From Tribonema minus (taxonomy: Eukaryota; Sar; Xanthophyceae; Tribonematales; Tribonemataceae): a stretch of 64,000 nucleotides of DNA. The stretch lies in NCBI GenBank assembly GCA_017506865.1, contig JAFCMP010000064.1, forward strand, positions 186,001 to 250,000, written 5' to 3'. The position numbers were made by a program, and so were the translations under genes. The notes under the pieces are model-generated. The model saw only the letters and a list, made by a program, of their open reading frames with translations. It made no database searches and was not told the DNA's origin. Shown in pieces: positions 1-64,000 of the stretch (positions within the stretch are counted from its first letter, which is position 1; each line of letters begins with the position of its first letter).

Positions 1-3000
1 GACTACGCTCGAGAGCGCGCCGCGCGCGCCGACAGGGAGGCCGCCTCGCTGCGGAGAGCGCTGCTGCTGCCGCCGCTGGTCGCCGCTGCTGCTGCTGCAG
101 CGCCGCCGGCCGCGCGGCCGCACCATCGCGATGCCGCCGCCGCCGCCGCCACGGCGGAGTATCCGCTGCAGGGCGCGCTGGCGGCGACGCTGGCGCGGCG
201 CGCGCGCGCCGCGAGAGCGGAGCGCTGCTGCCGTTCGCTGGCGCACGCGGCGCTGCACGGCGCGCCGCTCGCGCTCGCCGCCGCCGCGCTGCTGCTGCTG
301 CGGCCGTCGCGCAGCGGCAGCGGCGCGCTGCCCACAGCGGCAGTGCTCAGCGGCCTGGCGGCGCTGCAGGCGCTGCGCGAGGCGGCGTGCGGCGCGCCCG
401 GCGCCGCCGCGCAGCTCGCGGCGGCGGCGCTCGCGCTGCGGCGGCTGCAGCGCTTCCTGCTGCTGGCGGAGCGCGCGCCCGTCGCGCCGGCGCCACCGCC
501 GCCGCCGCAGCAGCAGCAGCAGCGCACCGCCGCCGCCGCCGCAGAGGACCCCCTCGTCTCTATCGCGTGCGGAACATTCGTCTGGGACCCCGTGGCGGAG
601 CTATCTGAGACAGAGGCGCTGAAGCGGGAGCTGGAGCTGAGCCGTGCCATCGCGCGCGAAGCTGACCGCGCCGCCGCGTCGCTGGCGGCGTCTCTTGAGG
701 CCAGCCAGTCGCAGCTGGCGGCGGTGGCGGCAAGCCCTGGCGGCATCAGCGGCAGCAGCGGCGGCGGCGGCGGCGCGCGCGGCCACCGCAAGTCCATCAG
801 CTGGACGCCCGATGCCGCGGCGGTTGCGGCAGCAGTGTCGCCGCCGCGCAACGTCGACGGCTCGCTGGTACGGTTCGCGGCGCTGAACCTGGCGCGCCGC
901 CGCGGCAGCGACGGCGGCCACGCTGCTGCCGCGCAAGCGGCGCTCTGCAGCAGCAGCGGCAGCAGCAGCAGCAGCGGCAGCAGGGGTCAGGGGCTCGGCG
1001 GCTGCCGCGTAAGCATGGCGCCGGGGGTGTTGGGGGGGGTTGCGGGGGGGGGTGTTGCCAGGGTGCCTGTGCGACAGGAGAGGGTGCCGCGGGAAGAGCT
1101 GCTAGCGCTGTCGCGCGTGGAGCTTGAGGTGTGGGGGGGGCAGCTAGTCGGGGTCCTGGGCGCAAGGTATGTATGTACGTTTGGCCAACATGCACTCACA
1201 AGTTGAAGTTGGCGGTTGTGCGCTTGCCATCTGCATTTAGTCGTGAAGACTGAAGAGCTCACATTGGTGGTATTTGGCCCTCCTGTCGGCACTGGGCACC
1301 TGACCAGTACTGGAGCTGCTGGGACGCAGTCGAGAGCTTCATGCGCTCTGAGCTGAAGTTACTGATATCAGTTGAAGTTGATGAGCACTGCCGTGCACAC
1401 GACAGCAGCTGATGCCTCAGCGTGCAATGCCTTGCTTCCCTCCGCTTTAATCTCTGCAGCGGCAGCGGCAAGAGCACGCTGCTGGCGGCGCTGCTCGGCG
1501 AGGCGCGCCGCGCCGCCGGCCGCCGCAGCATGCGCGCCCAAGTCGCCCACGTCGGCGCCGCGACCTTCCTGCTGCAAGGCAGCGTGCGCGCCAACGTTCT
1601 CTTTGGCGCGCCGTTCCGTGCGGCGCGCTATGCCGCGGTGCTGCGCGCCTGCGGCCTCGACCGCACTGATGCTGCCGCGCCGCCGCTGCTGCTGCGCGCC
1701 GGCGCCGTGCGCAACTGCCGTACCTGCCGCTGCTGCTGCGCGCTGCGCGCGCGCGCCGCGCTGGCGCGCGCCCTCATGTCCGACGCTCCCGTCCTCCTCA
1801 TCGATGACGTAATCGACGACATTGCGGAGTCTGTGCGCGACGCCATCCGCGACGCCGTGGCGCGCGAGGGGCGCTGCGTGGTGCTGGCGACGCGCCGCCC
1901 GCGCGCGCTGCTGCGCGCCGCCGACCGCGCGCTGCTGCTTGACGGCGGGCGCGTCGTGCACGCGCTGCCGTATGAGCGGCTGCTGGCGACGGCGGAGGGC
2001 CGCGCGCTCGCGGGCGCGTGCGCAGACGGCGCCGGCGGCGCCGCCGCCGCTGCTGCCAGCGCCGCGCCGTGCAAGGAGTGCTGCGCGAGCATGGGTGCTG
2101 CGGGGGATGGCGGCTGCGGCGCCGGCGCCGCCGCGTCAGCCTGCTGCGGCTGGGGCGCCGCGGGAGATGCCTCGCTGCACAACGCGTATGCGCCGTTCCC
2201 GCAGCAGCAGCAGCAGCAGCAGCGCGCGCCGCCGCAGTGCTCAGCAGGCACCCTGTTGCCGCAGACGCTCGCGGCGCAGCAGCAGCGCGCGCCGCCGCTG
2301 CCCGGCGCGGCGCTGCTGCTGCCGCAGCTGCTCAAAGCCGCGTCGCGCACCCTCGCCTGCCCGCCCGCGCGCGCCGCGCTGCCGGCAGAGACGGCGCTGG
2401 CGGCGGCGGCAGCGGCGGCGGCATTCGGCGCGGCAGCGGCAGCGGCGTGGCTGCCGCAGCGGCCGGAGTTGCTGGTTGCGCTGGGCGCTGCTGCGTGTGT
2501 GGCAGCGCTGCTCAGCAACCTGCTGCTGCGACTAGCAGTCGCAGCGCCGATGGCGCCTGCCAAGTGCGACAGCGACGACGGCAGCGGCGGCGTCGCGGCG
2601 GTGGCGGCGACGGCAGCGCAAGTGGCCTTCGTGGAGACGGTGGCGGAGGCGGCGGTGGCGCTGGCGGCAGTGGCGGCGTCGTTGGCGTATGCGCAGTTGG
2701 TGTGGGCGGGAGTGGTGGTGGTGGCGTGGGTGTGCTGGGCGGAGAGGCATAGGCGCTTGGAGGGACTGGCGTGTTTGACGCTTTGCGAGGCTGGCGCGAG
2801 CTCTGCTGCCGCGCTGACGGCTCATGTGGTGGAGGTCATACAGGTTAGAGATGGTATTGGAGGAGGTGTGCGTTGTGTGGTTGGTAGTGGTGTAATCGCA
2901 TGCAGGCACGCAGCAAGAGTGATATATTTTGTTGAAGAAAGTTTTATCCTGATGTGCAGCAGACGCGCAGCAAGAATGAGTAGGTACAGTGCACAGTCCA

Positions 3001-4454
3001 CTCTTCAGCGCTCAGTCCACTTGCATCACTGCAGTCAACCAATGTCAACCAGGTCGAGCCTGTAGTGCTTCTGGGGTATCAGCAGCTAAGTTTGTGATGA
3101 GAGCGCTGCGATGATATTACGGAAAGTTCTTGTGCCAGAGTGTGTACACACGAACTGCTTTCAGGGGCATGCTGTCGAAGATATTACCACGCCACTGCTG
3201 CCTGGCGCACCCAGCGTGACCCAAATGGCAAGTCAGGAGGAAGAGGCGTGCATTGCTTATTGAAGATCTTGTGTGGATATGGGTACTCTATGTGCAACGG
3301 ATTTGCAGCAGTACACTGCAGTACATACATGTGGCGTATGTACTCGATGCAGAGTCAATCCCAATAGGTATGCAGCAATTCTGGAGGTCTACCTGCTTGT
3401 TAAAGTTAGGGCTTCTCCTCATATTGTGATGCTAGATACTGCAGCTTTTATAGCAGTTTGTGGCCGTGGCAGCAGGTTCAGTACAACCTCAGTGAAGGCG
3501 TGTTGTCAGTGTGGAGACTCTGTGAGTCAGAACCAGATTCAGGCTGCACGCCAGAAGTCAGGCATGAGACAGCAAAGGCAGGGCACTGACGACAGTGTCC
3601 TGCACGTCAACTGTCTCGCCCTGCTTCACTGCTGACTTCAACTGCCACTTGTACTACTTCAACTGCTGAGGCGATGCACGCTGCCCCTTCTTTGATACAC
3701 TTACTCCTTTGTGAATCCCTCACATAGAGTCAAGGTTCACACGGAGTCGGTGCCTGCACCGCTCGAGATGCAAGGCACCCTCCAGCGGATGCACACACCT
3801 TACAACATCAATCCAGTCGAACCTCCATGCCTGCCCCCAAATGAGACCTTTGGTGGCATGGCCACAACACAACCCTAACCCTAACTTTACAATAATCATC
3901 GCTACATCACCCGCGCCACACCTCTCAGCCACCACACCCTACCCACAGCACTGCTCTTATGTTCCACGCCTTGTCTTCAGGGAGCCCCGTGCATCCGCCA
4001 GTCGGGCCTCGTCGCCTCCTCCACCTTCACTGCGCGTACGTTGCGCCTGTTGGACAGAGACCACCGCATACGCCTCTGCAGCCTCGGCATCACCGCCTGG
4101 GCCCGCGTGCGCATCGACTTGGCAGCAGCCGCTCTCGCCGGCGCCGCCGCCGCCGCAGCGCTGGCAGCAGCGCACTCAGCGGCAGCAGCAGCGGCAGCAG
4201 CAGCAGACGCCGAGCACCCCGCAGGGGTGGACTACCATTTTACCGCGTCGTTAGGCGCGGTCGGCAGCGATGATGGCAGCAGCGGCGGCGGTGGCGGCGG
4301 CAGCGGCGGCAGCGGCAGCGGCGGAATAACAGCGGCATGCGCAGGCGCTGTCGCCGCGTTGTGGCTCGCGCGATGCGCCAGCGGCGCGGTGGCTCAGCTG
4401 TCTCACAGGCAGCAGCAGCAGCAGCAGCAGCAGCGCGCTGCAGCATGCGCGTGA
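1..4454 (+). CDS. ABC transporter, subfamily C (MRP-like), 3' part
   Basis: Partial gene; the window starts inside its first visible exon. Visible exons are 1-1166, 1460-2843 and 3981-about 4450, joined at AG|GTATGT, CAG|GTTAGA and CGC|GTGAGA donors with matching phase. Exon 1 encodes the end of membrane domain 1 and a strand resembling the start of ABCC domain NBD1. Joining exons 1 and 2 restores Walker A (GASGSGKST). Exon 2 continues NBD1 with QGSVRANVLFG, an ALARAL stretch and Walker B (VLLIDD), then hydrophobic segments of membrane domain 2. Exon 3 has the RLLDRDHR...WARVRIDL stretch typical of ABCC membrane domain 2. The family exports conjugates from vacuole or plasma membranes. The LSGGQ signature is replaced by a Cys/Arg-rich stretch and the H-loop His by Arg, so NBD1 looks non-catalytic. 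I find no second NBD before the convergent gene at 5.6 kb. A short exon may be missed between 2844 and 3980. Poly-Gln, Ala and Ser/Gly runs interrupt the domains. Confidence 0.72.
3871..3885 (+). repeat. Interstitial telomere-like tract
   Basis: Two to three CCCTAA units inside the last visible intron of the ABC transporter gene. Similar short tracts lie at about 5213-5224 and 7860-7885. Confidence 0.75.
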
Positions 4455-5614
4455 GATCGGAAGTGTGTCGCACGGCGCAGCAGTGCCCGTAGCACTCGCC
4501 ATCAGCGTGTGCTGCGCTGCGGGCCTTGCTCACTGGCAGGGAGACGACGTCATCAGTGTGCCGCTGTGGTTGAGCATCACCATCTGCTCCCGCCGGCAGG
4601 CGTTGAAAATTGTAGCGCGTGAATCGGCAGGTTGCCAAAAGCCCCCTAGCCATGCCCAGAACTCATTTCGGCGGTAAATTTCTCGTTCTAATCATGTGCG
4701 TGCATAGATGCCCATGTGTATGCCAGCCAGTGCCTGGTACAGTAGTTTCATTGTAGGATGCCGTGTTGCGCAATCATTCCATCCCGACGCCCGCGATTTG
4801 AAGGTGGCCAAGCGGCTGCATATACGAGATGTGTGGTCGCCCCCTGTCCTGTCATGTAAATGTCTGGTCATGCGTCTTGTTTTATCCAGGCTGCCCTTTG
4901 TGCAACGCCTTCTGTCGCGTGCGCAAGCTGATACGCAGAGCCTGCTGCCTCCCATCAAAATACTTTCACAAATAGACTACCTGAGCCATCGTTTTTTTCA
5001 ACAATAAGAGTGCTTCTGCTTGCCTGCTGCTGCTGTGAGCGAACTCGCTTTTGTGGTCTTTGGGATGACATTGAGCACTCCAGGGGTGACGCATACTCAG
5101 CATACTAACACCACAATCACCGCGCCAAAAGCGTGCTCGGAACACTTGCAACGTGCATCTCAGTACATACATACCCTACATTATGCCTCAGTGCTCCACA
5201 GCTGCCAGCCAAACCCTAACCCTAAGCCAGCTGTGCTGCGACCGATCAATCACAGCTGCCTGCCATGCACGGGGCTGGAGGCATTGTGCTCTGTACAATC
5301 AAGTGCTGTAGAGCGGTAAAATAGGCATGTGTCGATGAACATGTAGCGCATGCAGTGAGTATTTTGGGTGAAGTGTGTGCCACAGGTTCATGCCACAGTT
5401 GTGGGGGTCCTTGACGAAAGCACAACTCCATGCGAATACTGGATGCATGCGCAGAACTGAACAAGTGAAACGGCAACAACGCATCAGCACAAGCAAGCAG
5501 TGCTGAAGGCCCCATACTGCCATGTGACAACTGTATATATATGTATGTGTGAATGTATTTTGAGCGCCGCAGGTCGGCGGGTGCTCCTTGTACTTCAAGT
5601 ATTGTACTTCAACT
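4455..5614. other. Spacer between convergent genes
   Basis: No exon recognised on either strand. It holds a CCCTAA tract near 5213 and TACTTCAAGTA-type palindromic motifs near 5590-5612. A missing 3' end of the ABC transporter (NBD2) was looked for here and not found. Confidence 0.5.
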
Positions 5615-8600
5615 TCAAGCAGTCGCATCGCTGGAATCTACACGCGCACCCCCCTGCTGCTCTTGCGCACCGAAATCCGCAAGGGTAATCTCCGCATGGC
5701 CCTCAACAGCAACGGATTTCACGCGATCTTCATCCGGCATAATGCACCAGTTGGGAGACTGTCGCGACCTGTGCCACAAAAAGTCTTTCACATCTCTCCA
5801 AGGCTCTACTATCGGCAGCGCTGATGCTGTGCCCGCTGCGCTGTCTGCGGCGCGTGTCTCAGGGGTAGGTAGGTATGTCTGCGTGGCTGAGCGTTGCGGA
5901 AGTATGAGCGCTGCCTCCGCCATGTGCTGCTGCAGGCCCGGGTAGCTCAACCGGTACGGGGCGAACCTGCATCGTTGAGAGCAGGGAGTGGCGTCACATG
6001 TGGGGCAGAGAGAGAAGCTGAGTTCCAAATTAAAGATCTGAGTTCACGTGGTGTCTCGATGTGCATCAGGAAAGGGCACAGGGTGCAAGCTGGTACTTCG
6101 AAGTATATTTTTGACACCAAAAGAGCTGGCACTCTGCTGCGATGATGGCTTCCGGTGCTCGAACAACTGTTTCAGCTGCTGAGGTGCACATGTCGAAAGG
6201 CGCAACGTCAACTCTCACCTATATTACGGTGTTGATGACGCTCAGTGTTAGGTTAGGATAAGCCGAGTCTGTGCACACAAAAGTCCATGCCACTGTCGCT
6301 GCCGCATAACGATAATTCGACACTATGCAGCAGTTCTACAGTGATGTGTTGCAACGTACATGCATCACAACACTTTATAAGGATGAATGGGGGCCACTAA
6401 GAGTATACATGGTGATATGAAAACGCTGACTCTCACCTCGTTGCTGTGCAGCGCTCGGAATACTTCGGAAGTGTGCTCACTTCTACCGACAAACAGATAT
6501 ATGATGCTTCTATGATAAATGCTGACTCTCACCTGGTTGCTGTGCAGCCCTCAATGATGGGGCCACTGAGCGTGTGCACATAAAAGTCGATGCCACTGCT
6601 GCCGTGCACACGCAGCTGCCTGCATGCCACCATGATGGTGCAGTTGTGGCACGCCTCAACGTACACGCTGCCTCTAATAGGGCCAGAGTAGATGAGACAA
6701 TCGCGCAGGTTGCGCAGCCGCAGCGCATCCAGGACGTGGCACATCTGGCGGGGAGAGTGAAGGAGTCAAGTGAGTGAGTCATGAGTCTAAGTAGAGTCAT
6801 ACAATCTGTGCAGGTTGCGCAGCCGCAGCGCGTCCATGACGTGGCACATCTGTGGTGAGAGTGGAAGAGTCAAGTGAGTGAGTCAAGAGTCAGAGTAGAG
6901 CGCGCAGCGAATCCAGGACTAGCATATCTGGAAGGAAAGTGAAGGAGTCAAGTGAGTGAGTCATGCGTCTGACAAGAAGAGTCACGCGCCGCGCCTGCAG
7001 CACGCATCCGGGATGTGGCACATATGAGGTGATTGAGTGAGTGAGTGAGTGAGTGCGAGTGAGTCGTAGTCATTTCAACAGCATCCACTGCCAGCTCCCC
7101 ACTTCAGCAAAGCCTGCACCATCCCCATGTGATGGTTGAGCAGGCATGCTAGAAGAGAAAGACTTGCAATGAACTGAAAGTTCACCTGAGCCAAACAAGT
7201 GAAAGCAGCTAAATAAATGAATGCTGAATGCATGAATTAATGCAGCGGAGTCATGACCGCAGAGAGCCAGCTCACCAACACATTGTGCAGCCCTTCACAT
7301 GTACACCATGAGCAGCGGTGTCCCCATTTCTCGCATGAATGAAATAGACCTTGAGATGAAGCGAACGCAATGAGTGCGTAGGGTAAGGTTGGGTTTCACC
7401 CTAGGGCTACGTAACCCTCGGCAGCGAACGCAATGAATGCATTGCCCTTGGAAGAACTGGCTCACCAGTACAGTGCAGCCCTTGAGATCGCAGCAGCTGA
7501 AGTCCTTCATTCCCGCTGCAGCACCACCTGTCCCTTGCACGCCCTGTTCTTGCTCTCCCATTACCAGCGTCTCCTGTGACCGCCCATAGAATCCGGGCGT
7601 ATCGTGCAGATCCTCTGCTGGTGGTGCGGGGGTCGGTTGCTGCCGGTGATGCTCAGGCGGGGGCGGTGCCTCTGCAGCAACTGCCGGTTGTCTGCTTTAA
7701 AGAAAGACAAATAGCAGTCTGGCTGAGTTGAGAAATGCTGCTTGGACATGTTCTAAAAGAAAGAGCATGCTTGCAGAGCGATGCTATGCATGGCGAGGGC
7801 AGAGGCTACACCAACATATGTAAACATACCATGAGCTGTCGTCATTCCACACAGTCTTGAGAGGTTAGGGGTAGAGTTAGGGTCAGGACACCATGTAGCA
7901 CCATGTTTGGGTTACAGTTAGGGCTAGTTGGCTATTCTCACGTGACACACAGCAGCTTATATTGTGAGCATGGACCCAGATACACTGATGGAGTGTTGCT
8001 CACTTGCACTGTCAGCATCACATGCCATCTTAACGTATGTAGCTAGTACCATTCTAGCAACCACAAAGCCCTTACCGCTTGGCCTTTGCCTTGAAGGAGA
8101 ACTTCTTCCGTGGCACCAGCACACCTCTTGCAGCTTCCACTTCTGCAAGAGCATTGGCGGCCTGCATATGCAGCAACAACAACCATGGGCAGTTTCAATG
8201 TTGAAACAACCACTGATGATCGCACAGGCAGCGCGATGTCTGCCTTCAGGTGGAATGCATGCGCCCTCAACTTGCAAAAGCAGAGAAGAGGGTGCAGAGC
8301 TAGTTGACCTTCCGTGTCTGGACGTATGGCCCCCAAGGCGTACGTACATGCATACTTAGGGTCAGGGTTAGGTTTAGCCCTCACCCTAACCCTAAGCTAA
8401 CGAGCTATTGAGTGCTAGCACTGGCATCGCGATTCGCGATAGAGGTGTGAGTAGACGCTGCCTCCATGCCTTGCTCCGGCATGCAAATACATTTCAATGC
8501 ATACTTCAAATCATGTACTTGAAGTTCATGGTACGCCATACTTGTCCCACATACGCACATGTGCGCGCGTAATGTACATACATGCATGCCACACACCTCT

Positions 8601-10158
8601 TCTCCTGCTCTCCGCACATCATATGCAGGCAGGAAAATAGCTGCCGCCGCTGTGATTGCCTGCAGCTGCTGAGCATCCGCCACCAATGCGTCCTGTGACA
8701 CAGCGGGTTGTAGCAAAAAAGTTAGAAAAAAGAAAAAAAGTCGGCACCACGACGGATATGAACAGAGGGCAAAGATGAGACACAGACAGAAAGGCATCGC
8801 CTTCGTGTCAGATTATTCTCTTTAGAGACAGATCGTGTGGTCAGAACCATGCGCATGTATGTATGAAAATGCGACTTGAGTTTGCGGCGTGGGCAAGTGC
8901 AATGGTGCACTTGAAGTTCGTGCGGGCAACGGCGCGACCAGCACAAATATTGGCAAGAAGAAGAGAGCCAAGCAGAGAATAGACAGACTCTGACAAGTGC
9001 GTCCGCTCGTTGACCTATCCCATGCGCATGTTTGCAGGAGAAGATGGCGTGCAGTTGCCATGGGTAGGTATGTACGTATGAAAAGACGGCGTGCAGTTGC
9101 GGCATGGCAACTGCAACGGCGTACAAGTATTTCAAGCCTGCTCTGGATATGCCAAGGCACAGAACTGGCGTTACATCACATTTACTGAGGACACAAAGCA
9201 AGCAAGCTCTTGCCGCTGCTTCTCCTGCTCTCTGCGAGCTCGCAGAACTGGTTGTAAAGACCTGCTGACTTTGAGCCGGTGCAGGTACAGTATGTATGCA
9301 TGTACTGCAGCTGCAGCTCGCCCTGACCAAGACTGTGACCCTGACCCTGACGTTCAGCGGTGCGTACATTGTTAAAAAGGTACCAGCCGTATGACCATAA
9401 CTACACCTGCATGACATTGACACTTGTAATGTACTTGGAAGTTCCAAGCACAAGTCATGCATGCAGGCATACAGGGCAGCAACAGAATGAGCATACCTAC
9501 ATGACGACACACATACTTCGAAGTGTTGAAGTACTCTAAAGTCATCTGCACACTGGCTACGTGCAGCAGAGAGTATGCAGGGCGGGCAAACTGGAGATGG
9601 CTGCCTTTGCTCTGCACAATGCTTTCAACATACGAAGGCTATGATCAGCAATGCCGACCACCTGCTTGACAGGTTTCCCATTTGAATTGCATCTTGGCTT
9701 GGATCTGCGCACTGAACAGTCCGTCTGTACTGAAAACCTGACCAACCCCATGAGCAGTGGCGCGCTCCTGCCCAGAGCAGGTGCGGCAGTACTGATCATT
9801 GTCACTATCTGTGTAATCCGGAGCCTCTGTCAGAGGAGGCACCCGCCACCAATGCAAGAGTGATCACTAGCGGGAGCAATCTTGCTCAGCATACCCCTTG
9901 CCCACACCACTCATAACCATTATTACACTTCTTGGTGAACTCCAGCCATGCGCTTCTCATCAGGTCAGTGCTCACCAGCTGAGCGTTGACAGCAGCAGTG
10001 TCCACAGCAGCGCTCCCCACTGCGTGCTCCGCCTTCAGAGCGTCGACAGCGCTGCATAGCGCCTGGTGCTTATCATTGAAGTCCAACCAGAATGCCGTTA
10101 CGCTCTCCGCCATGTGACTCTCCCCACCATTCGCCTCTCCATCCTCCCTTGTGGCCAA
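5615..10158 (-). CDS. TBCC: Tubulin-folding cofactor C (TBCC)
   Basis: Six exons on the minus strand: 10158-9976, 8692-8597, 8161-8076, 7691-7466, 6744-6533, 5966-5615; all GT-AG, summing to 1155 nt (384 aa plus stop). Residues 1-93 form the N-terminal helical domain (FWLDFN..., then FLPAYDVRR). A basic KKFSFKAK stretch follows near residue 115, as in the family. The C-CAP/TBCC beta-helix starts at the DTPGF..RSQETLV region and runs through GPIRGSVYV, ACRQLRVH, FAPYRLSYPG, VKDFLWHRSRQSPNWCIMP. The Arg of QLRVH matches the arginine finger with which cofactor C stimulates GTP hydrolysis on beta-tubulin in the cofactor C-D-E complex. About 30 residues are inserted after SYPGLQQH. A second ATG 15 codons in (MAES) could be the start. 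Several introns hold partial direct copies of the neighbouring exon edge. Domain identity is solid; exact exon edges are inferred from phase and motifs. Confidence 0.9.
6210..6450 (-). repeat. Exon-edge echoes, TBCC exon 5 donor side
   Basis: Two degenerate direct copies of the 3' part of TBCC exon 5 (true exon 6533-6744). The copy at about 6240-6310 matches the exon stretch at 6556-6604; the copy at about 6380-6450 includes the last exon bases and a GTGAGAGTCAGCG donor like the real one. Confidence 0.7.
6700..7035 (-). repeat. Exon-edge echoes, TBCC exon 5 acceptor side
   Basis: The first 35-40 bases of TBCC exon 5 with the preceding acceptor (true acceptor at 6745/6746) recur at about 6813-6860, 6898-6930 and 6990-7030, upstream of the exon on the minus strand. 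The first echo keeps a CAG acceptor and nearly the same exon start. Units are separated by a shared GAGTCAAGTGAGTGAGTCA-like spacer with a period of about 90-105 bp. A single echo of the exon 4 donor lies near 7269-7300. Confidence 0.8.
8359..8398. repeat. Interstitial telomere-like tract
   Basis: GGGTTAGG and CCCTAACCCTAA on either side of a short centre, inside TBCC intron 2; imperfect head-to-head arrangement. Confidence 0.65.
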
Positions 10159-11744
10159 GGTTCGGTTTCACGGGAGTTTGACATGGCAGCATGCTGCATG
10201 AGCCCTTGGCAAGTACATTGCGACAGTGACGCTGTCGCATGGAAGGGTTGAGGGGGCAACAGGAAAGCTTCACGTACCCACACGCACACTGCGCATACTG
10301 CAAGCTGCGCTGACGTGTGCCAAGCTCTTTCTGGAGTAGGCAGCAGCAATTCTGTTGGATAACAGCAACTTCCAGCACAACCAAATGTTCTCCCAAGCTG
10401 GAAATCACGCAAGCCTGCTTTCGGTGAGAACATGCTTCTGGTGTGATGTGACACCATGGTGAGTTCCTGGCATCATGCATTGTTGATTGCCGCACCCTTG
10501 AGTCTTTGTCTCATGATGCAGGAAAGTAGCATGATCAGGCAAGTCCCTGAGAAAAATGGGGGACAATGTGTACGTGTGACTGACATACATAAATGTTCGG
10601 CTTGTGAGCATTCAACACGCCTAGACTATGCTGGAAAAGGCCGATCGACTGCTACTGGGCCTCGCTCACAAGCTGGCTGTTGAGACAGAGCTAGCATGAT
10701 GCAAGCAGTGGTGAATATGCGCCAAATGCTTAGGCCACGTTGGTCTCACATGGTCTGCAGACAGGTGTGCTGCAGGTGCGCTGCGCTACACATTTGTATC
10801 TCGGCTTCGGCTTGCAGCCTGGCAGTCAGACTGCGCATGGCATATAACAGAGAAGACGGATTTGCACCAACGAACACCACGGGGATAGAGCAAAAAACGC
10901 AACCGATACCGATACTTGACAGTTGGTGCCTCACCTGCTCTCGATCTTTGCATGACGTGCAAGGTGCCGAGCAAGAAATGCCTCGTGGCGGCTGGTGCCC
11001 TCCTGCGCCTCCTCTGCCATGCCTGCAGGGGGCCTGCTTGCTGTTCCGCAAAACTTTGGATATAACTTCAAGTTGAAGTTTCCTCAGAAAGACGAAGTTC
11101 AAGTTTTTCAATACTGGGCGTGCCGCCGACCGGACGCGCGTTCTTTGCTGGGAGGGGACCTGACTGCCCTTCAAAACAGATTTGCGGGGGGGGTCGATTG
11201 TGGCTTCGGAGGTCCTCAGGTAACGTAAGTGCCGAAGCTTCACCTTCTGAGCCGGACCCTGCGGCAGGCTGCTGCCGGACGCGCTCGCGACGGTTCATTG
11301 CCAACTGTGCGCAAGCAACGGCCTTAATTCGGTCGAGGGCGTGCGTGATGCCTGCAGATCCAGCTGCCGATGCGCGCGCCGACGCTGCACCTTTCCGCTT
11401 TCGCCAGGCCTATGTAAAGTGCTTCCTCGGCGCTGGTTTCCGTGGCAGATTGCCAGCTCAGGCCGGCGTTGCCGCTGTGTGCTGCAGGCATTAGGTGTGT
11501 GGTTTGAAGATCAAGAACAGAACTTTAAAGGAAACCCTCCTCCGCTGTTTGTCGCCGCACGAACCCAGCAGTCAGAAGCTTGCTGATTGCTGCACACAGC
11601 CAGCTTTTCTCCGGGCGGTGGCAGTGCAACGATCCAGTTAGTGTTCGCAAACCTCGAACAGCAACCAGCTGCCGCTTTAGCTCTGCGATCTGATCGACTT
11701 GGTCCACCAACACCGTTTCGCACGCATCTGCCCCTCCTCGACCG
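10159..11744. other. Region without recognised gene, upstream of TBCC
   Basis: Several short open frames overlap on both strands, none with a recognisable domain or good splice structure. A perfect 8-bp-arm palindrome AACTTCAA-G-TTGAAGTT lies at 11064-11080. The TBCC promoter should lie just above 10158, but no TATA-like element stands out. Confidence 0.45.
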
Positions 11745-12245
11745 TGCGCCTCCCAGCTTGTAACCCAGCCCGGATTTTGCGACCTGCTCTTCGAGCTTGT
11801 TGATCTCTGCACGTTGAATGCGGAGGCACGCGCAGCTGCAAAAGGAACGAAGACCTGCGGCACAGAAGACTGAGCAGCTCTAGCAGCAGAGGCAGCGACT
11901 GCGCAAACAACGGGAGAATGCCACTGCCGAGGCCGCGGAGCTGAGGAGGAGCAAGGATGCCTGACGCAGATCGGGCAGCTCGGGCTGCTCAATCTTCTGC
12001 GTCGAGAACGCTTGCTCCTCCCTCAGCTTTGCGGCCTCGGCAGTGGCACTCTCCCGTTGCTCGCGCAGTCGCTGCCTCTGCTGCTCGAGCTGCTCGATCT
12101 TCTGCGCCGCAAGTCTTCGGGCAGCTCGAGGAGCAGCACTTGCAGGATGAGACGACCCTCCCTATTCAACGTGCAGAGATCAGCAAGCTCAAAGAGCAGG
12201 TCGCAAAAACCGGGCTGGGTTACAAGCTGGCTGGTGCACGGTTGA
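11745..12245. pseudogene. Inverted pair of decayed coiled-coil gene fragments
   Basis: About 11745-11962 and 12013-12245 are reverse complements of each other with scattered differences. Read 12113 down to 11957 on the minus strand, the sequence gives a Gln/Glu/Arg-rich heptad-like helix (AQKIEQLEQQRQRLREQRE). Read 12155-12245 on the plus strand it gives EISKLKEQVAKTGLGYKL. The matching frames in the other arm are broken by stops. The source gene is not in the window. It is best read as a snap-back or inverted duplication of exon pieces from a coiled-coil protein gene. Confidence 0.6.
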
Positions 12246-12259
12246 GGCGACTGCAAACA

Positions 12260-12919
12260 TGCCAGTGGCGCTGTTGTGCCATCACACAATGGACCCGGCT
12301 CTCAGGGGGGGGGGAGGCGGCGTGCGCCTACGCTCACTTGGCGGGCCACGCCGCGCTGGCGGCGTGCGCCTCTGCTCTGACCGCCTCAGTGTGCACTGAT
12401 GCGCAGTGCCAGCTACAAAAATCTGGGTGATATCATATGATGCACAATATCATTGCATAGGTTTATGCATGTGGATCACATGTATAGACGTACCAGAGCC
12501 TGCTTCTTGCTTTTGGAAAAGAAAATGTACCCAAGACATATAGGTATAACACGGCAAAAGTTGAGTTGACTCTGTTTGTTTACCATTCGAGCACAATTAG
12601 TAATAGTAAAATCATTGTCACAGTGTCTCAGACTGGACCTGCGTGAACAGAGCTGATGCACAAACATGCTCAATCTGTTGCTGTCTGGCATGAAGCACAC
12701 ATGAAACTCACAGACTGACTCACTTTACTAGAACCGGAAGCAAATGCATGCATGTAATGAGATGTGCTGCAAATCTCCATAGGCTGCAAAGCACATAATT
12801 TTCAAAGTTATGCAGCGAGGCGCAGGGCGATCATGCATGCAGTGCTATAGTATCTCAGCGCACGACACACCAACCGTACATGAAGTACTGTACTTCAAAG
12901 CACATGCATACACAATGAG
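12260..12919. other. Region without recognised gene
   Basis: A G-run at 12305-12314 and Ala-rich frames, then AT-richer sequence from 12430. No coding exon supported. Confidence 0.4.
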
Positions 12920-13386
12920 AGTATTATGTGTCCTGTCAGGACAAGTTTACGCACCTGTTCGGCAAAGCGCTGGCAAATCGGGCAGCAGCACAGCCGGCAC
13001 ACAAGAGCACAGATATGTAGTAGTACAAAGACTGCATTGAGCGACCATATTTGACATGTAGCGCGCAGCTTATGCGCGACCACGAAAACCATGCCGACGA
13101 CCGACCGCACACAGCACTCGCCGAGTGAGGCCCGGGGGGACAAACTTCAAATGCAAATTTCAACTTTGAACTGCTAAAGCTAACTGTATGCTGCATACTG
13201 TACACATACTGCACATGTCTCGGCTTCTCAAGGTACACTTAAGTGACATACATATGACCTAGTAGACACGATCCCGTATTTGTGGATGCTGCCCTGAGGC
13301 TGGCTGTGAGCGTAGTGATGCTCAGCAGGGGCAAGCAAAGGCAGTCATGTCCTCCGCATTGCACGCTCGAACCTCAACTGGCATTT

Positions 13387-13938
13387 CTACAGCCAGATGG
13401 GTAGGTCTTTCTTGGTGCCGTTATACCGCGGCCCCAGCCACACCGCCAACCACAATGGCCAAACATGCTGCTCTATCAGCCGCAGAATAACAAGCTCCGC
13501 CTGCATCCACTGATACATGAATTGGTCACTGAGAGGCACGAGCCCTCGCAAGATATAGAGGTCCATCAACCGCATATGCCCTGCATGTGTAAGGCGCCCC
13601 GCGTGGCTATCCAACTTCAGACGGAACGCCCCAAGGGGGCTCTCGCAGAACCTCAACACGGGGTCTGTCGTTCCCTAGGCTGTGCCCGGTTCGAGGGCCG
13701 GGAAAACCCATGCCAGGCACGGTTCCGGCCAGAAGAACTGTAGAGCTGACATGGGCTTCGCCCCTGGCCGTGAACCGCACCAGTAAAATTTGACTAGACT
13801 AGCGGGGAATTTTGCGTCGAGCTGACGCCTGATGTCGGCAATGTCCACGGTCAAAGCCATCTTCCTGATGCGTGCAAGCTGTCTCGTGGACCAGCCCGCA
13901 TCGTCTGCATCATCACACACATGCAGCATCAGGAACAC
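13387..13938 (-). pseudogene. Broken copy of unknown conserved protein (left arm)
   Basis: Reads in the same frame as the intact right-arm copy at 49909-50484 (shared DDAGWSTRQLARI, DIADIRRQLDA, WPLWLAVWLGPRY). One in-frame TAG at 13675-13677 replaces a Tyr codon and splits it; the rest stays open. Function unknown. The nonsense change after duplication suggests the left copy is no longer needed. Confidence 0.65.
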
Positions 13939-14099
13939 TTGTGCGGTGAGTCACCATGCTATAGTACTAGTGAGAGTCACTCTGTATGTGCGGCTAGAAT
14001 TGGCGTGAGATTCATGAAGAACAGTGACGTCGACCATGAAGGGGCCGCTGATTTTTTCACGGCGACATCTGGAGGTTCATGAAGGGATTGAAAAATTCA

Positions 14100-15487
14100 T
14101 GAGCATGAGCACTTCCAGCCAATCAGATGACGCGGTTGACCAACAAGGCACACAGTGAGAAGGGACGGACGCTTGCGTTGTGGTCATGGTGTATGCCGTG
14201 GCCTGTGGGAATGCTGCTGCTAGTGCCAGCACATTGCTTAGAGTTAGGGTTAGGGTTGAAATTAGGGCTAGGGCTAGTGTGGCATGCGCTGCGGCGTCAG
14301 CGATCTCTGAAGCAGTTCATGACCAATGAACTGTATTGCTCGGTTGGCACGAAGTGCTCGCTCATGAAATCATGCCAGAAATGCACGGCAGCAAAAGCTT
14401 TACAGAGTGGCTCGTAATAACCACAACTGCAAATCTGACCTGTACCACATGTAATGATGGCATTGTAACTTGTCATGTACTGAAGTGCCACTAGCATGCA
14501 GCACTATTGGTGAGCAGTAACTAGCTGTTCTGTTATCGTGGTGCATTTAAGTGGCGGTATCTCAATGGTGGAGGGTTAAACCTGAAGGTGCAAGTTAGAG
14601 GGTAGGGTTTGAGTCAGGGTCAGCACCCCTGCTGTGCGTCCGACAAAAGCTAACTTGAAGTTGAAAACATGGTTGTCAAAATCAACATGCTCGGCGTCGC
14701 GTCCACTTCAACTTGCTTCTGATCAATCTCATGATCATAATGTCAATCAGGACTGCCGCCTACAGATCTGTGCGGGATTGCCCACCCTAGGGTAAGGGCT
14801 AGGTCTAACCCTAAGGTTAGGGTTCCGCATGCTCACCTGGAAGCACCTGGTCGGCGGTTGACGCCTGTTTGACTTGGGCCTTGCTAGCGTCTGCAGTACA
14901 AGAATGTAGGGGTAGGGTGAGGATAAGGCAGCGGTGGTGTCATAACAGTGAGCTGCCAGCCTGAGCACAACTTGCCATGTGACAACTTTCACGATGACAC
15001 AGCACCACCGCCGCAAGAGGAGCACCAGACAAACCCTGGAGCTGTTTCTCAATCATTGACTACAGCTGCAACATCACAGGGCTACAGAGCAGTATTGAGG
15101 TTAAGCAGCAAGGCTTAATATTTCAGCTGTTAACACGCATCAGCAACCTGACCTGCATTACCCCTACTACTAAACTTATTTGCAGTTGGTGCTGAAAGAT
15201 GAAGTTCAATGATCACCATATGACGTGTGCTATCACTTGATGGATTGGAGGGCCTGCAAAATGAGCATGAGGGCTGCATCGCAGCTGCCCTGCTGGAAAA
15301 CACCCCTGATTTGTGCCCAGTGGAGCGCGCTTTGAAACGAGTGAGACAGCAGGTTGAATGCATACTGCTCAATTCAGTGAGTCCCAAAAGTCAAATGCTG
15401 CATGTGCTGGTTGCCAACTGCGCATTGTCACGCACTTTGCTGGCTCAGGGTTTATGCAACTGAACATTCAAGTTGTCGCACACAAAG
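14100..15487. other. Segment present only in the left arm
   Basis: Between GGGATTGAA (about 14096) and GCGCAACCTGCC (about 15489) the right arm has only three bases, so this 1.39 kb is an insertion here or a deletion there. It contains telomere-like tracts (about 14238-14275 and 14783-14825) and an open frame at 15227-15463 of unknown meaning. No terminal repeats or target duplication seen. Confidence 0.6.
14238..14275. repeat. Interstitial telomere-like tract
   Basis: GTTAGGGTTAGGG followed by degenerate TTAGGGC units. Confidence 0.7.
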
Positions 15488-15567
15488 CGCAACCTGCCCC
15501 AACATTGGCGCTATGCACCATCTCTCGGGAGTACAGTGCCAGTGGCAATATAATTACTGCAATATGC

Positions 15568-17430
15568 GTACTGCCAATTTGGGGGAACAGAGGAAGACTC
15601 TACTACAGTACTTCGAAGTATTGGATACTCTTGGGCTAGTGCCCATGCAGGTTTCTGACGTGATGGCTTGTTGCACACAGTGCTATAGTATACGACTGCG
15701 TAATACGTGAGTACTCGCACAGTTGTACAAGTAATAGGGACTTGCTCGATGACATGTGTAATGTTCAGAATGTAGCAGGGTGATGTTTAGGTACTTGCGC
15801 ATGTCTGAAGTCACTGCCAATGTGTCATACGGTACTTGCCACTGCCTGTTCATCCTGGCTTGTCGCTCAGTCAGATACAGTCCGATGCAACAGACGACAT
15901 CGATTGAAATGCGCAGACTCAGCTCGGAATGAAAGTTAGTTTCACAAGTATACTGAAATTTGGTCAGAACAGGCATACAATGAGCAGGTGAAAATGGTAG
16001 GTGAAAATTTGATGTACCAACTAGCCCCGGTAGTAGTACTAGATCGCCCGCTGCTGTGAGCAGCTGCATCACTGCAGTTTGTCACACGTTTCAAAGAGCA
16101 ATATATGTATAGCACAGCAATGAGAGATAGCCAATCCCAATATTAAGGCTTGCGTTAAGTTTATAAATGAATGAACGCCATGTATATAATCATTATTTGT
16201 AACATTAGAGCACCGCACGGCGTGCTGCTTCGCTGTATTACCCCTAAACCTCACCCAAACCCAAACTCAATTCTTACCCTCACCCTAACCGTACCCCTAA
16301 CCCCTACTCTTACCCTAACTCTAAACCCAAAGAGGCGCACTCACCTAATGGCATCTGGGTCTCATCATGATGATCACGACCCAGCGTCCCCTCAGCACTG
16401 GCAGCCGCTGCTGCGGCAACGACACAAGCGGCACCGGGATGAGCACACTCTGAGCGCTTGCAGGAGCAGCCAACTTTTGAAATTTAAGAAAAAGAAAGAA
16501 TCACGAAGAAGAAGTAAGACCAGCGTGTGGCTCGTCGTCTTCAAGAAGTACTTGATGTTTAGTGGGGAAGCAAACCATTGTCAAGTCGAAGCTTCCGGGA
16601 CCGCCACGGCCATCTCCTCTCATTCAGGCTTGAAGTTACTACAGTAAGCACTAACGGGTGTGTCTTGCGGATTGCTGGCCGCTATTGGTCATCAATCCCC
16701 TGCTGTTGTGACAGGTCAATTCAGTGGCACATGACATTGTCAAGATGACTCACTATGGGCACCGTAGCAGCTACCTCAGGCTGGTGCAGACCATACAACT
16801 GTCAGAGTGTTTGCACTCAAATGACCACCGTCACTGCGGTATACTGAGAGATTAACCCAGACTGTTCCAGTGCCTCGCTTGTAAAGAATACTCATGCGAC
16901 ACGATCCTCCGCATCGCTGCCAGTCACAGTGTCCCAGACCGGAAAGTGACAGTTGATTGTTTGTGCGCTTGCGTATGCCGCACCTGAAGTCTAAGCATAT
17001 ACTGGGGGCGTTAGCGGTACGCGTCACTCAACACTGCGCTGCATCTCCGAGCATTTTCATCGGTTTGCATCGTCACAGGTACTTGCAAACAGGTACTTGC
17101 AAAAGTTGCCTGGAGATTCGAAAATGAAAACTCGCCGTGCGCTCTCGCCGCCATTGTGCCAATCGGCTCTAGCAAAACGGCTAGTGCAGCTGTTGTGTTC
17201 GCCAACAGCGCCATGCAATAGGTGCATCGCTGTGCTCTAAGACCAGTATCGTGATGTCTGCGTGTTGTTGTGTTGCTTTCCTGTTGCTGTTGGCCGAAAG
17301 CAGAGGACCTCACCTGAATCAGACGGCATGGTCAGCGCAGCGGCAACGCTTAACACCTCTCTTGATCAGGTGTCCCGGAGCGCCTTGAAGGCGCAGGCTG
17401 TAGTTCGTGTGGGATGCTGTAGTGTGAGCA
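15568..17430. other. Non-coding part of the left arm
   Basis: Open frames here are not conserved in frame between the two arms, which argues against coding. It includes a degenerate telomere-like tract at 16231-16330. Confidence 0.5.
16231..16330. repeat. Degenerate telomere-like tract, shared by both arms
   Basis: About 100 bp of CCCTAA-like units with many variants (CCCTCA, CCCAAA, CCCTAC). The right-arm counterpart is at 47850-47940, so it predates the duplication. Confidence 0.75.
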
Positions 17431-17650
17431 AGCGAACGTGAACCTGGTCCCACACTCAAATTTTGGTGGGACAAAAAGGGCCCGAGGGCCCCTTTTCCCC
17501 TAAACGGGGTATGCAGAGGGGGAGTCCCAGACACAGAATCTAACACGTTTCGCAACGGTGTTGCAATGTGTGAGCGAGCCCAACGCTCGAATATCATGTT
17601 AGTTCCATGATCGCTGTGGGCTTTGTTGAAGCTTCCTGCTATGTCTGCGC
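17430..17650 (+). repeat. Short dispersed element X, copy 1
   Basis: Runs from GGTGGGACAAAAAGGG through a GGGCCCGAGGGCCCC hairpin and GTTGCAATGTGTGAGCGAGC to CCTGCTATGTCTGCG. A diverged copy is at 19274-19500 and the inverted-duplication partner at 46560-46800. No coding capacity. Class unknown; possibly a small non-autonomous element. Confidence 0.5.
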
Positions 17651-17964
17651 TTCAGAACACTTCGACTCATTGCTTTCACATTGCTGTGGGAGACGAAAGC
17701 ATCATGCTTTGCTTGTGCTCACACGAAGCGTCTTGATGACACTCTTTGCGATCTTCTGACCTCCCTGATGCATTTGCCATGCACCCGGAGATGGCCTCAC
17801 ACACGTCCTGAGCCCTGATGCAGCAATCACGTTCCTGCCACATTTACAATTTGTTATAACAATGTCTTGACAAAGGAACAGCTGCCGACATTGCTGTGCC
17901 ACATTAGCAGTGTGTCTAGAAAACACAGTTGAAGTTGCACGCCAACTTTGGGAGTACCAACAAC

Positions 17965-18084
17965 AAGTACTTAGTCGTTGTGACACTTTCAGACTGTCAT
18001 ACGACATGTAGATTCCTTACAGCTAGATGCCAATCATCTGGGCTTTTTCGCGCCCTGAGCGAGAATGAATAAGAAGTACTTAGT
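17965..18084 (+). mobile_element. Retroposon R1 (SINE-like), 5'-truncated, with target duplication
   Basis: About 98 bp of the R1 family (ACACTTTCAGACTGTCATAC ... CGCCCTGAGCGAG) ending in an A-rich AATGAATAAG tail. It is flanked by the direct repeat AAGTACTTAGT at 17965-17975 and 18074-18084. The matching place in the right arm (about 46310) lacks it. Related copies are at 28497-28655, 48606-49695 and 53484-53643. Confidence 0.7.
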
Positions 18085-18257
18085 TCCCATGCTGCATCGT
18101 GACGGCTACTCACATCTTGGAAGTCACTTGTAGAAATGCCTGGCGCTCTGCAGGGGTCAAGGTGCATGACAGCTTGGGCAGCTCGAACTTCAGAACTGCA
18201 ACTTCAAACTTGAGGTAGTGCTTGAAGTTGATGGGGGTTTTGAACGCAGTTGTTGCT

Positions 18258-19055
18258 ATGGACGGTGCGGCTGCTGTGGCGAGCTGCTTGCGAGCGCACA
18301 AGGAGATTTCAAGGGTTGCCCTATGGGGAGTGCGAGCCGTACACACACTGTCGAATCCAGTCAAATCTCCGAAAGAGGTGCGGAAACTTGTTGAGGTAGG
18401 GCTTTGTCAAGCTGTTGTGGGCGCGATGAAGGAGCATCCCACAAATCATGGTGGGCAGAAACACGGCGCACAAGCAATCGTTTCGCTCTGCTGGCGTTGC
18501 GACGCCATATGCGCGGCATGTGGCGCCGCAGGAGCCTGCGAAGTTGTTGCTGCCGCGCTTCATGGTGCTGCCTCGGACATCCGCGACTGGAGAAGAATCC
18601 ATAGGCCCTATAGTGTACTGGCCGCTGTTTGTGCGCTGGCAGGCCTGCCTTGCAACAGCGAAAAGCTGGCAGCGGCAGGTGCCTGCGGAGCGGTGGTAGC
18701 AATGCTGCGTGTGAACCCTAGTAGGAATGTGCCCATACCCTTAAGGTTTATCCTAGAGCAGACACAGTGGTGTGTACTGGACGCAATATTAGCGCTGGCG
18801 AAACATAGTGGTGCTCGTCTTGGTGCGGCAGGCGCTTGTGAGGCACTTGTCCAAGCAGTCGACAGCTCATGTGAGGGCCAGGCATTGCAGTCGAAAGCCT
18901 TAAAAACAATGCTGCCACTTGCACAACACCCAGACAACAGAGCGCGGCTACGCAAAGCAGATGCTTACGCAATCGTCAAGAGATCATTAGACAGGGATGG
19001 CACAGGTAACGAAGGCCTTCGCATTGCTGCTGCAGCAATCCTCAGTGCTCTATAG
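18258..19055 (+). CDS. Armadillo-repeat protein, left-arm copy
   Basis: Intronless 265-aa frame of tandem ARM-like helical repeats of about 42 residues, each with a G-A-A-G-A-C-E-x-V/L turn (CGAAGACEVV, AAAGACGAVV, LGAAGACEALV) and a helix near AVVGAMKEHP. ARM proteins are scaffolds that bind peptides; the partner cannot be told. The start is taken at the ATG shared with the right-arm copy (MDGAAAVASCLRAHKE). An in-frame ATG at 18231 is not conserved there, where a stop follows. Both copies remain fully open despite many substitutions, suggesting both have been kept. Related frames at 28965-30248 and 31152-32370 show a multigene family. Confidence 0.78.
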   Translation: MDGAAAVASCLRAHKEISRVALWGVRAVHTLSNPVKSPKEVRKLVEVGLCQAVVGAMKEHPTNHGGQKHGAQAIVSLCWRCDAICAACGAAGACEVVAAALHGAASDIRDWRRIHRPYSVLAAVCALAGLPCNSEKLAAAGACGAVVAMLRVNPSRNVPIPLRFILEQTQWCVLDAILALAKHSGARLGAAGACEALVQAVDSSCEGQALQSKALKTMLPLAQHPDNRARLRKADAYAIVKRSLDRDGTGNEGLRIAAAAILSAL

Positions 19056-19273
19056 ATGCACACACCAGCAATAGAATCTCTCGTGTACAGATTGTGAATG
19101 CGATTGCGGCCTTACTGTGTGCCTGTTTCTGCGTCTTGGGTGTTGCTTCAACAGCACATTAGTACAACTACTGCACATGCCTGCCGCTTCGGATGTGACA
19201 GTAGTGTAAGCAATGGCATGTGCATCACGGTGCATGTGTGTAGCAGTGGCAGTCGCAGTCGTTTGGCCAGCTG

Positions 19274-19500
19274 CTGGCGGGACAAAAGGGCGCGCGAAGT
19301 GCGAATTGAACAAAACGATTTTTGAATTCAAAATAGCATGCCTCGCCTCTTGGTTCGGTGCCTGCCTGCATGGCGATTTTGCCAATGCGGCAACGGTTTC
19401 ACAATGTGTGAGCAAGACCAACGCTCCAGGATCACATTGGTTTCCCCCCATAGATGCCATGAGCGTTGTTTAATCTTCCCTGCTATGTCTGCAACTCTGC
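19274..19500 (+). repeat. Short dispersed element X, copy 2, at the arm boundary
   Basis: Starts GGCGGGACAAAAGGGCGCG and ends CCTGCTATGTCTGC like copy 1 at 17430-17650, with strong divergence between. It begins where homology to the right arm stops. Confidence 0.45.
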
Positions 19501-20656
19501 CGCTTGCATCCCTGGGGCCCCACCCTCTGCTTGCAAGGATTGGTAGGAATATATTGTTGTGACAATGCGTCAATGACTCTATGGTGATAACAGCACTTCG
19601 TGTACAGTTGTTTGGCTGTTGTTTGCCCTTCACTTGGCATGACAGTGACATATGGGTGTATTATTGGGGGCATGTTGGCCAAAGTATCGCGGCGTCTGAG
19701 CGAGCGTAGTATCTCAAAGTTTGTGACATGCGCTGCGCTTAGGGTAAGAGTCAAGGTCAGAGTCAAGGTCAGGGCTAGGGCCGAGGGGGTGGAATACGGA
19801 CTGACTACTTCAAATGGACATGTGACAACGAAGAAAGCTGCTGTCATGATTATTGAAGCATGATGTGTGCACATGCGCTCGTATCTTGCACAGAACAGCG
19901 TCACAGAAACCTACGTGTCGGGTGCGCTGCATCACACTGATCCAACTGAGTTCTAGCATTCCGGCGGGTTCCAACGCAGGTATCTTAGAAGCGCGAAGCG
20001 AGGCAATGGGGGGTTCGATTCCCCTGTGCCGAGATTAAAAGGCACTAGAGGGGGGGGGGGGGGGGGGGGTCTCGCCAGGAGACCCCGGGGTATATGGGTG
20101 ATAGATCAAGCCTTGGATACTTTCAAAACGCCCACTCCATTTGCCAGCCAGCATAACTGTTGCAGTTGCAAAGGACAACGTTATGCACCAAAGTCTCCAT
20201 ATACCGCTGCCATAGACAGCATTTTGAAAGCAAACATCTGAAAGCAAGGCTCCTCAAGTCACTCAATGTCAAGTGAAGACAGTCCTGGCAAGCAGAATGA
20301 GACCACGGTGGAGAACTTGACCAAGCAAAGAGCACAGTAGAGAGACATGGCAGCAACTGCAACTGCTGCTATCTCACCATCCACAGAATAAGTAGGCAGC
20401 AGGCAAACGAGGGCTGGACACAGGCAAGCAATGAGCGCACAACACAAAGCTGCCCGCAGAGTGCGCATGTGCCTGAGTGTGTGTGTTTTGTGTGTGTTTT
20501 GTGTGTTTTATTCACCGTAAATGATACTCCCAAGGGGCGTTACCAGGCTATTGTACGAAAGGTGACATGACTTGTACGAAAGGTGACATGACATCAGCGC
20601 GCGCTTGATCCAAAACAGCAAAACTCACACAGAGCCACGCCCTCTATGCCACGCTC
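19501..20656. other. Region without recognised gene
   Basis: Contains a degenerate telomere-like tract near 19738-19785, a G-run at 20049-20070 and a GT-rich stretch near 20478-20510. An apparent T-arm-like GGTTCGATTCC near 20005 lacks the rest of a tRNA. Confidence 0.45.
20551..20592. repeat. 21-bp tandem repeat, two units
   Basis: TTGTACGAAAGGTGACATGA plus C, repeated exactly twice, 60 bp past the stop codon of the plastid-targeted gene on the minus strand. Confidence 0.85.
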
Positions 20657-23600
20657 TCACTTTTGTCGTCTGCTGTTCCGCTGCGAAGCCGCCAACACAG
20701 AGAAAACGTCTGCCCCTGCAACATGCGGCAGCTTACTTGCGATCCATCTTGTAGTCTGCACAAGTACACAAGGAGCATGGAATAAGGGAGATGAGTGGAG
20801 AGCCGCCAGGTGCATCAAACGAGGGCGCCAAATCTGACAGTAAAAACTTGAAGTTGCTTCAAAACTCTTTTTTATTTCCGTGTCGTGTATCTTCAGTCAG
20901 ACACAGCTCATCAGGACAAGAATGTGGCAGACAGAGCGGCGCAAAGTGCGCTTGAGCCTATGAGACTTACTGGCGCCACATCAAGACAATGGGTTTGTGT
21001 GCTTGCAAGTGCAGCATTCCCACAAAGTGTATCTGCATGAACCTTGTTTGCTGATTACAAAAATGACGTTCCGCAGCCAGCCCTATTGATATGGGGTATG
21101 TATGAACGAGCCTGGATGCGCATAACCCTACTCAATGTGCATACCCATAGTTCAAGTCGCTTCAGACAGGCGCACAAAGCATGACTTTGCCTAACGCCAA
21201 GCATGGAGCTGGCAAGAGCGGTCTTGGCATACCCCAAACCTTCTAAAAAGCATCACGATCAGACAATGCGTAAATCTGACACCAGAAGAATTACATCCTG
21301 AAGCTTGGCTGTGTGCAAGTTCACACCTGTGACTCACACGCAAATGTCCACCTGCTCTGCTCGCTGCCCAGCAGCCGATAGACGCAGAAAATCCTGCGTG
21401 TTCTAAACAGCATTGTGCAAGTTGCGCAAATCGCAAGGCGCGCCCCATGCGTCCCTGAGCCCTTGTGCAAACCCCCTGAGTATCGTTTTCATACAACTTC
21501 GAAGTACAGTATACATCTACACAACTATCATGACTACAGCAGCATGAAACAATACAGCCAACATCATGGACTCACCCCAGGCATCCTTGGTGCCCTTGTG
21601 GGAGTCCCCCGAGTACCCCGTGGGCGCGGACAGCATGGGGTAGTCGTCGTCGCCCTTGGAGAAGAGGCGCGCGACGCTCTTAATAATGTCGTTCACGGCG
21701 CCAGACTGCTTCTCCGCGTGTGACCCCTCCAGCTGTCGCAGGAGGTCGTCCACGTTGGCAAGCTGCAGGATGAGCGCTGACCTGCGAACCTTCAGGCTCG
21801 CCACCTGGCGCATGGGGGGTAGGATGGTAGGATGTTGTGAGGAATTACTTGAAGAATGAAATTACTGCAATGGGGAAGGTGCAGGATGAGCGCTGACCTG
21901 CGCACCTTCAGGCTCGCCACCTGGGGGGGGGGGGGTAAGGTAGGCATAGAGATTCAGTGACCTCAATGATGAAGCTGGGGGGGGGAGGGTAGGCTGGTGT
22001 GAGGAGTTATGCAACTAATTTCAATGGTGAAGCTGCAGTATGAGCGCTGACTTGCACTCGTCACCGGCAGGGGGGGGGGGGTAGGCTGATATGAAGAGAG
22101 TGATTTCGATTACTTCAATGGTGTAGTTGCAGGATAAGCGCTGACCTGACCGCCTTCAGGCTCGCCACATGGCAAGAGGGAGGGGGTAGGCTGGTATGGG
22201 GACAATGCCTTCGTTTGACTGTAATGGTGAAGCTTCAAGATAAGCGCTGACCTGCGCACCTTCGAGCTCAGCTGGTGAGAGGGTGGGCATGACAAAAGCA
22301 ACTTCGATTCTGCATTGAGGTTCACTTTACCAGTACTGTAAGAGTAGATGAAAACGAATCAAAAGATCGTAGAGCTCTAGGTGACAAGGGATGATTAGCC
22401 GCCAATGTAAGAGTAGATGATGGGGACAAAGGACATTGGCACTTCATTTGTCGTCTAAATGTGTCTGTAAGGAATCGGAGACGCCAACCAGAGCACATCA
22501 AGTTAGGTTTGCGAGCTTGGTTGCATCATTGTGCTCTGTCAGACAGTGAGGTGATGATATTACAATCCTCACATGACGCTCTTCCCGACAGTGAGGTGAT
22601 GTTATTCAAATCCTCACATGACAAAGCTTGCAAGCTAAAGATTTTAATCCAAATTGTTGAATCTTGTTCACAGACCGCATTTCTTGCTCACCCATTAGTT
22701 AATCCCAAAGTCTCAACATCAGACACTAAGAGAGAGAAAACCTTCACTTCAAGCTGCCACACAGTCCTGTAGTGACATGTGGGGAGTGAACTTTATACAT
22801 CATACATAAATTGGTATGAGTGCCGCCGATGCAGAAACACAACTGAGAAACTAGGATGAAAGTGCTGGCTGACTGAAGCTGTACAAAGGCAGACTCATCA
22901 AAACCACTTATAATTCAACATTGCACCCCACAATTATGACTGCTATCTGCTGCAGCATGATACGCTTATGCTTGGGGGTCACCAAAACCTATTGTGCAAG
23001 TATTTTCTGGTGATGCATAGGGGCGCTCATATGAGCGGCCGCAATTGCTGACCGAACCAGCAAGCAGGGCTGCACTACGCGCATTCAAGAGCGCTGCCAG
23101 AAGCTGCTGAACCTCCTGTGTTTGGGCTACCAGCTGGAGGTGGCCTACCGAACACGTGAGACCTTTCTATACTCAACACCCATGCCTCAAATGCTAACAA
23201 GCTTGCACACAGGAGTCTTTTTGACTACTGTGGATATGATGGCACGGTTTGACTCGTGGCCAATGACTGCAGCAGCGGCGACCACAATTACTGGTGGAAC
23301 GCACTTGCGGCTAGCCACGCTTTGTCACTGAGAGCTCTGCGATCTTGTGATTCGTTTTCATAGTGGCTTACCAGGTCGTCAACCATCTCGACAGAGCAGC
23401 CCTCCTCCAAGCAGCTCGTGGCCAGAGCCTGGATATCCTCTGCGCTTGCCTGAGCAGATACAGTAGAACAGTCCGGAAGCAAAGGTTGGTGATGCGTGAG
23501 GTAGCAAAGGCAGATTTCGTGTTATTGCAGCCGGTGTGAGGCGACAACGAACCGCAGTCAGCAACAGCACAGCCGCTTGTTCGAGCAAAAAGCGGGTGAA

Positions 23601-24171
23601 TCCGGAAAAGGGCCTTAATCGGGTTGCAGCCCTGCTGCCATCACACAAAACCATTGCGAGGGCGAACCGCATACATGCAGGAGAATAACAGCGCAGCTGG
23701 TCCGGTTCAAGTTGAGTCATGTCAAGTCCGATTGGAACAAATAGTATTTAGCGGGCGCGGCACCAACACCCAGCGAAAGAGGAATTGCCAGGCTGCATGG
23801 GAAGCGTTGCATGGTGGCAGCAAGCCTCATGGGCAGCTAGTCAGGCAGGCGCGCTAAGTACAGGTTTGATATCCGCGCAGCAAGCAGATGGTAGCGTCCC
23901 TTGAATCATGCTTGAACGGCACAACAGGCATGGCACGGACAGCCGCCACTTCGTGGCTTTGGGAGTAGACAGCTGCGCAGTCAAAGCCATCAATCATCTG
24001 CGGCGCTAGAAGCCGCACGAGCTGGGCGCAGCCAACATGCGCAGAGCAGAAAGATCCGTTCACCTGTAGTGCTGATGCGCTCCTCATCATGTGCATGGGG
24101 CGCACCGCCACTGGCGCCAGGAAAGCCGCTGCGGGCACCAACGCCAGAGCAATCACTGCGCAGGCCTTCAT
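20657..24171 (-). CDS. Small plastid-targeted protein of unknown function
   Basis: Four minus-strand exons: 24171-24064, 23449-23372, 21804-21576, 20715-20657; all GT-AG, summing to 474 nt (157 aa plus stop). Residues 1-17 form a signal peptide (MKACAVIALALVPAAAF) followed by LAPVAVRP, matching the AFxP-type bipartite presequence used to enter secondary red plastids. Exon 1 ends after this presequence. The mature part has two short acidic helices (DIQALATSCLEEG, VEMVDDLV), a helix LANVDDLLRQLE, then DIIKSVARLFSKG and a PTGYSGDS turn. Small proteins of this general shape occur in algae with secondary plastids, but I cannot name the family. The last exon is the least certain, chosen by phase (G + GG) and a good TTGCAG acceptor. 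Intron 2 carries an array of four echoes of the exon 3 start. Confidence 0.72.
21760..22290 (-). repeat. Exon-edge echo array, five units, plastid-protein exon 3 acceptor
   Basis: On the minus strand the real exon start (acceptor at 21805/21806, exon from 21804) and its first 35-45 bases recur at about 21883-21935, 22035-22082, 22130-22180 and 22238-22285. The nearest echo is almost identical to the exon over about 40 bases and keeps its CCAG acceptor; farther ones are more diverged. C-runs on the minus strand (G-runs on the plus strand) lie just upstream of most units, acting as polypyrimidine tracts. The period is about 95-150 bp. Confidence 0.85.
22350..22410. repeat. Short dispersed repeat R2
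   Basis: AAGATCGTAGAGCTCTAGGT followed by GACAAGGGATGATTAGCC; a second copy is at about 58381-58425. Both lie in introns of minus-strand genes. Class unknown. Confidence 0.6.
22542..22622. repeat. 45-bp tandem repeat, two units
   Basis: GACAGTGAGGTGATG...CAATCCTCACATGAC repeated with few differences inside intron 2 of the plastid-protein gene. Confidence 0.75.
23061..23155 (+). CDS. Possible single exon, function unknown
   Basis: Between an ACCAG acceptor and a CGTGAG donor the plus strand reads QERCQKLLNLLCLGYQLEVA in a fully open, amphipathic frame. It lies within intron 2 of the minus-strand plastid-protein gene, so if real it belongs to a nested or overlapping plus-strand gene, possibly the PHD-finger gene at 24857. 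Its exit phase does not fit that exon directly, so another exon would be needed. Confidence 0.3.
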
Positions 24172-24856
24172 GATTCTCGTTCTCGTTGTTGGTGGGATGT
24201 CGTCGAGTAGTGTGCCAGCAAAGAGCAGCTGCTTTGCTGGCTTCGGCATTTCGGGGCAGGATCGCGATCAGCCCCACCCCTGGAGAGCTCTCCTGATTGG
24301 CGTCACATGGCGGCAGAGGAGGTGAGACGGATCGTCTGTTGACTGCTTGCATTGTGAGTTCAGCTTCCAGCTTGTACAACTCGGCCAACATCACGGCAAC
24401 TCATGAACCAAGTTGCACATGTGTAGCTTTCAGTTTCAGGATCCTGACTCTGTTATGGCGACGGTCCGTGCTCATGGCGACAGAAGATACCCTCCCACTT
24501 GGCTATTTGAGACTTTGCAATGCATGCGTTGTGTACCACTTGTACTTCCACAGCTTTCTTGTACTTGTACTTGGGAACCTGTAAGTCTTTGAATAATGCT
24601 GCTGGATTTAAGGCCACAATACAGTAACCAGCAAAGAGTGACTGTGCACTTGGCCAACGCACGTCCATGCACTTCGCACCGAAATGTCCGCAAGCAACTG
24701 CGTGCTTTTCTTGGCATACCTTCTTCGAGCCGCTCCTGCACACACAGGACAGGCTAGCCATACCCAGACAAAATATTCGACATTCAGCATTCCCCAAATG
24801 CAATGCATCGTTGCTCACACTAGGCCATGCACTCCTGTCACACTGCCACCTTGCAG

Positions 24857-25149
24857 CCCACGCCACAGGGCGGCAGCAAGCCCAGCGGCGGCAGCCTAAG
24901 CAGATGCGAGAAGTGCGGCGACAACTCCTTTCCGGCCAGCATGTACCGCTGCGGCGACTGCGACGCCGCATACCACAAGCTGTGCCTCAATCCCAGGCAC
25001 CGCGTGGAGGAGCGCAGCGATGGTGAAGGCGGTGATGCCCGTGCTCAGCAGTGGAGGTGCGCGCACTGCGCGGCGCAGCGCAGCAGCGGCGGCGGGCACG
25101 CTCCGGGGGACGTGCTGGGGGACTTCTACTTCTGCAGACGGGACTTCAG
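24857..25149 (+). CDS. PHD zinc-finger exon
   Basis: One exon bounded by CTTGCAG and AG|GTGCGT, entering in phase 0 and leaving in phase 2. It encodes a PHD finger: CEKC, CGDC, then H and C in AYHKLC, and CAHC after a tryptophan, with a Ser/Gly/Asp-rich insertion before the last pair. PHD fingers read histone H3 tail marks in chromatin complexes. The other exons are not identified; the following intron contains the hAT transposon. It starts about 690 bp from the divergent plastid-protein gene, which begins at 24171. It could be a fragment of a larger chromatin regulator or an isolated remnant. Confidence 0.6.
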
Positions 25150-25652
25150 GTGCGTGTGGTGACACTCCATTTTCTACCCTCCTCAAAACACGCATTTGGG
25201 TGCAGTTATAAGTAAATGATACTGGTGTGCTGCGTTGAAAGCTGATGTTGCAACACCACAAGTCAACGGCGTAAGATGTGCTAGTGGTGGCCACCATCAG
25301 ACCAGCGCGGTACACAGGTACCGGTGCTGTCACCAACCAGATAAGATGGAAACACTGGTCCTGATGTAGGGCCTGGCACAATACCTGATTTAGTTGTGCC
25401 TATTTCCTTTTATTCATCCTCCCACAAATCTGCCTATTTCCTTTTTTTTATCCTTTCATTCCTTTTCTGTAATTGGGCTCAAAACCACCCTAGACATTGC
25501 ACTGCTGACCTGCTACTGCAACAGCACATGCGGGAGGGGCTACTCTGAGGCTGCCGCAAGACACATGAACATATTGTGGTGCATCATGTAGGGCAATTGG
25601 CTTGCGACAAACGCATTGAGCACATGGACATATACGACCAAGGAAGCAGAGC

Positions 25653-26291
25653 CTATATATGGCATAGAGCAGACGAAATATCAAGGCAGCACACATGAAG
25701 CGTAGCAGTACAGGAGGACAGGTATGTCATCACATAATGGAAAGAAAAAGCATGCACCAGGAGAACAAAGGCGGCAATGGCACCACATTGAGGAGCACAA
25801 AGTGCTATTGAAATGGTGCGCACACACAGAGGCCCTGGCTGATCAAATGTGTTCAAACACCCACAAACGATTGATCCGCTTGATGAACCGCATTGATTGA
25901 TCCGCTTGTTTAACTGCAACTGACAAGAGGAGCTGACATAATCCTCCAGGGCGCTCGTCTGCTTGTCTCCAAAGCTGTTGCTCATAATGGAGAACACCCT
26001 CTCAGCTGCAGCCGAGGCCGGCTGGATCGTGGCGATCAAACGAGCAAATGTCACCCACATTTTGAGGTGTCCGCCCTCTTTCTGCGTCCTCCAGAACGGC
26101 ATGATGTCATCAATAGTGAAGGCAGGGGCTGCGTCGTGTAAGTCAGCTGACGCCGCCTTGTATGCAGGCAGCTCGCTTATTAGCTGGTCAACGTCGACTT
26201 CCTTAAGGAAAGGAGCAAATTGTAGCAATGCGCTGTCTGTCAATGTTGCACGAATGGTGTTTGCACTGAACCGCAAACCAGCCATGCGCAA
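25653..26291 (-). pseudogene. hAT transposase C-terminal (dimerisation) part
   Basis: Contains the hATC signature: MPFWRTQ, then FARLIATIQPASAAAERVFS and KQTSALEDYVSSS. It lies in a different frame from the upstream zinc-finger part and overlaps it by about 90 bp, so either an internal deletion or a frameshift joined them. The frame continues well past the hATC domain. Confidence 0.8.
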
Positions 26292-27139
26292 AGGGTGGCA
26301 TAGGCGAGCAGCCTTGTATAACAGCAGATGGTGCTGTAGTGGTCTTGATGCGCTCCTTAGTTGCGATCGCCCTGTGCTCCAGTGCCGCCTTGCGAAAGAT
26401 GTGCTTTGAGGATTTCACATGCCTGTTGACGGCCGTCTTCTCTTCCGCACATTCGGTGACGCAGATAATGCAGAACAGGCGTCCCTCCTCCTTGCGAAAG
26501 TCGCCAGGGTGCTCCTTGATACGCCTAGCCACATTGCTGTCGTTGACAGTAGGACGCCGTTTGCCCGATCTGGCGCCTATAGGGGGCTTGTTCTGCTTGG
26601 CGCAGGAAGGTAGTACTTCACAGTCTGAGGAGCTCCCGCATTCAGCGTCCTCGGCGTCGTTGGAGCTGGCGAAAGCAGCAGTTGCAGGAGAAGGCACCTT
26701 GGGGGCAGCAGCTGTGTTTCTGCAAAAGGCAAATAGACAAAGAGTACATGTCAGACTGAGTTTTATTGAAGCAAGTGGTTCACTGATGCAAAACAATGTG
26801 GAAACGTACTCACTTGGCTGTGTTTGTGGCGATCTTTCGAGTTCTAGCTCTCGCGGAATTGGATGGTGACTGCATCCGCTGCTGAATCGTGAGCCCTTTA
26901 TTGGTACCAGTGGTGGGTGCTGCGCCACTTCTGTCGATTGGCCTAGGCGCCTTGCCAGGTTTGCCACCCAGTTTGAAGAAGTCAATTATGCCCTTTTTCT
27001 TCTTGCGCTTAACCACAGCAGCAGCAGCAGCTGGTGTGTCAGCAGGTGCTGCTGCTGGGAGTACAATGGGTGGCTCCTCGCCCTCAGAGTCTCTATCACT
27101 AAGCAGCATCGCACCAGCAGCAACAGCAGCAGCTTCCAT
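26203..27139 (-). pseudogene. hAT transposase N-terminal part with BED-like finger
   Basis: Starts at ATG 27139; a GTGAGT donor near 26815 and a TTTTGCAG acceptor near 26722 join two exons in phase. It encodes an Ala-rich start, KRKKKKGIIDFFKLGG, an acidic linker and a finger CIICVTECAEEKTAVNRHVK followed by SSKH, as in BED-type fingers that bind the transposon ends. It stops at 26203 before any catalytic domain. Confidence 0.7.
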
Positions 27140-27410
27140 GCTGCTGCGCCAAGGTGTGTAAGCACAATCACAAACGTGCGAGTGTACTTCAACATCATCA
27201 TGTTGAAGTGAGACTAACATCGTGTAGGGCAACTGTTCTGCTCGGAAATGGATGCCCGTGGACAGGCAAGGCGATTGCACAATCCGTGAACGCTTCTCGA
27301 GCCGATTGCGGTTGCTTGTGAGCAATTCCTTTTTTTCCTTTTCTGGGTCAAAAAGTTGCCTATTTCCTTCGAAAGGACCTGCAGGTATTGTGCCAGGCCC
27401 TATCCTGATG

Positions 27411-28496
27411 CTTGAGCAGGGTTGACTCGAAGGCAACAGGCAGCAGATAATGCGGGGTTTTGCTATGCTTCTTCAAGTATAACAGTTCTCGACAATGCTG
27501 TTCCACTGCTGTGCTGGTGCTGAATATTGTCTTGTCTCAGCTGCTGGCCCGGGTATCTGGAGTACATGTTCACCTATGCATGGACGGACTTTTAAGACCA
27601 AGATATTGCACTTGCTCTCGCTTCCTCAAAAAGCGCTGGCTGCTTGTTTGGACCCGTGTAGTTGTGAGTGTGCGGTGGTGCCTTAATCTTGCTCTGGCTC
27701 TCTACGTGAAGGCTCTTGCGCTTTGGATCTTGTCTGAACATATTCTGTCATTGCAACAGGATCAGAGACGCGCTGACTGCCAATGCCATTTCATTTGGTT
27801 GCTGCTTGCTTTTACAGACGGTACCTTTCAAAGCGCGCAGCTGCTGGTGAACAGGCGTCTGCTTGACGAGACACATTACTGGAGCATTCTGGAGGGGGGG
27901 GGGGGGGGGGGGGGGGGCAGGGTGTCTGTTGTTTCCGTCATGCGTCATGCTATATCTGGTACAGTACAGCCGCTGGAGGCTTGAACTGTGAGCTGTAAAT
28001 GTGTACTCACCATGCGATGCACATGGGCTGGGTGTGCACATATGAGTGCTTGTTGGCATACTGCCTCAATTGCGTGTTGTATGCACTTTAATGTACGATG
28101 GTCCCACAAACCTGTTTAGAACCACCATTGCTGGCTTGAAGTACGTGTTTTGAAGGTTTCGTAGTATGTAATTGCTGTCATCACACGCTGAATGTCAATT
28201 CGTGCATACCTTGGTAATACAAGTGTGAGTGACTGAACGCCTGTCAGCTCTGCATGGGCCTCATAGCCCTTCAGAATGCCACAAATTTTGCTAAATGACA
28301 CTTATCAGCAAAACGCATTGATCATCATCATCTACACCTCACACCATGAACATTGGTAGCACAATGCAACCTTCGCGCATTGCAAAGCCAGTGTGTGCAG
28401 TGTGTGCATCCGAAAGCCTCTTACACACACGCTAATGTACACACCAGGCAATGACGAACCACAGCCTGAGTCTGAGTCGCACCAAAAGTGAATCTT
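27411..28496. other. Region without a firm gene
   Basis: A 24-base G-run lies at about 27893-27917. On the minus strand this is a C-tract followed by CCAG and an open 63-nt stretch ending at a GTACCG donor near 27828 (APVMCLVKQTPVHQQLRALK). On the plus strand the same DNA reads SAQLLVNRRLLDETHYWS. Either may be an exon; I cannot choose. Confidence 0.3.
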
Positions 28497-28655
28497 GATT
28501 ATGAGGAGGACCCCGAGATGCCATTTGGCGGCGGCGGCGGCGTTTGAGTGGTTGTCGTTGCGACACTTTCAGACTGTCATACGAAATGTAGATTCCTTAC
28601 AGCTCGATGCCAATCATCTGGCTTTTTCGCGCCCTGAGCGAGAATTAATAAAAAG
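28497..28655 (+). mobile_element. Retroposon R1 (SINE-like)
   Basis: Runs from AGGACCCCGAGATGCC through a GGC-triplet run and the R1 core to CCCTGAGCGAGAATTAATAA plus AAAGTAC. The same 5' limit as the copy at 53484 suggests a full-length unit of about 155 bp. No clear target duplication. Confidence 0.65.
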
Positions 28656-28964
28656 TACGCAATGCCAACATGTCACACCCCCCTTCAGGAAATTTTCGAA
28701 TCTCCAGACAAGGCTTTGCAGAACCTGAGGTACTGTGCTTTTCACTTGAGGCTGCGCCTGAGGTTTGATTGCGCAAAGCGCCACATGCAAGCTGCGTGGT
28801 GCTAGCCTCTTCTTCTTACGTTTCTGCCTCTTCTTTCGGAACATGTTGACAACTGCAACCGTTGTCGGAACTTCGAGAATTCGACCAGGAAAGAGGTTGC
28901 CCAAGTTGCACTAAAGCGCCGCCGCAGGCATCATCGGCCCCTTCTACTCGCAGGGCTCGTTAGC

Positions 28965-30248
28965 ATGGAGGAACCCTGTCTAGCAGTGGTCTCGTGCATG
29001 TCAGCGCACCCGCACAGCATCGCACTCGCACGATGGGGCCTACGTGCCGTGCTGTACAAGGCGTATCTCGCAGGCCCGACGGCGCTGGCCGAGTGCCAGC
29101 TCCAGTTAATCTCAGCAGGAGCTTGCGACGTTGTGATGGCAGCCATGCAGCACCATGCTTCCGAAGCTGATGTGGCCCGACATGGTGTAGCGGTGGTCGC
29201 CTGCCTTGCTGAGGATAATCCCGCCAACGGTGCGGCACTCGGAGCGGTGGGAGTTTGCGAAGTCGTTGTGGCAGTCTTGAGCCGTTGCACCACGGACGTA
29301 CACGCCCAACAACTCGCAGCTGTCTCCATAATGCAGCTGGCAGAATGCCCAGAAAACTGCGCGGGCTTAATGGCTGCAGGCGCCTGCGAGGGGCTTGTCA
29401 GAGTGCTCAAGGGCGCACTTCGGAACGAGGAGCTCTTGCGTGCTGCATTGTAGGCAGTGGGAAAGCTGAGCCAAGGGGACACAGTGCGGGGGGCTCGACT
29501 CGGTGAAGCTGGCGCGTGCAAAGCAGCGCTCAGACTGCTGTACATAAGCGACAATGCCGACATGCAAGACTCTGCGCTTTCGGCGCTGGCGAATCTCGCA
29601 AAGGCTGAGGCTAACAGGGAGCGGCTCGGCGGAGCAGGAGCCCGCAGAGCCGTCATTGTAGCCATGCAGGCTCACCCGGCGCACAAGTTCGTGCAGCAAA
29701 ACGGACTTGCACTCATTGCAAGCCTCGTTGATGGCAGCAGCATCAATAGCACGAGGCTACTGGATGCAGGTGTGTGTGAGGTGCTTGTGTCAGGCCTTCA
29801 GAGCACCTGGTTGCAGGACTCCGTTGCTGTCATGAGCGCCCTTGCCGCAGTCGTCAACTTGTCCGATACCCTGCCGCACGACTTTGCCAAGTTCAGCGAT
29901 CTGTGTGCTGCGGTGATGGTGTCGATGACCGCGTACAAGCAGCACGTGGGCGTGCAGGTAGCAGCAGCGCACGCCATCGAAGGACTGGCGTGCTTCGACA
30001 GCGCCTGCGTGGAGCTGCGTAGCCGCAATGCGCTGGCAGCTCTCGCTGACGCGATGCGTGAACATTCAGACAACGCGGATCTATGCGAGTGCGCATTGGC
30101 TGCAGCATCCATGCTCATTGGGAACGCCCCAGCAACACTGCTGTGGCACATCCAAGGCTGGTGCAACAACGTGTTGCGCTGTGCAGTGTGGCACGGGAGC
30201 AGGCTCGTTGACTGTGTGCTGCATCGCGGAGCGCACGACGCCGCATGA
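28965..30248 (+). CDS. Armadillo-repeat protein, tandem copy A (one in-frame stop)
   Basis: One continuous frame of ARM-like repeats (SAGACDVV, VGVCEVVVAVL, AAGACEGLV, EAGACKAAL, GAGARRAVI, DAGVCEVLV). It starts MEEPCLAVVSCMSAHPHS after a CTCGCAG acceptor-like site and is interrupted once by TAG at 29451-29453, after which the same frame runs on for 263 residues. The stop aligns with a CGG codon in copy B, so it is probably a nonsense change, although stop read-through or a tiny intron cannot be excluded. Same family as the arm copies at 18258 and 46114 but only distantly similar. Likely scaffold or peptide-binding role. Confidence 0.62.
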
Positions 30249-30249
30249 T

Positions 30250-31140
30250 GAGTAGAGTCATGAGTCAAGTCATTTGTGAGGCACACCGACGGCTCGCCGA
30301 AGACCCATAGCGGGGATGTACGCAACCTATGCAACTGAGGACGGAGGACACAAGAGATACTGTCGGTGGATGTCGTGTCAAGCATTTGCGCAAGCTCTCA
30401 TAGAATGTAGCATTTGCTTGAAGAGGATGCTTCTGGGTACCAATGAATGGTTGCAACAAGTGCAGAGGTTACAGCGCCGACAACAATCACATTGCAAGCA
30501 ATGACCAATCAGAGCTGGGGCTTACGTGTCTGTTGTTTGTAAATGTTGTGTTGGCTTGCGGTGCTCTCGTGTGTTTGTATCAGTGCATCGCTTGTAAGAC
30601 CAATCTTCGAGAGCTTGTTGTTGCCGCCACAATGGTACAGGTCTAGATTTTTCAAGCTTGTTGAGTATGCACTGTGGCCCGATTACGGATGCTATTTCGT
30701 GCACGCGAAGCAGTGACCTTCGTTGGCCTGTGCCGTAGCACAGATGTTCATCAAACACCCATGTGCACTGCAAAGTAGAATTGCTACATGTCTCACGAAA
30801 TGCCATCGTGACTGTGAGGTGAGTACTGGCATACACAATGCGTTGAGCGTTGAGCAATGTTACTGCAGCTTAAGATGCGCCGAGCAGTGTCACTGAGCTG
30901 AGCGTTGATATTGGCTTGTGCTGAGCGATGTCACCGTGCGGTGGTGAGCCTGCACTGAGGCGTGTCACATTGTGCGCTGAGTGTGTGATGTTCATCTGAG
31001 TTGAACTTGAAAAAGTAGCTAAGAAGCGAGGTTGCTGAACAACTCATCAGGGCAGCAACAACAGCAGCAGCAACAGATAGTAGCACTACCAGCAGCCGGC
31101 ACTACAAGCCACAGATTAATCTTAGAGCTGAGAATACCGG
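30250..31140. other. Spacer between tandem armadillo copies
   Basis: No gene seen. It carries the degenerate repeat at 30835-30985 and AGCAACA triplets near 31050. Confidence 0.5.
30835..30985. repeat. Degenerate short tandem repeat
   Basis: Five or more units resembling GCTGAGCGATGTCAC with variable spacing of about 25-45 bp. Confidence 0.55.
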
Positions 31141-31151
31141 CACTCCGCGCT

Positions 31152-32370
31152 ATGGATGACCCCTGCCTGGCAGTGGTGTCGTGAATGCGCGCACACCATC
31201 ACAGCGTTAAATTCGTACGCTGGGGCCTCCTTGCTGTACTTGCTGCGCTGGAGGAGGCTGATCTTGCCGACGGGACGTTGTTGGCCGAGTGCCACCTCGA
31301 GATCCGGGAAGCAGGAGCTTGTGCCGCTGTAGTTGCAGCCACGATGCACCATGCTTCTGACGCTGCCGTTGGCCGATATGGCGTCAAAGTTATCTACATG
31401 CTTGCTCGCAAAAGTGCTGCCTGTTGTGTAGCATTTGGAGCGGCGGGAGCTTGCGAAGCGGTCGTGTCAGTGCTGCGCCGATTCACGGCGGACATGGAGA
31501 CGAAGCTGTTGGCTCTTTCTTCCCTGACGCACCTGGCCACATGTCCGGAAAACCGCGCAGGCCTAAGAGCTGCAGGCGCCTGCGAGGAGCTGACCAGAGA
31601 GCTGGGGGACAATGTTTGGGACAGGGAGTTTCTGCTGGCTGCTGTGCGGGCAGTCAACAGCTGAGCGGTTGGGGAGTCACGCGTTGGGCTCAGCTTGCCG
31701 CTGCTGGTGCATGCAAAGCAGTGGTGAGAGTGTTGCTACCCAACAGAGATGATGCCAAGGTGCAACGCGATGCGCTCTCTCAACAATAGCACATCTTGCA
31801 ACGAGTCATATCAACTTGCAATGGCTCAACGGTCCAGGACTGTACAGAGGCTTCATCATATGCAGAGCCGTCATTGAAGCCTTGCAGGCTCACATGACAC
31901 AAGAGAATGTGCAGGGGAGCGGACTGCTTTTCATATCAATCCTTCTTGCAAAGAGCAGCGTCAGTGGGGCAATTCTGCTGAATGCAGGCGTATGTGAGCT
32001 GCTTGTATTGGGCTTTCAAAGCACATGGCTGCGGAGCCTCTTCCATGTTACGCTTGCGCTCGCTTCGGTCGCGAGGCTGTCGCCCATTCTGCCAAATGAC
32101 TACGCCAAATTTGGGGACCTGTGCCCTGCGGGGGTGGCGGCAATGAATGCGTACAGGGAGGACGCAGCGGCGCAGCCATCGGGATCTAGGGCCATCGTGC
32201 TTCTGTCGCGCGACGCTGGCGCGCGCGTGCAGCTGCGCAGGTGCGACGTGCTGCAAGCGCTCGCTGACGTGCTGCTCGCGCATCCGGATCATGCAGAGAT
32301 ACAGGAATGCGCTCCGGCCGCATTGTTCAAGCTCATCAAGACGCCCCGGCAGCCCCCCAACAGCACATAG
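31152..32370 (+). pseudogene. Armadillo-repeat protein, tandem copy B (broken)
   Basis: Homologous to copy A along its length (DDPCLAVVS at the start, REAGACAAVV, GAAGACEAVVSVL, NAGVCELLVLGFQSTWL, ILPNDYAKFGDLCPAG near the end). It has a TGA in place of the Cys codon after VS near the start, frame changes near 31660 and 31790, and further stops before the last open part at 31816-32370. The offset to copy A is about 2.19 kb, so the pair arose by tandem duplication and this copy decayed. Confidence 0.75.
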
Positions 32371-32549
32371 GTTTAGGGATAGGGTTAGGGAAAAATTACG
32401 TGCAGGGATGGCGTAGCAATCAGCTGCAACGTGCAGCGTGGCGAGGCAGCGGACTCTGACGGTGTGCCACAGCGCAGAGCGTGTGACGTTGCACGAGTAC
32501 TACTTGAGGCTCTCGCAGGCACAAGAGGCAGGCAGGCATGCACCCATGG
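32371..32549 (+). other. Possible exon of unknown gene
   Basis: After a TTTAGGG tract at 32371, the stretch to a GGGTATGTATG donor-like site at 32549 is open and reads VARQRTLTVCHSAERVTLHE in one frame. No family recognised and no partner exons found. Confidence 0.2.
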
Positions 32550-32660
32550 GTATGTATGCATTGTATGCAATGAGCGCGCCATAGGTTGTATCTGGCAGTC
32601 AAGCAAGTTATGTATTGTATGCAATGAGCGCGCCATGGGTTGTATCTGGCAGTCGGGCGA
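32550..32660. repeat. 54-bp tandem repeat, two units
   Basis: TTGTATGCAATGAGCGCGCC...GGTTGTATCTGGCAGTC repeated with a few differences, next to a GTATGTATG motif. Confidence 0.75.
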
Positions 32661-33116
32661 GTATATGCACTAGCGAGATTGAGGTTTCAATGCTGTGGTT
32701 CACACCAGTGCAGCTACAGTTTGAGGTCACAACACTTAACATGTAATACTTGCAAGCAAATGACTTGCATCGGCGACTTTTTTGCTGTTCGAGCATCATT
32801 TTGCTCTGCTTGTGTCAATGCAGTGCTTGTGGCATTGCTGGTGCGTCTGCAATGATGTTTCCTGCTGGCAGTACAAATGTACCCAGAATTCCCAGTGCAC
32901 TGAGGGTGCACAGTTACGTGATGCATGAGTAGTATTGCTCTAGGAACGTGCGTGGCATCACAACTCTGCTACAAACACCACGCACAAAGCGGAAATGCAA
33001 CATACATTTCTCATGCGCCATCACCTTGAGACTGCATGCAGGCAAATCCAGCATGCACAACACCATGTGCTGAGCCAATGTCGCCTTGCCTCTGAGCACT
33101 GATTACATCATGTCCA

Positions 33117-33473
33117 TCATATCCCTGCCCCACTGGTAACATGCTGCTTGCATGCTCTGCACTTGTTGAGCCAATCCTGCGACAAACGCGCTCGATTTTC
33201 TCGCTTGAGCATGCCGAACACTTGTATGATGTTGCAGAGGTCTGCAAAGCAGGGCCCCCCTACCTGCTGATGCAAGAGTTGCGGATTTGCATGTGCTGCA
33301 CAACGCAGGTGATCAGAACATGCGACGACAGAAGCACACACACGGTCGCTATCGAAACAGCCAGCACCACTGCGCACAATTCCCAGCGCCGTGTAGAGGC
33401 TACACCACTGCAGCAGCAGCGTTGTCACATGAGGATCCTCGAAAGCGGCTTTCAAGGCACGCCACTCTTCGAT
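33117..33473 (-). CDS. Possible exons of an unknown protein
   Basis: Open minus-strand frame reading WRALKAAFEDPHVTTLLLQW near 33473-33410 and then PCFADLCNIIQVFGMLKREN and RLSQDWLNKCRACKQHV down to 33117, with an internal CAG|GTAGGG donor-like site near 33265. The composition looks coding (helical, low in stops) but no family or start codon is recognised. The neighbouring acidic exon on the same strand ends in its own stop, so this would be another gene. Confidence 0.3.
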   Translation of the reverse strand: MEEWRALKAAFEDPHVTTLLLQWCSLYTALGIVRSGAGCFDSDRVCASVVACSDHLRCAAHANPQLLHQQVGGPCFADLCNIIQVFGMLKRENRARLSQDWLNKCRACKQHVTSGAGI

Positions 33474-33891
33474 GTGGTTGCGCTGTCACTGTAGGTGCAC
33501 AGCAAGTGGGTGCGCTGATGCATCAAGCCAGCACGACCCATGACCCTACACACATGCCAATGCGCCCGGTAAAGCTGTCAGGCACTTCGCAAACGCACAT
33601 GGGCATCGTGACAGTGAGCGTGAGATTCTGCGCAGATTTGCTACAGAGAAAGGAGTCGTATCTATTGAGGTTGGAGCGCGCGACTCACATCGCGCATCGT
33701 GGCGCACATGCACCCCGCTGCCACCGCTCGCCGAGAGGAGCGCGCTACTAAAAAGCGCACACAGATTAGCCATAGCGGCGGCGGCGGCGGCAGCAACAGC
33801 AGCTGTACAACTGGCAGGGAGGGGAAACAAACACGCAGGGCATCCTCCCCGCCTTCCGCCCCCGGGGGGGGAGGGGAGCCGATGTATCGGC

Positions 33892-34482
33892 TCACGCCTT
33901 GGCTCGCTTAGCGGGCGGTGCCCCCTCCGGTTCATCCTGTTCTTGGTCGCTGTCTTCCTCTCCGGACCCCTCCTCCTCCTCCCCTTCCTCTTCGCCTGCG
34001 CCGCCTTCGCCGCCGCCCTCGCCCTCGCTCTCGCTCTGCGACGAGAGCGCGCCTTCGTCGTCATTGTCGGCGGCAGCAGCAGTGTCATCCTCCTCAAAGT
34101 CTTCATCCGCGTCTTCCTCCTCGTCGTTGATCTCGCCATAAAGGTCCGCGAGCCCCGCCGCGCGCGCGGCCGCGGCGCTGGGGTCATCGGCGTCGTCGTC
34201 GTCGTCGCCGTCGCTGCCGCTGCTCAAGTCATCCGAGTCCCCCGAGCCAATGTCAACTTCCTTCTGGACGGCAGCCACTTGGGGTTCGGGGCCGGAGTCC
34301 CCCCCCGATTCGCCGCCAGATTCGACGCCCGACCCCTCGCTGTCCTCTTCCTGTAGGGCAGCGGCGGCGGGTGCGTCGTCTGCACCTTCGTCGTCGTCGT
34401 TGTCATCGAAGTTGAAGTCCTGCTCTTGCACCTCCCCTTCTTGCTCTACTTCAGACCCCTCGCGGTCCTCCTCGGAGTCGGA
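33892..34482 (-). CDS. Last exon of an acidic nuclear-type protein
   Basis: Begins after a CTCTCGCAG acceptor and runs 196 codons to TGA at 33892. Almost entirely Asp/Glu/Ser/Gly with Ala runs, a short LADLYGEIND motif and a basic PPAKRAKA tail that resembles a nuclear localisation signal. Such acidic tails occur on histone chaperones, ribosome-biogenesis and transcription factors; the family cannot be named from this alone. Upstream exons on the minus strand would lie in the 34.5-35 kb interval shared with the PHYLLO promoter. A possible one reads INALVPKIAGPVCLEFL at about 34628-34570, but the join is unresolved. Confidence 0.5.
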   Translation of the reverse strand, partial: SDSEEDREGSEVEQEGEVQEQDFNFDDNDDDEGADDAPAAAALQEEDSEGSGVESGGESGGDSGPEPQVAAVQKEVDIGSGDSDDLSSGSDGDDDDDADDPSAAAARAAGLADLYGEINDEEEDADEDFEEDDTAAAADNDDEGALSSQSESEGEGGGEGGAGEEEGEEEEGSGEEDSDQEQDEPEGAPPAKRAKA

Positions 34483-34699
34483 CTGCGAGAGGAGCAGTAT
34501 CAAAGGCGCGCGCGTTCGGAACGGTGCGAAGCAGTCAGGGTTGGCTGTGTGCCGAAGTAGTGTGGCGTTCTAGCGGCCATTAGTCAGGAACTCTAGGCAT
34601 ACTGGGCCAGCGATTTTCGGCACAAGCGCGTTGATCTGCAATGTTGCGGAACCAGAAAGGTAAAGGCAGCGCACAGCGAATACTGCATATATAATGGTG

Positions 34700-35087
34700 C
34701 GAACGCAGGATACACGGTGCTTGATCGAAAAATATGCAATTGATTGCACTGCGAGGCGGCGCGAGGCCGCCGGCCTCCGTTAATCCACAGTTGCTTGTTT
34801 TATCACGTCCGAAAGTGAACTCACCATTGTGCTGGCCACCAGGCGTGGATCGCGGTGCAGGTGGTGTGGGGCTGCTGGCGGGTGGTCGACAGGCCTGTCG
34901 GCGGTGTGGCGGTGGCGCCAGGTGCTGTACTTGGCGCTGTGAGAGTGACAGCCGAGGCTGTAAAGCTTTTTCAGAGGAGAGGTCACGGCAGCGCTCCTCA
35001 CTTGCTGCCGCACTTCAACCTGAAGTTTCATGTGTTTGTGTGTAGGACTCATGCAGCAATCATGTGGGATCGGCAACACCGGTGGGC
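34700..35087 (+). promoter_or_regulatory. Presumed PHYLLO upstream region
   Basis: An in-frame TAG at 35043-35045 limits upward extension, and TGTGTGTAG just before 35046 could be a 3' splice site for an upstream exon carrying the plastid presequence, which the first ATG at 35088 lacks. No clear promoter element. Confidence 0.25.
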
Positions 35088-38000
35088 ATGAGGAGCGAAG
35101 AAATGCCTCTCGAGAGTGGTGAGCTGGCTGGGGTACAGGACGTGACTCCCGAGGGCTTGACCTGCGTGCCTCTGCATGCGGCCGGGGACCTGCTCCTGAA
35201 AGCTGTGCAGCAGCACGTTTGTACTCACGACACGGTCGACCGGCGGAGCGGGTTGCTGCGGCTGCAGGTGCGCGTTGACGATGAGGAGCTGGGCTGCGGA
35301 CAGGAGGCTCCCCTCGCTTGGCTGAGGGCGCAGAGCCAAACATGCACACCACTGGCCGCAAGCCATGCTCACAACAGCGGCCATCAGCCGATGGTGTTCT
35401 TGCGAACACCGGATGAGGTCACCACCATTGCCGGCATAGGCGCTGCCGACGTGCTTCCGGATTCGTCGGCACCAGCAGCATCAGGGACTGCGGAACGTAT
35501 GCAATTACCCTCCGGCCTTCCGCTCGGTGCGCGGTACGTTGGCGGCGCCAGGTTCGACAGCCGCCCTCACCCAACAGGCGATGCACAGTGGCGGGAGTTT
35601 GGCAACAGCTTTTTTGTGCTGCCGCTTCTAGAGCTGAGCACTGACGCATGCACCGGAGGAAAGAGGGGGGTCACTGCTGCGGTGCACATCAAGTGGGGAG
35701 CGGAGAGCGACTTGGCGGACGAGCAGGAGCAGCAGCAGCAGGAGCAGCAGCGGCACACAAATCACGCCACATCGCCGCATTTCATCGGCTTTGCAACAGC
35801 GCAAGATGCCTGTGCAGCAGCGGCAGCACTCATCCAACGCGCCACCTGGGCCTACTTCACCGACGACCCCCCGACCCCGCTGCCCGCCCCCCTCTCCCAA
35901 GAGGACACGGTGCGCCGCGACACGTGGGACGCGGCGGTGGCAACGGCGCTCAGCGAAATAGCGCGCGGCACGTGCAACAAGGTCGTGCTCGCGCGGACGC
36001 GCCAGCTCACCCTCGCGCGCCCGCTCCCCGCGACGGAGCTCCTCCACCGCCTGCGCCGCATCCCCGGCTACCTCTTCCTCATACAGCCGTCGCGCGCCGC
36101 TGCGGCGTTCGTCGGGTGCACGCCGGAGCGGCTGTTCAGCGTCGGCGGCGACGGCGCGACCGTGTACACGGAGTCGCTCGCGGGGACGCGGCCGCGTGGA
36201 GCGTCGCCGCTTGAAGACGCCGCGCTCGGCGCCGCGCTGCTCGCGAGCGCCAAGGACATGAGCGAGAACGACATCACGGCGGCGCACGTGCGCGCCGCGC
36301 TGGCCGCGTGCGCGCTGCGCGACGTGTCCGTCTCCGCGCCGCACCTCGCGCGCCAGCCGCACGTGCAGCACATCCGCCGCAGCATCACCGCGCGCGCGCC
36401 GCCGCCGCAGCAGCAGCAGCAGCAGCCGCCGTCGCCGCAGCAGCAGCAGCCGCTGCAGCAGCAGCGCGCTGCGGCGACGGCGGCCCTCATCCCCGCGCTG
36501 CTGCGCGCGCTGCACCCCACCCCCGCCGTCTGCGGCTGCCCCACGGCCGCGGCGCACGACGTCATACGCGCCTGCGAGCCCTTCGACCGCGGCTTTTACG
36601 CGGGCCCCGTAGGCTATTTGTCAGCGCGCGCCAGCGACGTCGGCGTGGCGATCCGCAGCGCGCTGCTCGGCGGCAGCGTCAGCAGCAGCGGCAGCAGCGG
36701 CGGCGGCGGCACGCGCCTGACGCTGTTCGCCGGCGCGGGCATCGTCGCGGGCTCCACCGCAGAGGGCGAGTGGGGCGAGACCGGCCCCAGCATGAAGATG
36801 AAGGGGATGCTGTCGCTGTTCGCGCGCGCGCCCGCGCCCGCCGCCTCCGCCGCCGCGCTGCGCCGCCTGCCCAACGTCAACGCGCTGGCGGGGGCGCTGG
36901 CGGCTGAGGAGCTCGCGCGCTGCGGCGTGCGCGCGTGCGTGCTGTGCCCGGGGTCGCGCTCGACGCCGCTCACTGTGGGCATCGCGCAGCGCGCCCTCTC
37001 GCAGAGCGCTGCTGCCGATGCTGCTGCTGGTGCTGCGGTGCCTGGTGGCGACAGCAGCGCTCCCCTCTGGACCGCAGCCGCGAAGGGCGACGCTGCGTCG
37101 GCGGCGGCAGCCAACGGCAGCAGTGCTCAGCACGCTGCCGCGCCGCGCGCCCCCTCCGCTGCTGCCGCTGCTGCTGCGATGCCGCTCGTCCACCACGACG
37201 AGCGCGGCGCGGCGTTCTTTGCGCTGGGCTACGCCAAGGGCAGCGGCGGGCGGCCGTGCGCAGTAGTAACGACGTCGGGTACGGCGGTGGCGAACCTGCT
37301 GCCGGGGGCGATGGAGGCAGGGCTGGGGGGGCACGCCATGCTGCTGCTGACTGCAGATAGGCCGCCGGAGGCGCGGGACGTGGGCGCGGACCAGACGCTG
37401 GACCAGGTATGTTTGTATGTTTGGGGTTGACAGGCATGTATGTATGTACTTGTTGGTGCTGCTCACCGCGGATACGCCGCCGGAGGCGCGGGACGTGAGC
37501 GCAGATCAGAGCCTGGACCAGGTATGTATGTATGACCTTGACCAGGTATGTATGTAGACTACTTGTTGCTGCTGCTCACCGCAGATAGGCCGCCGGAGGC
37601 GCGCGACAGGGGGACGGATCAGACGCTGGACCAGGTATGCATGTACTTGAGTTTGAAGGTTGCTGATGTTGAGGTAGTGGGAAGTGGCGGCTGGCTGGTT
37701 GATGCTGAAAGCTGGACGGATGGGGACACAGGGCAGTGGTCAGGGGGTTCTCTATGTCAATTGTTGAATATTGCTGATGTCGCTCTGCAGAGACCCAAGC
37801 GTGAGCTTGCGCGGGGGCTGCTGTACATGAGCTCAGGACACGAGCGGTGCTGCACTGCCCAAAGCACAATGTTCAGCCAGGCAGGAAGATTGCAGTATCG
37901 AAGTGTTCAAAGCCTGGCCGGTTCAGTCTCCAAGGCTGCGCTTGTGGGCAGCTGCTGCGTTGGCACTCCGTTTGGCAGCGACATTTCAATACCTGTCGAG

Positions 38001-41000
38001 GATGCAAGCAGTGTTGTGCACATTGCATTAGGCTGTAGGTCTGGTGTCACACACACATATTGTCCAACTAACCCTAACCCTACCCCGCTCACCCCCCCCC
38101 CTCTCTCCCCTTCCCTCCCCCCCACTGCGCAGGTGCACCTGCTGCGCAACTGCGCGCGCTGGTTCAGAGACGTCGCCCCGCCCGACGACGCCGTCTCCGC
38201 CTGCGCGCTGCTCTCCGACGTCTCGCACGCCGTGTCACGCGCCAGCGGCAGCAGCAGCAGCGGCGGCAGCAGCGGCGGCGGCGATGCGGGCCCCGTGCAC
38301 CTCAACTTGATGTTCCGCGAAAATTTGGCCCCAGAGGGCGGCGCGATTCGCGATGCTCAGTGCTCAGGGCTCGCGTCTGATTGGTCGCCGCGCTGCCTGG
38401 ACACGCCGCAGTTCGCGCGCTGGCTCGCGGGCGACGCTCCTCTGGCGGTTACGCTGGCAGTTACGCCGGGGGGGAACGGGGGGGGTGTGGGGGACGTTGT
38501 GGAGCTGCTGCTGGGGGCGCGCAGGGGGGTGGTGGTGGTGGGGGCGCTGTACTCGGCGCGGGAGAGGGCGGCGGCGCGGCGGCTGGCGCTGCTGCTACGG
38601 GTATGTATGTATGATAGTATCTGTCCATGTTCATGAATGTGGCGCAACATCATGGAGGGCACTTGCTGTCTTTTCATGCAGGATCGGTTGATGTCAGGAG
38701 AACAAACCACTGTTGATGATGCTTTATATAGTAGAGTAATTGTATTGCTAAAACTACTACGGCATCTGATATCATGCAAAGCTGGCTTGTTGAGGTAATG
38801 AGTCCAAATGTTCTTGGTCATGGAATTCGCGTGTTGCCTGAATGCCTTCACCGCTGCACTAGCCATCACAGCCATCACCTGTTGAAGCATATGCTTCAGG
38901 GACCATTCGCCGTTTGTGCCACATTCGCAAAGCGAGGTCTCCACAATGTGGCGGGTTGCTGTACAAGGTTGTAGTGGCGGTGTCTGCACATCACATGTAT
39001 TATATGTCTCTGCCAAGTGTAAAGTGTACGCTGATGCATCGTCGAGCCTTTGTTGTGCTGACGCAGCTTTGTGCAAGTTACAAGCATCTTAGATTTAGCA
39101 TTACAACAGTTCATGGCAAATATGCATGTATGTATGCGCTCAACAGTCTGGCCACTGCAGTAGCGTCGTGTCCACAGCAGTGTTGCAGTGCTTCTGCACG
39201 TCTATGTACACTACCTAACACCCTTACCATGCCAGAAGTGCAGTACATTAAACTGTGCAGTACCATGCTCCCATTCGTGCCCAATACAGTGCTCAACATC
39301 AGTGCCTCTCACTACGCTGCTCACCATCAGTGCCACCAGAACCTTGTCAGAGCACAATGTTACCCATGCGGCATGCTGACTGTATCTGCCACGTGCGATC
39401 ACTCAGATGTGCTGCGCTGTTGCTGCTACGCTCGCCTCGCATGGCAGTGGCCCGTGCTCGCGGACATCACCTCAGGGCTCCGCCAGGCCGCCCCCCTTCA
39501 CGAAGCAGCGCTCAACATTGGCGCCTACAACCTCCTTTTAACAGACCCCGTCATCGCAGCGGGCATGAGCCCCGACGTCATACTTCAAGTGGGACGCCCC
39601 ATCATCTCCAAGCGCCTCATGCAGTTAATGAGCGGCAGGGGCTGCGCGGGTCACGCCGTGCCGCTGACCGCTGCTGTACTGGTGTCTGCGCAGCGCAGCC
39701 GGTATGACCCTGCGGGCTGCTTCACGCACGCGCTCGCGTGCGGCGTGCCCGCGTTCGAGCGCGCCGTGTACGCAGCGCTGCTCGCTGCGCGCAGCAGCAG
39801 CAGCAGCAGCTGCGCCAACAGCAGCAGCTGCGCCAGCGCCAGCGCTTGTGGCTGCTGCAGTGCCGCAAGCGGCGGCGCCAGCAATGGCGGCAGCAGCAGC
39901 GGCAGCAGCGCCCGCGCTTGTGGCTGCTGCAGTGGCGCAAGCTGCGGCAATGGCGGCGGCATTGGCGGCGGCAGCGGCGGCGGCGGCGCCAGCGGTGTGA
40001 GCAGAGGCAGCGAGCTGCTGCCGTCGCTGCACGCGATGAGTGTTGCCGCAGAGGCAGCAGCAGCAGCAGTGCTCGGGGCCATGGGGGGTGAGGGGAGGCT
40101 GGTGGAGCCGGCCATCGCGCGCTGCGTGTCGGCGCATCTTTCGCCCGGCGCAGGGCTGTTCCTGTCCAATAGCATGCCGTGCCGTGACATGGACACATTC
40201 GCGGTGGCGACGCCGGCAGCAGCGGCAGCAGCAGCGGCAGTGGCGGCAGCAGCGGTGACGCCGGCAGCAGCAGCGGCGCCGGCAGCAGCGGCGGCGCCGC
40301 TGGCGCGGCAGAATGGCACCAGCACTTGCAACGGCAGCAGCAGCCATGGGACCGCGTCTTGTGGTACCAGTGGCAGCAACGGTGTCAATGGCCGCCACTG
40401 CAGCAACGACGCTTGTGGCAGCAGCAATGGCACCAAAGGCAGCCACACCAGCAACGGCAGTAGCGGCGACTTGCCCACCGCCAACGGCATCAATGGCGGC
40501 GGCTACGGCAGCAGCGGCAGCTTCACCAACAGCAGCAATGGCAGCAGCGGCAGCAGCAGCAGCAGCAGTGGCGGCAGCAGCAGCGGACCAGGAAATTTGT
40601 GCCACGTGGCCATGAACCGCGGCGCCAACGGCATAGATGGCGTCGTCAGCTCCGCTTTAGGCTATGCAGTGGGCCTGCGGCGGCCGGTGACTCTCCTCAT
40701 CGGCGACATGGCGCTGCTGCACGACGTCAACGCCCTGCACCTGCTGCGCCAGATACCACACCCGATCACCATTGTGTGCGTTAACAACGGAGGCAGCGCC
40801 ATCTTCAGCTTCCTGCCGATAGCGCGCCACGCGGACGTGTTCTCGCCGTACTTCGACACGCCTCACGACCTGTCATTCGAGGGCGTTTGCTCGACGTTTG
40901 GCGTGCGTTACGCGCGTGCGACAACCCCGCAGGAGTTCGAGCGCATCTACCGCGAGTCTCAGCAGCCGCAGCAGCAGCAAAGTAGCAGCTGCTCAGCCAC

Positions 41001-43548
41001 TACCACAGTCCAACATCTCTTCATAGAGGCCGTCACCGACCGCGCCGATAATGTGCAAGTGCACCGCCAGCTCGGCGCAGCAGCAACGACCGCTGCTCAC
41101 CACGTCCTGCTGAACGACGTCCACCTGGCCTGGGACCTGCACCTGCCAGGCGGCACCCTGCACAGCGGCCGCAGCAGCAGCGGCAGCAGCAGCAGCGGCA
41201 GAGGTGCGCGCGGCACCGTGGTGCTGCTGCACGGCTTTATGGGCAGCCGCCAGGACTGGCGCGCCGTCGTCCCTCTAGCGCTCGCACAGGGCTACACGGT
41301 GCTCACGGTGGACCTGCCGGGCCACGGCCACTCGGCAGCAGCGCGCGGCACGCTCACGCCCGCGGCGGTCGCGCTGGCGCTGCGGCGCCTGCTCGCGGCG
41401 CTGCGGCTGCGCGCGGCGTGGGTGGTGGGCTACTCTCTGGGCGCTCGTATCGCCATGGCGCTGGCAGACACCACTGCCGCTGCGTGCAGCGACAACGACA
41501 CGAAACTGGAGGGCGTGGTGCTGGTCGGCGGCGCGATCGGCGCGGCGACGCACGAGCAGCGCCGCGCGCGCTGGGCCGCAGACTGCGCCCTCGCCGCAAA
41601 GCTGCAGGCCGCCGACAGCACTGAGCGTGGTAGCACTGCTGCTGCTGCTGACGGAGGAAGTGGCGCCTTCCGCGCGCTGCTGCGCAAGTGGTATGCGGCG
41701 CCGCTGTGGGGGGGCGTCGCGGCGCGCGCGCCGGCGGCGCACGCGGCGATGCTGGACGCGCGCGTCGCCGCAAACGCGCGGCCGCGGCGACTCGCTGACG
41801 CGCTGCTGGCGCTTAGCGTCGCGCGTCAGGGCGACATGCCCGCGGCGCTGGCGCGGGTGGACGCCCTGTACGTCGCCGGCGCGCTGGATGAGAAGTACGC
41901 GGCGGAAGCGCGCGCGTTTGCGTCTGCGGGTGGCAGCGGCGTCGACTGCGGCAGCAGCGGCGGTGGCGCGCGGCGCAGGCGGCAGGAGGTAGCGATTGTG
42001 GAGGGCGTGGGGCACGCGGTTCTGGCGGAAGCTCCGGAGCGGCTGTGGGCGCTCGCCAGCAACTTCATCGCTGGCAGCAGCAGCAGCAGCAGCAGTGCTC
42101 GGCCAGATGGAGGTGCAGCCGCGGCACCGCCGCCACGGCTCACGGTTCGGAGCCTGTCGATGACGCCAATCACGGTGCCGCTGACGCAGCCGCTGGCGCT
42201 GAGCCGCTGCACGCTGACGAGCAGAGAAGGCGTACTGCTGACGCTCACACTCAGCAGGGCCGGCGACAGCAGCAGCAGCGGCGGCAGCGCCAGCGGTGCC
42301 GACGGCCGCAGCGGCGGCGGCAGCAGCGGCGGCGGCGGCAGCGGCGGCGGCGGCAGCGGCGGCGGCGGCAGCAGCGGCGGCGGCGGCGTGGGCAGCGGCG
42401 GCACGTACCGTGGCGTGAGCGAGGTGACGCCGCTGCCAGGCTTCCACAAGGAGACCCTGCAGCAGGGGCAGGAGCAGCTGCAGACGCTGGCACGAGCTCT
42501 CGCCGGCAGGCAAGTGCCGCCGCTAGCAACAGCGCTGGACGGCAGCATCGGTCGCTGGCTAGCTGCTGCGCTGGGCACGGGCGCTGCCGCCGCGCTGCTG
42601 CCGAGCGTGCGCTGCGGCGTGGAGATGGCGCTGCTGCATGCGTTGGCCGCTGCCGCCGATGTCCCCATGGCTGCTCTGATTGCGGCGGCGGCGCTGCCGG
42701 CGCGCCGCTGCTGCGGCGCCGTGCGCATGAACTCTTTGCTTACGCGCAGCCCTGCGCAGCCCGTGACGACGTCAGTTGCGGTTGCCCCATCATCAATACC
42801 AGCGGCGGCGGCAACGTCAGAGCCAGCGTCCCAATCAACAGCAACAGCAGCAGCAGCAGCAGCGCCGCAGATGAACGGAGCGCAAGAGCGGCCGCTGCAA
42901 CACTGGTCACACGTGGTGAAGGTGAAGGTGGGGGGCGCCTGCGGTCCGCGCGCAGATGCAGACAGGGTCAACGCCATCGCGGCGCGCGGCGACACGCGCC
43001 TGCGGCTCGACGCCAATCAGGCGTGGACGCTGCACGAAGCGCTCGCATTCACGCGCGAGCTCTCACCGCGCGCGCGCAATGCCGTGGAGTACATTGAGGA
43101 GCCTCTGCGGGACCCGCGGCAGCTGCCTCGCTTCTCAGACGCGACCGACGGGTTCCCCTTTGCGCTCGACGAGAGCGTAACCGACGGCGTGGGGAGCGTC
43201 GCCGACCTCACTGATCTGCGGCCCACGGCGCTGGTCCTCAAGCCCACAGTCATGGGGGGCGTTGAGGAGACGGTGTCGTGGGCGCAGGCGGCGGCGCACT
43301 GCGGCGCTGCTGTGGTGATTACGTCGGCGTTTGAGACTGGCGTGTGTCTCTCGCATCTGGCGATTCTGGCCTCAGCGCTGAGCAGTGAGGGAACGTGCCA
43401 CGGCCTAAGCACTTTTGATAGGCTGAGCAAGGAGGGGGAAGGGCGCGTGTGGTTGCCAGACTTTAGTGAAGCGGTGTATGACGGTGACATGATTGATGTC
43501 GCTGTCTGTCAGCGGCTGCTCGATACATGTGCTAGCCGGCTTGTTTAA
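35088..43548 (+). CDS. PHYLLO: PHYLLO: fused MenF-MenD-MenH-MenC of phylloquinone synthesis
   Basis: Three exons, 35088-37406, 38133-38600 and 39448-43548, all phase 0 with GTATGT donors; 2295 aa. MenF (isochorismate synthase, to about residue 580): KVVLAR, GCTPERLF, AGTRPRG, FYAGPVG, EGEWGET. MenD (SEPHCHC synthase, about 596-1480): CPGSRSTPL, HHDERG, TSGTAVANL, then GDMALLHDVNA and NNGG for thiamine diphosphate. MenH (about 1518-1806): LLHGFMG, GYSLG nucleophile, VGHAVLAE. MenC (o-succinylbenzoate synthase, about 1827-2290): KVK, LDANQAW, IEEP, ALDES, LVLKP. Together they turn chorismate into o-succinylbenzoate in the plastid. Long Ser/Gly/Asn/Ala inserts lie at 39793-40010, 40200-40590 and 42260-42405. 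All catalytic motifs are present. The start is uncertain: no targeting peptide follows the first ATG, so an upstream exon is likely. The order F-D-H-C differs from the plant order as I recall it (F-D-C-H). Confidence 0.93.
37338..37634 (+). repeat. Exon-edge echo array at the PHYLLO exon 1 donor, three units
   Basis: The last 69 bases of exon 1 (37338-37406, the MenD LLTADRPPE motif) are repeated at 37453-37521 and 37566-37634. Each copy is exactly 69 nt, open, and followed by a GTATG donor. A 12-base mini-echo GACCTTGACCAG|GTATGT sits at 37534-37545. Reading past the first donor reaches a TGA within eight codons, so only the first donor joins the frame. Confidence 0.92.
38066..38132. repeat. 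Telomere-like and C-rich tract before the PHYLLO exon 2 acceptor
   Basis: AACTAACCCTAACCCTACCC followed by a long C/T run leading to CTGCGCAG. The telomere-like tract is part of the polypyrimidine region. Confidence 0.7.
40200..40590 (+). repeat. Low-complexity insert within MenD
   Basis: About 120 residues of Ala then Ser/Gly/Asn/Thr/Cys, built from GCA/GGC/AGC triplets, between the FLSNSMPCRDMD and MNRGANGIDG blocks that are adjacent in bacterial MenD. Confidence 0.8.
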
Positions 43549-45097
43549 TGCCGCCGTCGGTCTGCCGGCCGGTGTTGCTTGTACAGTTTCGCGCATGCGC
43601 ACACACAAAGCCCTCACAACTAGAGGAAAAAGTTATAGATGACACCTCCATGATTGGCAGACTGCTCTGTCAGAGCAGCTTTTGCCATCGTCAGCACCAA
43701 TTTTGACAGACACGAGTCTTCCCTCTCTTGCCAACATGTCCATCACACACCCCTGATCAACACAAAAGCACTTTCTGGAACACGTTTATATGTGGCCTTA
43801 CTGCTGCTTCATGCGTGGTATTAATTTGCCGTTTTGTTGCTCTACACTGGCGTTTTATATACCTCTTGCTTCAAAGGGATCTGTGCTGCAGCGTCTGTTC
43901 ACCCTGCTTGTCTCCACGTCTTGAGGTCATTTTGCTTCACTGTTCAAAGCGTTGTAAATGAGAATGTGAGTTTCATGAGATATTTGTTTGCATGTCATCT
44001 GGTGTACCAAACGGTTCATCACTCATCCAGAATACTGTCAAAGATACCCGAGGTCGTTGTGTGCTGGCACTTCAAGTTTGAACTCCTAGGATGGCCTTGC
44101 GATTGGCCACTTTCCAAGCGAGCAGATGACTTTGTGCGTATTGAATGCTTCTCGTCTACTATCACAATGCATACGCGCATTCGCTGCTGCAGCTTTGTAT
44201 TGCAGTTCAGGTACATGATATAGATACTGCAGGCTGTGTCTGTCCCATGCACACAACGCGTGGCTTATGAGACTGCAATGTCCTAGCATCTCAAGAACTC
44301 AAGCTCAGAAGTGATGTTGGTGCTGATTTATGATTCCCTCGACAAGCAAGTGCACTGGATCCCATTTCATGCATGGAATCCATACAACACCCAATTGTTA
44401 GTGTGGCAGCTGCTTGAATGTTCCTTTAGGCCTAGCTGCGGTCTGAACAGTCACGTGTGCAGCAATTCCTGCAAAAATTGTCAACAGGACAACAACCCAA
44501 ACCCTCACCTCTCACATAATGCTCAGTACACCAGTCTCATTACTTCCCCCTTGGCTTGAAGCTACCTACATGACGTGCCATTACCAGCCAACATTGCACC
44601 ATGCATGGTTATTCTGGGACTTTGTCTTGAAAGCAGATACATACCAGAGGATGCATCAGTACAGCGCATGGACGATGAGCGATGATGGCAAAGCCACATG
44701 CACATCAATGACAACGCTGGTTCCGCAGCCAATGATTACCCGCTTCGAGCTGGGCATTGCTGCAACTGAAAACAGCATGCTTTACCCTCCCTTTCTGCGC
44801 CTGGCCACACTCAGATGATGCAGGTGCATTGGGCCCCTCGAGTGATCCCTGTGTGTAAATTCAAGCAACCTACATAGCATGCGACGTGCACAAACTTGAG
44901 CACTGCCGCAGTCGGGGAACAAGGGCAAATCCATCGGACTCCAGAGTGAGCAAAGGTCCGCACACCCTCATGATGAGAGTAAGTTTAGGCCGGCCCACTG
45001 CTGCAGGCTGGCGCTGGTCTTCTGACAAGACTACTTGAATGTTTATTTCCGAACTCTTTTGCAGTACTTATGATCTTTTGCAGTACAATGACTGCCA
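43549..45097. other. Spacer between PHYLLO and the right arm
   Basis: No exon recognised on either strand; composition is AT-richer than the genes. The PHYLLO 3' UTR should lie here; no AATAAA close to the stop is evident. Confidence 0.45.
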
Positions 45098-45313
45098 CCA
45101 GCTAGCCGAACGACTGCGACTGCCACTGCTTACACATATGCACCGTGATGCACGCCATTGCTTACACTGTCACATCCGAAGTGGCAAGCATGTGCAGTAG
45201 TTTTACTAATGCAGCCGTTGAAGCAATACCAAGCAGCAGAAACAGGCACACAGTAAGGCCGCAATCGCATCCCCAATTTGTACACGAGAAGATTCTATTG
45301 CTGGTGTGTGCAT

Positions 45314-46114
45314 CTATAGAGCACTGAGTATTGCTGCAGCAGCTATGCAAACGGCTTCACTGCCCCTGCCATACGTGTGTAACGATATCTTGACGGTTGC
45401 GTAAGCATCTGCTTTGCATAGCCGCGCTCTGTTGTCTGGGTGTTGTGCAAGTGGCAGCATCGTTTTTAAGGCTTTCGACTGCAATGCCTGGCCCTCACAT
45501 GAGCTGTCGACTGCTTCAACAAGTGCCTCACAAGCGCCTGCCGCACCAAGACGAGCAGCACTATGTTTCGCCAGCGCTGTGATTGCGTCCAGTACATTCC
45601 ACTGTGTCTGCTCTAGGACATACCTCGACGGATGTGTGCAATCACCAGCAGGATTCACGCGCAGCAGCATTGCTACCACCGCTTCGCAGGCACCTGCAGC
45701 TGCCAACTTTTCGCTGTTGCTGGGCAGGCCTGCCAGTGCACCAGCAGCATCCAGTGCACTATTGAGCCTATCGGTCGTTGTCCAGTCGCGGAAATCCGAG
45801 GCAGCACCATGAAGCGCGGCAGCAATAACTTCGCAGGCTCCGGCTGCGCCACATGCCGCGCATATGGCGTCGCAACGCCAGCAGAACGAAACAATTGCTT
45901 GTGCGCCGTATACCTGCACACCATGATTTGTGGGATGCTCCTTCATCGCGCCCACAACAGCTTGACAAAGCCCTACCTCAACAAGTTTCCGCACCTCTTT
46001 CGGAGATTTGACTGGATTCAGTAGTTTGAATACGGCTCGCACTCCCCATAGGGCAACCCTTGAACTCTCCTTGTGCGCTCGCAAACAGCTCGCCACAGCA
46101 GCCGCACCGTCCAT
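45314..46114 (-). CDS. Armadillo-repeat protein, right-arm copy
   Basis: Intact 266-aa frame starting MDGAAAVASCLRAHKE and ending ILSAL, with the same ARM-like repeats as the left copy at 18258-19055 (CGAAGACEVI, AAAGACEAVV, LGAAGACEALV). It differs from the left copy at many residues, mostly in loops (around VNPAGDCTHPSRY), while the helix and turn signatures are kept. Upstream of the ATG the copies diverge, with a stop in this one, fixing the likely start. Role unknown; probably a protein-binding scaffold. Confidence 0.78.
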   Translation of the reverse strand: MDGAAAVASCLRAHKESSRVALWGVRAVFKLLNPVKSPKEVRKLVEVGLCQAVVGAMKEHPTNHGVQVYGAQAIVSFCWRCDAICAACGAAGACEVIAAALHGAASDFRDWTTTDRLNSALDAAGALAGLPSNSEKLAAAGACEAVVAMLLRVNPAGDCTHPSRYVLEQTQWNVLDAITALAKHSAARLGAAGACEALVEAVDSSCEGQALQSKALKTMLPLAQHPDNRARLCKADAYATVKISLHTYGRGSEAVCIAAAAILSAL

Positions 46115-48591
46115 AGCAACTGCGTTTGCTGCTTCACCCCATCAACCTTCAAACACTACCTCAAGTTTGAAGTTTTGAGTTCTCGAGTGGGGGGGCCCAC
46201 TGGGGGGCTGCCCAAGCTGTCATGCACCTTGACCCCTGCAGAGTGCTAGGCATTTCTACAAGTGACGTCCAAGATGTGAGTAGCCGTCACGATGCAGCAT
46301 GGGAATGTGCAACTTCAACTGTGTTCTCTAGACACGGTAATGTGGCACAGCAATGTCGGCAGCTGTTCCTTTGCCAAGACATTGTTATAAATGTGGCAGG
46401 AACGTGATTGCTGCATCAGGGCTCAGGACGTGTGTGAGGCCATCTCCGGGTGCATGGCAAATACATCAGGGAGGTCAGAAAATTGCAAAGAGTGTAATCA
46501 AAACGCTTCGTGTGAGCACAAGCAAAGCATGATGCTTTCGTCTCCCACAGCGATGTGAAAGCAATGAGTCGAAGTGTTCTGAGCGCAGACATAGCAGGAA
46601 GCTTCAACAAAGCCCACAGCGATCATGGAACTAACATGATATTCGAGGGTTGGGCTCGCTCACACATTGCAACACCGTTGCGAAACGTGTTAGATTCTGT
46701 GTCTGGGACTCCCCCTCTGCACCCCCTATATATCCCAGAGTCAAATAGGGGAAGGGGCCCCTGGAGGGAGTTCGCCGCCCCTTCTTGTCCCGCCAAAATT
46801 TGAGCTTGGGCCGGTTCACAACTACAGCATCCACGAACTACAGCCTGCGCCTTCAAGGCGCTCCAGGACACCTGATCAAGAGAGGTGTCTTAAAAGCGTT
46901 GCCACTGCGCTAGCCATGCCGTCTGATCCAGGTGAGGTCCTCTGCTTTCGGCCAACAGCAAACACACGCAAGACACTAAAACCTGGAGCACGATACTGGT
47001 CCTTGGAGCACCACGCGATGCACCTATTGCATAGCTCTGTTGGCGAACATAACAGCAGCACTAGCCATTTTGCTAGAGCCGATGGGCACAGTGGCTGCGA
47101 GAGCGCGCGGCGAGTTTTCATTTTTTTTCTGAATCTCCTCGTCAAAGCTTGCAAGTACCTGTGACGATGCAAACCGATGAAAATGCTCGGAGATACAGCG
47201 CAGTGTTGAGTGACGCGTACTGCTAGCGCCCCCAGTGTATGCTTAGACTTCAGGTGCGGCATACGCAAGCGCACACACAACCAACTGTCACTTTCCGGTC
47301 CGGGACACTGTGACTGGCAGCGATGCGGAGGATCGTGTCGCATGAGTATTCTTTGTAAACAAGCGAGTCACTGGCACAGTCTGGTTCAATTTGTCAGTAT
47401 ACTGCAGTGACGGCGGTCGTTTGAGTGCAACACTCTGACAGTTGTCTGGTTTGCACCAGCCGGAGGTAGCTGTGCAGCGGCCACGGTGCCCATAGTGAGT
47501 CATCTTGACAACGTCCTGTGCCACTGAATTGACCTGTCACAACAGCAGGGGATTCATGACCGATAGCGGCTAGCAATCCGCAAGACACACCCATTAGCGT
47601 TTCGTTACTTCAAGCTTGAATCAGAGGAGATGGCCGCGGCGGTTCGGAAGCTTTGTTTCCTGGCTAAACATGAAGTACTTCTTACAACGAGCCACACGAT
47701 GCTTCGTCTTCGGAATTCTAATTTTAGACTTGAAAAGTTGGCTGCTCCTGCAAGCGCTCAGAGTGTGCTCATCCCGGTGCCGCTTGTGTCGTTGCCACAG
47801 CAGTGGCTGCCAGTGCTGAGGGGATGCCATTGGGTGAGTGCGCCTCTTTGGGTTTAGGGTTAGGGTAAGATTTAGGGTTAGGGGTACGGTCAGGGTGAGG
47901 GTCAGATTAGAGTTTGGGTTTGGGTGAGGTTTAGGGGTCATACAGCGCAAGCAGCATGCTGTGCGGTGCTCAAATGTATACATTGTGTTCTTTCAGAAAC
48001 TTAACGTAGGCCTCAGGATTGGGATTGGCTATCTCTCATCGCTGTGCTATACATATATTGCTTTTTGAAAAGTGTGGCAAACTGCAGTGATGCAGCTGCT
48101 CACAGCAGCGGGCGATCTAGAACTACTAGTTGATGATTCAAATGTTGACCTACCATTTTCACCTGCTCATGCATGCCTGTTCTGACCAAATTTCAGTATA
48201 CTTGTGCAAGTAGCTTTCATTCCGAGCTGAGTCTGCGCATTTCAATCGATGTCGTCTGTTGCATCTGACTGTATCCGACTGAGCGACAAACCAGGATGAA
48301 CAGGCAGTGGCAAGTACCGTATGACACATTGGCAATGACTTCAGACATGCGCAAGTACTCAAACATCACCCTGCTACATTCTGAACATTACACATGTCAT
48401 CGAGCACTCAAATAGAAGTCCCTATTACTTGTACAACTGCGCGAGTACTCACGTATTACGCAGTAGTATACTATAGCACTTTGTGCAACAAGCCATCACG
48501 TCAGAAACCTGCATGAGCACTAGCCCAAGAGTATCCTACTAGTAGAGTCTTCCTCCTCTCCAAATTGGCGGTACACATAGCAGCACTGTTA
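46115..48591. other. Non-coding part of the right arm
   Basis: Mirrors 15568-18230 of the left arm. Open frames are not kept between arms. Element X partner lies at 46560-46800. Confidence 0.5.
47850..47940. repeat. Degenerate telomere-like tract, right arm
   Basis: GTTTAGGGTTAGGG and variants; partner of 16231-16330. Confidence 0.75.
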
Positions 48592-48605
48592 CTAGCCATG
48601 TACTC

Positions 48606-49695
48606 TTTATTAATTTTCGCTCAGGGCGCGAAAAAGCCCAGTTCTATTAATTTCGTTTCGCAAGGGGCGCGAAAAGCCCTCTCTTTGGATGTGCACTCAA
48701 TGCAACATTCCTTCTCCGAAGAGAGACTCAAACGCAAAAAGGCTTCCCCCTCTTCACACTACCACCAACACCCCACAACCAAACCCTACTTAGGGTTGCC
48801 CAGCCGTGAGGCACACTTGTCCCGTCTTGAAGAAGATTTATGCAGGCCTGGGTCGCCTTTGACAGCGCGCAGAACTGAGGACCATGCTGACACGTCTGAT
48901 TCACGCCTCTAGGCAAAATGATCACTGGGCACCAGGCACTGGTGCTGAAGGTATCAATGCTGTTGCTACGAAGAGTCCGACCCAACCCCAACAAACCCCA
49001 CCCAAACCCCGATCGGTCCCCACTATCATGCTGCACCAAAGTGCCTAAGCTACTGCCTCTACACGACCAGACCCACATTGAGGCCTCCCGTGTCTCTGCC
49101 AAAATGGTCCTAACCGTGAACAGCTTTGTGCAGGCCTGGGCTACTGGTAGCAGCGCCCAGAACTGAGGACAATGGTCATGGATCACTAAGTGCCAGGCAC
49201 TGGTGCTGCAAAGGCTGATGCTGTCACTCAAGCAAGCATATCTTCTAAAACCCGCCTTTCTATTTGCTGGTGTTACCCCACCCGGTGTCCCCGGCCGCAC
49301 ACTGGAACCCCTGCTGCGAACTCCTTCGTCCTGCTGCTCCTGCTCCTCCGCGCCGCTCCCGCCGCGCAGCTGCCGCCGCCTGCCCCGTCGCCGCGCACAG
49401 GCGCCGCTCTCTAACCACATGCCTTGGACAACACTCCGCAGAGTTGTATGACTAACAATCAAGGGTGCCGCGAGGCCCCAAGATAGTGTCCTTGTGTCGG
49501 TTGTGGGTTGAAGGCGTGCGCCATCGCCGGCGGCAGGGACGGCGGCGGATAGGCTCCAGTCTTCGACGGTGTGGTTGCAGGTGTTGGTGTTCGCGTTGAT
49601 GACCTTAGCGCAGCAGGCAGCAGGCTTGACACTCGGTCGCTGCGTCGGCGTAGGCCACCAAGCAGGCAAAGCCGCCACCTGCCTGCGCCGTCGCC
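48606..49695 (-). mobile_element. Long R1-related retroposon with 14-bp target duplication
   Basis: CTAGCCATGTACTC flanks the insert at 48592-48605 and 49696-49709. The left arm has related single sequence there without the insert, so this is a clean insertion. In minus orientation its 3' end is GCGCCCTGAGCGAAAATTAA plus TAAA, the A-rich tail of the R1 family. A second tail-like block (CGCAAGGGGCGCG) follows internally, matching 53260-53470. Internal direct repeats (GCCAGGCACTGGTGCTG units near 48935 and 49190) are present. Variable-length target duplication and A-rich tail fit target-primed reverse transcription. No reverse-transcriptase domain recognised. Confidence 0.72.
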
Positions 49696-49908
49696 TAGCC
49701 ATGTACTCCTGAGAAATGGCGCATAGCGCCAATGTTGGGGCAGGTTGCGCCTAGTTCAATCCCTTCATGAACCTCTAAATGTCGTCGTGAAAACATCAGC
49801 GGCCCCTTCGTGATCAACGCCACTGATCTTCACGAATTTCACGCCAATTCTGGCCGCACATACAGAGTGACTCTCACTAGTACTATAGTATGGTGACTCA
49901 CCGCACAA

Positions 49909-50484
49909 GTGTGCCTGCTGTTGCATGACTGTGATGCAGACGATGCGGGCTGGTCCACGAGACAGCTTGCACGCATCAAAGAGATGAAGTTGCCCGTGGA
50001 CATTGCCGACATACGACGTCAGCTCGACGCACAGTTTCCATTCGAAGCAGTCCAGTTCGAGTGGTGCGGTGCAGGGCAGGGGGGCAAGCCCATGTCAGTT
50101 CTTCAGTACATGCGGCCGGAAGCGTGCCCGGCATGGGTGTACCCAGCTCTCAAAAGGGGCACAGCCTATGGGACGGAGGACCCCATGCTCAAATTCTGCG
50201 AGAGCCGCTTGGGGGCGTTCCGCGAGAGTCACTCGTCACAGCTAACTGCCGCAGGACGCGCGAGGTTCAAGGACCTGTCTATGTTGCGGCGGCATGTGCC
50301 TCTCAGTCAGTACCTCATGCGTCAGTGGATGCAAGTTGAGGTGGTCATTGTGTGGATGATTGAGCAGCCCGTTTGGCCTTTATGGCTGGCGGTGTGGCTG
50401 GGGCCGCGGTATGACGGCAACAACAAAAAATTACTCATCTGGCTTTCAAACAGGCCAGTGGAAGACACAGCGTGCTGTGCGTAG
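49909..50484 (+). CDS. Unknown conserved protein (right arm), probably missing its first exon
   Basis: Open 191-codon frame beginning with GTG after a GCACAAG acceptor-like site; the first ATG lies well inside, so an upstream exon is likely. Contains DDAGWSTRQLARI, DIADIRRQLDA, GGKPMSVLQ, WPLWLAVWLGPRY. Conserved in the left-arm copy except for one stop there. No family recognised. Helix-rich and Trp-rich. Confidence 0.5.
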   Translation: MCLLLHDCDADDAGWSTRQLARIKEMKLPVDIADIRRQLDAQFPFEAVQFEWCGAGQGGKPMSVLQYMRPEACPAWVYPALKRGTAYGTEDPMLKFCESRLGAFRESHSSQLTAAGRARFKDLSMLRRHVPLSQYLMRQWMQVEVVIVWMIEQPVWPLWLAVWLGPRYDGNNKKLLIWLSNRPVEDTACCA

Positions 50485-50915
50485 GGCATGGCTGCTGCCT
50501 GCTGAGCATCACAACGCTCACAGCCAGCCTCAGGGCAGCATCCACAACAACGGGATCGGTTCTAGGTCATATGTATGTGAGTTAAGTGTACCATGAGGAC
50601 GAAGCCAAGACATGTGCAGTATGTGTACAGTATGCAGCATGTGGTCAGCTTTAGAAGTTCAAAGTTGAAATTTGCATTTGGAGTTCATCCTCGGCGCTTG
50701 CTCGGCGAGTGCCGTGTGCGGTCGGTCGCCTGCATGGTTTTGGTGGTTGCGCATTAGCTGCGTGCTACATGTCACATATGGTCGCTCAATGCAGTCTTTG
50801 TACCATTACATACCTGTGCTCTTGTGTGCCGGCTGTGCTGCCTTGCTGCCCCCGCCATTTGCTGACGCTTTGCCAGAAAGTGCATAAACTTTACATGACA
50901 GGACACACATGCGTT

Positions 50916-52222
50916 ATTCAGTATATTTGGAAAACTACGGTTAATACGGACTGAGGTACTCTAGCACTGCATGCATGAAAATCCTGCGCGTCACAATTGA
51001 TTTGCCGTAACCGTCAAGCGTGCAGTGCAATGAGCATGTAACTGCCATATGCTCCAACAACAAGCAACCGCCACCATGACGACACAGGAACTTTGAAAAC
51101 ACCAACGCGCTACTGCTCAGCACCTGTTCTAGTACTTGCCATGCATTGCTGTCAAAACTCGTACAACCCATCGTCTTCATCTACAGTGCCCTTGGCAGCA
51201 AGCGGTGACACAGGCGCTGTTGCCGCAAGCGGCTTGCTTGTAGCCCCCAAACCACGTTTGTCGGTCAATGTGGCACTTGTTGCACCAGGAGCAGCTGGCG
51301 CTTGCTGCGTTGCACATGATTTTGTCTCGGCTGCTGGTGCAGTAGTTGAAGGGGTGTGAGCTTGTACCCAAGACTCTATGGCAGACTTCAGTTCCCCGTC
51401 CTCCTTCAGCTGTCAGTGTGGGGGAAGTGCAAGGGACAGTTCAACTTCAAGTTGAAGTCATTGTGTTGTGCAGGCAGTCGCAGGGGCTTCACAAGCCGCA
51501 AACGTCTGAGAAGACGCAGAGGCTCAGTAGTGTCTACTCCTCTTCTGAAACCATTGCATGTAACTTCAACTTGAAGTTTTGGCCGTCAAGACACCCAAAG
51601 CTATCATCAGGACTTGATGTGCCTGCTATCGCTATCAGTGCAATGACCAATAATCCTACTTCAAGTACAGGTAACGTACCAACCGGCCGTTTGCAAGTGT
51701 CTGTGACAGTATACATAAAACTTGCGCTGCACTGCGTGGTCACCATTTCAGAAGAATTCAATGGCACGCATCACCTTCAAGCAGTAGACGGACATGACAA
51801 GGGCATCGGCAATAACACCAACATGGCAACTTGCTGTAAAGTTCTCCAGTGTACATAGATGAGCAATGGTGAGAAGATGCTTCATGGCTTCGCATGTAGT
51901 ACGAGTACTCGCGTGATCATGTCCGACTCTGTCTGCTTGTAGGGCAATGCGTTGCAGTTGACACAAATTAGCCCAGACAATGGTGCTGAGAACAGCATTC
52001 TGCAATACCTACTCCAAGTGCGGTACAGTGCAGTGGACATCAGTGTCGGCCAGTGGTCGTCTCTTGTGCGGATCACTGCTGCCCTGGTGGCAGCAAGCTC
52101 GGACCCTTGGCATATTCAAGATGAGAACTTGCTTCAACTGAAGTATACTCTACAGTAGTACAACAAAGACACGTGTACAGGCAGCGTCCCAAGCTCGTTA
52201 ACGCCGAAAGGCGTGGCAGCGA
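50916..52222. other. Region without a firm gene
   Basis: Open stretches at 51177-51356 (SNVALVAPGAAGACC-like) and 51943-52158 (ISPDNGAENSILQYLLQV) could be exons of an unidentified plus-strand gene. Palindromic motifs of the AACTTCAA-N-TTGAAGTT type lie at 51441-51459 and 51562-51578. Confidence 0.3.
51562..51578. repeat. Palindromic motif AACTTCAA-C-TTGAAGTT
   Basis: Perfect 8-bp arms around one base. Versions recur through introns and spacers (11064-11080, 14652, 18206, 20845, 46160, 51441, 57908). Confidence 0.75.
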
Positions 52223-53188
52223 ATGCGGCTGGTTTGGTGGGTGGGCTGGGCTGCAGGGCTTGCAGGAGCTAGCACCAGCGGCCCCCAGGTGATGCCAGCG
52301 TGCGTAGCCCCTTCGAGAGAACTTCAAACGTGTGGTGGTGTCTCGGAAGCCCTGGCTGGCGTGCGGAGGAGGGACAGGGAGCGGCTTGGCGTGCTTGGAG
52401 AGCAAGCGGAGTCGGCTGCACGCCACGGCACCAACCACAAGTTACTCGCAGCGGTAAATGGCAATATCTTGTCAGGCTTGCAGCCTGCGGTGAGCCGTGA
52501 CCTCGCTCATCAAGGAGGCGATGCTTTACTTAGTTATATAGCCTTTCTCTCTAGCGTCAGCGCCTGGCGCCCAGTGACTCCCTCTGCTTATCTCTATGAT
52601 ATCGGGGTTCACGTAGATAGCCACAATCTCCAGTTCAGGGCCCATCATGGTGACCTTGGCCTGCATGAAAACTTTGAGATGGAGTCTGCGTGGAGCTGGG
52701 TGGCCCTTAGAAGGGTCTGTCTGTGGGGGGAGAGTCTTGCAGCTTTGTTTGGTATCCCTGCTAGTGTGTGGGGGACAGTCGCTTGCGGATGCTTTGTTGG
52801 GGGTGATATGGGAGGCCCGGTGAACCACCGTCCCGCTCATCAAGGAGGCGATGCTTTGCTTAGTTATATAGCCTTTCTTTCTAGCGTCAGCGCCTGGCGC
52901 CCAGTGACTCCCTCTGCTTATCTTTATGATATCGGGGTTCACGTAGATAGCCACAATCTCCAGTTCAGGGCCCATTATGGTGACCTTGGCCTGCATGAAA
53001 ACTTTGAGATGGAGTCTGCGTGGAGCTGGGTGGCCCTAAGACGGGTCTGTCTGTGGGGGGAGAGTCTTGTAGCTTTGTTTGGTATCCCTGCTAGTATGTG
53101 GGGGACAGTCGCTTGCGGGTGCTTTGTTGGGGGTGATGTGGGGGGCGGGGTGTGGCGTGCAAGCTTTGCATGCTACATCCAAGAGTGA
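52223..53188 (+). CDS. Doubtful open frame across a 330-bp tandem repeat
   Basis: Open for 321 codons because the repeat period (330 bp) is a multiple of three. The two 110-residue units (GGDALLSYIAFLSSVSAW..., ...VACGCFVGGD) differ mostly at third positions. The minus strand of the repeat also reads openly (MGPELEIVAIYVNPDII), recalling an endonuclease-type retroelement protein. It abuts R1 retroposon units, so a repeat origin is as likely as a gene. Confidence 0.25.
   Translation: MRLVWWVGWAAGLAGASTSGPQVMPACVAPSRELQTCGGVSEALAGVRRRDRERLGVLGEQAESAARHGTNHKLLAAVNGNILSGLQPAVSRDLAHQGGDALLSYIAFLSSVSAWRPVTPSAYLYDIGVHVDSHNLQFRAHHGDLGLHENFEMESAWSWVALRRVCLWGESLAALFGIPASVWGTVACGCFVGGDMGGPVNHRPAHQGGDALLSYIAFLSSVSAWRPVTPSAYLYDIGVHVDSHNLQFRAHYGDLGLHENFEMESAWSWVALRRVCLWGESLVALFGIPASMWGTVACGCFVGGDVGGGVWRASFACYIQE
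52505..53155. repeat. 330-bp tandem repeat, two units
   Basis: Unit 1 starts GCTCATCAAGGAGG at 52505, unit 2 at 52835; about 95% or more identical, with some dozen substitutions and no indels until about 53143. Confidence 0.92.
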
Positions 53189-53643
53189 GAACAAGGCGAC
53201 ACACCTACAACATGGCATTTCCACAGCCACAAGTGGAATATAATAAAAGTACAACACAGGCGATCCAGGCCTGCATAAATCTTTTCCAAGACGGGACAAG
53301 TGTGCCTCACGGCTGGGCAACCCTAAGTAGGGTTTGGTTGTGGGGTGTTGGTGGTAGTGTGAAGAGGGGGAAGCCTGTTTGCGTTTGAGTCTCTCTTCGG
53401 AGAAGGAATGTTGCATTGAGTGCACATCCACAGAGAGGGCTTTTCGCGCCCCTTGCGAAGCGAAATCAATAGAAGTACAACACTGGGGAGGACCCCGAGA
53501 TGCCATTTGGCGGCGGCGGCGTTTGAGTGGTTGTCGTTGCGACACTTTCATACTGTCATACGACATGTAGATTCCTTACAGCTAGATGCCAATCATCTGG
53601 GCTTTTTCGCACCCTGAGCGAGAATTAATAAAAAGTACAACAC
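53157..53643 (+). mobile_element. Three R1-type retroposon ends stacked on one target sequence
   Basis: Three successive units each end in an A-rich tail followed by AGTACAACAC (about 53238-53247, 53474-53483, 53634-53643): tails TAATAAA, ATCAATAGA and ATTAATAAAA. Unit 2 (about 53248-53473) matches part of the long insertion at 48606-49695; unit 3 (53484-53633) matches the R1 copy at 28497. The repeated AGTACAACAC behaves as a target duplication reused by each new insertion. Confidence 0.7.
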
Positions 53644-53699
53644 AGTACACACTGCATCCAACATGTGGTTTCAGGGAAACCTTCTCAGTGTAATGGTTA

Positions 53700-53752
53700 A
53701 GGTTCGGGTTAAAGTTAGGGTTAGGGTCAGGGTTAGGGTCAGGGTTAGCTGA
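53700..53752. repeat. Interstitial telomere-like tract
   Basis: GGGTTAGGGTCAGGGTTAGG-type units, just beyond the 3' end of the ankyrin/U-box gene. Confidence 0.8.
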
Positions 53753-53799
53753 GCAGCGCTGAAAGAAACTCACCCCCCACGGCCGAGCGCTGCCGCAAC

Positions 53800-53835
53800 A
53801 CGCACCGCAGCCTCCACCAGCACAACCACCCCCCA
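53800..53835 (-). repeat. Echo of the U-box exon 3' edge
   Basis: On the minus strand CTGGTGGAGGCTGCGGTGCG repeats the exon sequence CTGGTGGAGGCCGAGGTGCG at about 53958-53980. It suggests that site behaves as a donor. Confidence 0.5.
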
Positions 53836-53950
53836 CAAGTAAACTCAAACCAACTCCACAAGCAAGCTAGAACAACGCAGTGCTGCGAAGCACAAGCAAT
53901 TCTGCAGAAACACTTCAAGCACCACTTCAAGTACCCTCCTTCCCTAAACT

Positions 53951-56900
53951 TCAACTGTGACGCACCTCGGCCTCCACCAGCGGCTGCCCCGTGAGCGGAT
54001 CGATGCTGCCCTGCTGCTGCAGCCACATGGCGATCATGGCCCTGTCGTACACGTTCCCATACGGCGTGCGCACGGGGTCCCGCATCAGGCGCCGGCTCAA
54101 GTTGCACTTGAAGTTGGGTGGAGCGTCAACCGCAAGCGCGGCCGCCGTGCGCGCCTCCACGCTGGACCCTGTGGATGAGCGCCGCTGTTGCTGAGCGGTG
54201 CTGTGGTGTTGAGCACTGTTGCTGCTGCTGCTGTGGGACTTTTTTGCTTCTGCGACTTCCGGCACGGGGGGTGCTTCGCCAGTTGTGGCGAGCGACGGCA
54301 GGTTTCCCAGCATGGTGCCGCTGCGGTGTCGTGGGTAACGAGAGAGTGTGTGTGTGTGTGATGGTGCTGTGGTGTCGTTTGAGAGAGTGTGTGTGTGATG
54401 GTGCTGTGGTGTCGTTTGAATGTGAGGTTGTGAGCATGGTGATGCTGCAGTGCTCAGAAAGCTTGAGCATCGTCATCATGATCATGGCGTGATGTCAATG
54501 GAATGTAAGTGTCTGATGATGTAGGTGGCATGTGCGGATGCCGTTCATGCCAGCGGTAAGGTCTGATTCTTGTGGATAAGCTACTGGAGGGGGAGCACAA
54601 AGGATAGTACTGAGCTGCGCAAGTGTAACCCACAGCACCAGAGAGGGCTGTGTCAAAGCAGCACCCAGTAAAAGCGCTCAAAATGCATGGCTTTATATGT
54701 GCACGTGCTTTGAGCCTTCAGGAGGGGGACGGCAAAGAATACTACTGAGCTGCCACAAAGTCGCAAACAAGGACAGTGTACCACACAAGTTCAAAGCCGA
54801 CTTTGAAACTACAGCCATGGTAAGCTGTAAGCTTTCACCGATTGAGAGCATCTCATCCCTTAAGTGTAGTACTCACAGCAAGCTGTACGCGCATTGCCAG
54901 CTCATGCACACATTACATATACACGTCGTCATTTGAAGGATAGGCATGTAAGTAGATCTGAATCAGAATCACCATGCCAGCAGCGAGCTTGCAACTTCAA
55001 CTTCAACATGCACAAACGCAACTATGGAAGTTCTCAAGGAGTGCACTACACTCTGTACACTCTGTGCTGCAGCTCGCGGGCTAGCTGCAGGTGTTCGATG
55101 ACTTACTGATGTGACTTAACGCTTCTCAACAAGAAAACAGCGATATGTGTGCAGCAATATCACAACCAGTCGGTGTACGCAACACTTGTGCATGCTTTCA
55201 TGTGGCAACACACAAACCTGTGCAGCAGTCGGTGAGCAGCGCTGCCCCTTTCGCTTGCAGTCGCACCACCACCACCCCCCCCGCCCCCTCTGCTGCCGTG
55301 CCCCCCCCTGCCCCCCTTCGGAGACCCCTTCTTCTCGCTTGAAGTTGGCACGTCACCAGCACCATTTTCCGCAGATTTGGGCGTCTGCAGGCCAATGAAC
55401 ATCTGCCCCGTCTCCTCATCCACCGCAAACACCAGCGTCGGCAGTGTAACGTCACTGACAGCGGCGGGCGGCGCCATGGCCTGAATCGCGTCGCGAATGG
55501 CGGGCGCCGTTGTCATGTGGAAGGGGAGCGCGCCTTGGCTGTTGGGCCGCGTTGCGTCTGCGCCGTGGGTGAGTAGGAGAGTCACCACGTCCACATGGCT
55601 GTAGAAGCAGGCCTGGCAGGGGGGGGGGGTGGGGGGTGGAGGCTTAGTGGAGCTCGGCAGGAGCTGTGAGTGTTACTGTAGAGTCGACTGATGTTCAAGT
55701 AGGAGAGTCACCACATCCACATGGCTGTAGAAGCAGGGCCTGACAGGGGGGGTGGGGGGGAGGGATGGGGGGTGGGGAGGAGTGGTGTTCAGAGGCTTAA
55801 TGGAGCTAGGCAGGTGTTGTAAGTGTTTGCAAACAGTCAACTGACGTGTTCGAGTAGGAGAGTCACCACCACCACCACGAATGGGCTGCTGTAGAAGCAG
55901 GCCTGGCAGGCGGGATGGGCACGGTGCGGGGGGTGCATGGCAGGGTGCTTAGAGACTACTTGGAGTCCCGCAGGGACTCCAAGTGCAGGTTTGTGAGAGG
56001 CAATTGCCAGTGTAAGCTGGGGAATCACCACATCATGACTGTAGAAGCAGGCCTGGCGCGTGGGGGGGGGGGGGGTGGGGGGGGGCATGAGGCGGGGGTG
56101 CGTAAGGGTTGTGCTTAGAGACTACTGGGAGTCCAGCAGGTGTTGTAGGTTTGTAAATAGCAATTGCCAGTGTGAGCTAGAGAGTACACGTGGCCTTTAG
56201 GATCAGGCCTGGCAGGTGCGGCACGGGCTAGGGAGAAGGGGAGTGCGACGGTCTAACCCCAAAACCTAACGCTAACCCTAAGTCTAACCGTAATCCTAAC
56301 CCTAACCCTAGCCTTGACCAGAGTAGCCCCGTGGGAACAGGCTCAACAGAATGCCCTGCTAGTGTGTGAGAGGCAACTGACGTGTTTACAGGGTGCAGAC
56401 CCTGAGGCTGACTGCTTCTTCTCAGTGCCACCACTATTCCCATTTTTGTGCTCGTGCCCCCTTATCTAACCCTAACTCCAGAGACATGCAACCTGTGGAG
56501 TAAGCAGCTTACGTCTGATGGTCACATCAGCAGCACAGCGTTGTGCGCGAAGATGAGCTGAGCACTGTGCAGCATCCGCGCCTCAGCGTCTGCTGAAGTC
56601 ACACTACTGCATGTTTGCTGTGTGTAACTGAACCTAACCCTAACCCTAACCCTAAGAGGTGCATGTGGCTGAATCGAGAGGGGAATGGGGGGAGGGGGGG
56701 GTTAAGGGGGACCCGCGTATGTACATAGGTATGGTATAGCATTCACTTTACTGTGTCAGCTCGTGACATGAAGTTGACTCGCCTTGCGAAAAGAGTTCCG
56801 TCAAATTGTTGAGGGGTAGGGGATTAAGGTTGGGGTTAGGGTTAAGGTTAGGATTGATGATCTACACAGTCTAGGCGCTGTCACGGCCTACACATGATGG

Positions 56901-59900
56901 TCATCAAGAATACATGTGGGCAAATGTGTGTCTCACTCTTACTCTTGCGAAAAAGTGCAGGCAGATATTCAGTGCGCCTCCTTGCCGTCAAATGTTCATT
57001 TCAGGCGATAGCACTTGCAACACGCGTTGCATATATAATCAGGGCTTGTTCTACAATAACAACTACACTAAGTGCAAGGTGCAATACAGCTGGAGACGGA
57101 TTTGAAGCGTCTCAGGTAGGGTAAGGCACACTCTTTGCACTGCAGCGCTACATGTGTTTCCCCTATGTAGGTATGTCATGTATGCATAGTATTAATCGCC
57201 GGCTCCTACGGAGTTGACTTGGTGAAGTACATGCGAGCGGCAGCCAAGCATGGCATTGTATAATGGCAGCTACTGTGCAGCAACGACGACATTTGATGCA
57301 GGCCTGTATGTCACCACGGCCTGCATTGCCCCGCACTTTCCGGCAGATGTCTGTAACGTACTCATGCTCATGCAGATTCATGCCTAACCTGGTCTCTACT
57401 AGTTGAAGTCAACTCGAAGACTACTCATACGTCGCATGGTGTGCAATACCCTTGGTGACGTCAAGCACACTCATACCCCAAGTTGTCAGCTCTGTCCCGA
57501 GCACAGGACGCACTCAGTGGCACTGGCAGCCTCACCAGCACCCCCGCCGCACCGCAGGCCACAAAAAACTTCACTGTGAACCTCAAGTTGAATATTCACC
57601 TCGTAGTTGTAATTGGAGTCAAGTTGGCAGTCGGTGACTGTCATATGTATGTGGGTATGTAGCGCATGTGTTTAACTGCGTTCACAAATGTGTGTGAGCA
57701 CACGCTCGAGACGAGCACTAGAGCTGCATAGCTTTTTTTTTTTTTCCGCCCCTCAAGCGAAAGTATATGAAGTACTTCACCTCATGCAGCAGCGTCCACC
57801 CAGTGGCGTTCGCCGCGTCCTTGTGAGCACAGTACGCATGCAGTGTGCACTGGCAATCTCATGAGCACCTCTCACCACAAACTACGAAAAACTCCACGGT
57901 GAACCTCAACTTGAGGTTCCACTTCACCTCGTGCAGCGGCGTCCACCCGATGGCGTTTGTCGTGTCCTTATCCGCGCCGCTGCTGAGCAGTGCCCTGCAT
58001 ATACCTACATGCCCCGCCCGCGCGGCCTCCCCCAGAGGGGTCTGGGGGGGGCCCCTGAGGAACTGAGCGCTGTTGCTGGCCCCCTCTGAGGGGATGTGAG
58101 AGACGTCTGCGCCTGCTTTTAGCAGCGCCAGCGCAATGCCCTCGAAGCCCTTGTGGCAGGCCTCCAGTAGTGGCGTCCATGTGTAGCTGCACGCGCAACA
58201 GGAATATGTATATACACGGTATCAGCACACCCCACGGCATGTATGTATGTGCATCTATGGCATTTATGTGCTTCAAAGTGTCAGCGCAATGCCCTCGAAG
58301 CCCTTGTGGCAGCGCACCAGGGGGTATGTATGTACACAGTAGCAGCACAACAGAACATTACGTGTATATATGGAAACAAATAAAAAGATCGCAGAGCTCT
58401 AGGTGACGAGGTGTGGTTAGCCATCAAAATGAATGGCCCTCACCAATCACCGTGGTCGCCGCTGCTGCGGTTATTCGCCACGAGTCAAACAGTGCCAACA
58501 TATCCGCAGTAGTCAACAGACTTCTGTGTGCAAGCCTTTAAGCGTCCGAGGCATGGGTGTTCAGGATAGATGGCATGTACATATCAGCACATGCATGTAT
58601 GTATGCATGCATCAGCACTGTGCCTGCGAAGTCCTAACCTTAACCTAACCCTCAACTTCAACCCTAACCCCCCCAAACCCTAACACTAACCTTATGGTTC
58701 GTGAAGCTCTTGCGGCAGGTCTTCAGAAGCGGTGCCCAATGCGTAGCTGTGTACATACCATCGCACGCATGTATCAGCGTGATTGCGGCATGTAGGTAGG
58801 TTTTCTACCTATATTTACCTAGACTACAGGTACTAGCCTGATGGGCAATGCCTGTGGAGGTCTTGTGGCAGGCCTGCAGGAGTTGTTCCCACATGTAGCT
58901 GCATGCGCATCAGCGCATGTATGTGTACATGTAGCAACTCAACTCCAGCATGAGCAGCATCAGTGCCATGCCCTCGAAATGTCGGCGGCAGGCCTGCGGC
59001 GGTGACGCCCCACACGCACGAGGGTATGCATGTTTATCAACACTTACTTCAACACTACCTTCGACCTTGAACATTAGGCATGGTGGACCAAGGGGGCCAC
59101 CCGCAAGTACGAATTTTGCATGTATGCTGCAATGTATCACGTACTGATGTTTTGCTGGTGGTGAGGCATTCTCACGTCTGACAACTTCGTCACCATGTGT
59201 AGTGCGATGACTCATCTTAGTCGATGATGTTGTGGTGTGTACCCGTGAATACACACATGTACTGCAGACCCAACATACATGAAGCCCAGCTTGTAACAGT
59301 TTGTAACAGCTAATGGTAGCTAGGGTCTCAGTTTGACGTATTGCTGTTGCGGCACGAGTGCAAAATCCTGCTACAGGTGTAGGTGTTGTGGCGTTTCTTC
59401 AGGTGCTGTCGCTGATGCTGTCAACAACATCAGCCTCTGACAGCTCAAATTCATGTGGTCTTAAACGCGCGTCCTTACCAGGCACTTACCAGGCGATGAG
59501 CGGTGCTGATGTGCAGGACTTGCCAACTTCAACTGTGACTTCAACAACTGCCACAGTTGTGTGTCAGCTAGATATGGAATCGCGTCACACAGCTGAGCGC
59601 TGAGTACATCTTTAAATTTGTATATACCATCAGCACTGCACACACCGAACCGGATAGTGCTAGTCAGCATACATACATGCCCCCGGCACCAGTCAAGCAG
59701 ACAGAGTGCTAACCCTAACCCTAGGCTTGCACAAGTCATGACGTAAAGGCTTATGATTTGAACTTGTGAATCATGGGGTTCAGCTCAGCTGCACAAGACG
59801 CAGATTGGTGATGACAAGCCCCCCTAGTCCCTGCTCTAATTCTAACCCTACATATACCTCTAACCCTAAAGCTGAGTTCACGCCTCTCACAGCGTACTCA

Positions 59901-62900
59901 GCGTCAATGGCTCACCAGTTGGTGGTATTGGGGTCTGCTCCCGCCTTCAGCAGTGCGTGAACCATCTGTTCAACGCCGTAGCCGCAGGCCATATGCAGCG
60001 CTGTCCAACCACTGCGTGTAAGAAGGGTTAGGGGTGGAGTTAGTGTTAGCCGTCCAATGACTGCGTTTAACAAGGGTCATTCGCAGGGTTAGGGTTAGCC
60101 GCAGGCTATGTGCAGTGCTGTGCACCCATTGCGTGCAGCAAGGGTGGAATCAGTGTTCCGGTCAACAATAGTGGCACAGGCACAGCACGACCTGCCGGTC
60201 AGCACGAATACGACTCTGAGTGACTCATGAGTGACTCATCGACTCATGTGCAGGCCTGACGCGAACGGTCAGGATACACACATGCCCGCTGAGACACACA
60301 CACACACCTGCACCATCGGTTTCACCTTGAACCGAATGAGTATGAGTATGAGCACATGTTGCAGTGAGACTTGCGACAGGTGGAGATGGGCTGTGAACGC
60401 AGCAAGCAGGTGACGCCGTTCAGTAGCAGAACTTGAAGTTTGTGGAACCAGTGAGCGTACGTGTAGCGCATTTCATCGGCTGCAATGCATACCACTCAAG
60501 GGAATGCATGTACTTGTGAGAACTGACTTCAAATCACGCACGCAAAGGAAAGGTCCTGAAGCGCCTGTAAGAGCAGGTGGAGACCAATCTAGAGGCAGAC
60601 GTGGAGCGGAAGTCGGGGAAGCCCAGGGAAAACAAGCTGGGTATACAGGCAATTAAACACTTGCATAAATCCATTGAGTCGGGTAGCACTGCTCAAGCGC
60701 CCAACCACTTGAATCGCAGAGCACAAAGCCATTCTGTCAGGTGACCACAACCGGCGCTTGCCTGTTTAAGCATCCCGGCCCGTCTTTGTCTTCAAGAACG
60801 AGTAAATAAATCAATAATGAATGAATGAATGAGCGAATGCTTGAATGAATGAATGACTTTGTTCAAATCGGGCAGCACTACTCAAGAGCTCCGCTATCTA
60901 AACTGCAGGGCATATTGACAAACAATACTTCTATGGCAGAGGTCCCCCATTGGCGCTTGCCTGTTGAAGCATCCCGGCCCCCTTTTTGTCCTCAAGTTCA
61001 AGTCCCCTCCTTGCCGCACATACTCCTTCAGTATGACCAGACCGGCAGCTGCGGCGGCCGCATTGTGACAGCACGCGTGCAGTGCTGTCCATCCATCGCC
61101 ATTCTGCAATGTAGGGTCAACGTAGGGGTAAGTTAGTATCAGCAAAGGCTTGTCCAAATTGTGAGGGGTAGGTTATTGTCAGCAGACTCGTGTCCAAATT
61201 GTGGCAGCACGCATGCAGTGCTGCCCATCCATCAGCATTCTGCAGTGGAGCGTTAATTAGGGGTGAGTAACAGCCGTGTCCAGCTGCGGCAGCATGCAGC
61301 GCTGTCTATCCATGCGCATTCTGCTATGTATGTACACATTAACATAGGGGTAGGTTAGTATCAGCACAGTAGTGTCCAGTTGCGGCTGCATGTGGCACAC
61401 AACTCCGAGGGGTTCCACCCGTAGGTATGTATGGTATTGGGTAGGTAGGGAGCACGCTGTTGTTGGTATGTACTGTGTGCTGCCATACATGCGCCTACGA
61501 AACAGGCGGCTTGCAGTGCTGGACGCAAGTGCTGGCCGCAATGACAGCGACTGAGCACAGATGAAGTATACGTTAATAAGTTGCACTGTGCAGGCAGGCA
61601 CAATCCCACCAGTGCATGGCAGCACCGGAAGCAGGGGGCGCTGGCATGGCGTCTTTTAATGAGGCGATCATTTGCAAGATGCGCAACACACACTGCGGAA
61701 TAACTTCCATCACGCGGGGGCATTAGCTGCCTCAGAACTTGACAGAACCTCCACACCTGGCAAAGTAGCATCCAAGTAGCTCCTGGTTTGAACCAGAGCA
61801 GCCTGCAAAAGACCCCTGAGCCCTTTCTAAGCCCCATATTCCAACAGTACCCCATGTTTCATGTTACACTGTCACGTAATGGTCCTGCCAGAGTGCGCGC
61901 TCCGTCAATAAGCTGAGCACTGTGCATTGTGGATCTATACATACCCCACGCTACACGGTAATGAAATGGTCCTGACAGAGAGTGGTGTGCACCAAGCTCT
62001 GCAGTCCAGGCAAGTGCACGCGCTGTCGGGCTACAGGTACCCAGTTCTCGATGTATACAGCGTCAACGTACCATTGCTTTTAACAAGAAGGTAAAGCCAA
62101 GGTTTTTTTCCACAGGCCAATCATAAAGATTTTGAAGTTGGCATGATCTGGAACCCGAGGAAGCACGTCATCTTAGAGTCAGCACCCCAAACCCTAACCC
62201 AAACGCTGACCCTAACCCTAACCCTCACCTGTTCACCAACCGGCCCCAGCCCGATTGGCTCCTCCCCCAGAGACACCATGAGCAATTCTTCAGCCGGTGG
62301 GGGAGCACTGCCATCATCACTGCAGAATAAATGAGCACAACGGTAAGCGCGCATGTGGGTTCATTTGAGCCTACTGTAGTAGCAGGGAAGAAGACGATCA
62401 TCATCATGATTAGCCGCTGCACGCATCAGGCGCGAGCATACACACTGCACGTGAAAACTTTGTATACACGGTTGCCACACACACATGCGCACCTTCGCAA
62501 GTCTGATGTGCGATCCCGCCGTATATGCCTGAGTCTTCTTTATGACATCAACAGCTTTATAGCGGATTGCACATCTATGCCACCAATTGACCTCTGCAAT
62601 ATATACTGTCAAGTATTGCTTTTGGCAGGCACCAGTGCAATGCACCACGTCTGCAACTCTCAATCGTATTGATGATGGCAGCCGTTGCTGTGACCATGAA
62701 AGAAAATCACGCGTGCAGGCTAGCACGCGCCACACCGCACCAATGCATAGCGCAGAGGCAAACGGAGGCAGCCGCAAGGTGACACACACTCGTGGTGCTA
62801 CCGGAAAGAAAGCTGGTAAAGGAAGTGATTTTAAATATCAACAGCAACCTGCGCGTGCCAGCTCAGGATTGCTGAATCATCTACATCAATGATCTGGAGC

Positions 62901-63960
62901 TCGAGATCAGAACTGCACTTCAACTACAATCTCAAGTGCTAACAAGGGCATGTCACCCTAATTGTGCAACAGCACCATGTTGTAACAACCATAGCGCCAA
63001 TGCCCGCAGTACATGTGCATTCGTATACACACGTGCGTGGACGAGATTCATCTGACAGGATGTATATTATGTTTGGTTTCACTATCTCTTGAGCACCTTC
63101 ATGAAATGCGCTGGCGGCTTCCGTGAGAGAGAGGGCAACAGGCAACAGGTGTCCTCAATTTGGACGTCAAAGCACAACAACAGACCCAGACTTGACACAG
63201 CAGTAATTGCACTTCATTCATTCATTCACTCATTAATCCATTCAAATCACCTGCAGGTGCTGTTGCTCTTCACACACCCCTGGATCACAAGCGCATCTGC
63301 AGACTCCGTCAGAAATGTACCGGCTCCGCTTTTCCGTTGCTGCTTCAGTCTATCAAAGTCCCTCAATGTGTAAATGCCTGTGAGAAATTGACCATACGGA
63401 GCATGTGAATCCTCTTGTGACATAGCTTGAAGACTTCATGCACTCATGACAGCACCTATTCTATCGTATTAGTGAGCGATGCTAACTCACGTGCAAGCAC
63501 AAAGCAAAGGTGCAGGTGAGGCACAGAATAGCAGCGAATGAATGCCACATACAGAGCACAGGGCAGCAGGTATGAGACGACGACAGCTGATTCTGTTTTT
63601 TTGAATTTGACTAGGAATTGGTGTGTGAAATGCTATTAGATGCGCCATGAAATTTGCTCAGCAGGGTGTGCTCTGCCATCGAGCGCCAACACTCAGGCGA
63701 CCCTCAGTCCAATTCGATGTCACGGCGAGCACAAGAAGAGCAGAAAAAGTAGGTGGCACGGAGTTAAAGCTCGCTAGAGGACGCTTGCTGAGTACATGGT
63801 ACGCACATCAGCTGCCCCAGACCGCCCACGACTTCATGTTTGCAGCACGATCATGCTTGCCTGGGAAGCTCATTGCAGTTATTGTTCTGCCGATGAGCAT
63901 CGAGTATTGCAGCATGTCATCCAACTCCCCGGCCAACGCAGAAGACGCCCCTGCTCCCAT
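53951..63960 (-). CDS. Ankyrin-repeat and U-box protein with N-myristoylation motif
   Basis: Eight minus-strand exons: 63960-63861, 63377-63251, 62319-62229, 61103-60961, 60011-59916, 58186-57928, 55612-55218, 54320-53951; phases match throughout and the sum is 1581 nt (526 aa). The start MGAGASS fits an N-myristoylation signal, so membrane association is likely. Exons 4-7 encode ankyrin repeats (GDGWTALHACCHN, GWTALHMACGYG...LLKAGADPN, TWTPLLEACHKG...LLKAGADVS, GWTPLHEACFYSHVDVVTLL). Exon 8 ends in a U-box-like domain (FKCNLSRRLMRDPVRTPYGN, MIAMWLQQ, LTGQPL), which recruits E2 enzymes for ubiquitination. The ankyrins would choose substrates. Introns 1 and 4 use GC donors (CAG|GCAAGC). A GTGCGT donor-like site after QPLVEAE leaves open a further 3' exon. 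Most intron edges carry echo arrays. Confidence 0.82.
54311..54460 (-). repeat. Exon-edge echo array, U-box exon acceptor
   Basis: The real edge (minus strand ACGACACCGCAG|CGGCACCATG near 54320) recurs as ACGACACCACAG|CACCATC at about 54360-54385 and 54400-54420, with a weaker copy near 54438-54460. Period about 40-45 bp with GT-rich spacers. Confidence 0.75.
55580..56225 (-). repeat. Exon-edge echo array, ankyrin exon 7 acceptor, five units
   Basis: The exon start (CCAG|GCCTGCTTCTACAGCCAT, real site 55613/55614) and about 30 further bases recur at about 55695-55745, 55853-55918, 56020-56070 and 56190-56225. C-runs on the minus strand precede most of them. The farthest is the most degraded. 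Confidence 0.88.
56253..56320. repeat. Interstitial telomere-like tract
   Basis: Degenerate CCCTAA units in intron 6 of the ankyrin/U-box gene. Further tracts lie at 56630-56656 (four units), 56820-56850, 58636-58690, 59708-59722 and 59840-59870. Confidence 0.8.
57174..57262 (+). other. Short open stretch of coding character, unassigned
   Basis: After a TATGCATAG acceptor-like site the plus strand reads VLIAGSYGVDLVKYMRAAAK then HGIV and TAA. It lies in an intron of the minus-strand ankyrin gene. No partner exons or family found; it may be chance. Confidence 0.15.
57520..57930 (-). repeat. Exon-edge echoes, ankyrin exon 6 donor
   Basis: The end of exon 6 (GGGTGGACGCCGCTGCACGAG|GT at about 57928-57950) recurs at about 57775-57830 (GGGTGGACGCTGCTGCATGAG|GT). 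A spacer-level copy sits at about 57530-57605. Period roughly 150 bp or more. Confidence 0.7.
58150..59025 (-). repeat. Exon-edge echo array, ankyrin exon 6 acceptor, five units
   Basis: The exon start reading WTPLLEACHKGFEGIALA (real acceptor 58187/58188) is echoed at about 58280-58330, 58700-58760, 58848-58915 and 58960-59025. Copies keep the GCCTGCCACAAG-like core and some an acceptor with GCAT-rich spacer sequence. Spacing varies. Confidence 0.8.
58376..58425. repeat. Short dispersed repeat R2, second copy
   Basis: AAAAGATCGCAGAGCTCTAG followed by GTGACGAGG; partner of 22350-22410. Confidence 0.6.
59990..60150 (-). repeat. Exon-edge echoes, ankyrin exon 5 acceptor
   Basis: The sequence around the real acceptor (60012/60013; CGCAG|TGGTTGGACAGCGCTG) recurs at about 60045-60075 and 60095-60150 with TTAGGG-type spacer in between. 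Period about 50 bp. Confidence 0.75.
60640..61000 (-). repeat. Exon-edge echo of the ankyrin exon 4 donor, GC type
   Basis: The exon end (GGGATGCTTCAACAG|GCAAGC at about 60955-60985) recurs at about 60750-60800 as GGGATGCTTAAACAG|GCAAGC. A longer spacer match links 60640-60700 to 60865-60930; period about 205 bp. Confidence 0.8.
61060..61420 (-). repeat. Exon-edge echo array, ankyrin exon 4 acceptor
   Basis: The exon start (TGCAG|AATGGCGATGGATGG, real acceptor 61104/61105) is echoed at about 61195-61250 and 61268-61330, with a shorter piece at 61375-61400. The spacer TTGGACACG...ACCTACCCCTA is shared between units. Confidence 0.85.
62184..62228. repeat. Interstitial telomere-like tract abutting an exon
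   Basis: CCCTAACCCTAACCCTCACC ends directly at the donor of exon 3 of the ankyrin/U-box gene on the minus strand. Confidence 0.8.
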
Positions 63961-64000
63961 GGTGCTGCAATAACACAGTGCGTATAAGATCCACTCCTCG

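Follow-up and report, generated by a model that had tools for sequence, protein, structure and literature searches.

Intron lengthening is common to many lineages, and its steps are rarely visible. Familiar kinds of local repeat include ordinary minisatellites, which form short head-to-tail arrays, and tandem duplication of whole exons, as in mutually exclusive exons, where the entire exon is copied with both of its splice sites. New introns can also come from tandem genomic duplication of an exon segment that carries AGGT, as reviewed in PMC3443670, with Drosophila cases in PMC2891723, and introner elements are presented in PMC9860276 and PMC9481584 as a genome-wide source of intronic sequence in algae.

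Introns of Tribonema minus hold decaying tandem copies of their own junction (echoes) beside about one third of the splice junctions tested. The likeness to tandem-duplication intron gain, as outlined in PMC3443670, is that local exon duplication yields intronic sequence together with duplicated splice-like sites. In that outline, however, a new intron arises inside an exon by way of a duplicated proto-splice site and runs from the first AGGT copy to the second, whereas in T. minus an existing junction is spanned, the intron is lengthened and the copies sit inside longer introns (in one example at +48 and +161 of 726 nt); junction-spanning duplication, seen in T. minus at roughly one in three tested junctions, is unlike intron gain as the review outlines it. 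Introners, as sketched in PMC9860276 and PMC9481584, share with the echoes the genome-wide supply of intronic sequence in algae, but they place similar sequence across introns of many unrelated genes, whereas comparison of the T. minus exon edges gave no unit shared between genes. As in tandem exon duplication, exon sequence recurs in the next intron, but in T. minus only the edge is copied (15-92 nt, up to 117) and it decays as neutral DNA. The short arrays of head-to-tail units of 75-210 bp resemble minisatellites; unlike those, each unit contains a working splice junction and is tied to an exon edge. Among the open-access papers listed in literature searches, judged by titles and abstract openings, none was seen to describe such junction-spanning duplications.

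Echoes in the ankyrin/U-box gene and elsewhere in the window

The window is the whole 64,000-nucleotide stretch of T. minus DNA that was analysed, and local arrays and junction copies in it were located by self-comparison (self-blast). The gene model was self-trained with stiff penalties, and spliced protein alignment was run with raised intron cost. The ankyrin/U-box gene carries the following features:

53945..54124, minus strand: U-box coding stretch (Pfam PF04564 at G000:C64:239945-240124, 54.2 bits)
55363..55612, minus strand: predicted ankyrin exon whose acceptor edge is the source of the largest array (gene model; first exon base 55612; acceptor score 5.1)
55698..56221, minus strand: about four acceptor-edge echoes in one array, copied from the exon starting at 55612 (AG at 55739, 55902, 56052 and 56208; acceptor scores 3.1-4.7)
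57928..58186, minus strand: predicted ankyrin exon, echoed at its donor and its acceptor edge (gene model; donor 57927, score 5.3; acceptor 58186, score 5.1)
57774..57822, minus strand: echo of the donor edge of exon 57928-58186 (85.7% across 49 nt at offset 147; copy donor 57780, score 5.3)
58282..58320, minus strand: partial acceptor-side echo, exon part only, of exon 57928-58186 (92.3% over 39 nt, offset 153)
58845..58913, minus strand: acceptor-edge echo of exon 57928-58186 (76.8% over 69 nt, offset 712; AG at 58898, score 3.2)
60096..60145, minus strand: acceptor-edge echo of the exon with first base 60011 (82% over 50 nt, offset 117)
60753..60796, minus strand: echo of the donor edge at the exon end near 60961 (88.9% across 45 nt at an offset of about 200)
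61198-61268 and 61292-61378, minus strand: two acceptor-edge echoes of the exon with first base 61103 (83.3% across 72 nt; 75.9% across 87 nt)

Behind the array at 55698-56221 are the self-blast pairs 55572-56065 / 55698-56221 and 55576-55642 / 56019-56081. By eye, the junction at the exon end near 60961 reads AG|GC. The first-pass annotation had placed echoes at five acceptors and two donors of this gene; four acceptors (61103, 60011, 58186 and 55612) and both donors (57927 and the one near 60961) stand, and the case is weak for the fifth, which lies near the U-box exon, with only a 33-nt intronic pair (54586-54618 / 54721-54753) found there. In one edge test 47 of the 144 predicted exons of at least 100 nt were left out for coding log-odds of 15 or less, a filter that removed the ankyrin gene except exon 53966-54168, for which one further donor copy was listed.

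The same pattern had been proposed for three unrelated genes of the window. Outside the ankyrin/U-box gene the window has these features:

37131..37406, plus strand: MenD-domain exon of the PHYLLO gene, 5' end uncertain (spliced alignment to PDB 2x7j_A; donor after 37406)
37454..37645, plus strand: pair of echoes of the MenD donor edge (units of 113-115 nt in head-to-tail order, with 68 nt from the exon and 47 nt from the intron)
21757..22269, minus strand: local array upstream of predicted exon 21576-21804, on its acceptor side (self-comparison)
6416..6984, strand not assigned: local array of exon-like units in a gene without homology anchor (self-comparison)

Self-comparison thus gives three other arrays in the window (6416-6984, 21757-22269 and 37339-37645); only the one at 37339-37645 is anchored to a protein fold (MenD). 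The junction-copy search did not pick up the array at 21757-22269 and gave one donor-side copy for exon 21576-21804.

Frequency and anatomy of the copies

Among homology-anchored exons of 10 genes, 37/112 exon edges are echoed in the adjoining intron with both ends pooled (donor edges 24/55, acceptor edges 13/57, two sets pooled), while exon middles recur in adjoining introns in 1 of 77 cases and wrong-side introns hold a copy of the exon edge in none of 97. The comparison of edges with other exon positions had been fixed beforehand as the one on which the claim could fall, and it survived; the pattern is systematic and extends beyond one gene. The first set, which left out exons below 40 nt as well as three donor and three acceptor ends considered spurious in the MenD and ABCG models, had 17/35 donor and 6/34 acceptor edges echoed, with 0/21 and 1/21 for exon middles and 0/29 and 0/27 for the wrong side. 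The second, four actin-related genes on further contigs at the same thresholds (leaving out exons below 40 nt or with fewer than 4 identical residues, and introns below 100 nt), gave 7/20 donors and 7/23 acceptors, its controls 0/35 and 0/41. Exon-middle controls were restricted to exons of at least 110 nt; exon-middle, wrong-side, reverse-strand and other-intron controls yielded 0 or 1 match each, and repeat coverage in a Markov control of block B268 was 0. Echo load differs by gene, from 12/22 junctions in RPA2 and 11/47 in the other six segments together to 0/15 in a gene on C97. Exon GC is the same with an echo (0.699) and without (0.700), and dependence on GC is rejected.

An assembly artefact is an unlikely source of the arrays, since the exon parts and their copies have diverged by 11-13%, unlike a misassembly of identical reads. 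Mobile elements or introners can be set aside almost entirely as the source of the repeats: introners are reported in other ochrophyte algae, and Pelagomonas introns are described in PMC9481584 as peaking near introner length, but each T. minus array repeats its own exon edge, and exon edges had 0/1959 and 0/1901 matches in introns of other genes.

The copies span the junction, usually with 15-92 nt of exon plus intron; the exon part is at most 92 nt in 48 copies (exons of at least 150 nt) and reaches 117 nt by gapped blast. Median spacing between copies is 127 nt at donors and 135 nt at acceptors. Along the donor side, recurring 35-mers rise from 0/61 at -140 to 1/76 at -105, 8/85 at -70 and 32/97 at -35; those spanning the junction recur in 41/100 cases and those at intron +100 to +500 in 7-14%. 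Whole-exon copying was not seen: the 35-mers with 0/61 lie 106-140 nt inside the donor. Only 10/37 junction-spanning matches fill at least 90% of the offset, and these show head-to-tail duplication that includes coding sequence; in the other matches the middle of the unit is unrecognisable, and the head-to-tail arrangement is therefore demonstrated for a minority. At 19/34 donors and 9/16 acceptors (28/50), a match to the unit's far end lies no more than 260 nt beyond the copy and exceeds the controls. These far-end matches often miss the exact expected offset.

In the 200 bp nearest to exons direct repeats cover 23% of non-exon DNA; coverage is highest there and drops to 3.9% beyond 4 kb. Inverted repeats cover 0-0.3% within the same 200 bp and inverted local repeats 0-0.4% out to 2 kb; an inverted-repeat process was rejected on their near absence. 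Repeat pairs in which neither member is predicted exon take up 8-12% of the non-exon DNA as far as 4 kb from exons (8.3% at 0-200 bp, 10-12% at 200-2000 bp), so that duplication is a general process, most conspicuous at exon edges. The proposed duplication of junctions thus needs qualifying: junctions are copied, but by a process that is not peculiar to them. The copies in adjoining introns are side-specific and span the junction. The suggestion that introns grow by local duplication stands.

Decay of the copies and decoy splice sites

Intronic copies behave as neutral. Substitutions amount to 10.8% (donor) and 12.7% (acceptor) in the exon part and 15.0% and 18.9% in the intron part, with gaps per substitution of 0.06 and 0.06 at donors and 0.03 and 0.09 at acceptors. 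Differences between exon and copy concentrate at third codon positions, at 17.7% vs 8.0 and 6.5% for donors and 16.7% vs 9.4 and 8.9% for acceptors, as expected when the exon alone is constrained. Intron copies compared together also diverge most at the third position (21.0 vs 12.9 and 12.4%), which we explain by serial derivation from the exon; weak constraint on the copies is also conceivable. Nearer copies had been thought the better preserved, and this did not hold up: the nearest was better in 10/18 arrays and the farthest in 6 (p=0.13). A general decay with distance was rejected as well (Spearman 0.03).

The introns nevertheless hold strong decoys, since GT-keeping echo donors score close to real ones (5.47, against 5.86 for real sites and 0.43 for other GTs), and AG-keeping echo acceptors score 4.23 (real sites 4.81, others 0.84). 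Together with three echo units annotated as exons in one public protein, these scores favour the earlier idea that copies are retained for tuning splicing or for offering alternative 3' and 5' sites, which we nonetheless consider very improbable. GT is kept in 47/57 donor copies and AG in 20/26 acceptor copies, no more than the 49 and 22 that neutral decay predicts; exon-copy distances are not biased to multiples of three (23/83, p=0.30), which rejects selection for frame; 48/57 echo donors lie beyond an in-frame stop; and only 2/18 exon-part gaps are multiples of three (1/14 and 1/4). The public protein, a T. minus ABC transporter, has three echo-derived insertions, one of which duplicates the Walker A segment, that are absent from aligned homologues, and our self-trained gene model also took PHYLLO and ABC echoes for exons. 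The sole transcript-derived protein mapped, P0001 (322/333 aligned residues identical, six exons), excludes the copies found at its exon 3 donor.

Origin of the copies

The best explanation, and a probable one, is pervasive small tandem duplication, with selection purging hits in exons and neutral decay in introns. Direct tandem duplications of roughly 75-210 bp would arise across genic DNA of T. minus, presumably by slippage or end-joining. One falling within an exon would break the protein and be purged, and one within an intron would be neutral; one across a splice junction would copy exon edge, splice site and intron edge head to tail, as we suppose for all the copies. The exon body would keep one intact junction while the second turned into intron, leaving the intron longer by one unit, and successive rounds would build arrays. 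Intronic copies would then decay neutrally while the exon copy was held by selection, so that the exon part would stay recognisable longer than purely intronic duplicates, hence the echoes at exon edges. Splicing would stay with the junction on the exon body despite near-authentic copies, presumably through exon definition and transcription order.

Uniform duplication falls short in two respects. At donors, 32/97 35-mers recur at -35 to -1 vs about 16 expected from the donor profile, an excess of about twofold that is confined to donors, and uniformly spread breakpoints would give a longer exon part than the one observed. A clearly less likely reading is that duplication in this lineage is directed to 5' splice sites by a process coupled to splicing or transcription, with transcription itself, RNA-DNA hybrids or repair at the 3' ends of exons as possible routes. 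Echoes would then be a specific product of such targeting and more than the part of general duplication that can be seen. Round after round, the donor would be copied along with no more than about 90 nt of the exon before it and the start of the intron after it; introns would be built outward from their junctions, with the spliceosome always picking the copy joined to the exon body. It would account for the donor excess over expectation from intronic duplicates, the surplus of donors over acceptors (38/103 vs 17/105, p=9e-4; pooled homology sets, p=0.027), exon parts mostly below about 90 nt and the peak of repeat coverage within 200 bp of exons. However, the second gene set shows no such difference between donors and acceptors, exon-less pairs are not concentrated at junctions, and the same asymmetry could come from selection against acceptor-crossing duplications, in which the copy acceptor is transcribed first, or from faster loss of intron-intron pairs.

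With general duplication and purging as the preferred reading, each echo is a record of a junction duplication for which the exon copy serves as a fixed yardstick, and the rate and fate of intron-growing mutations can therefore be read from one genome. Echoes also mislead gene finders, and the protein sets of such genomes need checks for false internal repeats. Splice-site choice, in turn, becomes testable on natural, near-identical duplicates of real sites that differ mainly in position.

Echoes in the ankyrin/U-box gene and its surroundings

The first-pass annotation had claimed echoes, that is, degenerate copies of an exon edge (splice site plus exon end) inside the adjoining intron, at most intron boundaries of the ankyrin/U-box gene. 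The window is G000:C64:186001-250000, from a genome of 158 Mb in 554 contigs that is taken to be Tribonema minus (Xanthophyceae); an 18S gene was also identified. Self-comparison of 53.5-62.5 kb bore the claim out for four acceptors and two donors, while a further acceptor near the U-box exon proved weak. The elements in this gene are:

61103, 60011, 58186 and 55612, minus strand: acceptors with echo pairs
57927 and the exon end near 60961, minus strand: donors with echo pairs
53966-54168, minus strand: exon with an additional donor copy
55363-55612, minus strand: exon whose acceptor edge recurs in about four repeats across 600 nt, the largest array of the gene

Across the window, local direct repeats occupy 2-kb bins in and near genes, and many bins have none. 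The finding does not include some repeat pairs that are codon-repeat tracts of the GC-rich PHYLLO and ABC-transporter genes. Other features of the window include the following, of which the PHYLLO gene suggests a photosynthetic organism:

35046-43548: fused menF-menD-menH-menC (PHYLLO) gene by Pfam matches, with very GC-rich exons
52504-53152: young 330-bp tandem duplication, 96% identical, close to a gene
18219-19055, 29454-30248 and 45314-46141: long open frames for armadillo-repeat-like proteins (mostly weak Pfam matches), the first and third alike and on opposite strands; most 2-kb bins around these frames are without local repeats
16272-16319, 47854-47936, 53695-53748, 56253-56310 (within an intron of the ankyrin gene) and 62186-62229: short interstitial telomere-like TTAGGG/CCCTAA arrays
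25653-26985: two overlapping open frames, transposase-like by eye; a Pfam scan of the frame at 25653-26414 returned no family

Occurrence at other exon edges

Four blocks of 50 kb on other contigs contain arrays of the same kind. A self-trained gene model was applied to 264 kb, and 97/144 exons of at least 100 nt were kept; at a score of at least 34, a match in the exon's own downstream intron was obtained for 20/78 donor edges, and one in its own upstream intron for 10/77 acceptor edges. Among the controls on these exons, wrong-side introns were matched by 1/78 donor and 0/77 acceptor edges, exon middles gave 1/78 and 0/77, other introns 0/78 and 0/77, and the reverse strand 0/78; intronic 40-mers matched the remainder of their own intron in 6-17% of cases.

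Because echoes can fool gene finders, the test was redone on exons located through spliced alignments against solved structures, in the genes for RPA2, a MAP kinase, ABCG (two segments), histone deacetylase, a tubulin ligase-like protein and MenD. Here 17/35 donor and 6/34 acceptor edges matched their own adjoining intron, with exon middles at 0/21 and 1/21, wrong-side introns at 0/29 and 0/27, and edges against other genes at 0/1959 and 0/1901. The frequency varies by gene when whole introns are searched (RPA2 12/22, MAPK 2/10, ABCG 2/11 and 4/10, HDAC 1/8, TTLL 1/4, MenD 1/4). A second set, picked later with thresholds unchanged, consisted of four genes related to actin, from four new contigs, with an actin of the same genome as the alignment reference, and gave 7/20 donors and 7/23 acceptors vs. 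controls of 0/35 and 0/41. Pooled, the homology sets have echoes at 37/112 edges vs. 1/174 controls. One actin-related gene, L042 (G000:C97:160501-169500, with a lower exon GC of 0.56), has echoes at 0/15 junctions, and the remaining three at 14/28; in the main set, which joins homology-placed and gene-model exons, exon GC does not predict echoes.

Junctions reached by an echo in the main set, by block (donors; acceptors)
B268: 11/20; 6/20
B522: 6/21; 3/20
B79: 5/27; 4/30
B532: 13/27; 4/26
Window: 3/8; 0/9

Anatomy, origin and fate of the copies

When whole introns are searched, 22/35 donors and 13/34 acceptors show at least one copy of a stretch within the exon's outermost 80 nt. Copies reaching the junction occur at 18/35 donors and 7/34 acceptors of the homology set and at 20/68 and 10/71 of the gene-model set, in total 83 copies in 55 arrays of one to four copies each. 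Median spacing is 127 nt at donors and 135 nt at acceptors; at RPA2 exon 6, copies stand at +58, +139, +269, +402 and +668. The exon part measures 15-92 nt (up to 117 by gapped blast), and the MenD gene has a 115-nt head-to-tail unit of 68 nt exon and 47 nt intron. For 28 of 50 first copies the far end of the unit can be recognised in the following 260 nt, the exact expected offset often being missed, and of 37 junction-spanning matches 10 occupy 90% of the offset or more; in the others, either mid-unit similarity has been lost or the units were never contiguous.

Local direct repeats cover 23% of non-exon DNA within 200 bp of exons and 3.9% beyond 4 kb, and inverted repeats 0-0.4% out to 2 kb. 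Pairs without a predicted-exon member still cover 8-12% out to 4 kb, and duplication is therefore general in genic DNA. As to whether a uniform process accounts for the echoes, in a decay simulation the visible lifetime of an exon-copy pair is 1.6 times that of an intron-intron pair; scaling the intronic rate of about 12% by this factor and by available placements, in our arithmetic, about 16/97 donor 35-mers (-35 to -1) are expected vs. 32/97 observed, and at the same rate about 16/95 acceptor 35-mers vs. 12/95. Acceptors thus roughly fit uniform duplication, and donors are about double the expected number. Donors carry significantly more echoes than acceptors in the main set, at 38/103 and 17/105 (p=9e-4), and in the pooled homology sets (24/55 vs. 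13/57, p=0.027); the second set alone has no donor-acceptor difference. Selection may contribute to the asymmetry, as a duplicated donor would leave the correct site first in transcription order, and a duplicated acceptor the wrong one.

Mismatches between donor exon and copy at codon positions 1, 2 and 3 are 8.0, 6.5 and 17.7%, and between copies 12.9, 12.4 and 21.0%, a pattern which fits a freely evolving copy, an exon constrained by selection apart from its third positions, and copies of different ages. The copies carry the marks of neutral debris, since GT is retained in 47/57 and AG in 20/26 (a neutral decay of 7.5% per base would leave about 49 and 22, by our arithmetic), the ratio of gaps to substitutions is 0.06 in both exon and intron parts at donors and 0.03 (exon) and 0.09 (intron) at acceptors, only 2/18 exon-part gaps are multiples of three, 23/83 distances to echo sites are divisible by three, and 48/57 echo donors lie past an in-frame stop. 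Donor scores are 5.47 for GT-keeping echoes, 5.86 for real sites and 0.43 for other GTs, and acceptor scores 4.23, 4.81 and 0.84, respectively; position is the obvious candidate for the cue by which the spliceosome would avoid echo sites.

Relation to intron gain and to annotated proteins

The origin of new introns from tandem duplication is established (PMC3443670, PMC2891723). What differs here is that the duplication spans an existing junction; no description of junction-spanning, intron-lengthening duplications at a third of tested junctions was found among the entries listed by searches of an open-access library.

A transcriptome-derived histone deacetylase (P0001; 322/333 aligned residues identical) can be aligned over six exons, without the copies at the exon 3 donor. 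The public T. minus ABC-transporter protein P0121, which maps to contig C522 with 817/823 residues identical, includes three echo units taken as exons:

Insertion 1: second Walker A segment, 28 residues
Insertion 2: second copy of a 19-residue segment
Insertion 3: 27-residue C-terminal repeat

None of these is present in the 8 homologues aligned, out of 120 listed; one of the eight ends before the C-terminal insertion. Since the aligned relatives are without it, the doubled Walker A points, on sequence comparison, to a probable annotation error, and other T. minus proteins may likewise carry echo-derived insertions.
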